From assembly GCA_010672825.2 (NCBI GenBank), contig JAAHFU020000003.1, positions 62,001 through 126,000 of the forward strand: a stretch of DNA of 64,000 nucleotides, given 5' to 3'. The notes beneath the pieces are model-generated. The model ran no database searches. It was not told the origin of the DNA and worked only from the letters and a program-made list of their open reading frames with translations. Position 1 is the stretch's first letter; each line of letters begins with the position of its first letter. This document shows positions 1 to 64,000 of this stretch, piece after piece. This DNA is from Leptolyngbya sp. SIO1E4 (GTDB taxonomy: Bacteria > Cyanobacteriota > Cyanobacteriia > Phormidesmidales > Phormidesmidaceae). The translations under genes and the position numbers were made by a program.

Positions 1-120
1 GTATTTGCCTTTTTTGAACGAAGTAAAAGAACTATTTAAGGAACTGGACGGCTGATTACAAATCAACAGAGCGGATTTTGAAAAGCTTTCTGAGAGAGGC
101 TTAGAAGCTCTCTGAGACTG

Positions 121-1428
121 ATCAGAATTTTGTGTAAGCGGTCTAGAATCCCGATAACTCAGGAGACCGCGTCATGCCTAAGAAAAAGCAAGAACTGAAT
201 CGTACCGACGAACTGCTGGATGAGATGCTCTCAGACTGCCAGAGTCCAGACGAGATTCTGGGCGCATCCGGCTTACTGAAACAGCTCACCAAACGCTTGG
301 TGGAGCGTGCTTTAGCCGGAGAACTCAACCATCATCTCAACGATACCGATGGCAATGACAGCCGGAATAGTCGCAACGGCCACTCATCCAAAACGGTGCA
401 GTCAGAACAGGGGGAATTAGAGTTGGCGATTCCCCGAGATCGCCAAGGCACCTTTGAGCCCGTGTTGGTGCCCAAACACCAACGACGGCTGAGCGGTCTG
501 GATGACAAAATTCTGGCACTGTACGCGCGGGGCATGAGCACCCGCGATATCTCGCTGCAACTCAAAGAACTGTACGGGGCACAAGTGTCCCCCGCCATCA
601 TCAGCGAGGTAACTGACACCGTCAGTGAGGACGTCAAAGCGTGGCAGTCGGCCGCTGGACGAACTGTATCCCATCACCTATCTTGATGCCCTCTACGTCA
701 ATATCAAAGTCGCCGGACGGGTGGGCAAGCGCGCGGTCTACGTAGTGCTGGGCATCAATCGTGAGGGCAATAAAGACCTGCTCGGTCTCTGGCTTGGCGA
801 GGCCGAAGCCGAAGGGGCCAAATTCTGGCTCAAAGTCCTCACGGATCTCAAAAACCGCGGTCTGAAAGATATTCTGATTGCCTGTTGCGATAGCCTCAAA
901 GGCTTTCCTCAGGCCATTGAGGCGGTTTATCCCCACACCCAAGTGCAGCTTTGCATCGTTCATTTGATGCGCAACTCGCTGCGCTATGTCCCTTGGAAAG
1001 ACAGCAAGGCCGTGGCCGCTGACCTGAAACCCATCTATCGAGCCGCCACCTTGGAGGAAGCGGAAACGGCGTTAGAGGAGTTTGCCGCGAATTGGGATGA
1101 GCACTATCCAGCGGTGAGCCAAATCTGGCTGCGTCACTGGGAAAACATCATCCCGATCTTCGACTATCCGATGGAAATCCGCCGCGTCATCTACACCACC
1201 AATGCGATTGAGTCGGTCAACCGCTCCTTGCGCAAGGTGATTAAAACTAAGGCCGTGTTCCCCGATGAAGAGTCCGTTTTTAAGCTTATGTATTTGGCGA
1301 TAAACAATATCTCAAAGCGATGGAATCGACCCATCAAAAACTGGAAAGCTGCTCTGTCACACTTTGCTATTCTGTTCCCAGAACGCTTCAAGCTTTGAAC
1401 CCAAATCTGCTTACACAAAAATCAGAAC
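121..1428 (+). mobile_element. IS256-family insertion sequence, defective
   Basis: A transposase reading frame pair (174-1398) is bracketed by imperfect inverted ends. The left end reads CAGAATTTTGTGTAAGCGG (about 123-141) and the reverse complement of the right end (about 1406-1424) reads CTGATTTTTGTGTAAGCAG. Sequence just outside both ends matches parts of one repeat found again at 13225-13370, so the element seems to have landed inside that older repeat. The transposase is frameshifted, so the copy is probably immobile unless helped in trans. Confidence 0.8.
174..1398 (+). pseudogene. IS256-family (mutator-type) transposase, frameshifted
   Basis: Two frames together make a full-length transposase of about 400 residues. 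The first (174-686) has the N-terminal helical region ending in SEDVKAWQS. The second, in the +1 frame from about 655, starts at PLDELYPITYLDALYVNIK and runs to 1398. DDE residues are visible: D in TYLDALYV, D in ACCDSLKG and E in TTNAIESVNRS, the IS256 arrangement. The junction at about 652-660 (TGGCAGTCGGCCGCTGG) lacks two bases relative to the expected WQSRPLDEL, so I read it as a disabling mutation, not programmed frameshifting. The second frame could only start separately from a poor internal site. Confidence 0.85.
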
Positions 1429-1567
1429 ACTCTCGCTCTCTAAATAATAATGAACTAAATTTTGTACTAATTTCATGCGTGAGTTTACTCAGGTTTGCGT
1501 AGGAACTCGATGAGATGAGCACTATTCAGCGGGTTTAGCGATAGGGCTTTTTATTTTTCATGTCAGG

Positions 1568-1812
1568 GCTTTGGCTTACACCGGACTGGCCACCTTGGGT
1601 TTGCTCAAACACGCCTGCAGCATATTCTTGATGACATTGCCATGAACGTCACGCGAATCGTCTCTTGGCTGAGGGGCATTCCTCATGCTCATACTCGAGT
1701 TTCTCGCTTTGCAGGCTTAGTAGATGACTGCTGTTTAACACTGACTTGTTACTTTCGCCAACAGCATCTGCTGCTAAAACTAAGTCTATGTCTGTTGAGA
1801 AATCGGGTCTAG
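1568..1812 (+). pseudogene. Decayed transposase-like fragment
   Basis: Two overlapping plus-strand frames read like a broken transposase N-terminus: ALAYTGLATLGLLKHA, then from 1615 in another frame LQHILDDIAMNVTRIVSWLR and HTRVSRFAGLVDDC, stopping at 1812. The phrase DDIAMNVTRIVSWLRGIP resembles the start of some cyanobacterial transposases, but I cannot name the family. The frame change and short length indicate a relic. It follows repeat R1 directly, so both may be parts of one lost element. The rest of 1813-2063 holds nothing I recognise. Confidence 0.3.
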
Positions 1813-2063
1813 CTTCAAAAAACTCCCTAACTCTATCGCTAATGGAGTGGCAGCCTCTGTAGAAACCGCTAAACAGCCTGCGAGTAAGGCTCATCACAAG
1901 ACGGCAAAAACGCATTACCCTATTTCAAAGCCTATCGAAGGTACCAGGCCTGCAGTTTAAGGCAGGTTGTTTTTGCGCTCAAATCACCCAGCGGCATGCC
2001 CCTGAGACACCTGCGTCGCAGGGACATGCGTGTCTGGGTGGTGTTCTAGACCTGTGGAGAGCG

Positions 2064-2763
2064 TTAGATGGCGCGGCCAAATTCATGGCGATTGATAAAT
2101 AGGCCAATCACTGTGTCATGCATCAGAACCGATTTGGAGAAGCAAATGGTTTTACGAGCTAAGTGCTTGAGCCGTGTTCTTAAGGTCAAATGCTTGCGCT
2201 CAATCCGCTGGGTATTGGCTTTGCCGACGACGTGTTGGTCTGCTCCCAGGAACCGCAGGTAAGCGCCCCAGGCATCGGTATAAAACTGCTGAATGCCGAA
2301 GGGAGCCAGCAGGTCCATAAGAGTTTCCAGGGCCTGGTCTTCATGAGGTGCTAGGACATAAGCCAATACGTTTCCAGTTCGATGATCGATTGCGTGCCAC
2401 AGCCATCGTTGTTGTCGCTTGGACTGCACAAAGCTCCACATTTCGTACATTTCAGCCTCCTCAACGCGGACGACCATCGCCGCAGTGGGCAAAGTGTCCA
2501 TGGCCTCTAGGAGAGGGCGATTCACGGCCTCAAGCTGGCGATGTTTTTTTGAGTTCCTCAATCACCGTGGTGGGGCTGATCTGCAGCACCCGCGCAGTAT
2601 CCCGAATGCCGCTACCATTCATCGCCATATCGGCAATTTGCTGCTTCACCTCCGGCAAGTATCCCCGATAACTGTAATTCAGGATAAAAGAAGCACGAGG
2701 ACACTCGACGTTACGACAGCGATAGCGCTGTTTTCCTTCAGCGCTTTGACCATTTTTGACCAC
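2064..2763 (-). pseudogene. IS1-family transposase, 5'-truncated, two frames
   Basis: Minus-strand frames 2763-2530 and 2561-2064 form an InsA/InsB-type transposase. The first has the recombinase zinc-ribbon/HTH part (KNGQSAEGKQRYRC, IADMAMNGSGIRDTARVLQI). The second has the catalytic part (QQFYTDAWGAYLRF, IERKHLTLRTRLKHLARKT). They overlap at a run of seven A (about 2545-2551 on the minus strand), where EELKK continues as HRQLEAVNRP in the other frame. One extra A relative to a single-frame form would explain this; programmed slippage is also possible. The zinc-ribbon start (CPxC) is missing because sequence beyond about 2765 belongs to the CHAT-unit flank, so the element is truncated. Confidence 0.75.
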
Positions 2764-2887
2764 AGAGGTGAAACGCTCACCCTGTTACTGCGGATGCCTG
2801 AAATAGTCGGGAGTGTTGTCGAATAAGATAGGTAGGTTCAAGAAAGATGCCTCTGCACCTCTTGCCATCACTACCGAGATAACCGTC

Positions 2888-5800
2888 ATGGATGGTCCTC
2901 GCCAACAGGCTTACCTTAATTTGATTCAACAACTGCTGACCTGTACCAGTTGGGAAGACGTAGACACGATTTTGCAGGCCAATGCGGAACTAGTTGATGC
3001 CGATTTTGTGCAGATGATGTTGACGTTGGGTGCCCAAGCCCAGGCCACTGGTGAGATAGGAACTGCTCAGTTTTTAGACCAACTGGCAATACAGATCGCG
3101 GAACCGTTGGGGCTGGATCTGTCGAAAGATGTGCAGCAGACTCAACCAATCGGGGTTAGCGTTGAGGACTTAACACAGTTTTGGTTAGCGTTACTGCAGG
3201 CTGAGATGGAAAGCGGTGGCAATGAAGCAGCAGTGCATTGGGTGATGCAGCAAAATCTGGGCTTGATTACGCCAGCGCTCGGACAAGTCATTGCCCTGTG
3301 GACAGAGCAAGCTGTTGCGCAACAACCAGGGCAGGCGGCAGAGATCGCCGGACTGGTACAAGATACTTGTATTAGTATTCAAGAATTCCCTAATGGGAAA
3401 TATGCGGAAGTCTCAGCCATTGCGATTCAGGGCTATGAAGTGGTGGTGGCTTTGCACGCCGACAACCCGGAGGAACGAGCAAGTACGCTTAATGGCCTTG
3501 GCGTTGCGGTGTGGACCCAAGCGGAACTCGGCCTGGATCCGGCGGCCAGCCTGGAGCGCGCGATTGCCGCCTTCACCGAGGCCGCCGACATCAGTCGGCG
3601 CTTAGGGCTTGAGCGCGACCTCTTCCAAACACTCAACAATTTGGGGAATGCGGTGACTACCCAAGCGAAACTCAGCCTGGACCCAGCGTCCAACCTGGCG
3701 CGGGCGATTGACGTATACACCGAGGCCGCTGACATCAGTCGGCGCTTAGGGCTTGAGCGCGACCTCTCCCAAACACTCAACAATTTGGGGAATGCGGTGA
3801 CTACCCAAGCGAAACTCAGCCTGGACCCAGCGTCCAACCTGGCGCGGGCGATTGACGTATACACCGAGGCCGCTGACATCAGTCGACGCATAGGGTTTGA
3901 ACGCGACCTCTCCGCTACCCTCAGCAATTTGGGGATTGCGGTGCAGAGCCAAGCGGAACTCGGCCTGGCCCCGGCGTCCAACCTGGCGCGGGCGATTGCC
4001 GCTTACACCGAGGCCGCTGACATCCGGCGGTGCTTAGGGCTTGAGCGCGACCTCTCCGCTACCCTCAACAATTTGGGGAGTGCGGTGAAGACCCAAGCGG
4101 AACTCGGCCTGAACCCAGTTGCCAACCTGGAGCGGGCAATTGCCACCTTCACCGAGGCCGCTGACATCCTGCGGCGCTTAGGGCTTGAGCGCGACCTCTC
4201 TATAACCCTCAACAATTTGGGGAGTGCGGTGACTATCCAAGCGGAACTCGGCCTGTGCCCGGCGGCCAACCTAGAACGGGCGATTGCCGCCTTCACCGAG
4301 GCCGCCGACATCAGCCGGCGCTTCGGGCTTGAAAGCGACCTCTCCGCAACCCTCAACAATTTGGGGAATGCGGTGCAGACCCAAGCGAAACTCGGCCTGG
4401 ACCCGTCAGCCAACCTGGAGTGGGCGATTGCCACCTACACCGAGTACGCCGACATCAGTCGGCGCTTAGGGCTTGAGCGCGACCTCTCCGGAACCCTCCA
4501 CAATTTGGGGAGTGCGGTGAAGACCCAAGCGGAACTCGGCCTGGACTCGGCGGCCAACCTGGAGCGGGCAATTGCCACCTTCACCGAGGCCGCTGACATC
4601 AGTCGGCGCTTAGGGCTCGAACGCGACCTCTCCCAAATCCTCACCAGTTTGGGGAGGGCGGTGCAAATCCAAGCGGAATTCAGCCTGGACCCAGCAGCCA
4701 ACCTGGAGCGCGCGATTGCCGCCTTCACCGAGGCCGCCGACATTAGTCGGCGCTTCGGGCTTGAACGCGACCTCTCCCAAACCCTCACCAGTTTGGGGAG
4801 CGCGGTGAGTAGCCAAGCGGAACTCGGCCTGGACCCGGCGGCCAACCTGGAGCGGGCAATTGCCACCTTCACCGAGTCAGCCGACATCAGTCGGCGCTTC
4901 GGGCTTGAACGCGACCTCTCCGCTATCCTCACCAATTTTGGGAATGCGGTGAGTATCCAAGCGCAACTGGGCATCGACCCGGCGCGCAACCTGGAGCAGG
5001 CGATTGCCGCCCTCACCGAGGCCGCTGACATCAGTCGGCAGTTGGGCTTAAGCCGTGACTTAGCCACCACGTTGAGTAATGCTGGTCTTTTCTACCAAGC
5101 CCAAGCTCACCTGACGGACAATACCCCTGCCCAAACCCAAACGGCTCTAGCCAATGCCTATGACCAATTCCACGCCGCCCTGACACAGGTGGAGTCCTTA
5201 CGAGGAGAGATTGGCACAGATAGTGAGGGCTATAAACGCAATTTCAATGAAGAGTGGAAGCGGGTTTATCGGGGCATCGTGGGGGTGTGCCTGGAATTGG
5301 GGCGATCTACCGAAGCGATGGCTTATGCTGATCGCAGCAAAGCCCGCAACCTCACTGAACTGATCGCCACCCGCGAAATCTATCCCGGCGGTGTCGTTCC
5401 TGAAGATGATCGCCAAGCGCTGCACCGCCTCAAACAGCAGATTGCCCAGGAGGAACGCCGCCTGCAAGACGATCCCAATCCCGACCCCACCCAGCTCAAC
5501 CAATTGCGGCAACAAAAGCAAGCTCTCGAACCCTATCAACCGCTAAGTTTCAAGCAGATGCAAGCCTTGCTGGATGAGGACACCGCCATCCTGGAATGGT
5601 ATCTCCTGCCGAATCAATTCCTCACCTTCACCCTCACCGCCCAATCCCTCGAGCTCCGGCCTTCTACGGAGCAAGACCGCCAGAAGCTCATCGACTGGGC
5701 AAACGCCTACCTACGTGACTATCTCACTGATAGAGACCAATGGCGCGATCAGACCCAGCTGACCCAACGCCTGGCCGAACTGTCCCAAATTCTCCATCTC

Positions 5801-6814
5801 GATGAAATCCTGGCCAAACTCCAGGAAACCCACCCCACCTGCCAAAAACTCATCCTCATCCCCCACCTGTTTCTGCACCTCTTCCCCCTCCATGCATTAC
5901 CCACTGCGAACGAGTCTGGGGATGGGGGGCAATTCCTCCAGGATCGCTTCTCCCAAGGCGTGGTCTATGCTCCCAACTGCCAAGTGCTGCAACAAGCCCA
6001 AATCCGCCGTCAGCAACGCAAGGACTTTGACCGCCTCTTCGCCATCCAAAACCCCACCCAAGATCTGCAGTTCACCGACCTGGAAGTCGAAACGCTCCAA
6101 ACCCGGTTTGATCCTGCCCATGTCCACGTTTACAAACACGGCCAGGCCGACAAAGCCACCATCGTCCAGCCCAACCCAGCGAACCCCACCTACCTCGACA
6201 CCCAAGCGAAACTACAAGCCGCCCATTGCGCCCATTTCTCCTGCCACGGCTACTTTAATTTTGAGGATGCCTTGAAATCGGCACTGATTCTGGCCAACAG
6301 CGAATTCATCCCGCCGCCGCCCAGCGATGACCCCAGCCGCTATTTGCGGCTGGCAAACAACAAGCTGCTGGATTTACAGCAATGCCTCACCCTGGAAGAC
6401 ATCCTGCGCCTGGAGCTGAGCCACTGCCGCCTGGTTACCCTCTCCGCCTGCGAAACTGGCCTCACCGACTTTACCTCCACCAGTGATGAATATATCGGCC
6501 TGCCCAGCGGCTTCATTCTAGCCGGTGCCTCCAACGTGGTCAGCACCCTCTGGGCCGTCAACGACCTCTCCACCGCCCTCTTCATGATTCACTTTTATCA
6601 ACTTGTTCAACAGGGCCAAGCCGTTACCCTGGCGCTGAAACAGACCCAGCGCTGGCTACGGGAGAGCACCGTGGAAATGTTCAAAGGCTGGTCAACCAAC
6701 ATTTCGGAACCGCTCAAACAAGCAGTCCATATCCACTTAGAAATCTACGGTGATGAAGAAAGTCCCTTTGTCTCGCCCTATTACTGGGCAGCCTTTGCCG
6801 CGATTGGGGCTTAG
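2888..6814 (+). CDS. CHAT-domain caspase-like protease with TPR repeats, copy 1
   Basis: Protein of about 1308 residues. I start at ATG 2888 (MDGPRQQ), not the upstream in-frame start, because this matches the paralogue at 9005 and lies in the shared leader. Order: N-terminal helical domain of about 200 residues; eleven to twelve 48-residue TPR-like repeats (unit ERAIAAFTEAADISRRLGLE plus LSATLNNLGNAVQTQAELGL) over about residues 200-725; a linker helix region; a C-terminal CHAT domain with His1120 in HFSCHGYF and Cys1188 in LSACETG, the expected caspase-like dyad. No signal peptide, so cytoplasmic. By family, TPRs sense a partner and CHAT cleaves proteins in conflict or cell-death responses; target unknown. 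Followed by the coupled genes at 6994 and 7344. Confidence 0.9.
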   Translation: MDGPRQQAYLNLIQQLLTCTSWEDVDTILQANAELVDADFVQMMLTLGAQAQATGEIGTAQFLDQLAIQIAEPLGLDLSKDVQQTQPIGVSVEDLTQFWLALLQAEMESGGNEAAVHWVMQQNLGLITPALGQVIALWTEQAVAQQPGQAAEIAGLVQDTCISIQEFPNGKYAEVSAIAIQGYEVVVALHADNPEERASTLNGLGVAVWTQAELGLDPAASLERAIAAFTEAADISRRLGLERDLFQTLNNLGNAVTTQAKLSLDPASNLARAIDVYTEAADISRRLGLERDLSQTLNNLGNAVTTQAKLSLDPASNLARAIDVYTEAADISRRIGFERDLSATLSNLGIAVQSQAELGLAPASNLARAIAAYTEAADIRRCLGLERDLSATLNNLGSAVKTQAELGLNPVANLERAIATFTEAADILRRLGLERDLSITLNNLGSAVTIQAELGLCPAANLERAIAAFTEAADISRRFGLESDLSATLNNLGNAVQTQAKLGLDPSANLEWAIATYTEYADISRRLGLERDLSGTLHNLGSAVKTQAELGLDSAANLERAIATFTEAADISRRLGLERDLSQILTSLGRAVQIQAEFSLDPAANLERAIAAFTEAADISRRFGLERDLSQTLTSLGSAVSSQAELGLDPAANLERAIATFTESADISRRFGLERDLSAILTNFGNAVSIQAQLGIDPARNLEQAIAALTEAADISRQLGLSRDLATTLSNAGLFYQAQAHLTDNTPAQTQTALANAYDQFHAALTQVESLRGEIGTDSEGYKRNFNEEWKRVYRGIVGVCLELGRSTEAMAYADRSKARNLTELIATREIYPGGVVPEDDRQALHRLKQQIAQEERRLQDDPNPDPTQLNQLRQQKQALEPYQPLSFKQMQALLDEDTAILEWYLLPNQFLTFTLTAQSLELRPSTEQDRQKLIDWANAYLRDYLTDRDQWRDQTQLTQRLAELSQILHLDEILAKLQETHPTCQKLILIPHLFLHLFPLHALPTANESGDGGQFLQDRFSQGVVYAPNCQVLQQAQIRRQQRKDFDRLFAIQNPTQDLQFTDLEVETLQTRFDPAHVHVYKHGQADKATIVQPNPANPTYLDTQAKLQAAHCAHFSCHGYFNFEDALKSALILANSEFIPPPPSDDPSRYLRLANNKLLDLQQCLTLEDILRLELSHCRLVTLSACETGLTDFTSTSDEYIGLPSGFILAGASNVVSTLWAVNDLSTALFMIHFYQLVQQGQAVTLALKQTQRWLRESTVEMFKGWSTNISEPLKQAVHIHLEIYGDEESPFVSPYYWAAFAAIGA
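3480..5060 (+). repeat. Tandem 144-bp coding repeats (48-aa TPR-like units)
   Basis: Units of exactly 144 bp recur; for example GAGCGCGACC lies at 3611 and again at 3755. The second and third units (about 3611-3890) are almost identical at DNA level, including synonymous positions, which points to recent unit duplication or gene conversion. Each unit encodes two TPR-type helices with conserved ANLERAI and LERDLS.TL motifs. Confidence 0.9.
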
Positions 6815-6993
6815 CCACGGTGTGCTGCCACAGCCAGGCTGGTTTTGCCGCTGGGTAAACTCACCAATTAAGATGACAACCACAGCTAGGGAGGCGATCG
6901 CCGCCGCGTGCATCATGACCTCAATCGTCAACGCGACTCTTTTATTTGCATCACCATCCACCTAAACTGCTCAACCCTAAACCCCAAAAAACT

Positions 6994-7347
6994 ATGAAAG
7001 TTGAGGAACTCATCGCCATTGTGCCGGACTATCTCCAGGCCAACCCCACAGCCCTCTCGGCTGAGGCGCTCAATGCCCTTGATCAGATTCTGGAGGCGCT
7101 GGACACCGTTGAGGTCGAGCGAACTCGTGCCGATTTCGTGAATTGGCTGAGAACTTACAGAGACGAGCGAGATCGGCTCAAATTCTACGCTGAAGCTAAT
7201 CGAGAAGTTGGTCAGCAAAGCCCCGCCCCTGAAAGTGCCGAAGCCAAGACCTTACAAAATTATTTCCAAACCGCTCGCCAAGTTCGCTGCAACCAATCTC
7301 CCAACCCTGACAGGCAAGATCCCCAAGACATGCCCCCCCAAACATGA
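6994..7347 (+). CDS. Small acidic helical protein coupled to membrane partner
   Basis: About 117 residues from ATG 6994 (MKVEELIAIVPDYLQANPTA). An earlier in-frame ATG at 6946 (MHHHPP...) adds a low-complexity tail, so I prefer 6994. I do not recognise the family. The first 85 residues look helical and acidic (ALSAEALNALDQILEALDTV, then RADFVNWLRTYRDERDRLKF); the C-terminus is proline- and glutamine-rich. The stop overlaps the next gene's start by four bases (ATGA at 7344), which implies translational coupling. It lies 180 bp after a CHAT protease gene and may be an adaptor or accessory part of that system. This is inferred from position only. Confidence 0.65.
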   Translation: MKVEELIAIVPDYLQANPTALSAEALNALDQILEALDTVEVERTRADFVNWLRTYRDERDRLKFYAEANREVGQQSPAPESAEAKTLQNYFQTARQVRCNQSPNPDRQDPQDMPPQT

Positions 7348-8792
7348 TCAAAGTCTATGCCCCCAACCTGCATCTTTTCGCGTTCCACCTGATCCAGGGA
7401 GATAAACCCACGCGCCTGTGGGACTACTACACCGATTGCCTTCAGCCCCACTTTGCACTTCCCAACCTGGGCAAGCTGAGATCGCTTCCAAGTGGCATCC
7501 GTGCCTATCTCCACCCCAATGGCCAAACCGAAGTTTTCATTCCCCTCACTGGGCAACTGCCTGCAAGTAAAACCTCAGAAACCGCCGTAGGAATCCCCAT
7601 CACCGGGTTAGTCTCACCAGTGCAGCTTTACGATAGCTACGGCTTGGCTCTTAACTTGCGGATTCCCGAAGGAGAAGATGCCACGAGGCAGCCTACCGCC
7701 GCCGTTGATCTGAGTATCTTTCAACAATTCAACACAGAACAGATCTTTCGCCCCAAATACATCCACAGCAACTTGGGGCAAACCCTGCTCTTGACCGCTT
7801 GGCTAGAGCCCCCAGAACGAGAGCAGCGGGAAAATTGGCAGGACATCGCCCAGCAAATTCTCGCCAACTTTCTACACGGTGAATCACTGCCTCCGCTCTA
7901 TCAAGCAGGCCATCTATTTGGTAGCCCCATTTATGAATACGGCTCTCCAACCGTCCCCAATGCTCAAGGACAGATTGAGCATTATCTGATCTGGCTGTTT
8001 ATCAACAGTAACGGCGATGAAAATTTGAACCATTGCTATCAAGAACTGTTCGATCTCTGGTTTTATCGCCATAAAATCACCACTGCCTGCCACTACAGCC
8101 GTGAGGACCTTGAGGCAATTAAATCCCAGTATGGCGAGATCAAATGCATTTTTTCTGACATTCCCAACACAATTGATCCGGCGGCCGAGTTGCTCTCCCC
8201 CGAAACTCTTACCACCTTAAAAACGCAACTTAAAGCCTTACCCAAACGCGATTTGGAATATACCGAAGCCCTCAGCGCCTTTGAAAATCGACAGTTAGCG
8301 CTGCGGATTAACAATGCTAACTATGGTGAAAAAATTGCCGCCATTCAAGCCAGAACCATCTCCGAAGATATCTCGTTCCTGGCTTCATTTGGCACTAACA
8401 ATGCTGCCACGTTAATTAAGCAGATGCAATACGAGGTGGGCTATTTTGGCCAGGGCTCGCGCTGGATCGATAAATCGATCTCCACGATTCGAGGTTTAGT
8501 CGAAATTGACCAGGCGGAACGCGATCTCCAGCGCCGAAAACAAGAACAAGCCTTGCAAGATAACATTTCAGCCATTGGTGTAGGCGTGGCCGCCGGGGCG
8601 ATCGTGGCCTCCAGTTCCGGACTCATCATGGAACCCTGGTATTGGGGACGGCAGGAAATTGACTCGCCTTGGCAACTGCCTCATCCTTTCTTCATCGGCG
8701 TCGTTGGCAGTGGGATATTGGCCGTGATTGCCTGGGGGTTAACAAAAGCCTGGCTCCAATTCCGGCGACAGCAGCATGATTCTGACCCCTAA
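7344..8792 (+). CDS. Unknown protein with C-terminal membrane segments, CHAT-linked
   Basis: A 482-residue protein whose ATG overlaps the previous stop. The family is not recognised. The first 400 residues are soluble, with no visible catalytic motif (FAFHLIQGDKPTRLWDYYTD near the start, GHLFGSPIYEYG near residue 190). The C-terminus has two hydrophobic stretches (SAIGVGVAAGAIVASSSGLI and FFIGVVGSGILAVIAWGLT, about residues 410-470) followed by a basic tail KAWLQFRRQQ. That suggests a membrane-anchored protein with a large cytoplasmic part. Next to a CHAT protease it could be a sensor, anchor or substrate; this is inference. A CHAT protease that releases or activates a membrane protein would be a testable model. 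Confidence 0.75.
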   Translation: MIKVYAPNLHLFAFHLIQGDKPTRLWDYYTDCLQPHFALPNLGKLRSLPSGIRAYLHPNGQTEVFIPLTGQLPASKTSETAVGIPITGLVSPVQLYDSYGLALNLRIPEGEDATRQPTAAVDLSIFQQFNTEQIFRPKYIHSNLGQTLLLTAWLEPPEREQRENWQDIAQQILANFLHGESLPPLYQAGHLFGSPIYEYGSPTVPNAQGQIEHYLIWLFINSNGDENLNHCYQELFDLWFYRHKITTACHYSREDLEAIKSQYGEIKCIFSDIPNTIDPAAELLSPETLTTLKTQLKALPKRDLEYTEALSAFENRQLALRINNANYGEKIAAIQARTISEDISFLASFGTNNAATLIKQMQYEVGYFGQGSRWIDKSISTIRGLVEIDQAERDLQRRKQEQALQDNISAIGVGVAAGAIVASSSGLIMEPWYWGRQEIDSPWQLPHPFFIGVVGSGILAVIAWGLTKAWLQFRRQQHDSDP

Positions 8793-9004
8793 GTTAGGTC
8801 TCCCCGTTAAACAATGTAGACTCTTCAGCCCTATGGGCTGAACTGTAGTGGTTATGATGGACAACCTCAGGCCTGATGCTCATAGGAGGCCCAACGCTTA
8901 CCCTTGTACTGTGGGGGCCTGAAATATCCGGGATGTTGCCGAAGAAGTCGGTAGGTTAAGAAGGATGCCTCTGCACCTCTTGCTATTACTACCCGAGAAC
9001 CGTC

Positions 9005-12000
9005 ATGGATTCTCCTCGCCAACAGCTTTGCATTAACTTGATTCAACAACTGCTGACCTGTACCAGTTGGAACGAAGTAGACACAATTTTGCAGGCCAAT
9101 GCGGAACTAGTTGATGCCGATTTTGTGCACATGATGCTGACGTTGAGTGCCCAAGCCCAGACCGCTGGTGATATAGGGCCTGCTCAGTTTTTAGGCCAAC
9201 TGGCAATACAGATCGCGGAACCGTTGGGACTGGATCTGTGGGAAGAGGTGCTGCAGGCTGAACCAACTGAGGACAGTGCGCAGGACTTAACCCAGTTTTG
9301 GTTAGCGTTACTGCGAGCTGAGGTGGAAAGCGACGGCAATAAAGCAGCGGTGCATCAGGTGATGCAGCAAAATCTGGGCTTGATTACGCCAGCGCTCGGA
9401 CAAATCATTGCCCTGTGGACAGAGCAAGCCATTGCCCTGTGGACAGAGCAAGCTATTGAGCAACAACCAAAGCAGGCCGCAGAGATCGCCAGACTGGTAC
9501 AACATACCTGCATTAGTATTCAAGAATTCCCCGATGGGAAATATGCCGAGGTGTTAGCCATTGCGATTCAGGGCTATGAAGTGGTGGTGGCTTTGCAGGC
9601 CAACACCCCGGAGGAACGAGCAAGTACGCTTAATAGCCTTGGGGGTGCGGTGTGGACCCAAGCAGAATTAGGCATCGACCCGGTGGCTAACCTGGAGCGG
9701 GCGATTGTCGCCTATGAGGAATCGGCGCAGCTCAGTCGGCAGTTGGGGCTGGACCGCAACCTCTCTTCTACCCTGAATAACCAAGCCACTGCGCGGAAGA
9801 CCCAAGCGGAATTGGGCATCGACCCGGCGCACAACCTGGAGCGGGCGATCACCGCCTATGAGGAATCGGCGCAGCTCAGTCGGCAGTTGGGGCTGGACCG
9901 CGACCTCTCTTCTACCCTGATGAACCAAGCCACTGCGCGGAGTACCCAAGCGGAATTGGGCATCGACCCGGCGGCTAACCTGGAGCGGGCGATCACCGCC
10001 TATGAGGAATCGGCGCAGCTCATGCGGCAGTTGGGGCTGGACCGCAACCTCTCTTCTACCCTGATGAACCAAGCCAATGCGCGGAGTACCCAAGCCCAAT
10101 TGGGCATCGACCCGGCGCTCAACCTGGAGCGGGCGATTACCGCCTATGAGGAATCGGCGCAGCTCAGTCGGCAGTTGGGGCTGGACCGCGACCTCTCTTC
10201 TACCCTGATGAACCAAGCCACTGCGCGGAGTACCCAAGCGGAATTGGGCATCGACCCGGCGCTCAACCTGGAGCGGGCGATCACCGCCTATGAGGAATCG
10301 GCACAGCTCAGTCGGCAGTTGGGGCTTGACCGCGACCTCTCCAAAACCCTGATGGGCCAAGCTACTGCGCGGAGTGCCCAAGCGGAATTGGGCATCGACC
10401 CGGCGCGCAACCTGGAGCGGGCGATCATCGCCTATGAGGAATCGGCGCAGCTCATGCGGCAGTTGGGGCTTGACCGCAACCTCTCTTCTACCCTGATGGG
10501 CCAAGCCAATGCGCGGAGGATCCAAGCCCAATTGGGCATCGACCCGGCGCGCAACCTGGAGCGGGCGATCACCGACTATGAGGAATCGGCGCAGCTCAGT
10601 CGGCAGTTGGGGCTTGACCGCGACCTCTCCAAAACCCTGATGAGCCAAGCCACTGCGCGGCTGATCCAAGCGGAATTGGGCATCGACCCGGCGCTCAACC
10701 TGGAGCGGGCGATCACCGCCTATGAGGAATCGGCGCAGCTCAGTCGGCAGTTGGGCCTTGATCGCGACCTCTCCCGAACCCTGATTAACCAAGCCACTGC
10801 GCGGCAGACCCAAGCGGAATTGGGCATCGACCCGGCGCTCAACCTGGAGCGGGCGATTGTCGCCTATGAGGAATCGGCGCAGCTCAGTCGGCAGTTGGGG
10901 CTGGACCGCGACCTCTCTTCTACCCTGATGAACCAAGCCACTGCGCGGGGAACCCAAGCGGAATTGGGCATCGACCCAGCGGCTAACCTGGAGCGGGCGA
11001 TCACCGACTATGAGGAATCGGCGCAGCTCAGTCGGCAGTTGGGGCTGGACCGCAACCTCTCTTCTACCCTGATTAATCAAGCCAATGCGCGGAGGATCCA
11101 AGCCCAATTGGGCATTGACCCAGCGGCTAACCTGGAGCGGGCGATCACCGACTATGAGGAATCGGCGCAGCTCAGTCGGCAGTTGGGGCTGGACCGCGAC
11201 CTCTCCAAAACCCTGATGAACCAAGCCAATGCGCGGAGGATCCAAGCCCAATTGGGCATCGACCCCGCAGCTAACCTGGAGCGGGCGATTACCGACTATG
11301 AGGAATCGGCGCAGCTCAGTCGGCAGTTGGGGTTAACTCGTCACTTAGCCAAAACGTTGAGTAATTTTGGCTTTATCTATCAAGCCCAAGCCCACCTGAC
11401 GGGCAATCCCCCTACCCAAACCCAAACGGAAACGGTTCTGGCCAATGCCTATGACCAATTCCAAGCTGCCCTGGCACAGGTGGAGTCCTTACGAGGAGAG
11501 ATTGGAGCAGATAGCGAAGGCTATAAACGTAATTTCAACGAAGAGTGGAACCGAGTTTATCAGGGCATGGTGGGGGTGTGCCTGGAATTGGGCCTCGAGA
11601 CCGAAGCGATGGCCTATGCTGATCGCAGCAAAGCCCGCAACCTTACCGAACTCATCGCCACTCGCGAAATCTATCCCGGCGGTGTCGTTCCTGAAGATGA
11701 GCGCCAAGCACTACACCAGCTCAAACAGCAGATTGCCCAGGAGGAGCGCCGCCTGCAAGACGATCCTAATCCCGACCCCACTCAGCTCAACCAATGGCGA
11801 CAACAAAAACAAGCCCTTGAACCCTACCAACCGCTGAGCTTCGACAACATGCAAGCTCTGCTGGATGAAGACACTGCCATCCTGGAATGGTATCTCCTGC
11901 CGAATCAATTCCTCACCTTCACCCTCACGGCCCAATCCCTCGAGCTCCGGCCTTCTTCGGAGCAAGACCGCCAGAAGCTCATCGACTGGGCAAACGCCTA

Positions 12001-13105
12001 CCTGGATGACTATGACACTGACAAAGACCACTGGCGTGATCAGCCCCAACTGACCCAACGCCTTGCGGAGCTCTCCCAAATCCTTCATCTCGATGGAATT
12101 CTGGCCAAACTCCAGGAAATCCACCCCACCTGCCAAAAACTCATCCTCATCCCCCACCTGTTTCTGCACCTCTTCCCCCTCCATGCATTACCCACTGCGA
12201 ACGAGTCTGAAGATGGGGGGCAATTCCTCCAGGATCGCTTCTCTCAAGGCGTTGTCTATGCCCCCAACTGCCAAGTGCTGCAACAAGCCCAAATCCGCCG
12301 TCAGCAACACCAGGACTTTGACCGCCTCTTCGCCATCCAAAACCCCACCCAAGATCTGCAGTTCACCGACCTGGAAGTCGAAACGATCCAAACCCGGTTT
12401 GATCTTGAACATGTCCACGTTTACAAACACGGCCAGGCCGACAAAGCCACCATCGTCCGGCCCAACCTAGCGAACCCCACCTACCTCAACACCCAAGCGG
12501 AACTACAAGCCGCCCATTGCGCCCATTTCTCCTGCCACGGCTACTTTAATTTTGAGAATGCCTTGAAATCGGCACTGATTCTGGCCAACAGCGAATTCAT
12601 CCCGCCGCCGCCCAGTGATGACCGCCGCCGATATTTGTCGCTGAAAAACAACAAACTACTGGATTTACAGCAATGCCTCACCCTGGAAGACATCCTGCGC
12701 CTGGATTTGCACCACTGTCGCCTGGTTACCCTCTCCGCCTGCGAAACTGGCCTCACCGACTTTACCTCCACCAGTGATGAATATATCGGCCTGCCCAGCG
12801 GCTTCATTCTAGCCGGTGCCTCCAACGTGGTCAGCACGCTCTGGACCGTCAACGACCTCTCCACCGCCCTCTTCATGATTCACTTTTATCAACTTGTTCA
12901 ACCGGGCCAAGCCATTCCCCTGGCGCTGAGACGGACCCAGCGCTGGCTACGGGAGAGCACCGTGGAAACGTTCAAAATCTGGTCAGCCAACATTTCGGAA
13001 CCGCTCAAACAAGCAGTCGATCAACACTTCGAGTGCTATGACCCGGGAGAAACTCCCTTTGTTTCGCCCTATTACTGGGCAGCCTTTTGTGTGATCGGGG
13101 CTTAA
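9005..13105 (+). CDS. CHAT-domain caspase-like protease with TPR repeats, copy 2
   Basis: Protein of 1366 residues starting at ATG 9005 (MDSPRQQLCINLIQQLLTC). N-terminal domain about 210 residues, nearly the same as copy 1 but with a small internal duplication (IALWTEQAIALWTEQAI, 9405-9450). Then twelve 48-residue repeats (ERAITAYEESAQLSRQLGLD, LSSTLMNQATARSTQAELGI), about residues 205-780. The C-terminal CHAT domain keeps His1178 (HFSCHGYF) and Cys1246 (LSACETG), so both copies should be active proteases. The CHAT part is much closer between copies than the repeats, which use a different consensus (AYEESAQLSRQ against FTEAADISRR). That suggests shared output with separate sensed partners. 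No signal peptide. Confidence 0.9.
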   Translation: MDSPRQQLCINLIQQLLTCTSWNEVDTILQANAELVDADFVHMMLTLSAQAQTAGDIGPAQFLGQLAIQIAEPLGLDLWEEVLQAEPTEDSAQDLTQFWLALLRAEVESDGNKAAVHQVMQQNLGLITPALGQIIALWTEQAIALWTEQAIEQQPKQAAEIARLVQHTCISIQEFPDGKYAEVLAIAIQGYEVVVALQANTPEERASTLNSLGGAVWTQAELGIDPVANLERAIVAYEESAQLSRQLGLDRNLSSTLNNQATARKTQAELGIDPAHNLERAITAYEESAQLSRQLGLDRDLSSTLMNQATARSTQAELGIDPAANLERAITAYEESAQLMRQLGLDRNLSSTLMNQANARSTQAQLGIDPALNLERAITAYEESAQLSRQLGLDRDLSSTLMNQATARSTQAELGIDPALNLERAITAYEESAQLSRQLGLDRDLSKTLMGQATARSAQAELGIDPARNLERAIIAYEESAQLMRQLGLDRNLSSTLMGQANARRIQAQLGIDPARNLERAITDYEESAQLSRQLGLDRDLSKTLMSQATARLIQAELGIDPALNLERAITAYEESAQLSRQLGLDRDLSRTLINQATARQTQAELGIDPALNLERAIVAYEESAQLSRQLGLDRDLSSTLMNQATARGTQAELGIDPAANLERAITDYEESAQLSRQLGLDRNLSSTLINQANARRIQAQLGIDPAANLERAITDYEESAQLSRQLGLDRDLSKTLMNQANARRIQAQLGIDPAANLERAITDYEESAQLSRQLGLTRHLAKTLSNFGFIYQAQAHLTGNPPTQTQTETVLANAYDQFQAALAQVESLRGEIGADSEGYKRNFNEEWNRVYQGMVGVCLELGLETEAMAYADRSKARNLTELIATREIYPGGVVPEDERQALHQLKQQIAQEERRLQDDPNPDPTQLNQWRQQKQALEPYQPLSFDNMQALLDEDTAILEWYLLPNQFLTFTLTAQSLELRPSSEQDRQKLIDWANAYLDDYDTDKDHWRDQPQLTQRLAELSQILHLDGILAKLQEIHPTCQKLILIPHLFLHLFPLHALPTANESEDGGQFLQDRFSQGVVYAPNCQVLQQAQIRRQQHQDFDRLFAIQNPTQDLQFTDLEVETIQTRFDLEHVHVYKHGQADKATIVRPNLANPTYLNTQAELQAAHCAHFSCHGYFNFENALKSALILANSEFIPPPPSDDRRRYLSLKNNKLLDLQQCLTLEDILRLDLHHCRLVTLSACETGLTDFTSTSDEYIGLPSGFILAGASNVVSTLWTVNDLSTALFMIHFYQLVQPGQAIPLALRRTQRWLRESTVETFKIWSANISEPLKQAVDQHFECYDPGETPFVSPYYWAAFCVIGA
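9606..11340 (+). repeat. Tandem 144-bp coding repeats, copy-2 CHAT gene
   Basis: Twelve consecutive 144-bp units encode the 48-residue TPR-like repeat. DNA identity between units is very high (GGCATCGACCCGGCG, CTGGAGCGGGCGAT and GGAATCGGCGCAGCTCAGTC recur almost unchanged). Positions varying between units are few and clustered (STLMN/KTLMG/RTLIN; SQ/MR before QLGLD), as expected for a recently homogenised array that can vary in number between strains. Confidence 0.95.
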
Positions 13106-13224
13106 AACGGTGTGCCACCACAGCCAAGCCGGTTTTGCCGCTAGACAAACCCACTCACTGGGATGGCAACTACGCTCATAATGCGGATGAAATCTATTAC
13201 ATTTGACCGGTTGACTATAGAGCA

Positions 13225-13370
13225 GCTGGTCATGCTTTGAAAACCTTCCCCGACGAAGCTTCGAGGCTCTCCAAAAAATGCTGAACTAAAATCTGTGCTA
13301 CTTTTCTGCGTGATTTCGCGTAGAAATGAGGACAAATGAGTAGTGCTCAGCAGGCTGCCCTCACGGAATA
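13225..13370. repeat. Repeat copy R2 (matches R1 around the IS256)
   Basis: This segment is the uninterrupted counterpart of the flanks at about 75-118 and 1450-1530. It contains TGAACTAAAATCTGTGC, GCGTGATTTCGCGTAG and a 15-codon open frame from about 13336 (MSSAQQAALTEYLGL, stop). The short frame suggests the beginning of a vanished transposase gene. R1 and R2 lie on either side of the duplicated CHAT block. Confidence 0.5.
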
Positions 13371-13410
13371 CCTTGGCCTATAAAGCTCCCCTTTGAAGTA
13401 TTCTTATTCC

Positions 13411-13795
13411 TTACCTTTCTACCTCTGCCATCGTTTTAAGGTTTCGTAGCGTACCTCTTGCCTTGTTCATCATTTGCGCAAGGCAAGCCATATCTTGAGC
13501 CATCGCAACTGAGGCTTTATTGGATAGTTCAGATCCCTTAACAGTGTCTCGGGCTACTTCCGTAATGCGTCTCAAGTAAGCATCCGATTTACCCAGTCGT
13601 TTTGCCGTCAAGTGCCACTGCCAAAGCTGATTCATCTCGGCATTATGAGCGTAGGGAGGTGAGTTTTCGGAGCTCTCAGAGTGCATCAACCGTTCATTCC
13701 AGTCTTTCCCATGCTTGGGCATTAATCGTTCTACCCCTGGCACCTGCTCTGCGATGCGCCAAGCCATCAACGTACCCGCTTGATCAGTGCTGCAA
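13411..13795 (-). pseudogene. DUF3991/Toprim gene, C-terminal piece cut off by IS21
   Basis: Minus-strand frame from the IS21 insertion point reads STDQAGTLMAWRIAEQVPG, then VERLMPKHGKDWNERL and a helical tail ending EVER. This is the last part of a Toprim fold followed by the GKDWNERL signature common to DUF3991/Toprim plasmid proteins. Removing the IS and one copy of the 5-bp duplication joins it in frame to FAAFDAD at 16487, giving FAAFDADCSTDQAGTLMAWR. No start of its own is convincing (a TTG at 13770 is the only candidate), so it is a gene remnant. Confidence 0.85.
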
Positions 13796-13868
13796 AAACC
13801 TGACTTCGGCAGGGGAGTGACACTTCACTTCGGCAGGCTTGGAAGGAGCGCGAAGCGAGCGGTATGAA

Positions 13869-14678
13869 TTAGCTTTTAGCATCGCGGTTCTCGGATGAGG
13901 TGTCAAGCGATGCTGAAGGGGTGGGGAGGTCGCTTGCCGTATTGGCCTTAAGCGGACTGGTGAGCTTCCGCATCGATTCCCCCTTGAGCGCCACGCGAAT
14001 GGCATCGTGGACAATGCGGTCAAGAATGGCATCGGCTAAGGTGGCATCTTGGATTTGGGGATGCCAGGATTCGATAGGGAGTTGTGTGACAAAGAGGCAG
14101 GATTTGCGACGATAACGGTCATCAATGAGGTCCAGTGCAAGGCGGGCATCCGGCACCGATAAGGGGTCGCGTAACCACTCATCCCAGATCAAGAGGTCAA
14201 AGGTCACCAGTTGTTTCCGCAGTTTCGGGAAGGAGCCATCGGCTTGGGCGCGTTTCAGAGCGGCTAATAATGCGTGGGTTTTGCCATAGCGGACGGTATG
14301 TCCCAGCCGACACAAGTGTTGAGCCAGCACCGAGGCGAGAAAGGTTTTGCCAATGCCGGTGGGGCCCACCAGCAGTAATTGGAGTGACTCTCTAAGCCAC
14401 TGACCCTGAGCGAGCTGGAGCCAGCGAGTTTTGCTCAAGCCGCGAGCGGTCGTGTAGTCGATGGACTCCAGCGAGACCTCGGTGAGCGGTAACTGAGCTT
14501 GCTTGAGGCGGCGCTGTTGGCGCAGGTGCTGACGTCGCAGGTGTTCGCGCTCGACTAATAAGGCCAAGCGTTCATCAAAGGCGAGGTCTTGATAAGTGGG
14601 AGACGCTTGCTGCTCGCGCCAAGCATCGAGCATGCCCCAAAGCTTGAGAGCTTGCAGTTGTTCAAGGGTGGCGTTCAT
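13869..14678 (-). CDS. istB: IS21 helper ATPase IstB
   Basis: About 269 residues from ATG 14678 (MNATLEQLQALKLWGMLDAW); a longer in-frame start would overlap the istA end and is less typical. AAA+ DnaA-like ATPase that assembles on target DNA and regulates the IstA transposase. Visible motifs: Walker A GPTGIGKTFLA, Walker B-like TFDLLIWDEWLRDPL and the IstB-type N-terminus with RREHLRRQHLRQQRR. The usual order istA then istB on one strand is kept, about 45 bp apart. Length matches the family. The C-terminal 30 residues (after MRKLTSPLKA) look less conserved. Confidence 0.93.
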   Translation of the reverse strand: MNATLEQLQALKLWGMLDAWREQQASPTYQDLAFDERLALLVEREHLRRQHLRQQRRLKQAQLPLTEVSLESIDYTTARGLSKTRWLQLAQGQWLRESLQLLLVGPTGIGKTFLASVLAQHLCRLGHTVRYGKTHALLAALKRAQADGSFPKLRKQLVTFDLLIWDEWLRDPLSVPDARLALDLIDDRYRRKSCLFVTQLPIESWHPQIQDATLADAILDRIVHDAIRVALKGESMRKLTSPLKANTASDLPTPSASLDTSSENRDAKS

Positions 14679-14723
14679 GATGACAAATGGATAACGGTGC
14701 AATGAGTGCTGTGGGCTGGGCAA

Positions 14724-16319
14724 CTAGCGGTAGTAAGCTGGGCCTCGAACATTCTCGTGGAGCGGAATCGGAGCGACTGCCATCGGGCTTTGAGCGGTGG
14801 CCTGTTCCAGGCGATTTTCTAACACAGAGCGCACTCGTTTGAGTCCGACGAGGGCGAACTGATTGGCATAGGCACAGGCCGCTTCTAACCGCCAATGGCC
14901 ATAGGATTGGGCTAACCGTTGCAGTCCTTTGAGGGTGCGAAAGGCTTGCTCCTCATGCTCCTTAAGGGCAAAAATGGCTTCCACTTGAGCCACCGTCTGT
15001 GGGCCAATGTGGGCGGCCCAGGTGAGGAAGGTTTGCTTTGACTGTCGTTTGTAGGCCCAATGTTCCGGCGGCATGTGTTCTGCTTGCGTGGTATGGCGAT
15101 AGGGCGCTTTCGAGCGTTGATGACAAGCGACCCGCTGCCCTTCATAGAAAATTTCGACCTGGTGCTCGGAGAATTTGACTTGGACTGGCCGTTGCACGAG
15201 CCAGTAGGGCAGGGAATAGTAATGTTTCTCCACCTCAATGTGATAGTCCAGGTTGACTTTGGCGGTTTTCCATTGGGCAAAGACAAAGCTCGTCGGCGGT
15301 AAAGGCCTCAGGGCCGCCTGTTCAATCCGCTCAAACAATGTCTGGCGGGACATCCCATAGCCTTTCATTGTCCTCTGGTTGAGGCGCTCTAAGCGTGCTC
15401 GAATCGCCTCATTGAGGGCCGTAAAACTCCGGAAGACTTGATGCCGCAGCGGGGCCAGCACCTGTCGTTCGACTTCCTGCACCGCCTTTTCCACTTTCGC
15501 CTTGTCTTGCGGATGCTTCGGTCGTGCCGGAATAATGGCGAGACCATAGTGCTGCGCAAACTCTTGATAGCTCCGATTAATGCCAGGTTCATAACGACAG
15601 GGAGCCGTGACACCAGACTTGAGGTTGTCGGGCACAATCACCTGCGGCACACCGCCGAAAAAACGGAGCGCTCGGCAATGCGACCCAATCCAGTGGGGTA
15701 AAGCTTGCGAGGGTGTCGCTTCGGCAAAGGTGTAATTACTCGCCCCTAAGCAGGCGACAAAGATTTGAGCCGTCACCGTTTGGTCCAATATCGGATCATA
15801 GATCGGCAGCGTCAGACCGCAATAATCGACAAACAGCTTCTCCCCGGCTTTATGCTCCTGGCGCATCGATAAGTTCTGACGACCTTTCCAACGCCGATAA
15901 CGCCGACAGAAGCCGCCATAGCTGCAATTCCACTGCCCGGTGTCCAAGCCTTCTTGCCACAGCAAAGCCAGGGTGACACCTTTGCGTTTGAGTTCTCGCT
16001 GAATATATTCAAAATCAATGGCTTCCTGCACCGGACGAGGCTGACGGTGTCCCTTGCCCAACAGGGCGCGGGCTTCGCCATCCGTTAATGGACTCAAATC
16101 GTCGTAGCTGAGTCCTTTCGCGCTCGCCCGGCGCACATAGTCCTGCACCGTTGAGCGAGCGACAGCGCAACTGCGGGCAATTTGACACTGGCTATAGCCC
16201 AAACCATGCAACCGCAGAATCTCGCGGAATTTTTCCATCGCTAATAGACCTCCTTGACGGGATTGACTCATCACTCTCCACCGCTGAGAAATCTCACGCA
16301 GTGTAGAGGCGATCTTCAT
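14724..16319 (-). CDS. istA: IS21 transposase IstA
   Basis: 531 residues, the usual size or slightly long; an internal start near MEKFREILRLHGLGYSQCQI (residue 28) would also fit. N-terminal helix-turn-helix (SQCQIARSCAVARSTVQDYV), then a DDE integrase core with D in KLFVDYCGLTLPI, D in VIVPDNLKSGV and E in KAKVEKAVQEVERQVL. A C-terminal beta-rich DNA-binding region follows (HYIEVEKHYYSLP-type, here DYHIEVEKHYYSLPYWL). It catalyses strand transfer at the terminal repeats found on both element ends. No frameshift or stop seen. Confidence 0.93.
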   Translation of the reverse strand: MKIASTLREISQRWRVMSQSRQGGLLAMEKFREILRLHGLGYSQCQIARSCAVARSTVQDYVRRASAKGLSYDDLSPLTDGEARALLGKGHRQPRPVQEAIDFEYIQRELKRKGVTLALLWQEGLDTGQWNCSYGGFCRRYRRWKGRQNLSMRQEHKAGEKLFVDYCGLTLPIYDPILDQTVTAQIFVACLGASNYTFAEATPSQALPHWIGSHCRALRFFGGVPQVIVPDNLKSGVTAPCRYEPGINRSYQEFAQHYGLAIIPARPKHPQDKAKVEKAVQEVERQVLAPLRHQVFRSFTALNEAIRARLERLNQRTMKGYGMSRQTLFERIEQAALRPLPPTSFVFAQWKTAKVNLDYHIEVEKHYYSLPYWLVQRPVQVKFSEHQVEIFYEGQRVACHQRSKAPYRHTTQAEHMPPEHWAYKRQSKQTFLTWAAHIGPQTVAQVEAIFALKEHEEQAFRTLKGLQRLAQSYGHWRLEAACAYANQFALVGLKRVRSVLENRLEQATAQSPMAVAPIPLHENVRGPAYYR

Positions 16320-16345
16320 CCCGCTCGCCTAGCGACTCGTCACCT

Positions 16346-16481
16346 GCCGAAGTTAAGTGTCATTCACCTGCCGAAGCACGTCATTCAAATGCCGAGGTTA
16401 ACTGTCACTCCCCTGCCGAGGAAAGGTGTCATTTAACCGCCGAAGAAAGGTGTCATTTGCCCGCCGAAGTAGGCGTGATTT
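16346..16481. repeat. IS21 multiple terminal repeats, right end
   Basis: Six copies of GCCGA[AG]G start at 16346, 16370, 16391, 16415, 16439 and 16463, each followed about 12 bp later by GTCA or GTGA. Spacing is 24 bp, once 21 bp, close to two helical turns. The left end has two inverted copies (13804, 13828). These are probably transposase-binding sites, as known for IS21 members with multiple terminal repeats. Confidence 0.8.
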
Positions 16482-17295
16482 TGCAATCAGCATCAAAAGC
16501 TGCGAATACTCGTCCACTATCTTGAATGACAGATTTCAATGCTTCAATCGGCACTCCACCAGAACCGTCTGTAGACAGATAAATGGTTACCCCTGGCTGA
16601 GCCTGTTTTCCTCTATTCAACACCGCCAGCGACATCGCATCAATCGGCGATTCCGTCAGCAGCACCCGCTGCACCGGACCGCTGCCCGCCCCCAGCCAAA
16701 ACCACCCCTGATCTCTCACCGACCCTGGAGCCAACCCGTGATAGTGATTGTCCTCGCCCCAAGTGCCTCGTAAACTGGCTCCGGTCACGTCTCCTCTTAT
16801 CCAGGTATTCTCCTTTAGGCCATGCCGCATAAACACCGCATTTTGGTGCTCATCGGCATAGACCAAACCCCGCTCATGCAGCCGATCCACCAAGATTTCT
16901 GGGAGCTTGCGAGTCTCTATGAGATATTCCCGAACCGCATCCCACCTGTGCTCATTAGCGGCTGGCATTTCGAGCGAACGCGGCTCTCGCTCTTCAGAGG
17001 GCTGATATGTACTGACATGGGCTGGACGATGCGAAAGGTCTTGTCCCGATAGCTACTCCACGGCGGCTTTGAAGTCGACCTCTTGAACATGCATCACCAG
17101 ATCGATCGCGCCCCGACCACCCTGGTCCGCTAACCAGTCCATAAATATAGGGCCACTGACACTGATGATGTGGTCCCCATTGCGCCACTTGTGTTTGTCG
17201 TAGCGATCGAGTTCCAGTCCCAGATTGGCCGCGACGATTTCCAAGTCAATGCCGCGCACATCATCGGCAACGTCTTGAAGAGAGGGCTGCGGCAA
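16482..17295 (-). pseudogene. CHC2/DUF3991/Toprim gene, N-terminal part with amber stop
   Basis: A single frame runs from ATG 17295 (MPQPSLQDVADDVRGIDLEI) to the IS21 insertion point, broken only by TAG at 17053-17055, where the family has tryptophan (FKAAVE-stop-LSGQDL for FKxAVEWLSG). N-terminal zinc-finger-like primase region (HKWRNGDHIISVSGPIFMDW, GGRGAIDLVMHV), then DUF3991 (LIETRKLPEILVDRLHERGLV, AVFMRHGL) and Toprim (LLTESPIDAMSLAVL, VFAAFDAD). Such proteins are carried by plasmids and ICEs and are thought to act in DNA processing. Double inactivation (amber plus IS21) shows that the gene is dispensable here. Confidence 0.88.
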
Positions 17296-17674
17296 TGGCT
17301 GCTGAGACGGTATCCTCGCTATTTAGAGTTCCTCACTGCGGCCTGGCCCCGGCAGAAGGCCGGTTCATTGCCCGCGACCAGAGAATTGAACCTCATTAAG
17401 AAAAGCTCTGACCGTTAATAGCCAGAGCCTCCTGGTGCAGATGATTGACGCTCACACGGAGTTCAGCACCAAGCTTCAATAAAGCCCCCTCAACGTGAGT
17501 AACATCGAGGGGGCAGGGAGTGGAATGTATTTGGGGCGTCGTTGGCAGAACGTTTAGGCAGTGGTGACAGGAGCGATCTCGTCTTTATCTAGTTCTCACG
17601 ACATCCAAGTTCTCACGACGCAGTTGGTGATAAGTGAAATTAGAGTGTACAGACAGAGCGATGACCCACTCAAA
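17296..17674. other. Gap between Toprim pseudogene and pst operon
   Basis: Non-coding as far as I can see. It contains the hairpin listed at 17478-17514 and a short direct repeat GTTCTCACGAC (17591 and 17609). A frame at 17170-17418 is a shadow of the pseudogene. Confidence 0.5.
17478..17514 (-). terminator. Rho-independent terminator, likely of pstSCAB
   Basis: On the minus strand an 8-bp stem GCCCCCTC/GAGGGGGC with a 15-nt loop is followed by TTTATT. It lies about 160 nt downstream of the pstB stop, in the right orientation to end the pst transcript. Confidence 0.7.
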
Positions 17675-18490
17675 CTAACCAAAGCGTCCCGACACGTAAT
17701 CACGAGTAGCCTCACTTTGCGGATTGTTGAAGATATTTTTGGTGGTGTCGTATTCCACCAGGTAGCCAACTTTGCTGCCAGAATCCATCGCTTCAGCGTT
17801 AAAAAAGGCTGTTTTATCCGACACTCGCGTCGCCTGCTGCATATTGTGGGTCACGATGATGATGGTGTAATTCTCTTTCAGCTGATGCATTAGCTCCTCA
17901 ATCTTAAGGGTAGAGATCGGGTCTAGTGCTGAGCAGGGTTCATCCATCAAAATAACTTCAGGGGCAATCGCGATCGCTCGGGCAATGCAAAGACGCTGCT
18001 GCTGCCCGCCCGAGAGGGAAAGTCCACTGTCTTTCAGCTTATCTTTGACCTCATCCCAAAGGGCAGCTCGCCGCAGTGACTTTTCTACTAGCTCATCCAT
18101 ATCACCTTGATAGCCGTTAATGCGAGCCCCATAGGCAACGTTGTCATAAACCGACTTGGGAAAAGGATTGGGCTTTTGGAACACCATACCAATGCGACGG
18201 CGGAGTTCTGTGGGGTCTACACCCTTGCTGTAGATGTCTACTCCTCGGTAAGCAATGCGACCTTGAATATGCGCCTCTGGAATTAAATCATTGAGGCGGT
18301 TGAAGCAGCGTAGAACGGTGCTCTTGCCGCAACCCGACGGGCCAATCAGGGCCGTAATCTCGTGGCTCGCAATATCTAGAGTGACACCGCGCACCGCCTT
18401 AAAGGAGCCATAGTAATAGCTCGTATCCTCGACCGTAAAGATAGAGTCAATTTTAGTATTGGCTGTTGGAGCAGATATTTCAGGCTGCAT
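17675..18490 (-). CDS. pstB: Phosphate ABC transporter ATP-binding protein PstB
   Basis: 271 residues from ATG 18490 ([15 protein letters not shown]). The longer frame to 18598 overlaps pstA and starts with an unlikely hydrophobic tail. It energises high-affinity phosphate import at the inner membrane as a dimer with PstC and PstA. Seen: Walker [11 protein letters not shown]-loop [15 protein letters not shown] (the PstB signature), ABC signature [10 protein letters not shown], Walker [15 protein letters not shown]-loop VTHNMQQA. Standard length. Last gene of pstSCAB, 61 nt after pstA, followed by the terminator at 17478. Confidence 0.97.
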
Positions 18491-18522
18491 AAACCTAAGC
18501 TTTCGTAGGATGACTTTAGACA

Positions 18523-18562
18523 AAGGAAAAACTAGCGAGAATAAGGAAAAGCTAGCGAGAAT
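18523..18562. repeat. 20-bp tandem duplication across the pstA stop
   Basis: AAGGAAAAACTAGCGAGAAT is followed directly by AAGGAAAAGCTAGCGAGAAT, one mismatch in 20. The second copy contains the last pstA codons and its TAG; the first lies in the pstA-pstB gap. It may set the spacing between the genes. Confidence 0.85.
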
Positions 18563-19475
18563 TCTGGAAACGGTTCCGCATGAAAATAGCCGTCGCATTC
18601 ATGGCCAGTAGGACGATCATCAGGATAATAATTGCCGATGCCGCGATCGTGTGGAACTCCTCTTGGGGACGACTAACCCAGTTAAAAATTTGGATAGGCA
18701 TCGCTGTAAAAGCGGGTTCCTGCAGCCCCTCAATCGAGAACTCAGGGGCAAAAGGTACAAACGCTGCTGCGCCAACCGCAATAATCGGTGCCGTCTCACC
18801 AATCGCCCGAGACAGGGCCAAGATGGTACCGGTCATAATGCCAGGAATGGCCTGGGGCAACACATGGGTCCGCACTGTCTGCCACTCAGTCGCCCCCAGT
18901 GCTAGGCCCGCTTGTCGGATGCTGTCGGGGACAGCCTTTAGAGACTCGCGGGTGGCGACAATGATCACGGGTAAAATTAACAACGCCAAGGTGAGTCCGC
19001 CAGACAAAATGCTGCGTCCACCGGTGATGCCGATCAACAAGCGAGCAAATACAAACAGCCCTAGCAGACCATAGATAATGGATGGCACTGCCGCCAGGTT
19101 ACTGATGTTGACCTCAATGACTTTGGCCCATTTGTTTTCGCGGGCAAACTCTTGCAAAAAGATGCCTGAGCCAACGCCAATGGGAAAAGATACCGCTCCA
19201 GTAATGAGGACCAGAAAAATAGATCCCAAAAACGCTGGCCAGACCCCAGCCCGCTCAGGTTGCCGAGACGGAGGAGACGTCAAAAAATCAAAGCTGAGCG
19301 TTGGCAGCCCCTGAGAAAGGATCCCAATGATCAAAATGGCTAGAACCACAATTCCAGAGAAAGTCGCTATCCAACTAATAGCCTGGAAAATTCTGTCGAT
19401 GTTGTAGCGCTTATCCAGTTGAGTTTTGAATTGGTCGTCACTCGACGGTGGCAAGGTTTGAACTGGAGTCTTCAT
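18552..19475 (-). CDS. pstA: Phosphate ABC transporter permease PstA
   Basis: 307 residues from ATG 19475 ([16 protein letters not shown]), overlapping the pstC stop as ATGA; the in-frame extension to 19508 lies inside pstC. Six membrane segments are apparent, the first [20 protein letters not shown]. Characteristic PstA features: [20 protein letters not shown] and the coupling EAA-type loop [20 protein letters not shown]. With PstC it forms the phosphate channel. Stop at 18552 falls in a 20-bp tandem repeat. Confidence 0.96.
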
Positions 19476-20425
19476 TCGTACTTCTCCTGATACTTGCGCA
19501 CAAACCAAAAACTAAAGATATTCAACATCAAAGTGATCACAAACAGCGTCATGCCCACGGCAAACAGCGTTTTAAACTCGATAGTGCCATAAGGGGCATC
19601 CCCTTTCGTCACCTGCACGATGAAAGACGTCATGGTCTGAACAGAGACCCGCGGGTCTAGGGTTAGAGTGGGGCTTTGTCCCGCAGCCAGCGTCACAATC
19701 ATCGTCTCGCCCACGGCCCGCGCCACCCCCAAAATGATTGAGGCCACAATGCCGGACAGGGCAGCGGGTAAAACGACACCCGTAATCGTCTCGCGCTTAG
19801 TAGACCCCAATGCGTAGGAACCCTGTCGCAGGCTGCTCGGCACGGCAAAAATGGCATCTTCACTCAGGGATGCGATCGTCGGCAAAATGGCAAACCCCAG
19901 CACAATTCCGGCACTGAGTGCATTAAAAATGGACATATCTGGGATGAATGACCGCAGGAATGGCGTTACCAACAGCAAAGCAAAATAGCCAAACACCACC
20001 GTCGGTACACCCGCTAGCAGTTCTAGCGCTGGTTTCAGGATCTTTCTTAGCTGTCTTGGCGCATACTCACTTAAGCAAATGGCTGAGAGTAGCCCTAGCG
20101 GAATGGCAATTATCAACCCAATGACAGACGTCAGAAAGGTGCCGCACATTAGCACCATGACGCCAAACTCAGGATTGGCAAATAGAGCCGTCCAACGAGT
20201 CGCGGTAAAAAACTCAATGGGAGACACTTCACGGAAGAACTCAATAGTCTCGAATAGAAGCGTAAAAATGATGCCAAAGGTGGTGAACACCGACACCATC
20301 GCAAACGCCCCAAACAAAATGACTACCGCTTTTTGCGAAAGTTTACTCGCCGAACGATTGGGTTGCCAAAGGCCACTTCGATCAGCGCCCTTAGACGCTG
20401 AATCCTGAAAAACACTTTCAGTCAT
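19472..20425 (-). CDS. pstC: Phosphate ABC transporter permease PstC
   Basis: 317 residues from ATG 20425 (MTESVFQDSASK). Hydrophilic N-terminus of about 30 residues, then membrane segments starting VILFGAFAMVSVFTTFGIIF. The periplasmic-loop motif PIEFFTATRWTALFANPEFG and the EAA loop SSLRQGSYALGSTKRETI identify PstC and not PstA. It lies 258 bp after pstS, a wide gap for the operon that may hold an RNA-processing or attenuation site lowering expression of the membrane genes relative to pstS. I see no clear terminator there. Confidence 0.96.
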   Translation of the reverse strand: MTESVFQDSASKGADRSGLWQPNRSASKLSQKAVVILFGAFAMVSVFTTFGIIFTLLFETIEFFREVSPIEFFTATRWTALFANPEFGVMVLMCGTFLTSVIGLIIAIPLGLLSAICLSEYAPRQLRKILKPALELLAGVPTVVFGYFALLLVTPFLRSFIPDMSIFNALSAGIVLGFAILPTIASLSEDAIFAVPSSLRQGSYALGSTKRETITGVVLPAALSGIVASIILGVARAVGETMIVTLAAGQSPTLTLDPRVSVQTMTSFIVQVTKGDAPYGTIEFKTLFAVGMTLFVITLMLNIFSFWFVRKYQEKYE

Positions 20426-20683
20426 AGCAACAGTTTTTGCAATGGGTTTGGAGAAAAGTCAGGCTGTATCGTTGGATGGGCCGAAGACTCAATTACCCAG
20501 ACAGATACGCTTATGCTACGTAGTCTCAGACATTCGAGTCGCGAAGCAACACGCGATCGCTTGAGTCGTACGCCGCATAGAAATTTGAGTCTGCTCAGCG
20601 TTTCCAGAGGGCTCATATTGCGAAGTGGGACTTTGCTTGAAGGCATCAGCCCCACCCCCAATACTAAGCCTCAGTCAAACAAC

Positions 20684-21703
20684 CTATTCGGCAGACTTGA
20701 TTTCACCACCTTTGACCGCAGCTAAAGACTCTTCGTACTTTTCGCTCGATAGAGGCACGTAGCCCGTATCAGCAACAAACTGCTCGTTAGCAGGGTCGAG
20801 GTAGAAATCGATGAACGCCTGCACTGCGGGATCTTCTTCGTAAGCAGCCGCATTGACGTAGATGAAGAGCGGACGCGAGAAAGGTGTGTATTCTCCGGCT
20901 AACACCGCTTCTTGAGTGGGGGCAACACAGTTGCCTGAGCCGTCATCAATTTCAACTGACTGCATCCGGTCTTGGTTCTCGAAGTAGTAGGCATAGCCAA
21001 AGTAGCCCATAGAGTTGGTGTCGCCCTCAACCCCTTGCACCAGCACGTTGTCATCTTCGCTGGCGGTGTAGTCGCCTCGGCTGGCACCTTCTTCGCCATT
21101 GACCACCTCGGTGAAGTAGTCAAAAGTACCGGAGTCAGTACCCGGGCCGTAGAGCACCAATTCCGCATCAGGAAAACTCGGATCGACTTGATTCCAGCTT
21201 GTTACAGTCCCTTCAGACTCAGGGCTCCAGACGGTGCTGAGCTGGTCGATGGTCATGCAAGCAGCCCAGTCGTTATCGTTGTTAACTACAACCGTCAAGG
21301 CATCCGTGGCAACCGGCACTTCAATCATTTCGATACCCGCTTCGGCACAGGCGGCGAGTTCCTCTTCTGAGACGCCACGGGAAGCATTGGAAACCTGAGA
21401 TTCTCCATTACAAAACTTCTCAAAGCCACCGCCCGTTCCGGAAGCGCCTACAGTAATGCGGACACCGGGGTTGGCGATTTGGAATTCCTCAGCCATCGCT
21501 TCGGAAATTGGGAACACAGTACTGGAGCCATCGACGGTGATGGTCCCTTCCAGTTCAGAGCCAGATTCGGTGTCAGTTGCCGCTTCCTCCTCACCTTCGG
21601 CTGGGGCTGTATCAGCGGTGTCAGTTGCCGAGCCACAGGCCACCAGACCACCTAGCAAGACCACGAGTGACAAAGAATAAGCAAATCGTTTAGCCGATAT
21701 CAT
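20684..21703 (-). CDS. pstS: Phosphate-binding lipoprotein PstS/SphX
   Basis: 339 residues from ATG 21703, with GGGAGG about 8 nt upstream. Lipoprotein signal [15 protein letters not shown] (lipobox LVAC, Cys about residue 23), then an acidic threonine-rich linker and the binding protein. The phosphate-contact motifs are visible: [16 protein letters not shown] near the start, [26 protein letters not shown] and [16 protein letters not shown]. The form with FCNGE and [10 protein letters not shown] is the cyanobacterial SphX/PstS type. It delivers periplasmic phosphate to PstCA. First gene of the operon. Confidence 0.95.
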
Positions 21704-21770
21704 CTAAAAACCTCCCTCTCAGTCGGATATTGAATGTTCCGCAGTTTGCCCCTTGGAGCATATCGAGTAG

Positions 21771-21789
21771 ACATAAAGAGGAGGTTAAA
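21771..21789 (-). promoter_or_regulatory. Possible Pho box upstream of pstS
   Basis: On the minus strand TTTAACCT, a 3-nt spacer CCT, then CTTTATGT. Cyanobacterial SphR boxes are 8-bp direct repeats of about YTTAAYYW separated by 3 nt. The first unit fits well, the second only partly. Located 68 nt upstream of the pstS start. Confidence 0.4.
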
Positions 21790-21806
21790 AAAACAAATGT
21801 GGAGTT

Positions 21807-22108
21807 CTAAAGTTGTAAGGATGCATTGTAGTAGTGGATGAAATACTAGATTGCGCCAATGTGGTTTTCTAGATTTTTTGAGAAGGACAAGGTCTTGCGC
21901 ACCAATCTCGAGACCTGCTGTCGCAGCGTGCAGTTGAACCGCTCAATGCGATTAGTTTGACCGCTGTCCTTGTCGACTGCCCGATGTCGCTTGTTGGGCA
22001 ACACCGTTTCATAAGCTTCCCAAAAGTCGCTATAGCAGACGGCGCATTGTCGGTAGACCGGCGGTAATGAGTGCCAGAGTGCTAAAGCGGCCACTTGAGA
22101 GCGATCGC
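21807..22108 (-). pseudogene. IS1-family transposase C-terminal fragment
   Basis: Minus-strand frame reading DRSQVAALALWHSLPPVYRQ, CAVCYSDFWEAYETVLPNKR, IERFNCTLRQQVSRLVRKTL and FSKNLENHIGAI, then TAG (21846-21848), then YFIHYYNASL to a stop at 21807. The family normally has GAIWYFIHHYNA, so TGG has become TAG. The N-terminal half is absent. The left end fuses to the DNA methylase gene at the HIP1 octamer GCGATCGC (22101-22108). It lies just upstream of the pst promoter. Confidence 0.85.
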
Positions 22109-22774
22109 CTTGAGCGCCTGGAAGGCGATCGCCTGATCAATCTGCGTCGTGCCTCGGCGATTGCCCGGTAGAGCAAAGCGTTGGCGTTGCCCCTGTTCAT
22201 CTCGCACGGCACCAAAGGGGGGATTGGCGATGACGACATCATGCTGCTGATCGGGTTGATACTCAGTGGCGTCGAACTGAGTAACGGAGTAGCCTTGCGC
22301 CCGCAAGTCAGCCGCGCGATCTGGATTGAGTTCATTGACGGCGACTTTAGCCGGATCCGTTCCCAGCAGTAATGCGCCATGACCAGCAGTCGGTTCATAA
22401 ACAGTGGTATCGGGAGTAATCCCCGCTAGCGTCGAGGCTAAAAACGCGATGGGAATCGGCGTGCTGTACGCCTGTTGCAGAACGCTGGTGGAGGATCGGA
22501 CATTCAGGGTTGGTTGGCGATCGTGCAACTCTATCAGCCGATCATAAATGTCGTGAGTGGTCGTCGCAGTTTGAAGGATCGTCTGAGCGGTTCTCACCAC
22601 GCCAGCTTCTACCGCCTCATCCACCTGCTTAGCCAGCGCCGTACCCGGAAGCACCGGTTCACCCAGCACCTCAGCCGCTTGTTTGCGAGCCTGGGTGATC
22701 GTGGCAAAGCTTCCCCCAGCCCCCAAGTGACGGGTAAAGAATTCCACCAGTTCCGGCTGATGTGCCATCTCCAT
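22082..22774 (-). pseudogene. Plasmid-type adenine DNA methylase, 3'-truncated
   Basis: 230 residues from ATG 22774 (MEMAHQPELVEFFTRHL). N-terminal helical region, then a Rossmann methyltransferase: YEPTAGHGALLLGT (SAM-binding motif I), VNELNPDRA (acidic loop) and VVIANPPFGAV (catalytic NPPF motif of N6-adenine methylases). Related plasmid proteins continue for hundreds of residues into helicase-like domains. Here the frame stops after AIALKWPL because IS1 sequence begins at the shared octamer GCGATCGC. The remaining part might still bind SAM. It starts 3 bp after the gene at 22778 and belongs to the same operon. Confidence 0.75.
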
Positions 22775-22777
22775 CGC

Positions 22778-24361
22778 CTACTCACCCACAGCGCGTTCCA
22801 GTGGCGGATGACGTTGCCTCGGATTGAGCGGGGTCACAGTTGCGGGAGCGTGCAGCTTCAAATCCTGGCTGAGTTCCCGGTCAATGAACCGAAAGTAGGT
22901 AATGTCCTTGGGCGTCAACTCCGACTTAATTTTGCCGTTGTCGATGCTGAGGATGGTGCCCCGCTCAGCGGCCTGCAGCTTGAGGCTATTAGGCGTCTCT
23001 TCGATGCGGTACTGGCTGCCGCCCTGAAAAATACGCTTACCCTGGACATTGGGCCGACTGCCAGTGACATCCAACAGTTTGCGAGCGGTTTTGGCCAGGG
23101 CTAAAGCGGTCAGGTCACGGGTCAGCCCCCGATCGCCTGCCGGAGCAAGGTTGCCTAATTGACGCGATCGCAGCGGCGGTTCTGCCGAAATGCCATCTAG
23201 CCCTTGAATTTGAATCTGCTGACGCGCTTTCAGGAAATCTGCTTCTTGGGAGGCGACCATGTCGTTCTTGAGGATGTCCAGCCCCCAGCGGGTCTGGCGG
23301 AACATCATTAGTTCTATGCCTTCGCGATCCGTGAGGGTGACCATGCGTCCTTTGGCGCTGAGGGTATATTTCTCCGACTGATAGGTGCCTCTGCCAGGAC
23401 GATCAGATACACCATATTTCTGGAGCAAATCTACTGCTGTGGAGGCGACCTGACGACTGCGAATATTGGCGGCGATCGCCACAACCCTATCGGTCAGCTG
23501 CTGGGACGATCGCCGCATCACGCGAGTGGTCTGCTGCATCCATTGCCGGGTAGCCGCTTCGACAACCTGCTGATTCTGGCGATCTAAGACGTCCAGGATG
23601 GAGACGACGTTAGCGGATTGCAGCTTCAGTGGTTGAGCCGCCAAGGGCTTTTGATCGTGGATGGTAGGTTCAGGTGTCGTTAGCGGTTGAGCCGCCAAGG
23701 GCTTCTGATCGGAGATGGCAGATTCTGGCGTCGTTATGGACGAAGGCACTACCGATTCTGGTAAAGGAGCAGGCGTTTCGTGCTCTTGGGTTTCAGGCCG
23801 TTCGATGACTTCTGGAGAAACGTCTGCTGTTTCGATCGAACTTTGCTCGGCCCCTAGAACTGGATCTTCCTGTTGATTGGCACTGCCAGGGTGCAGTTGG
23901 TTCACCTCAACAGCCCCTTTACTCAGGCGGTAAACCAACTCGTCTCCAGCTTTAATATTGATCGTCCCTTTCGTCTCTGTAGTCGGTTGTGTGTCCGCTT
24001 GCTGAGAAGCATCAATAGCAACTTGCAACAGCTTCAACTTGTTGAGACTGAGCTTGTCGATGGGGTCTTTGTCGGCATAGCCTTCCCGGTAGACAATCTC
24101 GCGACCCAATTTGATTTCGATGGGTTCTGGAGTGTCTTGTGGCAGCTCGTCTAATTCATTCCATTGTTCGTTCGGCTGGGCTGCCACTTTCTCGCGCTGA
24201 CGAGCGGTCTGGAGGCGATCGCGCAGCATCTGAATAAACGACTGGACTGCCTCGGCAGTAGATTGAGCGGTGACAGCAGCGATTTCGCTGGAGGCGAGGG
24301 TCGTGTGAGCATAATCCTGCTCAATTTGTTTGGCTTCGCCCGGATTTACAACGGCTTGCAT
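22778..24361 (-). CDS. Plasmid/ICE-type protein of unknown function
   Basis: 527 residues from ATG 24361, overlapping the preceding gene by 16 bp. Not assigned to a named family. The N-terminus is helical (EIAAVTAQSTAEAVQSFIQM, LRDRLQTARQREKVAAQ). Two short similar segments follow, IEIKLGREIVYREGY and INIKAGDELVYRLSKG. Next is a proline/glutamate-rich spacer with a repeat (PLAAQPLTTPEPTIHDQ/KPLAAQPLKL). The C-terminal 270 residues look folded (VVEAATRQWMQQTTRVMRRS, GRGTYQSEKYTLSAKGRMVT, GKRIFQGGSQYRIEETPNSL). No membrane segment. It belongs to the conjugation operon and may handle DNA or organise transfer. Confidence 0.8.
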   Translation of the reverse strand: MQAVVNPGEAKQIEQDYAHTTLASSEIAAVTAQSTAEAVQSFIQMLRDRLQTARQREKVAAQPNEQWNELDELPQDTPEPIEIKLGREIVYREGYADKDPIDKLSLNKLKLLQVAIDASQQADTQPTTETKGTINIKAGDELVYRLSKGAVEVNQLHPGSANQQEDPVLGAEQSSIETADVSPEVIERPETQEHETPAPLPESVVPSSITTPESAISDQKPLAAQPLTTPEPTIHDQKPLAAQPLKLQSANVVSILDVLDRQNQQVVEAATRQWMQQTTRVMRRSSQQLTDRVVAIAANIRSRQVASTAVDLLQKYGVSDRPGRGTYQSEKYTLSAKGRMVTLTDREGIELMMFRQTRWGLDILKNDMVASQEADFLKARQQIQIQGLDGISAEPPLRSRQLGNLAPAGDRGLTRDLTALALAKTARKLLDVTGSRPNVQGKRIFQGGSQYRIEETPNSLKLQAAERGTILSIDNGKIKSELTPKDITYFRFIDRELSQDLKLHAPATVTPLNPRQRHPPLERAVGE

Positions 24362-24747
24362 GGATTTTCCTCCAAAGCTTTCAGGGTTTCGAGATTGAGT
24401 TGCGGGACGGCGGGGAGACGGTTGATCACTTCCCGACCTTGTACGGAGAAATAGGCGGTTTCCTCATCGATCAGCCACTCGACCAGTTCCGGTTGGTAGT
24501 CGGCAGCCACGTGAGGACATTGATAGGTCATCTGACCGTCCTGCCACTCAACGACAGTGACATCGTCAAAGAGCACAGCGATCGCGCGTGGCACGTAATC
24601 ATCCGCGAAAGGCAGCTGATCAAACACGGGTAGCAACTCAGCGGCGATCTCGGGATGCTCCATTAACGCCGCCAGCGTTTCAGCGGAAAGCTTTGCGCTC
24701 AGAGTTTGAGCTAGAAATTGTTCGAGGATTTGAAGATGGGATGTCAT
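24346..24747 (-). CDS. Small acidic protein of the transfer operon
   Basis: 133 residues from ATG 24747, 10 bp after the coupling-protein gene and overlapping the next gene by 16 bp. Not recognised. N-terminal half helical (HLQILEQFLAQTLSAKLSAE, TLAALMEHPEIAAELLPVFD); C-terminal half has alternating beta/loop character (AVLFDDVTVVEWQDGQMTYQ, DEETAYFSVQGREVINRLP). No cysteine pair, no membrane segment. Tight overlap on both sides suggests co-translation with the 527-residue protein. Confidence 0.75.
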   Translation of the reverse strand: MTSHLQILEQFLAQTLSAKLSAETLAALMEHPEIAAELLPVFDQLPFADDYVPRAIAVLFDDVTVVEWQDGQMTYQCPHVAADYQPELVEWLIDEETAYFSVQGREVINRLPAVPQLNLETLKALEENPCKPL

Positions 24748-24757
24748 AAAGCACCTC

Positions 24758-26488
24758 CTAAAGCAAACTGCCGTACTTATCGATGAGATCAGCGGGGTCA
24801 GGATAGGCAGAATTAACAGGGGCAGGCGGTTCCGGCAGCATCGATTCCACCAGTTGCCGCCGTCGCTCCAGGTCTTCCGTGGTGGGCACTCGTTGCGGAC
24901 TGCGCTGCATCAAGCGAGCTTGAATTTTGGCCCAGAGCGCTTCGCTGGCCGCTGTTGCCTGCAGATCGGCCTTCGGAATCTTGATAGTCTGCCGAATCGG
25001 TATGGCCGCTTCCCCTTTAGAGGTAAAGCCCGGATTGATCAGGACGTACTTTCCTTGGGGCAGCCGCAGAAACTGGCTCGGTTCAAACAGCTTGCGAGTA
25101 CGTTCCTGCTCAGAAATTGTGGTGCTGGATTTGCCACCACCGCGATTGCGAGATTTCTGCTGGTAGCGGATCTCTTCGTCCCCCAAAAAGTCGGAGAACA
25201 TCCGGGCGGCCTCATATTCTTGAGGGTTGAAGATGGCTTTGGTGGCACAGGCTCCGAGGATGGCCCTTGCCAATTCCCGTCCATAGGTCTTCTCTAACTG
25301 CACCAGATTTTGAAAGCCCAGGATGACGGACAGCCCATCTTCCCGGTTTTCGTTCAGCCACTGCACCAGGGTCGGTAGATAGAGTGTGGGCAGCTCGTCG
25401 ATCGCGACAATCAGCGGGTCTTGCCGCCGCTTCGCCACATTGCGGGTAATAATCATGTGCAGGACGGTTGCCACCAATGGCCCCACCACATCCCGTCGTT
25501 CTCGATCCATCCCAAAAATCAAAAGTTGTTTGCCGCTTAATTCCAGAGGAATCGAAGTGCGACCACAGAAGCTGCCCAGCACCCCTTCCTTCATGAACCG
25601 AGTGAAGGTTTCGCTCGCACTGCCGACAATGCCGCTGGCGGTTTTCTCCGCATCTTTCACACCGATCAACTGATTGAAAGACACACGAATCCAACTGTTC
25701 ATATCCTTGGCCGCAGCGATGCGATTGCCCAAGTTCGTCAACCCCAGCACCGCTTGGGCGGTCATGATGTCGGGATACTCGGTAGACTTCGCTAGCATGA
25801 GCAGGGCTTCGGTAAGCTGATCACCGGCAGCAGCAAAGAAGCCGTCTTCACTGCTCTGGGTCATCAGCCGAAAGTTCTTGTTCAGTACCGTGGCAATCTG
25901 TCGCGCCATCTCGGCGTCGGACTCGCTGCGAAGAAAATCGATGGGATTACACACGCCGGATTCGGGGAATCCAGGAGTCAAGACATGGACCTGGTAGCCC
26001 AACTTAGCCGCATAGGCCGCATGGCGAGCACTCTGAGTCGGATATTTGAAGTCGTACAACGCGACCGGTAGTCCTTGCTCCAGAGCAGAGCGGATCAACG
26101 GGTCGATGACACTGAAGGTCTTACCCGAACCCGGTCCTCCGCAGACGGCTACGCCTCGTTGTAAATCCGGCAGGTAAAGCGATCTAGCATCTTTCGGGCG
26201 CTGGGGTTTGCCGATATAGAGGGAAACTGCATTGTGCTGATGGGCCGACAGTTGTTTCACAGCTCGCTTACGTGCCGCTCCTTTTTCCTTGGCGCTGCCG
26301 AAGCGACTGGTGGCCAGCTTGCCTTTCTTGCGATCGCCCCACAGCGCCAAGACCCCCACCAACACGAAGCAGCCCAATAAAATCAAGCCGTTCCTTGACT
26401 GAAGTGAGGAAGCCAGTTGAGAGAAGGACTCGCTGGCCGCCGAATCAACCTGAGCCAATGTTGCATGCTGTTCTGTAAAGGTCTTCAT
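24758..26488 (-). CDS. VirD4/TraD-type conjugation coupling protein
   Basis: 576 residues from ATG 26488, which overlaps the previous stop as ATGA. One N-terminal membrane segment (NGLILLGCFVLVGVLALWGD, about residues 33-52), then the ATPase: Walker A CGGPGSGKTFSVID, the T4CP motif PVALYDFKYPTQSA, Walker B LIVAIDELPTLY and the downstream VILGFQNLVQLEKTYG block. It would form a hexamer at the inner membrane that passes the relaxase-DNA complex to the secretion channel. Length is normal and the frame intact. No relaxase gene is visible in the window. Confidence 0.88.
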   Translation of the reverse strand: MKTFTEQHATLAQVDSAASESFSQLASSLQSRNGLILLGCFVLVGVLALWGDRKKGKLATSRFGSAKEKGAARKRAVKQLSAHQHNAVSLYIGKPQRPKDARSLYLPDLQRGVAVCGGPGSGKTFSVIDPLIRSALEQGLPVALYDFKYPTQSARHAAYAAKLGYQVHVLTPGFPESGVCNPIDFLRSESDAEMARQIATVLNKNFRLMTQSSEDGFFAAAGDQLTEALLMLAKSTEYPDIMTAQAVLGLTNLGNRIAAAKDMNSWIRVSFNQLIGVKDAEKTASGIVGSASETFTRFMKEGVLGSFCGRTSIPLELSGKQLLIFGMDRERRDVVGPLVATVLHMIITRNVAKRRQDPLIVAIDELPTLYLPTLVQWLNENREDGLSVILGFQNLVQLEKTYGRELARAILGACATKAIFNPQEYEAARMFSDFLGDEEIRYQQKSRNRGGGKSSTTISEQERTRKLFEPSQFLRLPQGKYVLINPGFTSKGEAAIPIRQTIKIPKADLQATAASEALWAKIQARLMQRSPQRVPTTEDLERRRQLVESMLPEPPAPVNSAYPDPADLIDKYGSLL

Positions 26489-27015
26489 GGCAGCACCTCG
26501 TAGCTATCGGGCGGCAGCTCAATGCCCAACTGCTCCAGTGCCCAAATGTGCTCGGGCGGAAATTCACTGCGGGTGTCTTCCGGAGCGCCTATGAGATAGT
26601 CCGTCAGCTGCTGTTGATACGCCTCCCGACCGCCCTGCTCTTGAAGGACGCGGGTATAACGCTGGAGCGCTAACTCCCGTGCCAGTTGGAGCGGAATGTA
26701 GTGACTGAGCACCGGATCGTCTTCTGGCAGGAGCGATCGGCAAGTGTCTTCAGCGTTTAGGTAAATTAGGACCTCTTGATAGACGTCCTCGTTGTTATCT
26801 TTCCAAGTGGTTCCAATCAGGGTGTAACTCTCGGTGTCCGTTGCCACTCGACCCCACACCTTCACGGTCTGAGTTGCAGGAGGCAGGCAGGTCTGCACGG
26901 TTGCCGGAATCTCGTCTGAGGCTTGGGCCAGGTTAAACCCTACCAGAGAGATCAGACCCACCAGCAGAACGAACACACTGGATAGAACAATGGCAATCTT
27001 GCGCTGCCGTTTCAT
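26485..27015 (-). CDS. Exported or membrane-anchored protein of the transfer operon
   Basis: 176 residues from ATG 27015. N-terminal basic residues then a hydrophobic segment (IAIVLSSVFVLLVGLISLVG, about residues 7-26) with FNLAQASDE as possible cleavage site. The mature part has two cysteines (TCLPPATQ, DTCRSLLP) that could form a disulphide, a beta-rich half (VKVWGRVATDTESYTLIGTT) and a helical half (LARELALQRYTRVLQEQGG). No named family recognised. It lies between the M23 peptidase and the coupling protein with 11 bp and 4 bp junctions, so a role at the cell envelope in mating-channel assembly is reasonable but inferred. Confidence 0.75.
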   Translation of the reverse strand: MKRQRKIAIVLSSVFVLLVGLISLVGFNLAQASDEIPATVQTCLPPATQTVKVWGRVATDTESYTLIGTTWKDNNEDVYQEVLIYLNAEDTCRSLLPEDDPVLSHYIPLQLARELALQRYTRVLQEQGGREAYQQQLTDYLIGAPEDTRSEFPPEHIWALEQLGIELPPDSYEVLP

Positions 27016-27026
27016 GGCAAAGACTC

Positions 27027-28316
27027 CTAGCTGAGATAGTTCATGGGATTCTGGGGCTGGCCATTCTGGCGAATCTCAAAGTGAAGATGCGGTCCGGTCG
27101 AGCCGCCGCTGCTGTTGGCTCGCCCAACTGGATCGCCCTGGGCAATGATGTCGCCCTGCTGGACGAAAAAGCCCCGCAGGTGGGCGTAATAGGTCTCCGA
27201 TCCATTGCCGTGGTCAATGATGACGAGCCTGCCGTAGCCGCTAGTTAGAGAACCACTGATGCCTGCAAAGGTCACCTGCCCCCCATCGGCAGCGCGGATG
27301 ATCGTGCCGTTGGGTGTGCCCAAGTCAGTCCCGGTATGAAGACGGCGATCGCCATGAATCGGATGGGTGCGATAGCCAAAACTACTGGTAATGGGATATC
27401 CCGGTGCCGGATTGATGAAGCCACCGGTGGCAATGCCAGGAGAGCTTGAAGTTCTAGCAACCGGCGTTGGAGTGGGGCTAGGCTCGCCGGTCTGTGGATC
27501 AATTCCTTTCGCAGCAGCTACTTCAGCAGAATCGGTGGTTGAAAGCCCTTCCTTAATTTGACCCAGAAAAACCATGCCTTCTTCTTGGATAGGCAGCCAG
27601 GGAATGGGACCGATGAAGTAAGGCGTACAGCCCAAGTCCACAAAGGCATTGCGGACACACATGCGGAAGTAGAGTCCCGTTTCAGCCGTGCCGGAAGCTT
27701 CATCGGTTTCGAGCACCGCGACCTTGAAGGCGTTGCCAAAGGGATGACGCCCAGTGGGTTCGAGGCCACCGTTAGCAGAAGCTAAAGCACCGCGCCCGCC
27801 TTGAACTTGCTGATACTTGCCGGAAATCCACTGGGTACCCTCCACTAGCTCGGGCTGGGCCATTTCCAAGTGAGCGCAGTCAGTTTGACAGGGTACGTTG
27901 AAGCCTTCGACGTAGCTGCCGCTAATGGTATTCGTCCGATCGCCCTCCGCCGGGCCAAATACCACATCGACCATCCCCACCACCACACCTTGCTCCATGA
28001 TGGGATTGGGAAAGTTGACAAAGGGCACGTCGGCTAATCCGGGAATCTGGTCGATGACTGATTGCTGCCAGTCTTGAAAGGTTTCTAGGGGCGCGTCGAT
28101 CAGGCCTGGGATAGCGCTCAAATCGTATTGCTCCAGGTTAAGCTCTCCCAGACTCAGTTCCGCCAGGACTTCGTTTTGCACGACGTCAGCAATTGTCTGT
28201 GGGACGTCCAGTTGGTCCTGAAGCAGATCGGCGATTGGCTGCACTTCTCGGACGGAAGACTCAGCTAACTCCGGAATGGCCTGCACCAAATCCGCGATCG
28301 TCTGCCAACCGATCAA
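27027..28316 (-). CDS. M23 peptidase of the transfer operon, N-terminus probably lost
   Basis: The frame opens at a TTG (28316) but continues open upstream to a stop near 28364, with no good start and no signal peptide. The first codons (LADLPLIGWQTIADLVQAIP) look internal. The C-terminus is a complete LytM/M23 zinc peptidase: GYPITSSFGYRTHPIHGDRR, HTGTDLGTPNGT, YYAHLRGFFVQQGD and PHLHFEIRQNG, with zinc ligands H and D of HTGTDLG and H of HLHFEI. Such enzymes open peptidoglycan for conjugation channels. The middle part has several cysteines (VPCQTDCAH, RMCVRNAFVDLGCTPYF). The 5' end abuts the AT-rich island, so I infer it was removed when the island arrived. Confidence 0.8.
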   Translation of the reverse strand: MIGWQTIADLVQAIPELAESSVREVQPIADLLQDQLDVPQTIADVVQNEVLAELSLGELNLEQYDLSAIPGLIDAPLETFQDWQQSVIDQIPGLADVPFVNFPNPIMEQGVVVGMVDVVFGPAEGDRTNTISGSYVEGFNVPCQTDCAHLEMAQPELVEGTQWISGKYQQVQGGRGALASANGGLEPTGRHPFGNAFKVAVLETDEASGTAETGLYFRMCVRNAFVDLGCTPYFIGPIPWLPIQEEGMVFLGQIKEGLSTTDSAEVAAAKGIDPQTGEPSPTPTPVARTSSSPGIATGGFINPAPGYPITSSFGYRTHPIHGDRRLHTGTDLGTPNGTIIRAADGGQVTFAGISGSLTSGYGRLVIIDHGNGSETYYAHLRGFFVQQGDIIAQGDPVGRANSSGGSTGPHLHFEIRQNGQPQNPMNYLS

Positions 28317-28352
28317 CGGTAAATCCGCAAGGCTGAGAACATTTACCTGTAA

Positions 28353-28376
28353 GCAAAGATTGAATTAAATCTTTGC
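28353..28376. repeat. Inverted repeat at the island's left junction
   Basis: GCAAAGATT, six-base loop GAATTA, AATCTTTGC: a perfect 9-bp stem. It marks where GC-rich transfer-operon DNA gives way to AT-rich DNA. No T-run follows on either strand, so it is not a classic terminator. It could be a boundary scar. Confidence 0.6.
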
Positions 28377-28521
28377 TCTCTATCAAAAAAAGTTATTGCG
28401 GAATACTAGAATCTTACTGAATCTGTATCAGTATTTGAAACTAGTAATAGATAATAAATCAACTGCTCTAAAGTCGAATAGTGGTTGTCTGGATATTCAG
28501 GATCAGAGGAGTGCTAAGAGT

Positions 28522-30111
28522 ATGAATAGAACTTTCGTTCGAAAACTGGTAGGTACAGTAGCTTTAGTAGGTCTTGTCGGCATACTGTCTGAGACATCAA
28601 TGTCACCATTCGACAGCAAATTCTTGGGCAAACTGACAAGCGGCACTGCACTTGCCCAAGATACGCCAAGCGGTCGGGACATTTATCAAAAGGTCATTCC
28701 TTCAGTAGTGGAAATCAGAACACTCAACTCGACAGGGAGTGGTTTTGTAGTTAGCTCTGATGGGCTCATCATCACAAATGCCCATGTTGTTGATGACGGC
28801 CCCTCAGTTGTGACTGTTGTTTTCCAAGATGGGAGTCAACTCACAGCTGATGTCTTGGGGTTTGATGCTTTAGGACAAGATCTCGCGGCTCTTCAGGTAT
28901 ATCCTGAGAGTGAACTGCAAGCTATACCAACAGCGCCGATAGGTTCTCTTCAACCAGGTGACCAAGTTTATGCGGTCGGCTCACCTTTCGGAATTGGAAT
29001 TTCTTTTACGGCTGGGGTTGTCAGCGACATTGACTCATTAGATGGCATGATCCAGCATGATGCTCCTATCAATCCAGGTAATTCTGGTGGTCCTTTAGTC
29101 GATAACAACGGAGATATTGTTGGAGTTAATACCGCACTCTATAATCCCACAGGGAATGGAACTAATTTAGGAATTAGCTTTGCAATTTCTAATGAAAGAT
29201 TACAGGCTTTTATTGGAAGTGCTGAGGCAGGACAATTGGCTCAATCCAGGCCAACTCCAAGCGCTCAACGTCCTCAAGAGCTTTTATTCGATGGGCAAGT
29301 TGTTGATGCTGCCTTGACCCAAGAGAGCAATCAGTTTCCATCTGGAAGCTATTACGACACTTATGTTTTCTCTGGCGAATCAGGGCAAGAAGTCAGCATT
29401 CAAATGAGTAGCTCTGACATAGATTCTTATTTAATTCTACTCAGACCATCTGGTCGTGATGAGAACGGACAAATTCTCTTCGAAAAGATTGCCGATCAAG
29501 ATGATATTTCATCCGAGAATGCGAATGCTCAGTTAAGTCTTACATTACCAGAAACAAGCTCATACCTACTTTTAGCTACCTCTTTTGCAAAAGAAACTGG
29601 CGTGTACTCCTTAAAAGCTGAAAATGGCTTCACTGCTGCAGCTAGCTCTTCTAACCAAACCGCTAGTTTCTTCTGTGGCCAGAGTCTCGATCCTGCGTCC
29701 GGAGAAAATCTTCCAACAACTCTCTCTTGGATTCCCGAACTTCAAGGAAAAAGATCTATTATTGTTTGGAAGTCGCAATTCTTTGAGCAATTTGGGCTGA
29801 CAAATCAACAAAGATGTGTCCAAGCTTCTTCAAGATTACAGACGGCAATTGAGGAAGAACGTTTTTATCTAACCGCTGGAAATGTTGATAATCAGACTGT
29901 TGTATGTGCTGTTGGCCAGGAAGGAGAGACTTGCGGCCAGAACTACATTTTTGCACTTAAGCCGACTGATAATCCAGATATTGTACTACAGCAACTTATC
30001 GTCTCTCTCAGAGATGCTAGTGGGCCACTGTATCAGAGTCGTCCAGGAGAAACATATCTCGATATCCGAGATCTTTTAACCACAATCCCTGATATGGGAA
30101 ATGAAAACTAG
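28522..30111 (+). CDS. Exported HtrA-like protease with PPC and COP23 domains
   Basis: 529 residues from ATG 28522 (MNRTFVRKLVGTVALVGLVG). The preceding in-frame stretch from 28396 is AT-rich non-coding-like, and a GAGGAGTG motif lies upstream. Signal peptide about 1-45 (SGTALAQ). Trypsin-like domain with His in ITNAHVVDD, Asp in ALGQDLAAL and Ser in NPGNSGGPL, no PDZ domain. Then a PPC-type beta domain (SYYDTYVFSGESGQEVSIQM to LPETSSYLLLATSF). Then a COP23-like domain (FFCGQSLDP, IIVWKSQFF, QQRCVQASSRLQ, FALKPTDNPD) with four or more cysteines. Likely periplasmic. Codon use and GC are clearly below the flanking transfer genes. Confidence 0.85.
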   Translation: MNRTFVRKLVGTVALVGLVGILSETSMSPFDSKFLGKLTSGTALAQDTPSGRDIYQKVIPSVVEIRTLNSTGSGFVVSSDGLIITNAHVVDDGPSVVTVVFQDGSQLTADVLGFDALGQDLAALQVYPESELQAIPTAPIGSLQPGDQVYAVGSPFGIGISFTAGVVSDIDSLDGMIQHDAPINPGNSGGPLVDNNGDIVGVNTALYNPTGNGTNLGISFAISNERLQAFIGSAEAGQLAQSRPTPSAQRPQELLFDGQVVDAALTQESNQFPSGSYYDTYVFSGESGQEVSIQMSSSDIDSYLILLRPSGRDENGQILFEKIADQDDISSENANAQLSLTLPETSSYLLLATSFAKETGVYSLKAENGFTAAASSSNQTASFFCGQSLDPASGENLPTTLSWIPELQGKRSIIVWKSQFFEQFGLTNQQRCVQASSRLQTAIEEERFYLTAGNVDNQTVVCAVGQEGETCGQNYIFALKPTDNPDIVLQQLIVSLRDASGPLYQSRPGETYLDIRDLLTTIPDMGNEN

Positions 30112-30129
30112 TGTTCGTGCTTATCTAGT

Positions 30130-30181
30130 GCCCAGAGAAGTTTATACCGGTTTTATGGATCAAATTTCTCTGGGCATTTTT
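30130..30181 (+). terminator. Rho-independent terminator after the COP23 protease
   Basis: GCCCAGAGAA pairs with TTCTCTGGGC across a loop of about 27 nt and is followed by ATTTTTG. It lies 19 nt after the stop and separates the two protease genes into different transcripts. Confidence 0.8.
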
Positions 30182-30216
30182 GAGAAATTCAAGTAATCCA
30201 ATTTATTAGTTGCGAG

Positions 30217-33200
30217 ATGACACGAAACTACTTTTTCCTGGCAATTTCTTTAGGGATCTGTTTGACTAGCTTAACTGTGGAACCTGCAGAAGGAGCAGTC
30301 CCTTCGCATTTAATCGCGCAAAATGGAGAGAGTCTCTCTACAGAAGAGGATGTGTATCGTATTGCAAGAGACATAACGGTTAGGGTATTTGCAAACGACC
30401 ATACAGGGTCAGGAACACTTATTGACCATCACGGAGATACCTATAGTGTCCTTACTAATGCTCATGTCCTTTTAGCAGGTACACCTTTTCTTATTCAAAC
30501 CCCGGACGGAAGCTTTCATTCTGCAGAAGAGATTGAGGTTGCAGACTGGATAGGAAAGGACGTAGCGCTGTTGCAATTCAGGTCTTCAGATGGATATGCG
30601 ACAGCTGCACTCGGTGAAATCGCTGACGTTGCAGTAGATCAACCTGTTATGGCGGCTGGTTTCCCAAATAATACTGGAATGTTTGTTGTAACGACTGGGG
30701 AAATTTCCTTTTTGTTGGAACAGGCACTCGAATCAGGTTATCAAATTGGATACACCAACGATGTCGAGCAGGGTATGAGCGGTGGCCCCATTCTAAATAG
30801 CCAGGGAGAAGTGATTGGGATTAATGGAAGATTGCCAAATCCAGTTCTAGCACCTTTTCGTATTCTTGAGAGTGAGTCTACGACAGCAGAAGTACCCTAC
30901 ATTGACATTGAGAATTCTAGTCTGGGCATTCCAGTCACACTTACCTCTGAATCAATTGAAAGCAATATCGACTTTGTCAGTCCAGAACAAAAACAGTTAA
31001 TTTCAAGCAATCAGGATTTAAGTCAACGAGATTTTGCTCAGGCTCCTTCGGTCGATGCGCTATTTCAGCAAGGCAGGCAAAGCTTTCTGGATTTCGATAA
31101 CGAAGCTGCGATCCAGACCTTAAGTCAGGTTATTGAGTTAGATTCTAGTTTCGCTGAGGCTTATTATTATCGTAGCTTCACCTATATAAACTCTGATAAC
31201 TTTGAAGCTGCACTCCTAGACCTAGATAAAGCAATTTCATTGAATCCTGATTACGCTCAGGCCTATGCAATAAGAGGCGTTGTACTTGCTGAGCGGGAAA
31301 ACTATGAGGAAGCTTTTGATGATATCGAAAGAGCCAATGAGATAGAACCTAATTTGTTTGAGGCTCACCTTGCCCGTGGTTATGTTTATAGACAACAAGA
31401 GAGGCACCCTGAATCTATTGCAGAGCTTTCTCAAGCAGTTGCGATCTCTGAGGGACACGAACTCGCTTACTTTGCGTATTTCAATCGTGGTTCAAGCTAT
31501 CTCCTTCTAGGGGACCATGCTCTTGCTATAGAAGATCTCTCTGTAGCTATAGAATTCGCTCCGAGTGTTCCCACAGCATATGCGTTACGTAGTATTTCCA
31601 AACTTCTCAGTACTAGTGCCGATTTCATTGGAGCACTTGAAGATGCCAGTGTCGCTCTAGAACTATCTGCTGATAAAGAAGAGCGTTCAGAAATTTATCT
31701 TATCAGTGGACTGGCGAGATTTGCTTCAGGCACTTCTTATGATCAGGTTTTGGCAGATTTTCAAAAAGCTTTAGAGTTATTTGAACAGCAAGGTACGACT
31801 GGAGATTCTTTGATAAACCCAGTTACTCAGTACCAATACCTGGAGAGGTCTCAGCAAGTTGAACGAATTGCACAAGAGGTCACAGTTCGTATTGATAGGT
31901 ATCGAGAATCGAATGGAGCATTTAGCGGCAATGGCTCAGGGGTAATTATTGCGTCTCACGACGGTACCTATTACATTTTAACGGCGCGTCATGTGGTGAG
32001 CAGTAATAATGGTGACGAAGCTAGCTTTAAAATTATCACACCAGACGGAACTGAACATGTAGCGTTGCCAGTTGAAAACAATGTATTTTCAGAAGTTGAC
32101 CTAGCAATCTTATCGTTTAGAAGTACTAAAAGCTATTCCGTTGTCAAGATATCCACACATGAGGAAGATATTTTATTTGACACTGCCCAGCCAATTTTTG
32201 CATCGGGTTGGCCTCAGCAGAATCAATCAGAGAACTGGCCTAGCCTACAGTTTAGCCCTGGGAGGTTTATTCCTGAAGCAATAGGTTTTTTGCTTACACA
32301 AAATGCCACTTCATTTACTGAAGGATATGGCCTTGCCTACACAAACATTACACGAAACGGTATGAGCGGAGGACCACTATTTGATATTGAAGGCCGATTA
32401 ATTGGGATTCATGGCCGGGCAGAGAATTTTCAATTCATTTCGGAAGAGGTGGATTTTATCGACGCGGCTAATGTGTCTCTTGGACTGAGTTTGGGTATGC
32501 CCATAGATCGGTTTTTGCAAAAGGTTGATGAGCTTCCCATCGAATCAGAATGGTTAACTGTCGAAAATTCATCTCCCTTGAGATTTCGGGATGATGCACT
32601 AAGCGTAATCTCCGGTTTTCACACAATGAGGCATTTTCAGCAAGACTTTGAGGAGTCTCTGCAAGTGGGAGAACTTCGTACATCAGATTGGTTGAATAGA
32701 GGCACACTCCTGTTTAGGGCTTCAAATTATGGAAGTTCAGTGGACGCATTTGTGGAAGCAGCCAGTTTAACTTCTGATTCTTATGAAGCTTGGTTAGGTA
32801 TAAGTTTATCACATTTTTTTCAGGGGAACTCTGAAGCTGGCTTGATTGCGATTGACGAGGCTATTTCGTTGCGACCAAATGATAGTCAACTATTTTACTT
32901 GAAAAGTTTATTCTTGAATATATTGGGTAATAATGAAGCTGCTTTGGATGCAATTAATCAGTCCATAAAACTGACTACATTAGAACAGCCTTCTCATCTA
33001 TTTAAGTTGTATTTTGTCAGAGCTGAGATTTTGTCCTCTTTGGGAAGGCATGAAGAATCTCTAAAAGATCAAGATACTCTAATTGATTTTTTTGAAACCT
33101 CCCTGAATTATGCAAGAAGGGGATATACCTATGCTGTGCTAGGTGAAAATACGTTGGCTGTAGATGATGCAATTCGGTCGATCATTTTAGAGCCTGAAAA

Positions 33201-34398
33201 TTTGTTAGGATATCAGGTTATTAGAGAGATTTTAGCCAATTCTGGCGATGAATATGAAGCTGTATATGAATATACTTATTCTAAACTTGATGAACTAGAT
33301 GATCTGCGACCTCTGGGAACCTTTCTTGCAATCACTGATAACTATGACGAGGCAATTGCAATTCTTGCTGAGGGCTTGAATTCACAGAGCGCTGATACAG
33401 AGGATGCTTTATTTTATGCACTTTTAAGTGGTAGTTATGCCTCTTCAGCCACAAATAATGAGCAAGCTATAGAATTAGCAAATTTGGCATTGAGTCTAGA
33501 CCCCTACAATACAGTTGTTCAGGTCTTTGTCTATCTTTCCCGAGGAATTGCTTTTGCACAATTAGAGGAATATGACGAGGCTATTTCCGATTTAACACAA
33601 GCAATAGATCTAGGCTTTCAAAATAGCTATTTACACTCCCTAAGAGGGGTCTCATATTTGGGAAAAGACGACTATCGAAGCGCAGAGATAGATGCGCAGT
33701 TGGCTTTATCGATTGATCCTACAGACCTTTCTGCTCGTGCAGTTCTTGCAGCTGCTCAAAGTCAACTCGGGCAGCCTGAGTCAGCCATCGACAATACCGA
33801 CTATATTCTTGAACAAGCGCCAGAGGCTCCGTTGATTCTTGCCCTTACTCATCTGGCACGAAGCTACTCTTTTGCTGGTATGGGTGAATCGGATATGGCA
33901 TGGCAAGAGTTGGAAAAACTCTCTGAGATCAGTCCCGACTTTTTGAATACTGAAAATGGTTATTTTCTGGTGGGTTTAATTCACCACAGTGCTCAAGAAT
34001 ATCAGGATGCTTTAAGTAGTTATGCTCAAGCCCTAGAAATTAACCCAGATTTGGTAGGTGCTCTTACTAACCGGGGACTGATTTTATATGAACTTGGCGA
34101 TTTCGAAAGCGCTACTCAAAATCTCCAAGCAGCTATCGACTCGCCATCTTACTCCAGACTGTCGGCAGATTCACCGGCTACTGCTGAACCCTTATTAGCT
34201 CTAGCAGTACTAAATTATGTCCGTCAGCAAGACTCAGAGGGTGTTGACTTATTGAAGTCAGCGGTTGCAATCAGCCCAGAAGTTATCGATTTAGATTACT
34301 TAGAAAATGCCATGTGGGGTGGCCAGTTGATCGAAGACACTCGAGACTTTCTTGAGTCTCCCTCAGTGCAGATTCACATTGGTGCTGGAACGCGATAA
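30217..34398 (+). CDS. Exported protein with two trypsin-like domains and TPR arrays
   Basis: 1393 residues from ATG 30217 with a signal peptide (YFFLAISLGICLTSLTVEPA, about 1-30). First trypsin-like domain about 45-260: GSGTLI, His in LTNAHVLL, Asp in WIGKDVALL, Ser in QGMSGGPIL. TPR block about 285-520 (AEAYYYRSFTYINSDNFEAA, LLDLDKAISLNPDYAQAY). Second trypsin-like domain about 550-770: GNGSGVIIA, His in LTARHVVSS, Asp in SEVDLAILSF, Ser in NGMSGGPLF. A long TPR block (about 820-1360) follows. Both triads look complete. Probably a periplasmic sensor-protease. The stop at 34396-34398 sits at the junction with the truncated ATPase gene. Confidence 0.85.
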   Translation: MTRNYFFLAISLGICLTSLTVEPAEGAVPSHLIAQNGESLSTEEDVYRIARDITVRVFANDHTGSGTLIDHHGDTYSVLTNAHVLLAGTPFLIQTPDGSFHSAEEIEVADWIGKDVALLQFRSSDGYATAALGEIADVAVDQPVMAAGFPNNTGMFVVTTGEISFLLEQALESGYQIGYTNDVEQGMSGGPILNSQGEVIGINGRLPNPVLAPFRILESESTTAEVPYIDIENSSLGIPVTLTSESIESNIDFVSPEQKQLISSNQDLSQRDFAQAPSVDALFQQGRQSFLDFDNEAAIQTLSQVIELDSSFAEAYYYRSFTYINSDNFEAALLDLDKAISLNPDYAQAYAIRGVVLAERENYEEAFDDIERANEIEPNLFEAHLARGYVYRQQERHPESIAELSQAVAISEGHELAYFAYFNRGSSYLLLGDHALAIEDLSVAIEFAPSVPTAYALRSISKLLSTSADFIGALEDASVALELSADKEERSEIYLISGLARFASGTSYDQVLADFQKALELFEQQGTTGDSLINPVTQYQYLERSQQVERIAQEVTVRIDRYRESNGAFSGNGSGVIIASHDGTYYILTARHVVSSNNGDEASFKIITPDGTEHVALPVENNVFSEVDLAILSFRSTKSYSVVKISTHEEDILFDTAQPIFASGWPQQNQSENWPSLQFSPGRFIPEAIGFLLTQNATSFTEGYGLAYTNITRNGMSGGPLFDIEGRLIGIHGRAENFQFISEEVDFIDAANVSLGLSLGMPIDRFLQKVDELPIESEWLTVENSSPLRFRDDALSVISGFHTMRHFQQDFEESLQVGELRTSDWLNRGTLLFRASNYGSSVDAFVEAASLTSDSYEAWLGISLSHFFQGNSEAGLIAIDEAISLRPNDSQLFYLKSLFLNILGNNEAALDAINQSIKLTTLEQPSHLFKLYFVRAEILSSLGRHEESLKDQDTLIDFFETSLNYARRGYTYAVLGENTLAVDDAIRSIILEPENLLGYQVIREILANSGDEYEAVYEYTYSKLDELDDLRPLGTFLAITDNYDEAIAILAEGLNSQSADTEDALFYALLSGSYASSATNNEQAIELANLALSLDPYNTVVQVFVYLSRGIAFAQLEEYDEAISDLTQAIDLGFQNSYLHSLRGVSYLGKDDYRSAEIDAQLALSIDPTDLSARAVLAAAQSQLGQPESAIDNTDYILEQAPEAPLILALTHLARSYSFAGMGESDMAWQELEKLSEISPDFLNTENGYFLVGLIHHSAQEYQDALSSYAQALEINPDLVGALTNRGLILYELGDFESATQNLQAAIDSPSYSRLSADSPATAEPLLALAVLNYVRQQDSEGVDLLKSAVAISPEVIDLDYLENAMWGGQLIEDTRDFLESPSVQIHIGAGTR

Positions 34399-36431
34399 CT
34401 GTTTACGTTGAGCGCCGCCGCTTCGATGTTGCCGCCCACCTGTTGAAAATCGAGCTGCTCAGGCGTGCAGAATGCCAGAAAGTCCGCCAGCGTGGGGATG
34501 CTGTCCCAAGCAGCAGAGCCCAAACGACCCTCCATCGCTTCCAAATAGCGTCGCTGAACCGAGTGATCGCTAAAGAAGGCATTCAGCGCCAGCACCAGAA
34601 TCGAGCGAATAGTCTGGGTCATGACAGACCCGTTTGCCCCCGAGCCGACAATCATCGTCAGCAGCGCCGATTCAAGGAAAGATTGAAAGTCTTGCAGGCG
34701 CTCTTTTTGCTCGTCGCTAGGCAGGTGCCGCAGGTCGGGCAGCTCAAACAGGTTGTTGGACTCACGGGAGATGTCAAAGTAGGCCCCGCCGACTAGCTGG
34801 GTATAGTCTGTGAAGGTTGAAGAACCATCGGGTTTCGGGAAGTCCAGGGCGACGACCGGAAAGCGATGAGCCAAAGCCTGGGTCAGGATGCCGGAGACCA
34901 GCACTGATTTCCCGGCACGGGTGGTGGCGAACAGCCCCAGGTTCTTGTGCTGGGTAAACAAATCCAGGTGAATGGGGCTGCCCCCTTCTTCAGCAATCAG
35001 CTCAAAGCCTTTAGCGTCACAGGGCTGGGTGAGCACTAAGGGCATCAGTCCCGGCACTTCTCCCGTCAGATACAGTTGTCTGCGGTTAAAGGGACTGGCC
35101 ATCAAGGCATCCCAGACAATCGGCAGCGTTTGCAGCCAGACCTTCCAGGCGTAATCCTGCTCTCGCTCGACCCAAGCCGGACGGCGGAAACAGCTCTGGA
35201 GATACCGGCAGGCTTCATCCAACTGCTCCAGATTGGGGCGATGAATCAGAAAAACTACAGCCGTGTGAATGGGCAGGGCTCCTTCGAAGAGTTCTTCCTG
35301 GGCTTCAATGGAGCGCTTCATCTTGAGTTCCGCTGCCACATCCACAGAATTGCCCTCTTCCGCCAGAGTGGCTGTCAGATTGGACTGCTTCAGCATCCGC
35401 TGAACCGTCGTTTTCACCAGCGTTTCATTCGCCCGCGTCAGCTGGCAGGAGATCTCGGTATCCGCCACGGTTTCTCGGGAAAGGACTTCCCAGAGGTAAC
35501 GCAGTTGAGCAAACTCACTGGCCCAACCGCCCGGCTTTTCCAGAAAGGTGAGGGGAGCCACATACTGACCGTTGACCTTGGCCCAGGATTTGCCCGCAGT
35601 GGGAACTCCGGCTCGGGTGAGCAGGGTAGTGCTGTGAACTTCGGAATTAACCTGTTCGTGCAGGCCCTGTTGGTTCAAGATGATCAGCTGCGGAATATCG
35701 ATGGGAGCACTGGTATTGAACCGTTGCCAGAGCAACGTCCATAGCTCACTTTCGCCCAACGGTCTGGTGGATAGCCCCATCTTGTTGGAAAGCACCTGCT
35801 CCCAAAGCAGAAAGCCATCGGTAAAGGCTTTGGTGATCACCGTTTGCAGGCGTTGATTTTTAGCCTGTTGCAGTTCTCCCGTAAACGACTTCCAGAGCGT
35901 TTCTCCCCGACCGATCAGCTTTTCGATCAGGTCTTGGGCTCCCTCAGAGCCGCTTTGTACCGTGTAGGTGACATAGAGCCTGAGAAACTTGGGTTTTCGC
36001 AAACCTTGCTGGGTGAGGTGCTGAATGCGGGCGCGATCGCTGGTGAGCAAAAACTTCAGAGCATTACTGGGGGCCAGATCTGTCAACTCAGCCAAGTCTT
36101 GCTGTCGGTCGCGATCAGATGAAAATGACCCCAGATGAATCGTCAACCGTTCACCCCCAGGCAAGTCCTTCAACCCAGATTCCAGTTGACTAAAAATGGT
36201 CCCAACCTGTTCATCCGTCAGGGTATTGTGGATACCTTTACAGTCAAAGCCGAAGACAAAACACAGATGCTCTCGATTCTGGCCCTTCGTGAGCACATAG
36301 GCTCCGACCCGTCGCCCTCGCAGTTCGACCCGCAGCATGGCGGCGAGATTGAGGGCATCTTCAAAAGGGGTCAGGGTGCCGACGAATTGGCCGCCGAGTT
36401 TGAGGCGGTGTTTGCCGATTTTCTGTTTCAT
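34374..36431 (-). pseudogene. TraC/VirB4-like conjugation ATPase, 3'-truncated
   Basis: 685 residues from ATG 36431 (MKQKIGKHRLKLGGQFVGTL). The long N-terminal domain of VirB4/TraC proteins is present (EFAQLRYLWEVLSRETVADT, KTTVQRMLKQSNLTATLAEE), then the P-loop region KNLGLFATTRAGKSVLVSGI and VVALDFPKPDGSSTFTDYTQ. The frame continues to GGNIEAAALNV and then nine residues of unrelated sequence before a stop inside the protease island. The Walker B and later motifs, normally a further 150-250 residues, are missing. This protein powers pilus or channel assembly, so transfer is probably disabled unless a copy exists elsewhere. It overlaps the upstream gene by about 70 bp. Confidence 0.85.
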
Positions 36432-36774
36432 GGTAGATAAATCTCAGATATCGGGCATAGCCGCGACTCCAGGTGGGAGTCGGCACGAATTTGGCCGTGA
36501 ACTTCCAGCTTTGCCCCCCTGTGAGAATCCACCAGGTAGACATGCCCCAAGCGGCGATGAAGCCGATCGATAGCCAACTGAGATTGAACCCGCGACCCAC
36601 CAGGTATGACACCCCGGTAATACAGAACCACGGGATGATTTGATCAGCAGGAATAGGGCCTAAGCGGGGTTGGGCTCCCAGAATGGCGTTGACCGGGCGA
36701 AAGTGAGAGGGCATAAATCGCTCAAGGGGGCTGAAAGAACAGGTGGTAGTTGCACCCTCGATCTGATGAACCAA
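36361..36774 (-). CDS. Small membrane protein of the transfer operon
   Basis: 137 residues from ATG 36774; an internal ATG (MPSHFRPVNAILGAQPRLGP, residue 21) is an alternative start. Two close hydrophobic segments (IIPWFCITGVSYLVGRGF and LSWLSIGFIAAWGMSTWWIL, about residues 46-82) then a basic C-terminus rich in arginine and proline. Size, hairpin topology and position directly before the VirB4/TraC-like gene fit a VirB3/TraL-type subunit; no sequence motif proves it. Overlaps the ATPase gene by about 70 bp and follows the pilin-like gene by 6 bp. Confidence 0.65.
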   Translation of the reverse strand: MVHQIEGATTTCSFSPLERFMPSHFRPVNAILGAQPRLGPIPADQIIPWFCITGVSYLVGRGFNLSWLSIGFIAAWGMSTWWILTGGQSWKFTAKFVPTPTWSRGYARYLRFIYHETENRQTPPQTRRPIRRHPDPF

Positions 36775-36780
36775 CGACCT

Positions 36781-37362
36781 TTAACCAGTAATGAGCGTCG
36801 TCAGGATGTCACCAGCGGTGACGGCGATGATGATAATGAGCGGTGTGCGAGCGATCGTTTGCCAATCCTCATCTTGGCGAGCGCCATTGATAACGCGCAC
36901 CAGGGAGATACCTACATAGAGCAGGAAAAGACCTCGCAGAACGTTGAAGACCAGCGGAATCGCCTCTCCCGTTGCCGCGCCAAAATTGGTCTGCATCCAG
37001 GTTTCAGCCCCGCCAAAGAATTGTGCTTGGGCCGGAAAGGCCAGTACGGTCAGAAGTGACAGCAAACTGAGACCGATGGCTAGAATCATTTGGCGGTGGG
37101 CAGTCCAGCTTCTAGAAGCGTTGGTAGAAACACCCGCTTTGCCGGTCACCTCTTGTCGCCAGATCAGGCCCAAGCCGCTACCGGCAATCACGAGCAAGAG
37201 CAAAGCTGGACCGTGGAGCACAAAATTAGCGCTCATACACCCCACCATGATCGCGGCCAATAGTGAACATGGCAGTTGACAAAAATAACAGGTAATTTGC
37301 GCCGCAAAATCGAACGGAGAAGCCAAAACTTCTGCACGCACTTTTGAATGCTGACGGATCAT
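36781..37362 (-). CDS. VirB2/TrbC-like pilin candidate
   Basis: 193 residues from ATG 37362. Hydrophobic segments: an N-terminal pair (SLLAAIMVGCMSANFVLHGP, ALLLLVIAGSGLGLIW), then after a basic linker a signal-like stretch (LAIGLSLLSLLTVLAFPAQAQ), then two C-terminal segments (AIPLVFNVLRGLFLLYVGIS and PLIIIIAVTAGDILTTLI). The last part alone, starting near residue 90, has the shape of a VirB2-type pilin precursor: long signal, two membrane helices, small loop. The N-terminal extension is unusual. First gene of the visible minus-strand transfer operon; next gene 6 bp away. Confidence 0.6.
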   Translation of the reverse strand: MIRQHSKVRAEVLASPFDFAAQITCYFCQLPCSLLAAIMVGCMSANFVLHGPALLLLVIAGSGLGLIWRQEVTGKAGVSTNASRSWTAHRQMILAIGLSLLSLLTVLAFPAQAQFFGGAETWMQTNFGAATGEAIPLVFNVLRGLFLLYVGISLVRVINGARQDEDWQTIARTPLIIIIAVTAGDILTTLITG

Positions 37363-37828
37363 TTCAGTCTCCTTAAATTAGGTCAGACTGTCTTAACTCG
37401 CGTGTTCAAAAACCAGCTCTAGACGTGACTCAACTTCTGGAAAGATTTGATCACTATAGCAACGAATTTCAGGAATCGAAATTATCAACCTCTCGCTTTG
37501 AGGGCATCCATCAATGTCTAAAAGGCTAGCCAAAATCCTAGAATTTGTGGCCAGATCCGTAACGATGCGTGATTTCAATCAAGTGCTTGAATATTTCAGC
37601 AAGAATACCGAGAGTGCTTATTTCACTAATACACGACCCAAATAATAAATAGGATAAATTGATACTTCGAGTCTTCTAATATACAAAAGGTCAGATGTAT
37701 AAAAACCGAGTATTTTTCGTGATTCCGATCACATTAGCAGCCCTGAAAATGTCTGAAATAGGGTTTTGAATAAGTTCTCCTTTACCCTTGAATCTTCAAC
37801 TTAAATACGTCCTCAAAAGCCAGCATTA
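37363..37828. other. Divergent intergenic region, transfer operon and parA
   Basis: AT-rich, about 470 bp up to the first possible parA start and 630 bp to the preferred one. The only open frame (37393-37578, minus) has no support. The region should contain the promoters of the minus-strand transfer operon and of parA. The palindrome at 37871 lies just beyond it. Confidence 0.5.
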
Positions 37829-37870
37829 ATGAGTCATTACAATGGTCAGTACAGACTTTTACGAGTTTTG

Positions 37871-37890
37871 ACGTCAATACGTATTGACGT
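37871..37890. promoter_or_regulatory. Perfect 20-bp palindrome upstream of parA
   Basis: ACGTCAATACGTATTGACGT reads the same on both strands. It lies 100 bp upstream of the preferred parA start. TTGACGTCAA, which begins at 37868, occurs again inside the parA partner gene (38919-38928). A candidate operator or centromere-like site for the partition proteins. Confidence 0.6.
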
Positions 37891-37990
37891 TCTTAAGTTG
37901 AGTGGCTTTAATGGCGACATATTCCCTCGTTCGGTGAAGACGCCCAGCCTTTCAGAAAGTTCTGGGTTTGGTTATCGGGAGCGATCGCCC

Positions 37991-38755
37991 ATGAAGACGT
38001 TGAGCTGCTTGTCACTCTCGGGAGGACAGGGGAAAACCTCGATCTCGCTATTGCTAGGCCGACTGTTGGCGCAGCAGGGGCGGCGGGTGTTGATGGTGGA
38101 TGCCGACCCTCAAGCAAATCTGACGTTTTATTTAGGTCATGATGTGCAGCCAGATGCCCCAACACTACTGGAAGTGTTGAAGCGTCAGGTAGAGACGGCG
38201 GCGGGCATTTATCCCCTGGCTTACGAGCATCTGTATCTGTTGCCTGCTGATGAGGGGCTGCATCAGGCCCAAGAGTATTTGGCCACCAGCGGCATGGGCG
38301 CGTTGGCGTTGCGTTACAGCTTGGAAGCTGTGGGTGAGCTATTCGATGTTTGCCTGATCGATTCACCGCCCCAGCGCACTCAGATTTGTCTATCGGTCGT
38401 CGGCACGTCGGACTGGGTGTTGATTCCAGCCGAGGCCTCGACCAAGGGGGTAAACTCACTGCTGCGCAGTCTAGAGCTATTGGAGGAGATGCGGCGCATC
38501 CGGGCGTTTACGGGGCAGGTGCTGGGGGTGCTACCGTTTCGTGATAAGTGGTTTGGCCGATCGCAGGCGACGGATAGTCGAGAGGCGATCTCGGCGATGC
38601 GACAAGTTGCAGGCGAGATTCGAGTACTGCCGTCGATTTTGGAGAGTGAGCGCTACAAGCAAGCGATTCGGCAGGGGCGGTTATTGGCAGAGCTGGGGTA
38701 TGGGGAGTTGGAATTCCCGCTGCGGCGGGTGATTGAGATTTTGGAACAGGTGTAG
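37991..38755 (+). CDS. parA: ParA-family partition ATPase
   Basis: 254 residues from ATG 37991 (MKTLSCLSLSGGQGKTSISL). The in-frame extension to 37829 would translate through the palindrome and is rejected. Walker A is SGGQGKTS; the usual signature lysine of KGGxGKT is serine here. Walker A' region VLMVDADPQANLTFYLGHDV and Walker B-like VCLIDSPPQRTQICLS are clear, as is PAEASTKGVNSLLRSLELL. Drives segregation of plasmids or ICE circles by an ATP-dependent nucleoid gradient. The small gene at 38759 follows after 3 bp, like a two-gene par operon. Confidence 0.88.
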   Translation: MKTLSCLSLSGGQGKTSISLLLGRLLAQQGRRVLMVDADPQANLTFYLGHDVQPDAPTLLEVLKRQVETAAGIYPLAYEHLYLLPADEGLHQAQEYLATSGMGALALRYSLEAVGELFDVCLIDSPPQRTQICLSVVGTSDWVLIPAEASTKGVNSLLRSLELLEEMRRIRAFTGQVLGVLPFRDKWFGRSQATDSREAISAMRQVAGEIRVLPSILESERYKQAIRQGRLLAELGYGELEFPLRRVIEILEQV

Positions 38756-38758
38756 GTC

Positions 38759-39205
38759 ATGAATGAAGATGCGCTAGAGAGACTGATGCAACAGCAGCGC
38801 CCGACCGTGCCGCCACGAACTGACGGGCTGGAGGAGACGTCCCGTGTGAAGTCTCGTCAACCGGATGCAGACGCATCCGTGACATCAAGATACAGTGACT
38901 CTGATGAGTCTGAGAGTGTTGACGTCAACATGTCTATGAGTCAAGGGGAAGGGGCCGATCTGCCCCAGTTGGTGCGCACGACGACGCGGTTGGAAGCGGA
39001 TATTGATAAGGCGCTACGGCATCTCTGCATGGATGAGAAGATCACCAAGGAGGTATGGTTTGAGGCGGCGTATCAGTATCTAGCGGAGCATCCCAAGGCG
39101 ATGAAGGTGGTGAATGGCATCGCGAAGGAGCGGTATCAACGGCGGAAGCGGGCGGCGGATTTAAGGAAGTTGGAGACGATGCAGAAGCGGTTAAAGGGGC
39201 AATAA
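38759..39205 (+). CDS. Small ParA partner (ParB-like role)
   Basis: 148 residues from ATG 38759, 3 bp after parA. Not similar by eye to canonical ParB. The N-terminal 80 residues are disordered and acidic (SVTSRYSDSDESESVDVNMS). The C-terminal 65 residues are helical and basic (TTRLEADIDKALRHLCMDEK, ITKEVWFEAAYQYLAEHPKA, RYQRRKRAADLRKLETMQKR), resembling a dimerising DNA-binding module, possibly ribbon-helix-helix. The coding sequence contains the palindrome GTTGACGTCAAC (38918-38929), sharing TTGACGTCAA with the site upstream of parA. Inferred centromere-binding adaptor. Confidence 0.7.
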   Translation: MNEDALERLMQQQRPTVPPRTDGLEETSRVKSRQPDADASVTSRYSDSDESESVDVNMSMSQGEGADLPQLVRTTTRLEADIDKALRHLCMDEKITKEVWFEAAYQYLAEHPKAMKVVNGIAKERYQRRKRAADLRKLETMQKRLKGQ

Positions 39206-39374
39206 TGCAACTTTTCTCAAAATTCGGTCAATATCAGTAACTTGGTATGCCAATATCAATCGAGATATTTAACTAAGATGTCTTAACACTTAGTTTTGAA
39301 TCACACTCTCCGGCGGCGTATAAGTCTCGGTTTGGCTCCTATAAAAATTGTGAACTGACTTGTGGAGCAGTGAT

Positions 39375-40556
39375 ATGAGTTCAGGTTTTTCGGCAGGGCC
39401 TCAAGCACTCGGTTATCTTTACCAAATTCGCTATGCATTATACCTTACTTTGGAAAATCGGGAAGAACTTCAACTATCAATTGAAAGCCTCGATGATGTT
39501 ACTTTTGATGATCAAGGTACACCTACGGAACTTCTACAACTGAAACATCATGTAAACCAAGCATCTCTTACGAATAGAAGTAGAGATCTCTGGAAAACGA
39601 TTCGTGTATGGAGTAGCTTAACCAAAGATGAACTGGTATCATCCAATACATTGCTTACTTTGGTTACTACGGGATTAGCTCCTGAAAATTCAATCTCATC
39701 CCTTCTAAGACATGGAACTGATAGGAACCCACAACTGGCGACACAGCAACTACGTAGCATTGCTCAGTCAGACACTCAGAGTCTAGCCAAAGAATTTGAA
39801 GCTTTTAATGCGTTGACAGATTCTGAGCAAGAACAGCTAGTTGACTCTATACAAATCATTGATGCTTCACCCCAAATTAATGATGTTGTCCCAAGAATAA
39901 AGCAAAGAATCAAGTTTTCTGTAAGGAGAGAGCACTTACATAACCTCTATGAAAGATTGGAAGGATGGTGGTTTTCAAAGGTAGTTAACCATCTTAATGA
40001 GGAATCTGCTGTACCAATTTCAGGATTTGAGGTTCACGATAAAATTTGTGACATCGCAGAACAGTTTAAACCTGATGCTTTACCTATAGATTATTTCGAA
40101 CTTCAACCATCTGAACCACCTGATATTGACGCAGATGATCGTCGATTTGTGATGCAGCTTAAAGCCATTGCAATTAATAATAAGCGCATTGAAAAGGCCA
40201 TTTTGGATTACTACAGGGCGTTTGAGCAACGATCTAGATGGGCTCGCGAAGATTTATTATTCAGTGATGAAATAGAGCAGTATGAAAAGAAGCTAATTGA
40301 TGAGTGGGATCGCTATCGATTGATGCTTCAGGATGAATTGATTCTTGAAGATGAAGATGAAACAGTGCATCAGCAATTTGGGCGCAGATTATATAACTGG
40401 GTAGATCAAACAGCAGATATTCGAATACGGCCTCAGGTTGCTGAAGAATATGTAATGCGTGGAAGTTACCACATATTAGCTGACAAAATTTCACCTATTG
40501 TATGTTGGCATCCCAAATTCGTTGAAAGACTCGCTCAATTATTACCAACTTCATAG
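39375..40556 (+). CDS. ABC-3C defence effector, nuclease-like N-terminus
   Basis: 393 residues from ATG 39375 (MSSGFSAGPQALGYLYQIRY). The opening A-G-x-Q-A-L-G-Y-L-Y-Q-I-R-Y, then LSIESLDDVTFDD and ELLQLKHHVN, matches the DUF4297/Cap4-like nuclease pattern, with E/D residues and a QLK as possible active site. The C-terminal 200 residues (IEKAILDYYRAFEQRSRWAR, QQFGRRLYNWVDQ, RGSYHILADK) fit the ABC-3C-specific domain that docks on the middle component. Probably cuts DNA when the system is triggered. First gene of the cassette, AT-rich relative to neighbours. Catalysis is inferred from pattern only. Confidence 0.8.
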   Translation: MSSGFSAGPQALGYLYQIRYALYLTLENREELQLSIESLDDVTFDDQGTPTELLQLKHHVNQASLTNRSRDLWKTIRVWSSLTKDELVSSNTLLTLVTTGLAPENSISSLLRHGTDRNPQLATQQLRSIAQSDTQSLAKEFEAFNALTDSEQEQLVDSIQIIDASPQINDVVPRIKQRIKFSVRREHLHNLYERLEGWWFSKVVNHLNEESAVPISGFEVHDKICDIAEQFKPDALPIDYFELQPSEPPDIDADDRRFVMQLKAIAINNKRIEKAILDYYRAFEQRSRWAREDLLFSDEIEQYEKKLIDEWDRYRLMLQDELILEDEDETVHQQFGRRLYNWVDQTADIRIRPQVAEEYVMRGSYHILADKISPIVCWHPKFVERLAQLLPTS

Positions 40557-40566
40557 GAGTTATTCC

Positions 40567-41052
40567 GTGCTGCCTTGGGAAAGACGCCCTATTGAAATAG
40601 CCAACCTGTTTAATCCTGCTTTTTGTTCGTTGCTGCTCCAATATGGCGTTAGAGGATATGAAAGAGAAAGCGGATCTGGCATGCCATATGCCTTACTATT
40701 TTTCATTCTGCCAATTACTTTACATCCATATACGCGAAGCGTATTGCCTACCACTACTCGTACCAAGCTGCACGTTTGGTTACAGGAAAATCCTGAAGTT
40801 CGAATTGATTTTATCAATCGCATGAGGAATTTGACTCCCTACACAAAAGAAGCAATAATCTTTGGCTGCCAGACTAGAATAATAACCTTTCAGGAAGATG
40901 GGAAAGTGGTTTGGATCCGTCGTTCCCTAAACAGCAATACAGAAATACCAGAGCTAGATTCTTTGATTAGAAGAGCCGAGTTTCTAGGCCAATGGATGGC
41001 TAAGATTCAAGAACCAGCATCTTTTTTCACCATGTGGGGAGTTCGTCCATAA
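40567..41052 (+). CDS. ABC-3C middle component
   Basis: 161 residues. I choose GTG 40567 because AGGAG lies at 40555-40559 and it follows the effector stop by 10 bp; the ATG at 40498 would start inside the effector gene. Sequence begins MLPWERRPIEIANLFNPAFC. Typical middle-component pattern: NLFNPAFCSLLLQYGVRGYE, LPYALLFFILPITLH-type (here MPYALLFFILPITLHPYTRS), HVWLQENPEVRIDFINRMRN. By family it links effector and ATPase. No membrane segment in context despite the hydrophobic stretch. The next gene starts one base after its stop. Confidence 0.82.
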   Translation: MLPWERRPIEIANLFNPAFCSLLLQYGVRGYERESGSGMPYALLFFILPITLHPYTRSVLPTTTRTKLHVWLQENPEVRIDFINRMRNLTPYTKEAIIFGCQTRIITFQEDGKVVWIRRSLNSNTEIPELDSLIRRAEFLGQWMAKIQEPASFFTMWGVRP

Positions 41053-41053
41053 C

Positions 41054-43009
41054 ATGCAAATAAGGTCGATTATTCTTTATAATTCATTAGGCGGAAAGCG
41101 AGTTCTCGATTTCGAATTAGGTAAGGTTAATATAATCACTGGAAAATCAAGGACTGGAAAATCTGCGATTATCGATATTGTAGACTACTGCCTTGGAAGC
41201 TCAAATTTCCAGATACCAGAAGGAATTATTAGAGATACAGTGTCTTGGTACGCTGTTCTCTTTCAATTGCCAGACAATCAACTTTTTATCGGAAAACCCT
41301 GTCCCTCTGGATATAGTACAACACAAAGTCAAGTCTATTATGAGATTGGCGAAAATATTGAAATACCTGAGATAGCTGATTTAGAACCTAATACTAATGA
41401 CAGTGCCCTTAAAATCTTTCTCTCAAGTTTGATAGGGATTTCTGCAAATCAAAACACTCCAGATTTAGGGCAATCTAGGGAGCCTTTAAGAGCTGATATT
41501 AGGCATGCTAGTTTCTATCTTTTTCAGGATCAAAACCAAATTGCTAATAGACGTTTACTATTTCATAGGCAGCAAGAACAATTTATTCCGCAAGCTATCA
41601 AAGACTCTCTACCGTATTTTCTAGGCGTTACCCAGGAAGATCAGCTTATTCTAGAACAAGATTTACGAGTTGCACGCCGGGAGCTAAGACTTGCTCAGCG
41701 AAGATTAAATGAAGCGCTATCTATCGCTAGCAATCAAACTGACATTGGTCAAAGACTTTTATCAGAAGCCAAACAAGTCGGGTTAGTCGAATCAGAGTAT
41801 ATAGCTGAAAGTCCAGAAGAAATTTTGTCGGCATTGAGACAAACTCTTACATGGGAACCTACTGATCTGCCAGCAGGAATAGTCGATGATCGCTTTCCAA
41901 GCCTCCAACAGGAGAGAGAGAGATTGTATACAGAATTAAAACGAAAGCAGGAACAGATTGAGGCTGCCGAATCTTTTGTAAGAGAAGCTGAAGGTTATTC
42001 AAACGAAGCTAACCAACAACTGGTTAGGTTAGAAACAATAAATCTATTTCGTCATGAAAATGACAACTCTAGTCATCTTTGTCCTTTGTGTAATTCTGAG
42101 CTTTCAGAACCTATTACTTCCTCAATGGCGATACAAAGTTCACTAGAAGATTTAAGCAACAGTGTTCATATCGTGGAAGGAAAGCAACCAAAACTACGAG
42201 AATATATACAACAATTGAAGGAGCAGCGGCTAGAAATACGAAATCAGATGTCTGAAGTAGAGGTCGATATTCAAGGGATTTTAGAAGAAGAGGAAGCAGC
42301 TCGAAGAATGCGTGATTTTAATTCTAGAATTGCTAGAGTAATTGGTCGTATTAGTCTTTATTTAGAGAACGTCAGTTTTACTGATGAGTCTTCTGAATTG
42401 AGAATCAACGTTAATTCTACTCAGAGAAGAGTCGAAGATTTAGAGTCTCAACTTGACCCAATTGAGATAGATGAGATTATTTCATCGGTCCTAAACAGGA
42501 TTGGGCAACAAATGACTGAGTGGGCTAACTTTCTTGAACTTGAGCATTGTGGATCACCATATCGCCTTGACTTAAAGAAACTAACTGTAATAGCAGATAG
42601 AGCTGAAAGACCAATCCCCATGGATCGTATGGGAAGTGGCGAAAACTGGCTAGGTTGTCATTTGATTGCTCATCTAGGCTTGCATAAACACTTTGTCGAA
42701 AAACAACGTCCAATTCCTCGGTTTCTGATATTGGATCAGCCATCACAAGTATATTTTCCTTCCAGAGAAACTTACCTATCTCTTGAAGAGATTACAGTTG
42801 AAGAAACCTTAAGTTCAAACGCAGATATAGTTGCCGTCGAAAAAATGTTTGAACTTCTACATGGATTTTGTGAGGAACTTTTCCCAAGATTTCAGATCAT
42901 TGTTTTGGAACATGCAAATTTGAGAGACAGGAAATTTCAAGAGGCACTTATTGAAGAACCATGGACACATGGAAAAGCTTTAATTCCTGAAGATTTTATG
43001 GATGAATAA
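41054..43009 (+). CDS. DUF3732-type ABC ATPase of the ABC-3C system
   Basis: 651 residues from ATG 41054 (MQIRSIILYNSLGGKRVLDF). SMC/Rad50-like arrangement: Walker A ITGKSRTGKSAIIDIVDYCL near residue 35; two coiled-coil stretches (about 200-330 and 380-470) with a CPLC zinc-hook-like motif (SSHLCPLCNSELSEP) between them; ABC signature region RMGSGENWLGCHLIAHLGLH; Walker B RFLILDQPSQVYF. All motifs look intact. By comparison with the family it senses nucleic acid or invasion and licenses the effector through the middle component. Third gene of the cassette. Confidence 0.9.
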   Translation: MQIRSIILYNSLGGKRVLDFELGKVNIITGKSRTGKSAIIDIVDYCLGSSNFQIPEGIIRDTVSWYAVLFQLPDNQLFIGKPCPSGYSTTQSQVYYEIGENIEIPEIADLEPNTNDSALKIFLSSLIGISANQNTPDLGQSREPLRADIRHASFYLFQDQNQIANRRLLFHRQQEQFIPQAIKDSLPYFLGVTQEDQLILEQDLRVARRELRLAQRRLNEALSIASNQTDIGQRLLSEAKQVGLVESEYIAESPEEILSALRQTLTWEPTDLPAGIVDDRFPSLQQERERLYTELKRKQEQIEAAESFVREAEGYSNEANQQLVRLETINLFRHENDNSSHLCPLCNSELSEPITSSMAIQSSLEDLSNSVHIVEGKQPKLREYIQQLKEQRLEIRNQMSEVEVDIQGILEEEEAARRMRDFNSRIARVIGRISLYLENVSFTDESSELRINVNSTQRRVEDLESQLDPIEIDEIISSVLNRIGQQMTEWANFLELEHCGSPYRLDLKKLTVIADRAERPIPMDRMGSGENWLGCHLIAHLGLHKHFVEKQRPIPRFLILDQPSQVYFPSRETYLSLEEITVEETLSSNADIVAVEKMFELLHGFCEELFPRFQIIVLEHANLRDRKFQEALIEEPWTHGKALIPEDFMDE

Positions 43010-43182
43010 TTGACTAATTGAGGATCATTGAGTTTTGAATTTTATTTTTCAAATCTGATGACGATACCACTTTCCCTCAAAACCATTCTGCCTTCTGGCT
43101 GTCTATTCACTTGACTGAGACAAAATCAATACGCCCGAGAGCTAGAATTGAACCTAAGCGCAGTTGCTTCCTTGAGCTCTTC

Positions 43183-43452
43183 ATGCAAATTACCCTCCCC
43201 CCTGAACTAGAGCAATTCATCCAACGTCAGATTACTGCTGGCAAATATCAGTCTGCTCTGGATGTCATTACAGCGGGTGTACACCTGCTCGAACAGCAAG
43301 AGGATATTTATCAAGGACGATTGCCTGAACTTCAGCAGGACGCTCAAATCGGCTTAGAAGCGGTCCAGCGAGGTGAAGTGGTCGAAGGCCCTACTGCTAT
43401 GGCCCAGATTCGGGAAAAGCTGAGAACTCGCCACGCTAGCCCCGAATCATGA
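43183..43452 (+). CDS. ParD-like antitoxin
   Basis: 89 residues from ATG 43183 (MQITLPPELEQFIQRQITAG); an upstream in-frame start at 43111 adds an unlike leader. Ribbon-helix-helix N-terminus with KYQSALDVITAGVHLLEQQE, the CC2985/ParD pattern, and an acidic C-terminal toxin-binding tail. Overlaps the toxin gene by four bases (ATGA at 43449). Binds its own promoter and neutralises the ParE-like toxin; stabilises the element. Confidence 0.87.
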   Translation: MQITLPPELEQFIQRQITAGKYQSALDVITAGVHLLEQQEDIYQGRLPELQQDAQIGLEAVQRGEVVEGPTAMAQIREKLRTRHASPES

Positions 43453-43754
43453 CGCCTCAGTTCTACCTTTCTCAGCCTGCCATTCAAGACATTGAGGATA
43501 TTGCGGACTACATCGCCAGCCAGACCGGACTTGAACAGGCAGAGCGTTTTCTATCAAAGCTTGATGCCAAATTCGCCCGAATTACTCAATTTCCTAGCCT
43601 TGGGCGACCTCGTAGCGAAATTCTTCCGGGTCTGAGAAGCCTTGCCATGGATAGCTATCTCATTCTTTATACAGTGACGGAATCTCGCGTAGACATCCTA
43701 CGAGTTGTCAGTGGATATCGTGACCTGACCAGTTTGTTCACCGAGGATGATTAG
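43449..43754 (+). CDS. ParE/RelE-family toxin
   Basis: 101 residues from ATG 43449 (MTPQFYLSQPAIQDIEDIAD). RelE-fold pattern: helical hairpin YIASQTGLEQAERFLSKLDA, then the strand and turn FPSLGRPRSEILPGLRSLAM, YLILYTVTESRVDILRVVSG and YRDLTSLF. Normal length. ParE-type members poison gyrase; whether this one does or acts on mRNA cannot be told by eye. Coupled to the antitoxin by start-stop overlap. The GTAGAC repeat array begins right after its stop. Confidence 0.87.
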   Translation: MTPQFYLSQPAIQDIEDIADYIASQTGLEQAERFLSKLDAKFARITQFPSLGRPRSEILPGLRSLAMDSYLILYTVTESRVDILRVVSGYRDLTSLFTEDD

Positions 43755-43763
43755 TCTGATTGG

Positions 43764-44001
43764 CCGTCGGTAGACACAGTAGACAGCGGTAGACGCTCGG
43801 TAGACACCCAGTCTACTGCCCAAACTCCTTTATCTATGAGCTTTTCAAGCATTTCGGTAGACAAGTAGACACTTTCCAGAAGCTCCCCAGAGTGAAAACC
43901 TGTCTACTTGTCTACCGTTTCCCTACAGCCCATAACCGCCAACACTTTCAGCGGTAGACACCCTGTCTACCGTTGCCCCAGATTTGTCTACCGCGTCTAC
44001 C
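43764..44001. repeat. Dense GTAGAC/GTCTAC iteron-like array
   Basis: About a dozen copies of GGTAGAC, AGTAGAC or the reverse GTCTAC(CG) lie in 240 bp between the toxin gene and the 3' end of the DUF3987 gene, in both orientations. Examples are at 43769, 43778, 43788, 43799, 43811, 43856, 43864, 43902, 43910, 43952, 43965, 43986 and 43995. Pairs such as GGTAGACACCCTGTCTACC form inverted repeats. Some are in codons (TVDAVDKSGATVDRVSTAE) but the array extends past the stop. Possible replication origin or regulatory array. Confidence 0.7.
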
Positions 44002-46328
44002 GTGGCTCGCCACTGCAACCGATTCCCCACCCCACACGTCTCCCCATAGCCCATTGCCTCCAACTCTCGGAAGTGCGATCGAATCACCTCCGCACTCGCC
44101 TTCCGCAAGCTGCGCTCATAATTACGCACATCCTTCGCCCGCAGCCAACCCCGCACCCGCGAAAGCTGAATCAGCTTGGTATAAACCGCCTCCAGTGCGC
44201 CGTCTACCGAGTCGCCTTCCGCATACAGCAGCTTCACCTGCCCCATAAACCATCGCGCCAGCTTGATGGCTGCCCCCATCCTCCGGGTCGATATCCGCTC
44301 TGCCGGTAGACACCCGTCTACCGCCCCCTGCAAACAGTGCAAAATCAGCGCTAGCCGCCCTGTGTAGCCCTGCATCTTGGAATAAACCGCCTGCAAACCC
44401 TGGTGCGTCTCCGTCACTCGCAGGTGATCCAACTGGTCATACCACTCGGCAAACAGGGCTTTCGCCTCTGCTGTCAATCGATAGCGCTGGGGTGGGTACT
44501 CCTCCAACTGTCGGTACAAACGATAGAGCCTTTCCGAAAGGTCATACTGCACTGTCTGCTTAGGAAACGGCGCAGGCTGCAACGGCAGCAAACACCACAG
44601 AAACCGTGCCCACTGTCCATTGGCGTCAGAAAAGTCCCCCATCATCTCCCGCAAGATGTCTGGCTGAATCGTGCCCGTGATGCTGAGACTGGTGCGCGAA
44701 ATGCTGATGCGCATCCCACTGGCCCGATCCACCTTCAATCCTGAGCCGTCAAATGCCGTTAGCAGTGACTCCTTATCATTGCCCCGGCCATTGCGATACT
44801 GGTTCTGCCCCTTGAACAAGCCCGCCAGCTCATCCGGTGTCACCAAAATGCCTCGCTCCGGCTGTTGGGATTGAATGCGAGCGATCGCTTCCCGTGTGGC
44901 ATCTGAGGTGTGATACTCCCTGGGCAATGGTTTCCGAGGCCGCATTCCCCTCTCCTCTGCCTTGGTCTGCTCCCAGTCCCGCAGATCCACCTCGTACTCC
45001 GATGCTGCGTACTCATAGTCCTGATCCGCTTCTGCCTGCAATTGAGACAGTGGCCCCAATATCTGCCGCTGAAGGGGGCTCTTTTTACTGCCCGACGGGG
45101 CCACCAGCCCGGTAAACAGAATCGGCGGTACAGAAAACCCCATCCCCGCGTCAATTTCCAATTCCGTCCCGACCCGCAGCAAGGAAGCGGCCACTGGCAA
45201 CAGCGTCACCAACATTGCCGCTGGCGTCGCCCCAATCCAAGCCGCGATGTGCTCCAATGGGTCCGCCAAATCAGGATGCAGATACTCTCCCAACTGCAGC
45301 TGATAGTCACTAATTCTCAGAAGTTGCTGGATTTGAGTGGTGCGATCGCCCCGTTCCTCATCCTGCTCCAACTTCGCTTGAATCGGTTTCACCAAACTCC
45401 AGATGTCCTTGGCCGCTAACCCTGACTCCCGATGCCATTGCAATACCTGTGCCGCCAATTCCAGCTCCGAATGCTCTGCAGCCAGATAGCTGCGCAACTG
45501 TTCTTTCAGAGCAGGCAATTCCAATAATTGAGCCATTGCTGGGGAAGACGATCCAAGCTGTCGCCGTTCTCCCACCGCTGCTCGAATCTGCTCCGCCGTT
45601 GCGCCCTCCGCAATCCAATCCGCAATATCGAGCCCGCCATGCTTAGGCAAGTTTTGCCAGCGCAAGCTTTCAGGATAGGGATAGCACCATTGAGCTTCTG
45701 GAAAATCCTGAGCAATCTCCTCCATATGGGCAATGCCGACCTGGTCACGATCGGGGCACAGCACCAGGCACGCTCCCTCCAAGTCCTGAGCATAGTTGCC
45801 ATAACTGCGGTACTTTTTAGAGCCACCCAGTGTTGTCGTTGCCGGAATGCCAAGATTCCACAGCGCATCCGCGCAGCCTTCCCCCTCCACCATCCAGATT
45901 GCTTGTCCAGAGGCGCTCGCTCGCCTCACTTCCGCATAGCGATAAATCGCTACCTGCTTTCTGACTGCTGGCGTGAGTCCCTTTACCCACTGCTGGCCAG
46001 CCCAGTGATACTGAACAAAGAACTTAGTGCCGCCCCCGCGATCTACCCGCGTCACCTTCACCAGCGGTTGTCCCTGCCGAGTCGGATAAAAGAAGTCCTG
46101 CCGCTGTTGGGGTCGAACGGGCTTTTCGGCAGGGGCAGTTGCTGCAAAGTATTGCCCCCACATACCATCGGCTGTCGCGCCCCGGTAGACGTAGCCGTCT
46201 ACCGCCCTATCCTGGTCTACGTGAGTATGGCAGAACACTACCTCATCATTCCAGCGGCAGTCTGGGTCCTTGGTACGATCGCAAATTGGACAAGGGCGCG
46301 ATCGTCCCGAGTAAATGTACTGTGCCAT
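43923..46328 (-). CDS. DUF3987-type primase/helicase-like replication protein
   Basis: 801 residues from ATG 46328 (MAQYIYSGRSRPCPICDRTK). N-terminal CHC2-like zinc finger (CPICDRTKDPDCRW, FCHTH), then a Toprim-like region (AIWMVEGEGCADALWNLGIP, ACLVLCPDRDQVGIAHME), a linker, then a DUF3987 NTPase core (ILFTGLVAPSGSKKSPLQRQ in the P-loop place, lacking the usual Gly-Lys order; YHTSDATREAIARI; LVTPDELAGLFKGQNQYRNG; SITGTIQPDILREMMGDFSD). Common on cyanobacterial plasmids and prophages; probably acts in replication of the element. GTCTAC motifs occur in the coding sequence and past its stop. Confidence 0.8.
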   Translation of the reverse strand: MAQYIYSGRSRPCPICDRTKDPDCRWNDEVVFCHTHVDQDRAVDGYVYRGATADGMWGQYFAATAPAEKPVRPQQRQDFFYPTRQGQPLVKVTRVDRGGGTKFFVQYHWAGQQWVKGLTPAVRKQVAIYRYAEVRRASASGQAIWMVEGEGCADALWNLGIPATTTLGGSKKYRSYGNYAQDLEGACLVLCPDRDQVGIAHMEEIAQDFPEAQWCYPYPESLRWQNLPKHGGLDIADWIAEGATAEQIRAAVGERRQLGSSSPAMAQLLELPALKEQLRSYLAAEHSELELAAQVLQWHRESGLAAKDIWSLVKPIQAKLEQDEERGDRTTQIQQLLRISDYQLQLGEYLHPDLADPLEHIAAWIGATPAAMLVTLLPVAASLLRVGTELEIDAGMGFSVPPILFTGLVAPSGSKKSPLQRQILGPLSQLQAEADQDYEYAASEYEVDLRDWEQTKAEERGMRPRKPLPREYHTSDATREAIARIQSQQPERGILVTPDELAGLFKGQNQYRNGRGNDKESLLTAFDGSGLKVDRASGMRISISRTSLSITGTIQPDILREMMGDFSDANGQWARFLWCLLPLQPAPFPKQTVQYDLSERLYRLYRQLEEYPPQRYRLTAEAKALFAEWYDQLDHLRVTETHQGLQAVYSKMQGYTGRLALILHCLQGAVDGCLPAERISTRRMGAAIKLARWFMGQVKLLYAEGDSVDGALEAVYTKLIQLSRVRGWLRAKDVRNYERSLRKASAEVIRSHFRELEAMGYGETCGVGNRLQWRATVDAVDKSGATVDRVSTAESVGGYGL

Positions 46329-46409
46329 GATTAGCTCCTGATTCCAGAAGCTGGGCCACCATCACCTGTCACCCACCACGAATTTCTTGACTATGAGCAT
46401 ATTGGGTAG

Positions 46410-46444
46410 TCGACATTGCTGATGATTTTGCTATAGTTTAGATT
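46410..46444 (+). promoter_or_regulatory. Candidate promoter for antisense RNA
   Basis: TCGACA (46410-46415), 16-nt spacer, TATAGT (46432-46437), reading rightwards, away from the DUF3987 gene. No protein gene lies in this direction before the terminator at 46545. Confidence 0.35.
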
Positions 46445-46577
46445 CACCAGATTTCATAGCAGGTTAGTCTTTGAAACCGTTCTGCGAAAACGGCTTCTAC
46501 AACTTGATTAACCCAGCTCAAAATTAACAAAGAGAAGAATGATGCACCCTGACTAGTAAACGGTTAGGGTGTTTTTG
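46444..46577 (+). ncRNA. Candidate small antisense RNA in replication gene leader
   Basis: Between a promoter-like sequence and a rho-independent terminator lies about 134 nt without an open frame, containing a small hairpin (CCGTTCTGCGAAAACGG, about 46480-46496). It runs opposite to the DUF3987 gene, whose mRNA leader starts in this region. This is the layout of plasmid copy-number antisense RNAs. No expression evidence. Confidence 0.3.
46545..46577 (+). terminator. Rho-independent terminator, plus strand
   Basis: CACCCTGAC pairs with GTTAGGGTG (one G-T pair) around the loop TAGTAAACG and is followed by TTTTTG. No plus-strand gene ends here, which supports a small RNA. Confidence 0.6.
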
Positions 46578-46653
46578 ATTACTAGAGAGGTCAGTTTATT
46601 CTCCGATCAATCTATTGATGACTTTGAAGAAAAATGAACAGTTTTTCCCTTCT

Positions 46654-46929
46654 TCAAGACGATTTTGAAGCGGTTCTTCGAGGCGTTCTTTTCTGATTAC
46701 TCAGTAGACTTTCCTGATAGATATCAATCGCTCGCTGATGGGCCTCAGGATCGTGGCGATTATGCAGCCAATCTTTCACTAGGTCTAGGTTATATCGGAT
46801 GCAACGACTATTTACGCGAACAAAATGCAGTCCCTCGATCAGGAGTCCTTGCACTCGATAACGCCTTAGGGTGGTTCCACTCAATTTTAGAGATTCAATG
46901 GCTTCCCGTTTGCTGACAAACTGAGTCAT
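46654..46929 (-). CDS. Excisionase/MerR-like HTH protein
   Basis: 91 residues from ATG 46929 (MTQFVSKREAIESLKLSGTT). Winged-helix pattern of excisionases and MerR-type domains: SKREAIESLKLSGTTLRRYR followed by the wing LLIEGLHFVRVNSRCIRYNL and LVKDWLHNR. The C-terminus is basic (NQKRTPRRTASKSS). It overlaps the end of the Ner-like gene by 35 bp. Near an integrase and repressor, a directionality factor for excision is a fair guess; it could also be a replication-linked regulator. Confidence 0.7.
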   Translation of the reverse strand: MTQFVSKREAIESLKLSGTTLRRYRVQGLLIEGLHFVRVNSRCIRYNLDLVKDWLHNRHDPEAHQRAIDIYQESLLSNQKRTPRRTASKSS

Positions 46930-47137
46930 GATTTATTCTTCCTCGCTTATATCGCTGAGGCCAAATCTCATGAGGAGACAGGCCAAGTTTGCTTGCAATT
47001 ACCTGCTCAACTCGGCGAGATCGTTGTCGAGTGAGAGCATGGGAGACTGCCGAAGGACCAACATCGAGTTCTTTCGCGATACTGGCCAAGGTCCATCCCT
47101 GCTTCCGCAGAGCTGCTTTAATGTCCTCTACATGCAT
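46895..47137 (-). CDS. Ner/Nlp-family HTH regulator
   Basis: 80 residues from ATG 47137 (MHVEDIKAALRKQGWTLASI). Pattern of the phage Mu Ner family: IKAALRKQGWTLASIAKELD, then VGPSAVSHALTRQRSRRVEQ and IASKLGLSPHEIWPQRY. Divergent from the CI-like repressor across a 97-bp gap, the classic arrangement of a lysogeny-type switch. Overlaps the following excisionase-like gene. Confidence 0.87.
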   Translation of the reverse strand: MHVEDIKAALRKQGWTLASIAKELDVGPSAVSHALTRQRSRRVEQVIASKLGLSPHEIWPQRYKRGRINHDSVCQQTGSH

Positions 47138-47234
47138 AGAATCTTCCTAGCTCCATCGATATAGTGATGAAGTTAGCAACCATTAGCGCGCACGTCAAGA
47201 GTTATAATTCGCAATATGCGAGTTTTGAAAGCCT
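47138..47234. promoter_or_regulatory. Divergent operator region of the repressor switch
   Basis: A 97-bp AT-rich gap between the minus-strand Ner-like gene and the plus-strand CI-like gene. It must hold both promoters. I do not see a clear long operator palindrome. Confidence 0.5.
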
Positions 47235-47870
47235 ATGTCTCATCCATCCTCTGAAGACCTACAGACCCGTCTAGCTGAATCCGACGACTTCCCAGGCCGC
47301 TTGAAGGAAGCGCTTGGCGAAAAGAGCATTCGTGGTTTTGCCAGAGAATGTGGGTTTTCTGACACCGTTCTCCGCCAATACCTTAATGGACAGAGTGAAC
47401 CGACTCGTCCTGCTTTGCTTGCAATAGCTCGCACTGCTGGCGTTAATCTGGAATGGCTGGCCACTGGAAAAGTAACGTCTCAAGAGACAGCTGCCACCTT
47501 AGGGGAAAAGTATATCTGTCAGGATCCATTCGCCTTTAAGACTGAGTGGTTGCAAACGGAGTTCCCTCATGTGTTCGAAAACCTACTACTGACTCAGGTC
47601 AGTGACGAAAGTATGGAACCCACACTCCACTTTGGAGACTTTGTACTGGTGGACACCCAGGACCGAGATTTGGAGACGATTAGTCACGGTATTTATTTAC
47701 TCAAGGTGGATAGTCGTGTCCTCGTCAAACGCTTACAGTACATTGCTGACAACACGTTAAAAGTGCTTAGCGAGAATCCCGTATATGAAACTTTTTCAAT
47801 TCTGTTATCCAATAAGCCAGCTGGTCTGAGCATCATGGGCAGAGTTGTCTGGTTTGGTCGCAAACTATAG
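47235..47870 (+). CDS. CI-like repressor with S24 autopeptidase domain
   Basis: 211 residues from ATG 47235. N-terminal HTH (KSIRGFARECGFSDTVLRQY, LNGQSEPTRPALLAIARTAG, VNLEWLATG), then LexA/CI-type S24 domain: Ser in DESMEPTLHFGDFVLVDTQ and Lys in RVLVKRLQYIADNTLKVLSE. Self-cleavage after DNA damage would relieve repression of the divergent Ner/excisionase genes and perhaps of transfer and integrase genes. Complete in length. Confidence 0.9.
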   Translation: MSHPSSEDLQTRLAESDDFPGRLKEALGEKSIRGFARECGFSDTVLRQYLNGQSEPTRPALLAIARTAGVNLEWLATGKVTSQETAATLGEKYICQDPFAFKTEWLQTEFPHVFENLLLTQVSDESMEPTLHFGDFVLVDTQDRDLETISHGIYLLKVDSRVLVKRLQYIADNTLKVLSENPVYETFSILLSNKPAGLSIMGRVVWFGRKL

Positions 47871-47909
47871 AGTCTGAAGGGGAAAACTCAGAATCCTCAA
47901 TGGTGATGC

Positions 47910-49097
47910 TTAAAACTCCGGAACTTCTAGCTCACGTTTTTTCCCAGCATAGTACTTATAGATGACCTCAGGTGAGTTCCCCACCAACCGGGCTACATCT
48001 TTGGCATCTAATTTGCCGGTTTCCAAGGCGTGTGTGATGAAGGTATGGCGAGTCTGGTAAAGCTTCCGGTATTCGATGCCAAGTCCTTTAAGGACCAACT
48101 CCCAAGTACGATTCCGAAAATTATTCAGGTCGATTGGTTTGTTCTTAGGAGACGGAAACACCAAGGTTGTTGAATCAATGTCCTCAGGCTTGAGCGATTT
48201 TAATAAGACACTTAAAGAGCCATTACAAGGAAATTTTCGCTGCTCCTGGGTTTTTAAGCCCTGGCGAATCCGTTTACCGGTTTCGGTTAAGACCACTGCT
48301 TGAGAAAAGGTGATTTGTTGACAATCTCGGGAAATGTTATCCCACTGCAGCGCTGCTGCTTCTGATGGTCGGCAACCTGTAGCAAATAGAAATTTAACTA
48401 AGGGGGCATAGCAACTATGCTTGTACGCTGAACGAGGAGAGCAGAAGCGATCAGTTTCGATCGCCTGAATAATGGCATCCCGCTCCTGAAGCGAAAATGG
48501 ATTGATGTCGTTAAGGCCGTCTGCCGCTACCGATTTTGGCTTCTTAATTTTGGCAGCCATACCGTGAAAGGGATTATCAGCAATTAGGTCAGCTTCGATA
48601 GCCCAATCACAACAGGCAGACAAACGAGTCATAAAGCGCTTAGCGGCATCGAGGGGAATATTAGATAGAACATACTCCCTAATTTCCATAGCCCGGCCCA
48701 GGTCATGGGTTGGGAGCCGATTGACATACCCGGAAAAGGTTCCATAGGTCGAGATCATGGTGTTTGGTGAACATTGAGGGCGCTTAAATTCCACAAATTG
48801 TTCCCAGAGCGGCCCTAATGTAAGATTGTCATCGCTTGAAGACCTTCCTCTCTGTTGAGATTGAGGTCTGTATTTGTCTAGGGTCTGATCAAATCGATCA
48901 AAGGCGATATCAGCTTCAATCAGCTTTGCCTTGGCTTCGGCTACTTTTCGATTCGTTCGTGTATCAGGTAGCCCAAGGCTCAAGTAATGACGCTTCCCGC
49001 TGTAGGAAAAGACTAGCTGTAAGCGATCATTAGAAGACTTAACTTGAACGGTTCCTTTCGAAGCTTTTTGCTTTTTGGGGGTACTGGTCATCGGCAT
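47910..49097 (-). CDS. Tyrosine site-specific integrase
   Basis: 395 residues from ATG 49097 (MPMTSTPKKQKASKGTVQVK); an in-frame upstream ATG at 49130 is less likely because it overlaps the repeat region. N-terminal arm-binding and SAM-like core-binding domains, then the catalytic domain with Arg in FATGCRPSEAAALQWD, His-x-x-Arg in YQTRHTFITHALETGK and nucleophile Tyr in EVIYKYYAGKKRE. It is read away from tRNA-Gly, 195 bp from the tRNA 3' end, the usual arrangement of an element integrated at a tRNA gene. GC is lower than the RND genes next door. Confidence 0.93.
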   Translation of the reverse strand: MPMTSTPKKQKASKGTVQVKSSNDRLQLVFSYSGKRHYLSLGLPDTRTNRKVAEAKAKLIEADIAFDRFDQTLDKYRPQSQQRGRSSSDDNLTLGPLWEQFVEFKRPQCSPNTMISTYGTFSGYVNRLPTHDLGRAMEIREYVLSNIPLDAAKRFMTRLSACCDWAIEADLIADNPFHGMAAKIKKPKSVAADGLNDINPFSLQERDAIIQAIETDRFCSPRSAYKHSCYAPLVKFLFATGCRPSEAAALQWDNISRDCQQITFSQAVVLTETGKRIRQGLKTQEQRKFPCNGSLSVLLKSLKPEDIDSTTLVFPSPKNKPIDLNNFRNRTWELVLKGLGIEYRKLYQTRHTFITHALETGKLDAKDVARLVGNSPEVIYKYYAGKKRELEVPEF

Positions 49098-49142
49098 CAC
49101 CTTAGAAACAATACATAGATACCAACCCAATCTATCGGAAAC

Positions 49143-49206
49143 TTACCCCAAACTTACCCCAATAATTAGTGCAAACTGGTACAAAATGGCCAAACGTTTA
49201 CCCCAA
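49143..49206. repeat. TTACCCCAA direct repeats, candidate integrase arm sites
   Basis: TTACCCCAA occurs at 49143, 49154 and 49198, all between the integrase start and the tRNA 3' end, the place where arm-type integrase sites are usually found. Confidence 0.5.
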
Positions 49207-49248
49207 TTCTTAGGGACTCGGCTTCTCTACCAGTGAAATCAAGATCTC

Positions 49249-49284
49249 GAAGAGCCCTGAAACCAGCTGGTTTCAGGGCTCTTC
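49249..49284. repeat. Perfect 36-bp palindrome next to tRNA-Gly
   Basis: Two 18-bp arms (left GAAGAGCCCTGAAACCAG, right its exact reverse complement) with no loop, 8 bp from the tRNA-Gly 3' end. On the minus strand the run of T precedes the hairpin, so it is not a standard terminator for the tRNA. It may still stop transcription or mark the attachment site. Confidence 0.9.
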
Positions 49285-49291
49285 AGAAAAA

Positions 49292-49363
49292 AGCGGGTGA
49301 ACGGACTCGAACCGTCGACATTCAGCTTGGGAAGCTGACGTTCTACCACTGAACTACACCCGC
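49292..49363 (-). tRNA. tRNA-Gly(CCC)
   Basis: 72 nt, minus strand, GCGGGTG/CACCCGC acceptor, D-arm TAGTTCAGTGGTAGA, anticodon arm TCAGC-TTCCCAA-GCTGA (anticodon CCC) and T-arm CGACGGTTCGAGTCCGTTCG-like. No encoded CCA. Probable integration site of the element to its left. Confidence 0.95.
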
Positions 49364-49384
49364 AGTAGAGCCCACATTATACGT

Positions 49385-52300
49385 CTATTTCTGGGTAGGT
49401 GTTTTATAAACTTCCAACTCTTGACGAAACGGTGGGGTGGCGGGGCCAGTGAAACGACGCCATAGATTGCCAATACTGGCTTTGAAGCCATCGATGTAGG
49501 TGAAGAATACCGGGACGACAACCAGGGTCAGCAGCGTGGATGTCGTAAAGCCGCCAATAACCGCGATCGCCATTGGGCTACGCGTCTCTCCACCAGCCCC
49601 CAACTCAAGCGCGATCGGCACCATTCCAGCCATAGTTGAGATGGACGTCATTAAAATTGGGCGCAAGCGCGTGACGCCTGCTTCTACTACGGCTTGCCGT
49701 CGAGACTTGCCCTGCTCTTTTGCAATCAGGGCATAGTCCACCAGCAGAATAGCGTTCTTTGTCACCAGCCCCATCAGCAGCACAATCCCAATCAAGGCGA
49801 ATAGGCCCAAGGGTTTTTGGGTCAATAGCAGCCCCATCAAGGCGCCCCCCACAGATAGAGGCAAGGCTGCCATCACCGCTGCCGGATACAAAAAGCTGTT
49901 GTAGAGCAGCACTAACACCGCGTAAATCATTAACACAGCCGTGCCGAGCGCGAGTAAGAACCGGCTAAAGATGTCCCGCATGATTTCGGCATCTCCAGAC
50001 GCCTGCTGCCTCACATCTGCAGGCAGGTTCTGCAAGGCCGGGAGCTGATCGACGGCAGCCAGCCCCTGTCCTAAGGTAATGCCCTGCAGATTGCCGCCGA
50101 TTGTAACCTGACGCGCGCGATCGAACCGGTCGATTTGAGCTGGGCCACTGCCAAAGACAATATCTGCCACTGCGACCAATGGCACCAGGGTGCCATCTTG
50201 ACCCGGCACTTTCAGCTGGCTAAGGGTGTCAATTCGGTCGCGATAGGCCGGGGCCAGCTGCACACGAATGGGGATTTGGCGATCGCCCAGGGTAAATTCA
50301 GCCAGGTTTGATTCGATATCTCCTAGCGTGGCCAAAAAAGCAGTGCTCGCAATGGATTGTACCGAGACACCCAGGTCAGCCGCCCGTAGCGGATCCGGGC
50401 GAATCAAGATTTCAGGCTTCACCAAACTAGCGCTAGAGGTCACATCTACCAGCCCCGGCACTTGACGCATTTGACGGGTCAGGGCATTCGCAGATTCCAA
50501 AAGGGCGCTGGGGTTATCGCTCTTAAGAATGATGGGCAGATCTTTCCCGTCTCCAGAAGCCCCCTGGCTCTCAAAACTAATGCGGGCACCGGGAATGGTC
50601 TGAAAGACTTGCCGCGCATCTTGTTCAAATTCCTTCTGAGAAACCGCCCGCTCATCCTCAGGCCGTAAGCGCACAAAAAGTGTGCCTTCGTTAATGCCGT
50701 CTCCCCCCCCTTCAGAAGACAGTATCGACTGCACCGCTTCGTGGGGCAGCAGTTCCTCGGTCAAACGTTCGGTTACTCGGCGAGTATCTGGCAACGTCGA
50801 CCCTGGTGGCAGCTCAACCGAGACCGTCGATAGCCCCGTATCTCCCGATTCAAACAGTGCCGTGGGGATGTAGGGCACCAACATTAAACTACCGATGAAA
50901 AACATGACCGCCAAAGCAATAGTTAAGAGCCGATGACGCAGCCCTGCATTCAATAAGGTTTGGTAGGGCTGGAGGGGGCGTTTCTGAGGTCGAGCCCCAT
51001 TGCCATTCAACGTTCCATTCAACGATAGATCTGGTTTGCGCGGCTTCGATTTGAGTAAGTAGGCCGACATCATGGGGGTCATGAGGCGAGCGACCACGGT
51101 AGAGAAAACCGTGGCCGTGGCAACCGTTACCCCAAAGGGCTGGAAGAACTGCCCTGGAATCCCCCCCATAAAGGCCACTGGGATAAACACCGACACCACC
51201 GTCGCCGTCGTCGTGAGCACGGCCAGCCCCACCTCAGCCGTAGAATCTAGGGCCGCTCGAAACGGCGGTTTACCCATGCAAATATGGCGTTCAACGTTTT
51301 CGATTTCTACGATCGCATCATCAACCAAGTTGCCCACTGCCAGCGTCAGCGCCAGCAGGGTCATACTGTTGAGGGTATAGCCAAACGCGTTTAATACCAG
51401 AAATGTAGGAATAATCGACAGGGGCAGGGCGGTGGCGGTAATCAGGGTGGCGCGCCAGTCTCGCAAAAACACACCGACCACAACCACCGCTAAGAGACAG
51501 CCAATGATCAGGGCATCAATTGACGCCTGGTAAGAATCGCGAATATTGGTTGCACGGGTGAAAATGAGCTGAAAATCAATGTCCTCTGGGAGGCTTTGCT
51601 CCAGCGCTGCTATCTGTGCTGTCACCCCCTCTTCTACCGATACCAAGACACTGCCCGTGCTGCGCCGCACCGAGAAGGCCACCACCGGTTGATTGTTGAA
51701 ATAGGCCGCCTGCCGAACTTCGGCAAACCCACGCTCAACCCGACCCAAGCTTTTTAAGGGCACCGCAGTACCGTTCGGGAGCTGAATTTGATAGCTAGCC
51801 AAGGCCTCAATCGTTGGCGCACTGCCTAAGGCCCGTAACCCCTGCTCTTGCTGGCCCACCGTCGCCCGACCGCTGGGCAGGTTGATATTCAGGGCTCGGA
51901 TCTGATCATTGACCTGCGTTGCCGTAATTCCCAAGGCATCTAGCTGGGTCGGGTCTAGTTCGACCCGCACTTCAGGATCAACCCCGCCAATCCGATTGAC
52001 TTGGGCCACCCCAGACACGGAGAGCAGGCTACGGCTGATGTCACGATCCACCAGATCACTCAACTCTTCGACCGATCGCTGATCTGAGGTGACGGCATAG
52101 GTCAAGATGGAGCCCCCTGAAAAATCCAGGCGGCTGACGATGGGTTCATCCGCGTCAGCGGGCAGATCTTGACGTATGCGGGCGATCGCATCTCGCACAT
52201 CGTTGGTGGCGCGATCGGTGTCTGTCCCCAGGGTGAAGCTAATCACCGTTTGAGAATTCCCATCCGTAATTGTGGAGGTGATTTCATCAATGTTGCCCAA

Positions 52301-52525
52301 GCCAGCAACGGCATCTTCCACGTTTTTGGTGACCTGGGTTTCAAGCTCTTCTGGCCCAGCCCCCGTCTGATTCACCGTCACGACCACGGCTGGAACATCA
52401 ATATTGGGATTCAAATCAACTCCCAACTGCCCAAAGGACACCAGGCCTGCCAACGTTAGCACCAGAAACAGAACCAGGGTCGGAATCGGACGACGGATAG
52501 ACCAACCGGAAACATTGAAAGACAT
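49385..52525 (-). CDS. RND-family efflux pump inner membrane subunit
   Basis: 1046 residues from ATG 52525 (MSFNVSGWSIRRPIPTLVLF), full length for the AcrB/HAE-1 type. First membrane helix TLVLFLVLTLAGLVSFGQLG, then the porter domain (GVDLNPNIDVPAVVVTVN), TM4 with TLAVGNLVDDAIVEIENVERH carrying the proton-relay aspartates, and TM10-12 near VLLMGLVTKNAILLVDYALI. Uses proton motive force to expel drugs or metabolites from periplasm and membrane. Its adaptor gene lies upstream (52874) on the same strand, 348 bp away; no outer-membrane channel gene is near. Normal GC, probably chromosomal. Confidence 0.95.
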   Translation of the reverse strand: MSFNVSGWSIRRPIPTLVLFLVLTLAGLVSFGQLGVDLNPNIDVPAVVVTVNQTGAGPEELETQVTKNVEDAVAGLGNIDEITSTITDGNSQTVISFTLGTDTDRATNDVRDAIARIRQDLPADADEPIVSRLDFSGGSILTYAVTSDQRSVEELSDLVDRDISRSLLSVSGVAQVNRIGGVDPEVRVELDPTQLDALGITATQVNDQIRALNINLPSGRATVGQQEQGLRALGSAPTIEALASYQIQLPNGTAVPLKSLGRVERGFAEVRQAAYFNNQPVVAFSVRRSTGSVLVSVEEGVTAQIAALEQSLPEDIDFQLIFTRATNIRDSYQASIDALIIGCLLAVVVVGVFLRDWRATLITATALPLSIIPTFLVLNAFGYTLNSMTLLALTLAVGNLVDDAIVEIENVERHICMGKPPFRAALDSTAEVGLAVLTTTATVVSVFIPVAFMGGIPGQFFQPFGVTVATATVFSTVVARLMTPMMSAYLLKSKPRKPDLSLNGTLNGNGARPQKRPLQPYQTLLNAGLRHRLLTIALAVMFFIGSLMLVPYIPTALFESGDTGLSTVSVELPPGSTLPDTRRVTERLTEELLPHEAVQSILSSEGGGDGINEGTLFVRLRPEDERAVSQKEFEQDARQVFQTIPGARISFESQGASGDGKDLPIILKSDNPSALLESANALTRQMRQVPGLVDVTSSASLVKPEILIRPDPLRAADLGVSVQSIASTAFLATLGDIESNLAEFTLGDRQIPIRVQLAPAYRDRIDTLSQLKVPGQDGTLVPLVAVADIVFGSGPAQIDRFDRARQVTIGGNLQGITLGQGLAAVDQLPALQNLPADVRQQASGDAEIMRDIFSRFLLALGTAVLMIYAVLVLLYNSFLYPAAVMAALPLSVGGALMGLLLTQKPLGLFALIGIVLLMGLVTKNAILLVDYALIAKEQGKSRRQAVVEAGVTRLRPILMTSISTMAGMVPIALELGAGGETRSPMAIAVIGGFTTSTLLTLVVVPVFFTYIDGFKASIGNLWRRFTGPATPPFRQELEVYKTPTQK

Positions 52526-52873
52526 AGGAGGGTGGATGGGTGGATAAGTGGGGTGGATGAGCGGGGTGGATGAATGAGACGATAAAAATCAGAAATCAGA
52601 AAAAGGGGGGAGGGTCGTGGGTAATTAGCCATGGGGCAATCGTTAGGAATGGCGCATTCCCGATACCCCTCCCATGAATTCGGGATGAATATCTGGCAGG
52701 ATCTCTGGCTATTGCCGTCTCCTTGAGACGGGGACTCATCCAATGCGGACGATCGCTGCCCTTCAAGGGATAGGGGGATTCAAGCGAGTGGGAACCTGTC
52801 GGTAACGGATGCATAGGCAGCCGTACGCCAAATACCCGCGCCATCGCTAACGGCAGCGGGCTGTGAATCGGCA
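52526..52873. other. Gap between efflux adaptor and pump genes
   Basis: No credible gene. The end near the pump start has short degenerate GGTGGATGAG-like repeats (52531-52580) and a G-rich run (52604-52612). The length suggests the pump may have its own promoter or leader. Confidence 0.5.
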
Positions 52874-54172
52874 CTATTCAGCCACGGTCACGACATCTCC
52901 CGTCTGTACATAGCTAGCCCCTGCCACAATGACTTGTTCGCCCGCGTCCAGGCCTTGCAGAATCTCCGCCTGGGCAGCAGCCTCTCCCTCGGCGTTGAGG
53001 CGTGTACCCACCTCAACAGTGCGGGCAACAGCAGTGCTGTCGGGGCCAAGAACATAGACCCGAACTGACCCATCCGGCTGGGGCAACAGGGCTGAAGATG
53101 GCACGGTTAACCCCGATCTCTCCCCAACTTGCAGATCCACCGTCAAGAACATGCCTGAGCGCAGGCGATCGCTGGCAGGGAGCCGAATAATCACTTGAGC
53201 TGTGCGCGTTTGAGGATCCACTAGGGGCTGAATTTCCTGCACCGTGCCCTCTACCCGCACGGTTGTATCTGTCGTAGAAGCCACAACAGCAGGAGCCCCG
53301 ACCTGAACTTGAGCGAGCTGTGCTTGAGGAACCTCAGCGGCCAGTTCTAGCTGATTGTTCCGAATGAGCGTGACCACTTCATTGGCCGTAGACGACACAT
53401 TGCCCACACTGGCAGGTCGCTCGGCCACGATGCCTTCTGTCGGGGCATTCACAGTGGTGTAGGTCAGCTGGGTTTGAAGTTGAGCCTGTTCTGATTGACG
53501 ACTCCGAACCGTCGCTTCGGCACTCGCTACCGTGGCCCGGGCCACCCCTACGGACTCGCGGGCTGTGACCGCCTGGGTGGCCCGGCTATCAAGCTCTTGG
53601 GCACTGACGGCCCCTTGAGCCGCCAAAGACTGGTAGCGCTGCAAATTTGCTTCCGCCTCGGCTAAAGCCGCTTCGGCCTGGGCTAAATTGGCTTTTTCCT
53701 GCTGCACCTGAGCTTGAGCCACCTCGATCTGAGCGGCTGCCTGCTGAATCTGAGTTCGCAGTTCAGTGTCGTCAAGGATGACCAGAGGCTGCCCGGCGAC
53801 AACGCGATCGCCTTCTTCGACGAGCACGTCTCGTATTTGCAGACCACCAATTTGAGGGGTCACCGCCAATAAATCAGCAGGTTGCACCGTCCCTGTCACC
53901 GTCAAGCGATCGGTCACCTGTCCCATTTGCGCAGGCACAACCGTCACCGTTTGAGCGCTCACCTGAGCGGCAGAGTCAGCCGCAAGGGGCTGACTCGCAG
54001 AATCTGCCTCCCGAGCAAAAAACCGGGAGCCAATTAAGGTAATCGCGATACCCAACGCGATGCCCGCAAAGAGTTTTACGTAGCCTCCCCCTGATGACGC
54101 CGCCTTTTCTCCCTGAAAAGGGATGCCACCGTTAAGGGAAGATGCCGGATCCGAATCTTGGAGTTGTGTCAC
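52874..54172 (-). CDS. RND efflux periplasmic adaptor subunit
   Basis: 432 residues from ATG 54172. Short cytoplasmic part, one anchor segment (VKLFAGIALGIAITLIGSRF, about residues 32-51), then the barrel-sandwich half GGLQIRDVLVEEGDRVVAGQ, a coiled-coil hairpin of about 100 residues (IEVAQAQVQQEKANLAQAEA ... TVRSRQSEQAQLQTQLT), the second half TVNAPTEGIVAERPASVGNV and beta-barrel domains (RLRSGMFLTVDLQVGE, GLDAGEQVIVAGASYVQTGD). Bridges the RND pump and an outer-membrane channel. Same strand and upstream of the pump. Confidence 0.94.
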   Translation of the reverse strand: MTQLQDSDPASSLNGGIPFQGEKAASSGGGYVKLFAGIALGIAITLIGSRFFAREADSASQPLAADSAAQVSAQTVTVVPAQMGQVTDRLTVTGTVQPADLLAVTPQIGGLQIRDVLVEEGDRVVAGQPLVILDDTELRTQIQQAAAQIEVAQAQVQQEKANLAQAEAALAEAEANLQRYQSLAAQGAVSAQELDSRATQAVTARESVGVARATVASAEATVRSRQSEQAQLQTQLTYTTVNAPTEGIVAERPASVGNVSSTANEVVTLIRNNQLELAAEVPQAQLAQVQVGAPAVVASTTDTTVRVEGTVQEIQPLVDPQTRTAQVIIRLPASDRLRSGMFLTVDLQVGERSGLTVPSSALLPQPDGSVRVYVLGPDSTAVARTVEVGTRLNAEGEAAAQAEILQGLDAGEQVIVAGASYVQTGDVVTVAE

Positions 54173-54725
54173 AGTGAATCCTTTGGCCCAACTGTTGTCG
54201 AAAGATTGAAAAAATATTAAAAAGTGTTACCAAGTATTATGGCTTACCACATTCATTCCTGGGGGTTGAGAGTCTGAATGGATTGAGGCAATCCTCACCT
54301 TGATTCAGTCATACCCAGTCAGCGCGCAAAGATAAAGGTACTGACGGTTCGCCAGTCGCCTGGGCCTGAAGCAACTTCTTGAACAGAGACGTGCAGCCAT
54401 CTCTAGACGTTCCAACCTGACGATATGGTCGCAGGGGCGTGGCACCCTAGACGCGTCACGATATCAGGTTGATAAGAATCACACGCAATCGGAAAATTCT
54501 TTGCTCCAATAACAGAGAGTCGTTCAAGATTCTCTCGTTTTCAGAACCGAGTTTAGGCGTCTTGAGGCGGCATCCTTTGCAGCGGCAACCGACGTAAATC
54601 TTCTCTCTGAAGCTTTGGTGAATAACCGCATTACATCAGGGACTACCGTTATACTCAGTAGCAGTTAGTAAGATTTCTGAAACGGTAGAGGGCAACTACT
54701 TCACTGCTTTTAGGTAGGCATCGGC
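54173..54725. other. Divergent intergenic region, efflux adaptor and HD gene
   Basis: About 550 bp without a convincing gene. It contains an 8-bp inverted repeat CAACCTGA (54413) ... TCAGGTTG (54464) with 43 bp between arms; a regulator-binding role is possible but unsupported. Promoters for both flanking genes should be here. Confidence 0.5.
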
Positions 54726-55574
54726 ATGTTTAACGCGACTGAGATTTTAATCTCTGACTTTGTAGAAAAGCTCCGCGCTGGTTATCACCGCACCTACGGC
54801 GGCCTCAACCCCGACTATGAAGACATCATTGCCTGGGCAGGCAGCATGGCGCTGGAAAACATTGCCAATAGCGATGCTCTCTATCACAATGTTGAGCACA
54901 CCATCCTCGTCACGCTGGTGGGTCAAGAAATTTTGCGCGGCAAGCAAATTCGAGAAGGGGGGGTCAGTTGCGAAGACTGGCTCCACTTTATTATTTCTCT
55001 GGTGTGTCACGACATTGGTTACGTCAAAGGCGTGTGTCGGGGCGATCGCGATCGCGACCACTTATATGCCACCGGTAACAACGGCAACATGATAGAGCTG
55101 AGTCCGGGGGCCTCTGACGCCTCTCTCACGCCTTATCATGTGGACCGGGGCAAGTTATTTATTGCAGAGCGGTTTGGCAACAACCGCATTATTGATGCCG
55201 AAATCATCAAGCGCAACGTCGAGCTGACGCGTTTCCCAGTCCCCAAAGAGGAAGACCACCAAGATACGCGACAGTTTCCAGGGTTGGTGCGAGCCGCAGA
55301 TCTGATTGGCCAGCTCAGTGATCCCCGCTACCTTAAGAAGATCGGGGCCTTGTTCTACGAGTTTGAAGAGACGGGGCAAAACAAATACTTAAACTATCGC
55401 CACCCTGATGATCTTAAGCGGAACTATCCCAAGTTCTACTGGAACGTCGTGCATCCTTACATTCAGGATGGCCTGCGTTATCTCTCCCTGACCCAGGAAG
55501 GAAAACAAATCATTGCGAATTTGTACTCAAATGTGTTTATGGTTGAAAACGAAAACAGCGTTGTTCCAACCTAA
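54726..55574 (+). CDS. HD-domain metal-dependent phosphohydrolase (Npun_R2479 type)
   Basis: 282 residues from ATG 54726. HD-domain ligands are visible: ALYHNVEHTILVTLVGQEIL, then FIISLVCHDIGYVKG (the HD pair), YHVDRGKLFIAERF, and a later D in LVRAADLIGQLSDPRYLKK. The whole protein matches a cyanobacterial family of unknown substrate, possibly nucleotide or second-messenger hydrolysis. Cytoplasmic, no signal. The downstream permease gene starts 18 bp after the stop, so they may share a transcript although no functional link is obvious. Confidence 0.88.
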   Translation: MFNATEILISDFVEKLRAGYHRTYGGLNPDYEDIIAWAGSMALENIANSDALYHNVEHTILVTLVGQEILRGKQIREGGVSCEDWLHFIISLVCHDIGYVKGVCRGDRDRDHLYATGNNGNMIELSPGASDASLTPYHVDRGKLFIAERFGNNRIIDAEIIKRNVELTRFPVPKEEDHQDTRQFPGLVRAADLIGQLSDPRYLKKIGALFYEFEETGQNKYLNYRHPDDLKRNYPKFYWNVVHPYIQDGLRYLSLTQEGKQIIANLYSNVFMVENENSVVPT

Positions 55575-55592
55575 TCGGCTCTCTGTGCTGGC

Positions 55593-56738
55593 ATGACTTG
55601 GTGGCAAAAGCTTCGAAAAAACTCTCTGGCTAAGCTAGGGGCAACTATTCTGGTCATTTTCTACGTCATCGTATTAATGGCAGAATTTATCGCCCCTTAC
55701 GATGCCTATATCCCTGCACCCAGTGCCTCTTTACTCCCGCCTACACACGTTTACTGGCGGAATCAGGTAACCGGGCAATGGCTGGGGCCCCATGTGTATC
55801 CCACAACCCAGGGGCCGGTGTCTTTAGAGACGGGGGACCGAGAGGTCTTCATGGATTTTGAGCAGCCTTCACCCATTCGGCTGTTTGTCAAAGGAGACCC
55901 CTATCGGTGGTTGCAGCTGAAGCTGCCGTTGCCTACGCGCTTTTCGCTATCGGCACAAAGATTTGAAGAGGTTGAGCTATTCCCTGGTTTTTCAGGCGAT
56001 CGCCATTTATTTGGCACCGCTGGCCCTGGACGATGGAATATCTTGGGCACTGATGAGCAAGCCCGCGATCAGCTCAGCCGTCTGATGTATGGAGGCCGGG
56101 TCAGCCTCAGTATTGGCCTGGTGGGGATTATTTTGTCCTTTCCCCTCGGCATGTTTATAGGCGGGTTGGCAGGCTACTTTGGCGGATGGATAGACGCCGT
56201 GCTGATGCGGCTGGTCGAGGTGATCATGACCATCCCCGACATTTATTTACTGGTTGCCTTAGCCGCGGTATTACCGGCTACCCTCTCTAGTGCCCAGCGC
56301 TTTCTGCTGATCGTGATGATTACGTCCTTTGTGCGGTGGACGGGTTTGGCTCGGGTGGTGCGGGGGCAGGTGTTGTCGTTGAAGTCCCAGACCTATGTGG
56401 ATGCCTCCAAAGCTATGGGCGGGCAACCTTTTTACATTATTTTGCGCCATGTGTTGCCTCAAACAGCCACCTATGTGATTATTTCGGCGACCTTAGCGAT
56501 TCCTGGGTTCATTGTGGCAGAGGCAATCCTGAGTTTGATTGGGCTTGGTATTCAGCAGCCCGATCCGTCCTGGGGTAATATGCTGTCTCTGGCCACGAAT
56601 GCCTCAATTTTGGTGCTGCATCCCTGGTTAATCTGGCCCCCAGCCCTGCTCATTGTGTTAACGGTTTTATCCTTCAACTTGCTGGGAGATGGCCTCCGCG
56701 ATGCCCTCGACCCGAGGAGTTTGAGAACCTATGATTAG
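55593..56738 (+). CDS. ABC transporter permease, DppC/OppC family
   Basis: 381 residues from ATG 55593 (MTWWQKLRKNSLAKLGATIL). N-terminal OppC-type segment with TM1 (ATILVIFYVIVLMAEFIAPYD), a periplasmic loop of about 120 residues that is longer than in enterobacterial DppC, then the inner-membrane core: SLSIGLVGIILSFPLGMFIG, IMTIPDIYLLVALAAVLPA and the EAA loop VDASKAMGGQPFYIILRHVL. Imports peptides or related solutes with partners that are not in this window (no DppB, ATPase or binding protein adjacent). Its last bases overlap the next gene by 8 bp. Confidence 0.92.
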   Translation: MTWWQKLRKNSLAKLGATILVIFYVIVLMAEFIAPYDAYIPAPSASLLPPTHVYWRNQVTGQWLGPHVYPTTQGPVSLETGDREVFMDFEQPSPIRLFVKGDPYRWLQLKLPLPTRFSLSAQRFEEVELFPGFSGDRHLFGTAGPGRWNILGTDEQARDQLSRLMYGGRVSLSIGLVGIILSFPLGMFIGGLAGYFGGWIDAVLMRLVEVIMTIPDIYLLVALAAVLPATLSSAQRFLLIVMITSFVRWTGLARVVRGQVLSLKSQTYVDASKAMGGQPFYIILRHVLPQTATYVIISATLAIPGFIVAEAILSLIGLGIQQPDPSWGNMLSLATNASILVLHPWLIWPPALLIVLTVLSFNLLGDGLRDALDPRSLRTYD

Positions 56739-57183
56739 AGCCTATCTGCGAGGTCTGCTCACCCTCTTCGTGGCTTTAGGCATGATGATCGGGCTAGTGA
56801 GCTGCAATGGGGTGAATGCAGCCCCACCTCAAGCGGTTGTTACCCAAGCGGTGATGGCACAAGCGCAAGATAATCAGCAAACCCTTTGGCAGCAGCTCTC
56901 TCTGCAGGCAGAGGCAACTCCGTCGTTATCGGTCAGCAGGGTCAAGATTCGGCAGACCCGCCCAGTGCAGGTGGCCTCTACCCTGGCCTATGAGGTGACT
57001 GGCACCTATCAATACAAGCTGCGTTATCCTAACCGTCGCAAAATTGAGCAGTCACAGGTGCCGTTTACGGTGGTTTTGCAAGCGATTCCAGAAACAGAAG
57101 ATTGGCAGCTCTTACGAACGGCGAAGGGGGTTGCAGGCGATCGCCCCTGGTCGTGGCAGCCGTTGCAGGGCGATCGCGCTTAG
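56731..57183 (+). CDS. Putative lipoprotein of unknown function
   Basis: 150 residues from ATG 56731, overlapping the permease gene by 8 bp. Signal with lipobox-like LVSC (TLFVALGMMIGLVSCNGVNA, Cys about residue 26). The mature part is short, with a beta-strand-rich centre (PVQVASTLAYEVTGTYQYKL, QVPFTVVLQAIPETEDWQLL). Not a recognised family and no enzyme motif seen. The overlap suggests co-expression with the permease, perhaps as an envelope accessory. HIP1 sites occur near the end. Confidence 0.8.
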   Translation: MIRAYLRGLLTLFVALGMMIGLVSCNGVNAAPPQAVVTQAVMAQAQDNQQTLWQQLSLQAEATPSLSVSRVKIRQTRPVQVASTLAYEVTGTYQYKLRYPNRRKIEQSQVPFTVVLQAIPETEDWQLLRTAKGVAGDRPWSWQPLQGDRA

Positions 57184-57319
57184 CTCCTCAGTTACCAGCA
57201 AACCCGCGGTAAAAAATTAAAAGAACCGTTAGAACTTGGGGATTTCAGATATTCCACCAGCATTATTAGCAGTATGTCTTGCTGTAAAGACTGCGTCGTT
57301 CCCGAGTTCTTTAACCGTT

Positions 57320-57724
57320 ATGCATAATCCCGCGATCGTTGATGATCCCAAACAGTGTTTGGAGACCCGCTGCCCTATTCAGTTTGTGCTGGAAATTGTG
57401 GGCAGCAAGTGGGCCATCTTAATTCTGCGAGAGTTATTTTCGGGGAGTCGACGCACCCATGAGTTTTTAGAGGCATTGCCTGGCATCAGCACCAAAACCT
57501 TAACCGCCCGCCTGCGTGAGTTAGAAAGTTACGGCCTGGTGACGCGCAAGGTCTATGCCGAAGTGCCCCCGCGTGTGGAGTACTCTCTGACGGAGAAGGG
57601 GTTAGAGATTCAGCCGGTGATGATGGCGCTGAAAGGGTTGGGTGAGCGATGGCTGCAGCAGGCGTCTTGTGATTGCCCGATGGATCCGAACGCTCTCTTT
57701 GGGGCAGAGTCGCTATCGGCGTAG
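57320..57724 (+). CDS. HxlR-family winged-helix regulator
   Basis: 134 residues from ATG 57320 (MHNPAIVDDPKQCLETRCPI); an upstream in-frame start adds an unlikely leader. Signature CPIQFVLEIVGSKWAILILR, ELFSGSRRTHEFLEALPGIS and TKTLTARLRELESYGLVTRK, then the wing PPRVEYSLTEKGLEIQPVMM. Cys18 is in the usual HxlR sensing position. The C-terminus has a further CDCP. Binds DNA as a dimer and often responds to electrophile or redox stress; target unknown. Confidence 0.93.
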   Translation: MHNPAIVDDPKQCLETRCPIQFVLEIVGSKWAILILRELFSGSRRTHEFLEALPGISTKTLTARLRELESYGLVTRKVYAEVPPRVEYSLTEKGLEIQPVMMALKGLGERWLQQASCDCPMDPNALFGAESLSA

Positions 57725-58035
57725 GGGGTTGGCCTCTTTGCAACCCAGCCCTAAACTCGCCGCGCTGCCTGCTGCACCTCACCCCCTATCCCATACAGTT
57801 CTGCTTTACCATCCTTCAAGGCTCTGGCTTCAATAGCTGCTTTATTGCACCTGAAGTTCTGGTTAGGACAGTCAAATCTCCTGAAATCCTTATGCAGCAA
57901 GGTTTTGACTTCTGCCTTCTGATTTCTGACTTTTGCTATATCAGCCTTGTTCGATGAGTTCAGTTTCAGAATTTTGAGCAAACTTGAACCACGAACATGA
58001 GGAGTTTCAGTCGCCACTATTCGCCGTAGCAACCA
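57725..58035. other. Convergent gap, HxlR gene and NB-ARC gene
   Basis: About 310 bp between convergent genes. Short frames here overlap each other and have no support. No strong terminator hairpin found. Confidence 0.5.
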
Positions 58036-61000
58036 TCATGGCCACTGGCAGCAAACCTCTCTCATAGCCTCGACCAATCGCTGTAGAGACCTCTTATCGC
58101 CTCCAGATAGAGACAGAATGGCTGGAGCAAGTTTGGGGATATCGGACAAAAAAGTCTTGCGCGGCTGATGGGCAAGGCTGTGCAAGACCTCTTGCCATAA
58201 AGCAGAATCAGTTTCAAGTGTTTTCAGCTTAGGCAGCAACCTACTCAGGGCCTTGGCCCGCTCAGACTCGTTCTGAATCGAGCGGGCTACTGCCAGCGCC
58301 TCACTCATCAGCTCAGGGGGCAAATATTTGGTTACATTCATCAGGGTCTTGGTCCGCTCAGACTCATTCTGAATCGAGCGCGCCACTGTCAGCGCCTCAC
58401 TCATCAGCTCCGGCATAGACTCGGCTAAACGCCCCAGGGTATCGGCCCGGACAGACTTATCCTGAATCGAGCGTGCCACTGCCAGCACTTCGCTCATCAG
58501 CTCCGGGGGCAAATACTTGGCTAAACTCATCAGGGTCTTGGCTCGGGAATACGCAGACTTAATGGAGCAAACCACTGCCAACGCCTCACCCATCAGCTCC
58601 GGGGGTACAACCCGAGTCAAATCCATCAGGACCTCAACTCGCTCAGACTCATCCTGAATCAAGCGAACCCCCGCCAGTGCTTCGCTCATAGCCTCCGGCG
58701 TGTACTCGGCTAAACGCCTCAGGACATAGATCCGAGAAGACTCATCCTGAATGGAACGAACCACCCCCAGGGCCTCGCTCACGACCTCTGGCACATACTT
58801 GGCTAAACTCATCAGAGCATAGGCCCGGTCAGACTCACGCTGAATCGAGCGGGCCACTGCCAGCGCCTCACTCATCAGCTCTGGGGGCACAGACTTGGCT
58901 ACACGTCCCAGGGCCTCGGCCCGCTCATACTCACGCTGAATCGAGCGGACCACTGCCAGCGCCTCACTCATCAGCTCTGGAGGCACATGCTCGGCGATAC
59001 TCCACAGAGCCTCGGCCCGCTTAGATTCATCCTGAATCGAGCGGACCACTGACAGCGCCTCTGGGGGGCTAGACCCGACTAACCTCACCAGGGCCCTGAC
59101 CCGCTCATACTCAGACTGAATGGGGCGGGCCAAGGTCAGTGCCTCACTCATCAGCTCCGGGGGTACAGACTCGGCTAAACTCTTCAGGGCCTCGCCCCGG
59201 TAATACTCATGCTGAATCGAGCGGACCACTGACAGCGCCTCGCTTATCAGTTCCGGGGGTACATATTGGGCTACACTCTTCAGGGCCTCAGCCCGCTCAG
59301 ATTCATTCTGAATGGAGCGAACCACTGCCAGCGCCTCACCCATCAGCTCCGGGGGCACAGACCCGACTAACCTCACCAGGGTCCTGGCCCGGTCATCTTC
59401 ATTCTGAATGGAGCGGGCCAAGGTCAGTGCCTCACTCATCAACTTCGGGGGCACAGACTCGGCTACACTCTTCAGGGCCTCGGCTCGCTCAGATTCATCC
59501 TGAATGGAGCGGACCAAGGTCAGTGCCTCACTCATCAGCTCCGGGGGTACATATTGGGCTACACTCTTCAGGGCCTCGGCCCGCCTATACTCATACTGAA
59601 TGGAGCGGACCACTGCCAGCGCCTCACTCATCAGCTCCGGGGGTACATATTGGGCTACACTCTTCAGGGCCTCAGCCCGCTCAGATTCATTCTGAATGGA
59701 GCGAACCACTGCCAGCGCCTCGCTCATCAGCTCTGGAGGCGCATACTTGGCCATACTCCTCAGAGCATTGGCCCGCTCAAACCCATCCTGAATGAAGCGG
59801 GCCAAGGTTAGCGCCTCGCCCATCAGCTCCCGGGGCATAGACTTGACTAGACACTTCAGGATCTTGACCTGGTCAGACTTATTCTGAATGGAACGAACCA
59901 CCCCCAGCGCCTCGCTCATCAGTTCCGGGGGCACAGACTTGGCTAAACTCATCAGGGCCTCAACCTGCCGATATTCATGGTGAACGAAACGATAATGTTC
60001 ATCGTGAATGGAACGAGCCACCCCCAGCGCCTCGCCTATAACCTCCGGGACAGACTTGGCTAAACTCATCAGGGCATTGACCCGGTCAGGCTTAAATTGA
60101 ATGGAGCGGGCCAGCGCCAGCGCCTCACTCATCAGCTCTGGGGGCAAATGCTCAGCTAAACTCTCCAGGGCATTGACCTGGGAAGATTCAGACCGAATCG
60201 AGCGGACCAATGGCAGCGCCTCATCTACAACCTCCGGTACATACTCGACTAAACTCATCAGGGCGTCGACCTGGGAATATTCAGACCGAATCTTGCGGGC
60301 TACCCCCAACGCCTCGCTTACGACCTCCGGGACATATTCGACTAAACTCATCAGGGCATGAACCCGGTCAGACTCAGACTGAATCGAGCGCGCCACCGCC
60401 AGCGTCTCACTCACGACCTCCGGGACATATCCGGCTAAACTCATCAGGGCATTGACCTGGGAAGATTTATTCTGAATGGAGCGGGCCACCGCCAGCGCTT
60501 CACCCACCAGACCTGGGGGAATATACTCGGCCAAGCTCATCAGGACCTTAGCCCGCTCATACTCAGACTGAATCGAGCGCGCCACCGCCAGCGCCTCGCT
60601 CATCAGCTCTGGAGGCACATGCTCGGCTAAACTTACCAGGGCGGTGGCCCGCTCATACTCAGACTGAATCAAGCGCGCCACCGCCAGCGCCTCGCCCACG
60701 GTCTCTGGAACAAACTTGGCTATGTCCATTAGGGCATAGGCTCGGTCAGACTCATCCTGAATCGAGCAGGTCACCGCCAGGGCCTCGCTCATGACCTCCG
60801 GCACAGACTCGGCCAAACTTCTGAGGGCATAGGCTCGGGAATAGTCATCCTGAATCGAGCGCGCCACCGCCAGGGCCTTGCTTAATAAGCTTCTAGGGAG
60901 ATGAGGTGCGAGACTTCTGAGACCATTCGCTCGCTGGTCTGGCTTCTGAATTTGCCTCACATAGGCTAACCCCTGAACCGGTTGCCAAAGTCCCTTTTCG

Positions 61001-62724
61001 ACCAAAGCAGTTATCAATTGGGAGGGAATAGTCTGGGCCAGGCTACTGAGCGTCGTGGTGATGAGGGCGTAGCGGCACTGCAGCGCTATCGACTCACCTG
61101 GATTATGCTCATAAAGCCCCTCTGCTGCCTGCCAGGCTCGGGCCACATCCGTCACAAAGTTGGTTGGTTGACCCAGGCGATCGCAGGCATCAAACCACCC
61201 ATTACGCCCCTCTGGGGTAGATTCCTTAAGGAGCTGATGCAAAAGTTCTGGCTGCTGAGCCTGCTCAAAGTGCCATGCTAAATGCTGGTGAATGTACCCA
61301 TCATCGGGAAGGGTATGCCAAAGGCCAGCCTGAGTTTGACGCTGGTAGCGCTCCAGGAACTGACGATGGGCCGCTTCAACCGTGAGTCCAAACCCTGGCA
61401 ACTCACCCAAATACTGCTCATGGGTCAGCAAGGTCTTGGCCAAATCATGCACCAGGTCATGGATGCGATAGGTTGCTTTTTCACCCGGTTCTTGCACTTG
61501 GGGCAGCAGCAGGGCTCGGTTTCTAAACTCCCTGAGAATCTTCCCCGCTTGGAATGCGTTCACATTCCACAGGGTCGCTGCCATCTGCTGGGTTAGGGTC
61601 ACATCCTCCGGCACAATCCCCAACCAGGCAAATTGCGCTAACTGTAGGGGGGACAATAGCTTCAGCGTTAGTTTGAAAGAGGCTAACAGACCGCGCTGTT
61701 TGCGAATCGCTTCGTCACCGATCGCATCGACATCACTCTCGAGATCTAGCGCTGCCATTTCTGTTGGTAAGGCCTCTAGCAGTTCTGCCCAGGTGATGCC
61801 ATCTTTAATTTGGGCAGCGGCCAATTCTAGTGCCAGGGGCAGATAGCCTACTTCCTGAGCAAAGGCTTCTGCCTGAACCTGGTCTGTTTCAGAAAGGGCA
61901 TCAGGCAGGTATTGGGTCAGCAACTCTAACGACTGCTGCGGGGTCATCGCATCCAGGTCATAGCGCGTCGCCCCAACAATTTTTGTTTGTCGCGTGGTGA
62001 CCAATACACCGCATCCGGCTCCCCCGATGCGAAACGGTTTGACATGCTCTGGATTCCAGACATCATCGACGACGAGCAGGGCTTGCTTGTCAGCCAACAA
62101 CGTACGCAGATGCAAGGAAGCCGCCGCTAGGGTGGTGGGGTTGTAATCATAGTCGCCCAACTCTCGAATCCATTGGTTCACCATCGAGAGCAGGTCAGGT
62201 TGTTGGCCCAAGGTGACCCAGAGAATGCCATCGGGGAAGCGCTTTTGAATGTCGCTTTCTTGCACCAGGGCAGCCGCTAGCACAGATTTGCCAATGCCAC
62301 CCATGCCATAGATAGCACCGATGACTAATGTGTCAGGTTGAGTCTCCTTAAGGAAATGAGCCTTAACGACTTCCAGGTGCTCAGGGCGGTTCACATAATG
62401 TTTGGGCAAAGGCGGAGCTAGAAACGGGGCTCCAGGCTTCAAATCGTGGAGCGGCGGAAGGGTTGAAAATTCAGAAAAAATATCTGCAGTCGGTTGTGCA
62501 AAGTCTTCTAGCAACGGCAGGAATTCTTCTAAGCCACAGCCAGCTGGCCCCTCTACCCAGGCCATTAATGCCGCCGCCCGATCGCCTTGAACCGCCAAAT
62601 GAGAGGGGATAAGCTGCCCCGGCGCATTGAGGCTAACGATTAATCGCTCAAAGTCTGGCATCGGCAAAGCATTGAGCGATTGGATCAACGCTAACCTGTC
62701 CTGAGGCGTCAAAGAATTGGACAT
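58036..62724 (-). CDS. NB-ARC STAND NTPase with about 27 tandem 32-aa repeats
   Basis: About 1562 residues from ATG 62724 (MSNSLTPQDRLALIQSLNAL); the ATG at 62757 is possible. N-terminal helical domain of about 100 residues resembling effector-associated (EAD-like) domains. NB-ARC core: Walker A GAIYGMGGIGKSVLAAALVQ, Walker B QALLVVDDVWNPEHVK, sensor GCGVLVTTRQTKIV, GxP-type YLPLALELAAAQI, then a winged helix (TYRIHDLVHDLAKTLL). From about residue 600, helical repeats of 32 residues (PPELMSEALAVVRSIQ plus NESERAEALKSVAQYV) run almost to the end. NLR-like receptor logic: repeats sense, NB-ARC switches, the N-terminus recruits an effector. The partner is not adjacent. Confidence 0.88.
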   Translation of the reverse strand: MSNSLTPQDRLALIQSLNALPMPDFERLIVSLNAPGQLIPSHLAVQGDRAAALMAWVEGPAGCGLEEFLPLLEDFAQPTADIFSEFSTLPPLHDLKPGAPFLAPPLPKHYVNRPEHLEVVKAHFLKETQPDTLVIGAIYGMGGIGKSVLAAALVQESDIQKRFPDGILWVTLGQQPDLLSMVNQWIRELGDYDYNPTTLAAASLHLRTLLADKQALLVVDDVWNPEHVKPFRIGGAGCGVLVTTRQTKIVGATRYDLDAMTPQQSLELLTQYLPDALSETDQVQAEAFAQEVGYLPLALELAAAQIKDGITWAELLEALPTEMAALDLESDVDAIGDEAIRKQRGLLASFKLTLKLLSPLQLAQFAWLGIVPEDVTLTQQMAATLWNVNAFQAGKILREFRNRALLLPQVQEPGEKATYRIHDLVHDLAKTLLTHEQYLGELPGFGLTVEAAHRQFLERYQRQTQAGLWHTLPDDGYIHQHLAWHFEQAQQPELLHQLLKESTPEGRNGWFDACDRLGQPTNFVTDVARAWQAAEGLYEHNPGESIALQCRYALITTTLSSLAQTIPSQLITALVEKGLWQPVQGLAYVRQIQKPDQRANGLRSLAPHLPRSLLSKALAVARSIQDDYSRAYALRSLAESVPEVMSEALAVTCSIQDESDRAYALMDIAKFVPETVGEALAVARLIQSEYERATALVSLAEHVPPELMSEALAVARSIQSEYERAKVLMSLAEYIPPGLVGEALAVARSIQNKSSQVNALMSLAGYVPEVVSETLAVARSIQSESDRVHALMSLVEYVPEVVSEALGVARKIRSEYSQVDALMSLVEYVPEVVDEALPLVRSIRSESSQVNALESLAEHLPPELMSEALALARSIQFKPDRVNALMSLAKSVPEVIGEALGVARSIHDEHYRFVHHEYRQVEALMSLAKSVPPELMSEALGVVRSIQNKSDQVKILKCLVKSMPRELMGEALTLARFIQDGFERANALRSMAKYAPPELMSEALAVVRSIQNESERAEALKSVAQYVPPELMSEALAVVRSIQYEYRRAEALKSVAQYVPPELMSEALTLVRSIQDESERAEALKSVAESVPPKLMSEALTLARSIQNEDDRARTLVRLVGSVPPELMGEALAVVRSIQNESERAEALKSVAQYVPPELISEALSVVRSIQHEYYRGEALKSLAESVPPELMSEALTLARPIQSEYERVRALVRLVGSSPPEALSVVRSIQDESKRAEALWSIAEHVPPELMSEALAVVRSIQREYERAEALGRVAKSVPPELMSEALAVARSIQRESDRAYALMSLAKYVPEVVSEALGVVRSIQDESSRIYVLRRLAEYTPEAMSEALAGVRLIQDESERVEVLMDLTRVVPPELMGEALAVVCSIKSAYSRAKTLMSLAKYLPPELMSEVLAVARSIQDKSVRADTLGRLAESMPELMSEALTVARSIQNESERTKTLMNVTKYLPPELMSEALAVARSIQNESERAKALSRLLPKLKTLETDSALWQEVLHSLAHQPRKTFLSDIPKLAPAILSLSGGDKRSLQRLVEAMREVCCQWP
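58250..60900 (-). repeat. Tandem 96-bp coding repeats in the NB-ARC gene
   Basis: About 27 units of 96 bp. Some neighbours are nearly identical on DNA: CATCAGCTCCGGGGGTACAT followed by ATTGGGCTACACTCTTCAGG appears at about 59536 and 59632, and in part elsewhere. One unit (about 59055-59090) is shortened (SSPPEALSVVRSIQ), and one near 59980 has a short extra segment. Strong DNA similarity predicts copy-number variation. Confidence 0.9.
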
Positions 62725-62855
62725 CTGAGTAAGATACGGCCACAACAGAATCTGCAAAAGGCACCCGTAAAATCAGCAGTGTATGACTGCCCTTTGCATA
62801 AGTTATTCCCTGAATACCTTCAACTGTTGCAGGTACTTGAAAGCGGTCATTAAAA

Positions 62856-62898
62856 TGCCAGGAGGCGGACTTGAACCGCCGACACGAGGATTTTCAGT
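62856..62898 (-). pseudogene. 3' fragment of tRNA-Phe, candidate att scar
   Basis: On the minus strand ACTGAAAATCCTCGTGTC, GGCGGTTCAAGTCCGCC (T-arm) and TCCTGGC-A equal the last 43 nt of a cyanobacterial tRNA-Phe(GAA), from the anticodon loop to the discriminator base. The 5' half (GCCAGGATAGCTC-type) is absent; unrelated sequence replaces it. This is what integration into a tRNA-Phe gene leaves at the distal att site. Confidence 0.8.
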
Positions 62899-62904
62899 GT
62901 TTTC

Positions 62905-63074
62905 CAGACACGCCTCCGGTTGAACTGACTGAGGCGGTGAGGACTCTACCAGAAGATTGGCAAGCAATTTCTCAGCATATGCATGTTTTAGAAGGTACCT
63001 GGGAACTCCGCAGTCTTCGTCCCCAAGAGCAAATGAAGTTTCGGTGGGTAGAGCCTGAACTCGATTTCGGATAA
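62905..63074 (+). pseudogene. C-terminal gene fragment beside the tRNA scar
   Basis: Plus-strand frame reading TPPVELTEAVRTLPEDWQAI, SQHMHVLEGTWELRSLRPQE and MKFRWVEPELDFG, then a stop at 63074. It looks like the end of a real protein (charged, tryptophan-containing, compositionally normal) but has no start, because upstream is the tRNA-Phe fragment. Probably truncated when the element joined here. Family unknown. Confidence 0.35.
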
Positions 63075-63185
63075 AGCAGAAACGCTTGCGTTGTTCAAAA
63101 TAGGACAATGCTTTTGGTCAAGCATTAAAATGGCTCACTGTCGGTGATTGAGCCATTTGAAATAGGCAGGCTATATCATTTCTTC

Positions 63186-64000
63186 CTATGCTTCAACGTG
63201 GTCTTCCTGCGCTGCAGAGTGGGATAATCCCTCTGCAGCAACTTGTGTATCAGCCTGAGATAACGACGCTTCTTGTGCTTGTTCTTCAGAGTGGGATAGG
63301 GCCTCTGTTTCTGGCAAATCAGAGTGGGATAGGGCCTCTGTTTCTGGCAAAAACGACGCTTCTTGTGCTTGTTCTTCAGAGTGGGATAATGCCTCTGTTT
63401 CTGGCAAAGAAGGTTCAACATCCTGAGCCGACGGGGCAGGCGTTTCTGTATCGGCCAAAGGCTCGCTGTGTGACATTTGTTTGATAAAAGCCAGGTCTTC
63501 AACCAGCTCTGCTGCATCGAGCTGGAGAGCAGTCGCAGGAGCTTGATGCTGTCCCGCTCCTGGAGCAGTTTTAGCGGCTAATTGGTGTGTTTCTTCCCGA
63601 TCTAACTGGCGCTCAATTTCATCAAAGCGTTGCTCCAGAGCCACGGTTCCCAGGTCAAACGATGTGGCTTGGGAGAGGCTGCTGCCCATGCGATCGAAAA
63701 TGCTATGGGCATTGTTGCCAACGGCGGCACTCTGATTGGGGAGTTCTCTAGCTTGACTTTTCTCCTGGCTCAGGCGATCGAAAATATCATGGGAGGGATG
63801 AGCATTGGGGGCAGGCTCCGGAACTGAGGGTGGAGTTTGGGCCGAAGTGGGTGCTACTTGAGACTTCGAGGCATCGTAGGTTTTTGCACCGCTCAAAATG
63901 GATTGCAAGTCAGCGGCAAACTCCTGGTCATCAAGCGACAGTTCGCTGGCAACTTCCAATCCAGTTGAAGGCTGAGCAGATTTCAGCGGTTCACCCGTTG
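63186..64000 (-). CDS. Repeat-rich acidic protein, partial at window edge
   Basis: The frame is open to the window edge, so the start is missing. The N-terminal visible half has two related segments, SHDIFDRLSQEKSQ and AHSIFDRMGSSLSQATSFDL, then GTVALEQRFDEIERQLDREE. This resembles, from memory, parts of cyanobacterial DUF4157/eCIS-associated proteins; that is uncertain. The C-terminal 80 residues are low complexity with repeats of LPETEALSHSEEQAQEAS (three copies, one shortened). Ends DHVEA. Located beyond the tRNA-Phe scar, thus possibly in a second element. Confidence 0.6.
   Translation of the reverse strand, partial: TGEPLKSAQPSTGLEVASELSLDDQEFAADLQSILSGAKTYDASKSQVAPTSAQTPPSVPEPAPNAHPSHDIFDRLSQEKSQARELPNQSAAVGNNAHSIFDRMGSSLSQATSFDLGTVALEQRFDEIERQLDREETHQLAAKTAPGAGQHQAPATALQLDAAELVEDLAFIKQMSHSEPLADTETPAPSAQDVEPSLPETEALSHSEEQAQEASFLPETEALSHSDLPETEALSHSEEQAQEASLSQADTQVAAEGLSHSAAQEDHVEA

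Follow-up and report, generated by a model that had tools for sequence, protein, structure and literature searches.

Gene organization of the locus

The window analysed here is a stretch of 64,000 nucleotides from Leptolyngbya sp. SIO1E4 that carries, on its forward strand, a pair of genes of interest adjacent to genes for CHAT proteases. The first gene of the pair, designated SM (positions 6994 to 7347), encodes a small acidic protein of 117 amino acids (pI 4.56; 20 D/E versus 13 K/R residues) that is predicted to be helical with moderate confidence (mean pLDDT 72 of the structure prediction). The second gene, designated BIG (7344 to 8792), encodes a membrane protein of 482 amino acids. The TGA stop codon of SM (7345-7347) and the ATG start codon of BIG at position 7344 overlap in the motif ATGA (7344 to 7347), which makes translational coupling of the two genes likely. 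In the structure model of BIG, an alpha/beta head (7344 to 8003; residues 1-220) and a stalk of long helices (8037 to 8573; residues 232-410) precede the predicted membrane segments TM1 (8574 to 8630; residues 411-429), which is glycine-rich, and TM2 (8676 to 8732; residues 445-463), which begins with a conserved P-H-P-F motif and is followed by a basic C-terminal tail. The coordinates and a codon check confirmed the small acidic helical gene, the ATGA overlap and the 482-residue partner that had been described in an initial annotation of this DNA; the two C-terminal membrane segments named there were predicted at the positions given above, and the spacing between the CHAT gene and SM, noted as about 180 bp, amounts to 179 bp (stop at 6814, SM start at 6994).

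The upstream CHAT gene 1 (2888 to 6814) encodes 1308 amino acids when read from the ATG at 2888, and its open frame extends to a GTG at 2813 that would yield 1333 amino acids. The protein comprises an N-terminal region, a TPR-like array of 144-bp units and a C-terminal CHAT domain (Pfam CHAT, E 7.8e-49). The catalytic dyad (6245 to 6451) consists of His1120 in the motif FSCHGYF (codon 6245-6247) and Cys1188 in the motif LSACETG (codon 6449-6451), the latter having been numbered correctly in the initial annotation, counting from ATG 2888. The same annotation had assigned the protein to a CHAT-TPR type. The CHAT part of this assignment was corroborated by Pfam, whereas the TPR part is weaker: the array of 48-aa repeats is clear, no TPR model matched either CHAT gene at E ≤ 1, and the scores against the TPR-like SNAP family (21 and 15.9 bits for CHAT genes 1 and 2) were under the cut-off of 25. 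Matches of the CHAT genes to DUF2623, Exonuc_VII_S and an aminoglycoside acetyltransferase were rejected as repeat artefacts, none of the stretches passing alone.

A second CHAT gene (9005 to 13105; 1366 amino acids), absent from the initial annotation, is a tandem duplicate of CHAT gene 1 with 74.8% identity overall and 89.2% in the C-terminal part, and its dyad is encoded by the His codon 12536-12538 and the Cys codon 12740-12742. Both CHAT genes of the window exceed the Pfam CHAT cut-off. Of 180 CHAT ORFs at related loci, 153 have a residue in both dyad columns of the alignment, and 152 of these retain His as well as Cys.

Linkage and distribution of the cassette

The linkage of BIG to its neighbours was counted in a sample of 163 distinct related loci, leaving out the window itself and repeated BIG proteins and requiring a flank of 2.5 kb for CHAT and of 0.8 kb for SM. 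In 122 of the 130 testable distinct loci, the 5 kb upstream of BIG contain a CHAT gene on the same strand, compared with 4 of 148 distinct loci for a downstream position (Fisher p 5e-63), and these counts reject a chance neighbourhood. The initial annotation had expected repeated linkage to CHAT genes if the genes form a system; neither a prevailing lack of a CHAT neighbour nor assignment to a well-known unrelated family, either of which it regarded as contradictory, was found. The SM profile was recognized as a separate ORF upstream of BIG in 124 of 152 distinct loci and was missing in the other 28, three of which carry SM fused to CHAT. A 4-bp overlap of SM and BIG occurred in 22 of the 127 distinct loci with SM, the median gap being 5 bp. 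Genes downstream were not comparably shared, the largest cluster being present in 8 of 164 loci. Moreover, the proteins diverged together (Mantel r 0.656 for CHAT-BIG and 0.846 for SM-BIG; none of 2000 permutations reached either value). These data demonstrate that a CHAT protease, a small helper and a channel-shaped membrane protein constitute a conserved three-gene cassette in many cyanobacteria.

Fusions of the components were also detected, with SM being joined to the C-terminus of CHAT in five ORFs and to the C-terminus of BIG in one. The initial annotation had proposed that the membrane protein could be a substrate and the small protein a regulator. The fusions to CHAT point no less to an adaptor function of SM than to that of a separate regulator, and they strengthen the plausible view that CHAT, SM and BIG form a protease-partner set. 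Alternatively, SM might be a cognate antitoxin-like inhibitor that is destroyed by the protease, so that BIG is freed instead of being cut. The position of SM directly before BIG, with the short gaps and overlaps described above, is consistent with this explanation, as are its small size, its acidic character in the window and its rapid divergence, SM being the fastest-evolving component (median identity 20% versus 33% for BIG). We regard an inhibitor function as somewhat unlikely, since both kinds of fusion fit a docking part better, although self-cleavage of a fusion protein is possible.

The cassette is patchily distributed: within the window's family it was present in 5 of 63 genomes and within the phylum in 46 of 386, and patchiness was also apparent within genera, for example g9 and g16. 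The search of the 386 genomes yielded 111 places, of which 101 (100 stretches) entered the later analysis; the ten places left out were mostly weak or short (G229:C41, G360:C218, G116:C166, G172:C88, G203:C82, G382:C1:6348100, G066:C1:2583415, G091:C3:1501278, G094:C12 and G278:C140). Relatives were located on plasmids in five plasmid records, some cassettes lie beside transposases, and inserts resembling toxin-antitoxin genes were recognized by eye at cassette loci. The viral contigs yielded 41 stretches matching the pattern, and no relative is encoded in any of them. The 80 named loci, representing the best 80 of 175 relatives, belong according to their record titles mostly to filamentous genera, as would be expected if the cassette regulated development or housekeeping in filamentous cyanobacteria, as HetF does for heterocysts and cell division, and were not a system of immunity or cell death. 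HetF resembles the CHAT proteins of the window in being a cyanobacterial CHAT protein and a putative protease; it is not known to have an SM or BIG partner. HetF is needed for heterocyst development and acts in differentiation and division (PMC8406250). A developmental role of the cassette nevertheless appears decidedly unlikely in view of its patchy occurrence in the window's family and in individual genera, its presence on plasmids and the transposase neighbours. The toxin-antitoxin-like inserts argue in the same direction, as do contexts with iSTAND genes and with bDLD1, the bacterial Death-like domain 1.

Relationship to CATRA and predicted fold of BIG

A ternary conflict system named CATRA has reportedly been predicted by Burroughs and Aravind. 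The prediction study is cited in PMC8195603 and PMC12657218; all references to CATRA in the literature covered are computational predictions or mentions, and no paper joining CATRA, CHAT and cyanobacteria was found. The Streptomyces CATRA locus L274 resembles the cassette in comprising a CHAT protease with repeats, a small protein of about 119 amino acids and a protein of about 500 amino acids, the last with an N-terminal domain of about 200 amino acids, a domain of about 137 amino acids and membrane segments, a layout similar to that of BIG. The genes for the small and the large protein overlap in both loci. SM agrees with the Streptomyces CATASP in position and size (117 versus 119 amino acids), and the predicted head of BIG has the position and size of CATRA-N. 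The cassette agrees with CATRA in the gene set and its sizes, i.e. a protease, a protein of about 120 amino acids and one of about 500 with a C-terminal membrane or effector part, as well as in the possession of a caspase-fold protease (CHAT, with the dyad present). Differences concern the CHAT gene, which is divergent in L274 and located upstream on the same strand in the window, and the number of predicted membrane segments (three in the L274 protein and two in BIG). As regards the repeats, the Streptomyces CHAT gene matches TPR_10, and the CHAT genes of the window combine the 48-aa array with a sub-threshold SNAP score and no TPR match at E ≤ 1.

The Pfam models CATRA-N (PF20269), CATRA-C (PF20270) and CATASP (PF20271) did not match the window proteins at E ≤ 1. 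In the 386 cyanobacterial genomes, CATRA-N and CATRA-C never passed the Pfam cut-off, nor did CATASP among the matches listed, and the CATRA-N and CATASP matches listed included no recognizable BIG or SM locus; CATRA-N was likewise not among the 25 of 56 families listed for 51 BIG proteins. With CATRA-C, 14 of the sub-threshold matches listed extend over 100 or more of the 137 model positions, and 5 of these are BIG proteins (E 0.0038-0.099), compared with 5 of 32 at 95 positions, both coverage limits having been chosen after the list was seen. These weak matches of the relatives fall into the region of BIG residues ~239-353. For comparison, PF20269 gave two matches at E ≤ 1 and none over the cut-off in three actinobacterial plasmid records, and one true match in eight further records of this type.

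Homology between BIG and Streptomyces CATRA was not recovered by sequence comparison (hhalign probability 0.4%, hmmsearch E 0.25). In a free-end profile test 58 of 147 unrelated proteins scored as high as BIG, and in a global test with one Streptomyces CATRA 239 of 300 unrelated proteins did so, although full shuffles reached this level in only 2 of 200 cases and window shuffles in 14 of 200; on their own, these comparisons do not support homology. The best local match in hhalign, BIG 287-332 versus CATRA 276-321, lies near the equivalent diagonal and provides no more than a hint. SM compared with one Streptomyces CATASP gave an hhalign probability of 0.1%, with 97 of 324 controls as high. Since the CATRA-C link is sub-threshold and a link to CATRA-N or CATASP was not found, the cassette is termed CATRA-like, and proven membership is not claimed. 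The initial annotation had envisaged a new three-gene CHAT system if the genes were conserved: the conservation held, and the cassette is not wholly new in kind because CATRA, as predicted, already comprises three components of this sort and of comparable size. What is newly found here is a large family of CATRA-like cassettes in cyanobacteria to which no Pfam, NCBIfam or PADLOC model corresponds.

The AlphaFold2 model of BIG (pLDDT 89.7) was compared with known structures by Foldseek. Ranks 1-22 of the 862 matches all belong to CorA, MRS2 or ZntB, a single CorA with repeated entries accounting for many of them; the best E was 1.3e-4, and TM-scores of the CorA-type matches were 0.12-0.40. VIA-align gave Z 11.3 against 4ev6_B (211 aligned, 6.0 A) and at most 11.8 for BIG, a designed helical bundle reaching 11.2 and the safe level of the tool for long helices being about 13. 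The model suggests a CorA-like architecture, with a head and long helices leading into TM1 and TM2, that lacks the GMN filter. It could be argued that BIG is a CorA-family ion transporter that happens to be under protease control, and the predicted architecture is in favour of this. This possibility is highly improbable, however, as GMN was found after TM1 in none of 94 BIG proteins and GxN in that region in seven of 94, as PF01544 (CorA) did not match the window BIG at E ≤ 1 and was not among the 25 of 56 Pfam families listed for 51 BIG proteins, and as hhalign against a cyanobacterial CorA gave a probability of 1.4%, so that sequence homology was set aside as evidence; a function as Mg transporter was rejected owing to the lack of GMN. 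Against the sequences of the PDB, the BIG profile returned 23 matches at E ≤ 1, none of them useful (best 0.087, spectrin), and the fold comparison of SM gave no usable match (best Z 4.8).

The statement of the initial annotation that neither SM nor BIG has a known motif was borne out, no Pfam, NCBIfam or PADLOC family being detected beyond weak noise. The PADLOC model CARF7 for SM (E 0.0077, 13.8 bits) and the NCBIfam MakE toxin for BIG (E 0.03, 13.3 bits versus a cut-off of 360) were set aside as helix similarity, and PADLOC matched neither BIG nor either CHAT gene.

Proposed mode of action and variant arrangements

The gene order, the catalytic residues and the predicted architecture suggest that cyanobacteria possess a CATRA-like cassette in which a protease controls a membrane effector, an interpretation for which we see an even chance. 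It is also favoured by the co-divergence of the genes, the fusions, the layout shared with CATRA, the patchy occurrence and the variants with bDLD1 or a caspase-annotated gene described below, whereas the lack of sequence similarity to CorA, the missing CATRA-N and CATASP matches, the loci without a separate SM, the repeats without a TPR match and the lack of a PADLOC match for BIG and the CHAT genes weigh against it. The CHAT protein would combine a sensor, the repeat array, with a protease, the His-Cys CHAT domain, and SM, acting as adaptor or regulator, would bind to CHAT and probably to BIG as well. BIG, with its cytoplasmic alpha/beta head, the long-helix stalk and a membrane hairpin of two helices, is likely to act as a membrane effector that is controlled by the protease and brings about programmed cell death. 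A trigger, most likely a phage or another invader, would switch on CHAT, which via SM might cut or unlock BIG; BIG would then perturb the membrane, and the cell would be killed or arrested. The cassette may thus be a protease-triggered cell-suicide switch acting in defence. No cleavage site can be named. The named loci, the confident structure model of BIG and the two kinds of fusion, which suggest contact partners, are new here and make the action of CHAT on a membrane partner directly testable.

In bacterial gasdermin systems, the gene for a membrane-acting protein adjoins a gene for a caspase-like or CHAT protease. The cassette shares this arrangement but differs in that the best fold matches of BIG are CorA-like; gasdermin gave no Pfam match to BIG at E ≤ 1 and was not among the 50 Foldseek matches listed. 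A combination of a soluble domain with a CorA-related membrane part is also known from the CRISPR-associated CorA effectors of type III-B, which are activated by SAM-AMP and for which pore opening on an immune signal is postulated (PMC10600005). By description, the trigger is a nucleotide in these effectors, as opposed to an adjoining protease gene in the case of BIG.

Four relatives of BIG, one each in L114 and L116 and two in L120, are devoid of predicted membrane segments and carry bDLD1 after the BIG part. In L116 this protein is also fused to a trypsin-like domain and adjoins an iSTAND gene and a MoxR-like AAA ATPase gene, and in L114 it adjoins a bDLD1-caspase gene. The L116 arrangement provides a likeness to the iSTAND/MoxR ternary systems and bacterial Death-like domains, as described by Kaur et al. 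2020 and 2021 (PMC7159879, PMC8195603). The BIG protein of the window differs from them in having membrane helices and no bDLD1 match. The heads without membrane segments indicate that a membrane-independent role is possible, and BIG might accordingly be a membrane-anchored signal protein, the cleavage of which frees the head and helices to act elsewhere, with the hairpin as a mere anchor. A precedent is Craspase (type III-E), in which cleavage of Csx30 by the TPR-CHAT protease Csx29 relieves the inhibition of a sigma factor (PMC10028731). Craspase resembles the cassette in that a CHAT protease has a neighbouring protein partner, but the cassette combines its protease with a small protein and with a membrane protein of CorA-like predicted architecture; membership was rejected, as the NCBIfam model of Csx29 scored 53.7 and 51.1 bits with the CHAT genes at a cut-off of 300. 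The signalling alternative is rather unlikely, because at least one membrane segment is predicted in 92 of the 94 BIG proteins of 420-600 amino acids, Gly and Pro residues of the segments are conserved, and the downstream genes include no widely shared candidate.

Returning to BIG as a membrane effector, a tentative extension, possible though less than probable, is that BIG is a protease-gated channel of the CorA fold, that SM-docked CHAT would convert it into a lethal pore and that paralogues have coupled the same head to bacterial Death-like domains instead. If true, a protease-gated CorA-fold pore would be a further membrane-lytic route to death beside gasdermins and nucleotide-gated effectors, and the reuse of the head would connect the cassette with the network of death domains in bacteria. 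The possible protease-gated CorA-like effector and the possible link to Death-like domains add to the interest of the cassette.

The protease component varies as well. On plasmid L214, CHAT is replaced by a divergent gene that is annotated as caspase and combined with nSTAND1 and WD40. In L122 and L124, a divergent nSTAND1-WD40 gene occupies the place of CHAT; no caspase is among the Pfam matches listed for this gene, and its start appears caspase-like by eye.

The cassette and its CHAT genes in the window

The small gene SM (6994-7347, forward strand; 117 aa, pI 4.56) and the gene BIG encoding a 482-aa membrane protein (7344-8792, forward strand) are coupled by an ATGA motif, in which the SM stop codon TGA overlaps the BIG start codon ATG, in agreement with the initial annotation. 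SM starts 179 bp after the end of a forward-strand gene for a CHAT (caspase-like) protease, which likely begins at ATG 2888 and specifies 1308 aa (1333 aa for the open frame from GTG 2813). The previously named Cys1188 is correct when counted from ATG 2888, and His1120 completes the catalytic pair. A second CHAT gene (9005-13105, forward strand) is located directly after BIG and its product is 74.8% identical to the first overall and 89.2% in the C-terminal part. Since the DNA of 2772-5004 matches that of 8893-11145 and the DNA of 4311-6852 matches that of 10596-13142, the data show a tandem duplication of the CHAT genes. Both genes contain an array of 144-bp units; the earlier CHAT assignment stands, but the array is termed TPR-like here because TPR models gave no match at E<=1, and SNAP, a TPR-like family, scored below its cut-off. 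The arrays are positioned at 3505-5053 and 9655-11332, with successive units 86% and 92% identical at the DNA level, and their amino acid identity between the two genes (57.7%) is lower than that of the C-terminal parts, a pattern suggestive of recent array expansion or conversion.

Linkage and distribution of the cassette

Related loci comprised 100 stretches, representing 101 of 111 places from a phylum survey, and the best 80 of 175 relatives from a pattern-based scan that covered 84,980 species with one genome per species and may miss records very close to the genome of the window. Because the two sets overlap, linkage was counted by distinct BIG proteins, yielding 163 loci with the window excluded. 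Of the 130 loci with sufficient flanking sequence, 122 had a same-strand CHAT gene within 5 kb upstream of BIG (110 of them within 1.5 kb), whereas downstream, with both strands counted, a CHAT gene was present at 4 of 148 loci (Fisher p 5e-63). This is the repeated CHAT linkage that the initial annotation had named as support. Among the next two genes downstream of BIG, the largest cluster accounted for 8 of 164 loci, with nothing comparably common. A separate SM gene preceded BIG in 124 of 152 loci, and SM was fused to CHAT in three more. The loci without CHAT were L061, L083, L122, L124, L128, L137, L155 and L177; in L122 and L124, the CHAT position is occupied by a divergent gene whose product has nSTAND1 and WD40 repeats, and on a Tolypothrix plasmid (L214) a divergent gene annotated 'caspase family protein' likewise combines nSTAND1 with WD40. 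The CHAT-BIG linkage is one-way, since the genome of the window contains 49 CHAT matches (48 above cut-off) and one BIG gene.

In 109 complete cassettes, Mantel correlations of the protein distances were 0.656 for CHAT-BIG, 0.846 for SM-BIG and 0.662 for CHAT-SM, and none of 2000 permutations reached any of these values. SM diverges fastest, with a median identity of 20%, compared with 33% for BIG and 42% for CHAT. After alignment of 180 CHAT ORFs, of which 27 were set aside, the catalytic His and Cys were present in 152 of the 153 with letters at both sites; a cruder motif count gave 114 of 146. Additional small genes, named by eye as toxin-antitoxin-like (MNT-HEPN, DUF433-PIN-like, RelE-like), occur amid CHAT, SM and BIG in L056, L062, L065, L072, L070, L050, L079, L158 and L186.

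BIG relatives were identified in 46 of 386 genomes sampled across the phylum, counting that of the window and a doubtful match with five stops (G094), and in 29 of 143 genera. With four candidates scored per genome, the maximum of four distinct places in a genome is a lower bound. Within the family of the window, 5 of 63 genomes had a match; one of these is its own, and the remaining four reached 23-27% identity. The best 80 of the 175 scan relatives all carry cyanobacterial titles and belong largely to filamentous genera, Aphanothece and Crocosphaera assemblies being the unicellular exceptions; the closest among them belong to Spirulina (49% and 44% identity). BIG is also present, annotated as hypothetical protein, on five cyanobacterial plasmid records, typed in PLSDB as one conjugative, three mobilizable and one non-mobilizable, and in none of 41 pattern-matching stretches of viral contigs.

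The initial annotation had assigned SM and BIG to an unknown family; the proteins of the window yielded no Pfam match at E<=1 and nothing above weak noise in PADLOC and NCBIfam. The cassette is real and conserved, and the searched libraries contain no family that matches it.

Predicted structures and Death-like domain fusions

The AlphaFold2 model of BIG (61 sequences, mean pLDDT 89.7) comprises an alpha/beta head (about 1-220) and helices at 232-276, 286-337 and 344-428, the last continuing into the first, glycine-rich membrane segment, followed by a short low-confidence loop and a membrane helix at 448-479. The C-terminal tail is probably cytoplasmic because it is basic. Among 94 relatives of 420-600 aa, two membrane segments were predicted in 49, one in 40, three in three and none in two. 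A Foldseek search against the PDB placed CorA, MRS2 or ZntB at ranks 1-22 of 862, many being repeat entries of one CorA (best E 1.3e-4, probability 0.99; nine matches at E<=0.001), with low TM-scores of 0.12-0.40. VIA-align superimposed BIG on M. jannaschii CorA (Z 11.3, 211 residues, 6.0 A) and CtMrs2 (Z 11.0, 229 residues, 7.2 A). Since a designed helical bundle also reached Z 11.2, the modelled likeness appears architectural and is not proof of descent. The GMN motif was found in none of the 94 proteins and GxN in seven, and the BIG sequence profile did not match that of cyanobacterial CorA. The genome of the window has no CorA (PF01544) match, as is the case for 5 of 29 searched genomes of its order, this one included.

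The SM model (mean pLDDT 72) predicts a helical bundle at residues 3-68 and a C-terminal helix, and fold comparison gave no usable match. SM is fused to the CHAT C-terminus in five ORFs (L097, L103, L115, L296, L297) and to the C-terminus of BIG in L172, and an adaptor or docking role is therefore favoured over that of a free inhibitor.

Among 51 BIG relatives scanned singly, the sole interpretable match among the 25 of 56 families listed was a bacterial Death-like domain, bDLD1, in one member. In L116, a BIG relative carries bDLD1 (E 1.3e-5) together with a trypsin-like domain (E 1.1e-13), and the following genes encode, among others, a MoxR-like AAA ATPase and an iSTAND protein (3.3e-16) that scores 21 for bDLD1, short of the Pfam cut-off of 25. 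L120 encodes two BIG-bDLD1 proteins, and in L114 SM and a bDLD1-caspase gene come after a BIG-bDLD1 gene (5.8e-8). As none of these four proteins has a predicted membrane segment, the membrane hairpin can apparently be exchanged for a Death-like adaptor. Such an exchange is a theme of the ternary conflict systems of PMC7159879 and PMC8195603. In L116 and L120, the BIG-bDLD1 genes form a run with iSTAND, MoxR-like and uncharacterized 363-aa genes (gaps of 0-3 bp), and L116 has three CHAT frames upstream.

Comparison with CATRA, possible mechanism and neighbouring genes

The cassette matches the predicted ternary conflict system CATRA in its parts and in their approximate sizes. The RefSeq-named CATRA of a Streptomyces plasmid encodes a 1294-aa CHAT protein (TPR_10 match), a 119-aa CATASP protein and a 501-aa CATRA-N plus CATRA-C protein for which three membrane segments are predicted; its small and large genes overlap, but the CHAT gene is divergent, whereas it has the same direction in the window. 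At the sequence level the agreement appears to be partial. The CATRA-N and CATASP models did not find the proteins of the window, nor was any BIG or SM locus recognised among the matches listed. In a blind run over 386 genomes, CATRA-C gave none above cut-off. Among the sub-threshold matches listed to E about 0.5, 5 of the 14 that span 100 or more of the 137 positions were BIG proteins (L110, L061, L056, and L296 and L297 as checked by the BIG profile; E 0.0038 to 0.099), compared with 5 of 32 at 95 positions, where many others were frames whose length of about 1170 aa resembles that of SMC proteins; both limits were picked after the list had been viewed. A scan with the BIG profile showed that five of the other nine matches (L288/L298, L292/L299, L293, L300, L301) are not BIG. 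By their coordinates, two of the five BIG matches, those in G298 and G157, correspond to about BIG residues 239-353, the CATRA-C position. These matches suggest support for a relation to CATRA, not proof, and direct comparisons with one Streptomyces CATRA protein were not significant. The cassette is consequently not assigned to CATRA as a member; it would work like a CATRA system and is probably a distant branch of it. The proposal of a new three-gene CHAT-type system thus holds for conservation and the missing family match, but the kind had already been predicted; what is added are the unexpected CorA-like membrane partner and the link to bacterial Death-like domains.

The three-gene unit is conserved, co-diverging, patchy and sometimes plasmid-borne, with a retained protease dyad, a membrane partner and an SM that some loci tie to the protease by fusion. 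We infer that a sensed trigger would activate CHAT, which, guided by SM, would cut or unlock BIG, and that the ensuing membrane damage would lead to cell death or arrest. Precedents are the cleavage of Csx30 by its neighbour Csx29 (PMC10028731) and a CRISPR-associated CorA postulated to open a pore upon SAM-AMP (PMC10600005).

The cassette region is flanked by transposase genes at 174-2763 (Mutator-type and IS1) and 13869-16319 (IstA/IstB-like by eye). The window also contains a gene (28396-30111) that joins a trypsin-like protease to a COP23 (circadian oscillating protein) domain; the large protein encoded after it (30217-34398) has regions that look protease-like and TPR-like by eye. An ABC-three-component gene (CTD7, E 1.9e-47) and the DUF3732 gene after it (39360-43009) constitute a further candidate conflict system, and a 1573-aa NB-ARC protein (58036-62757, reverse strand), in which similar repeats seen by eye form a long array, is an NLR-like candidate.
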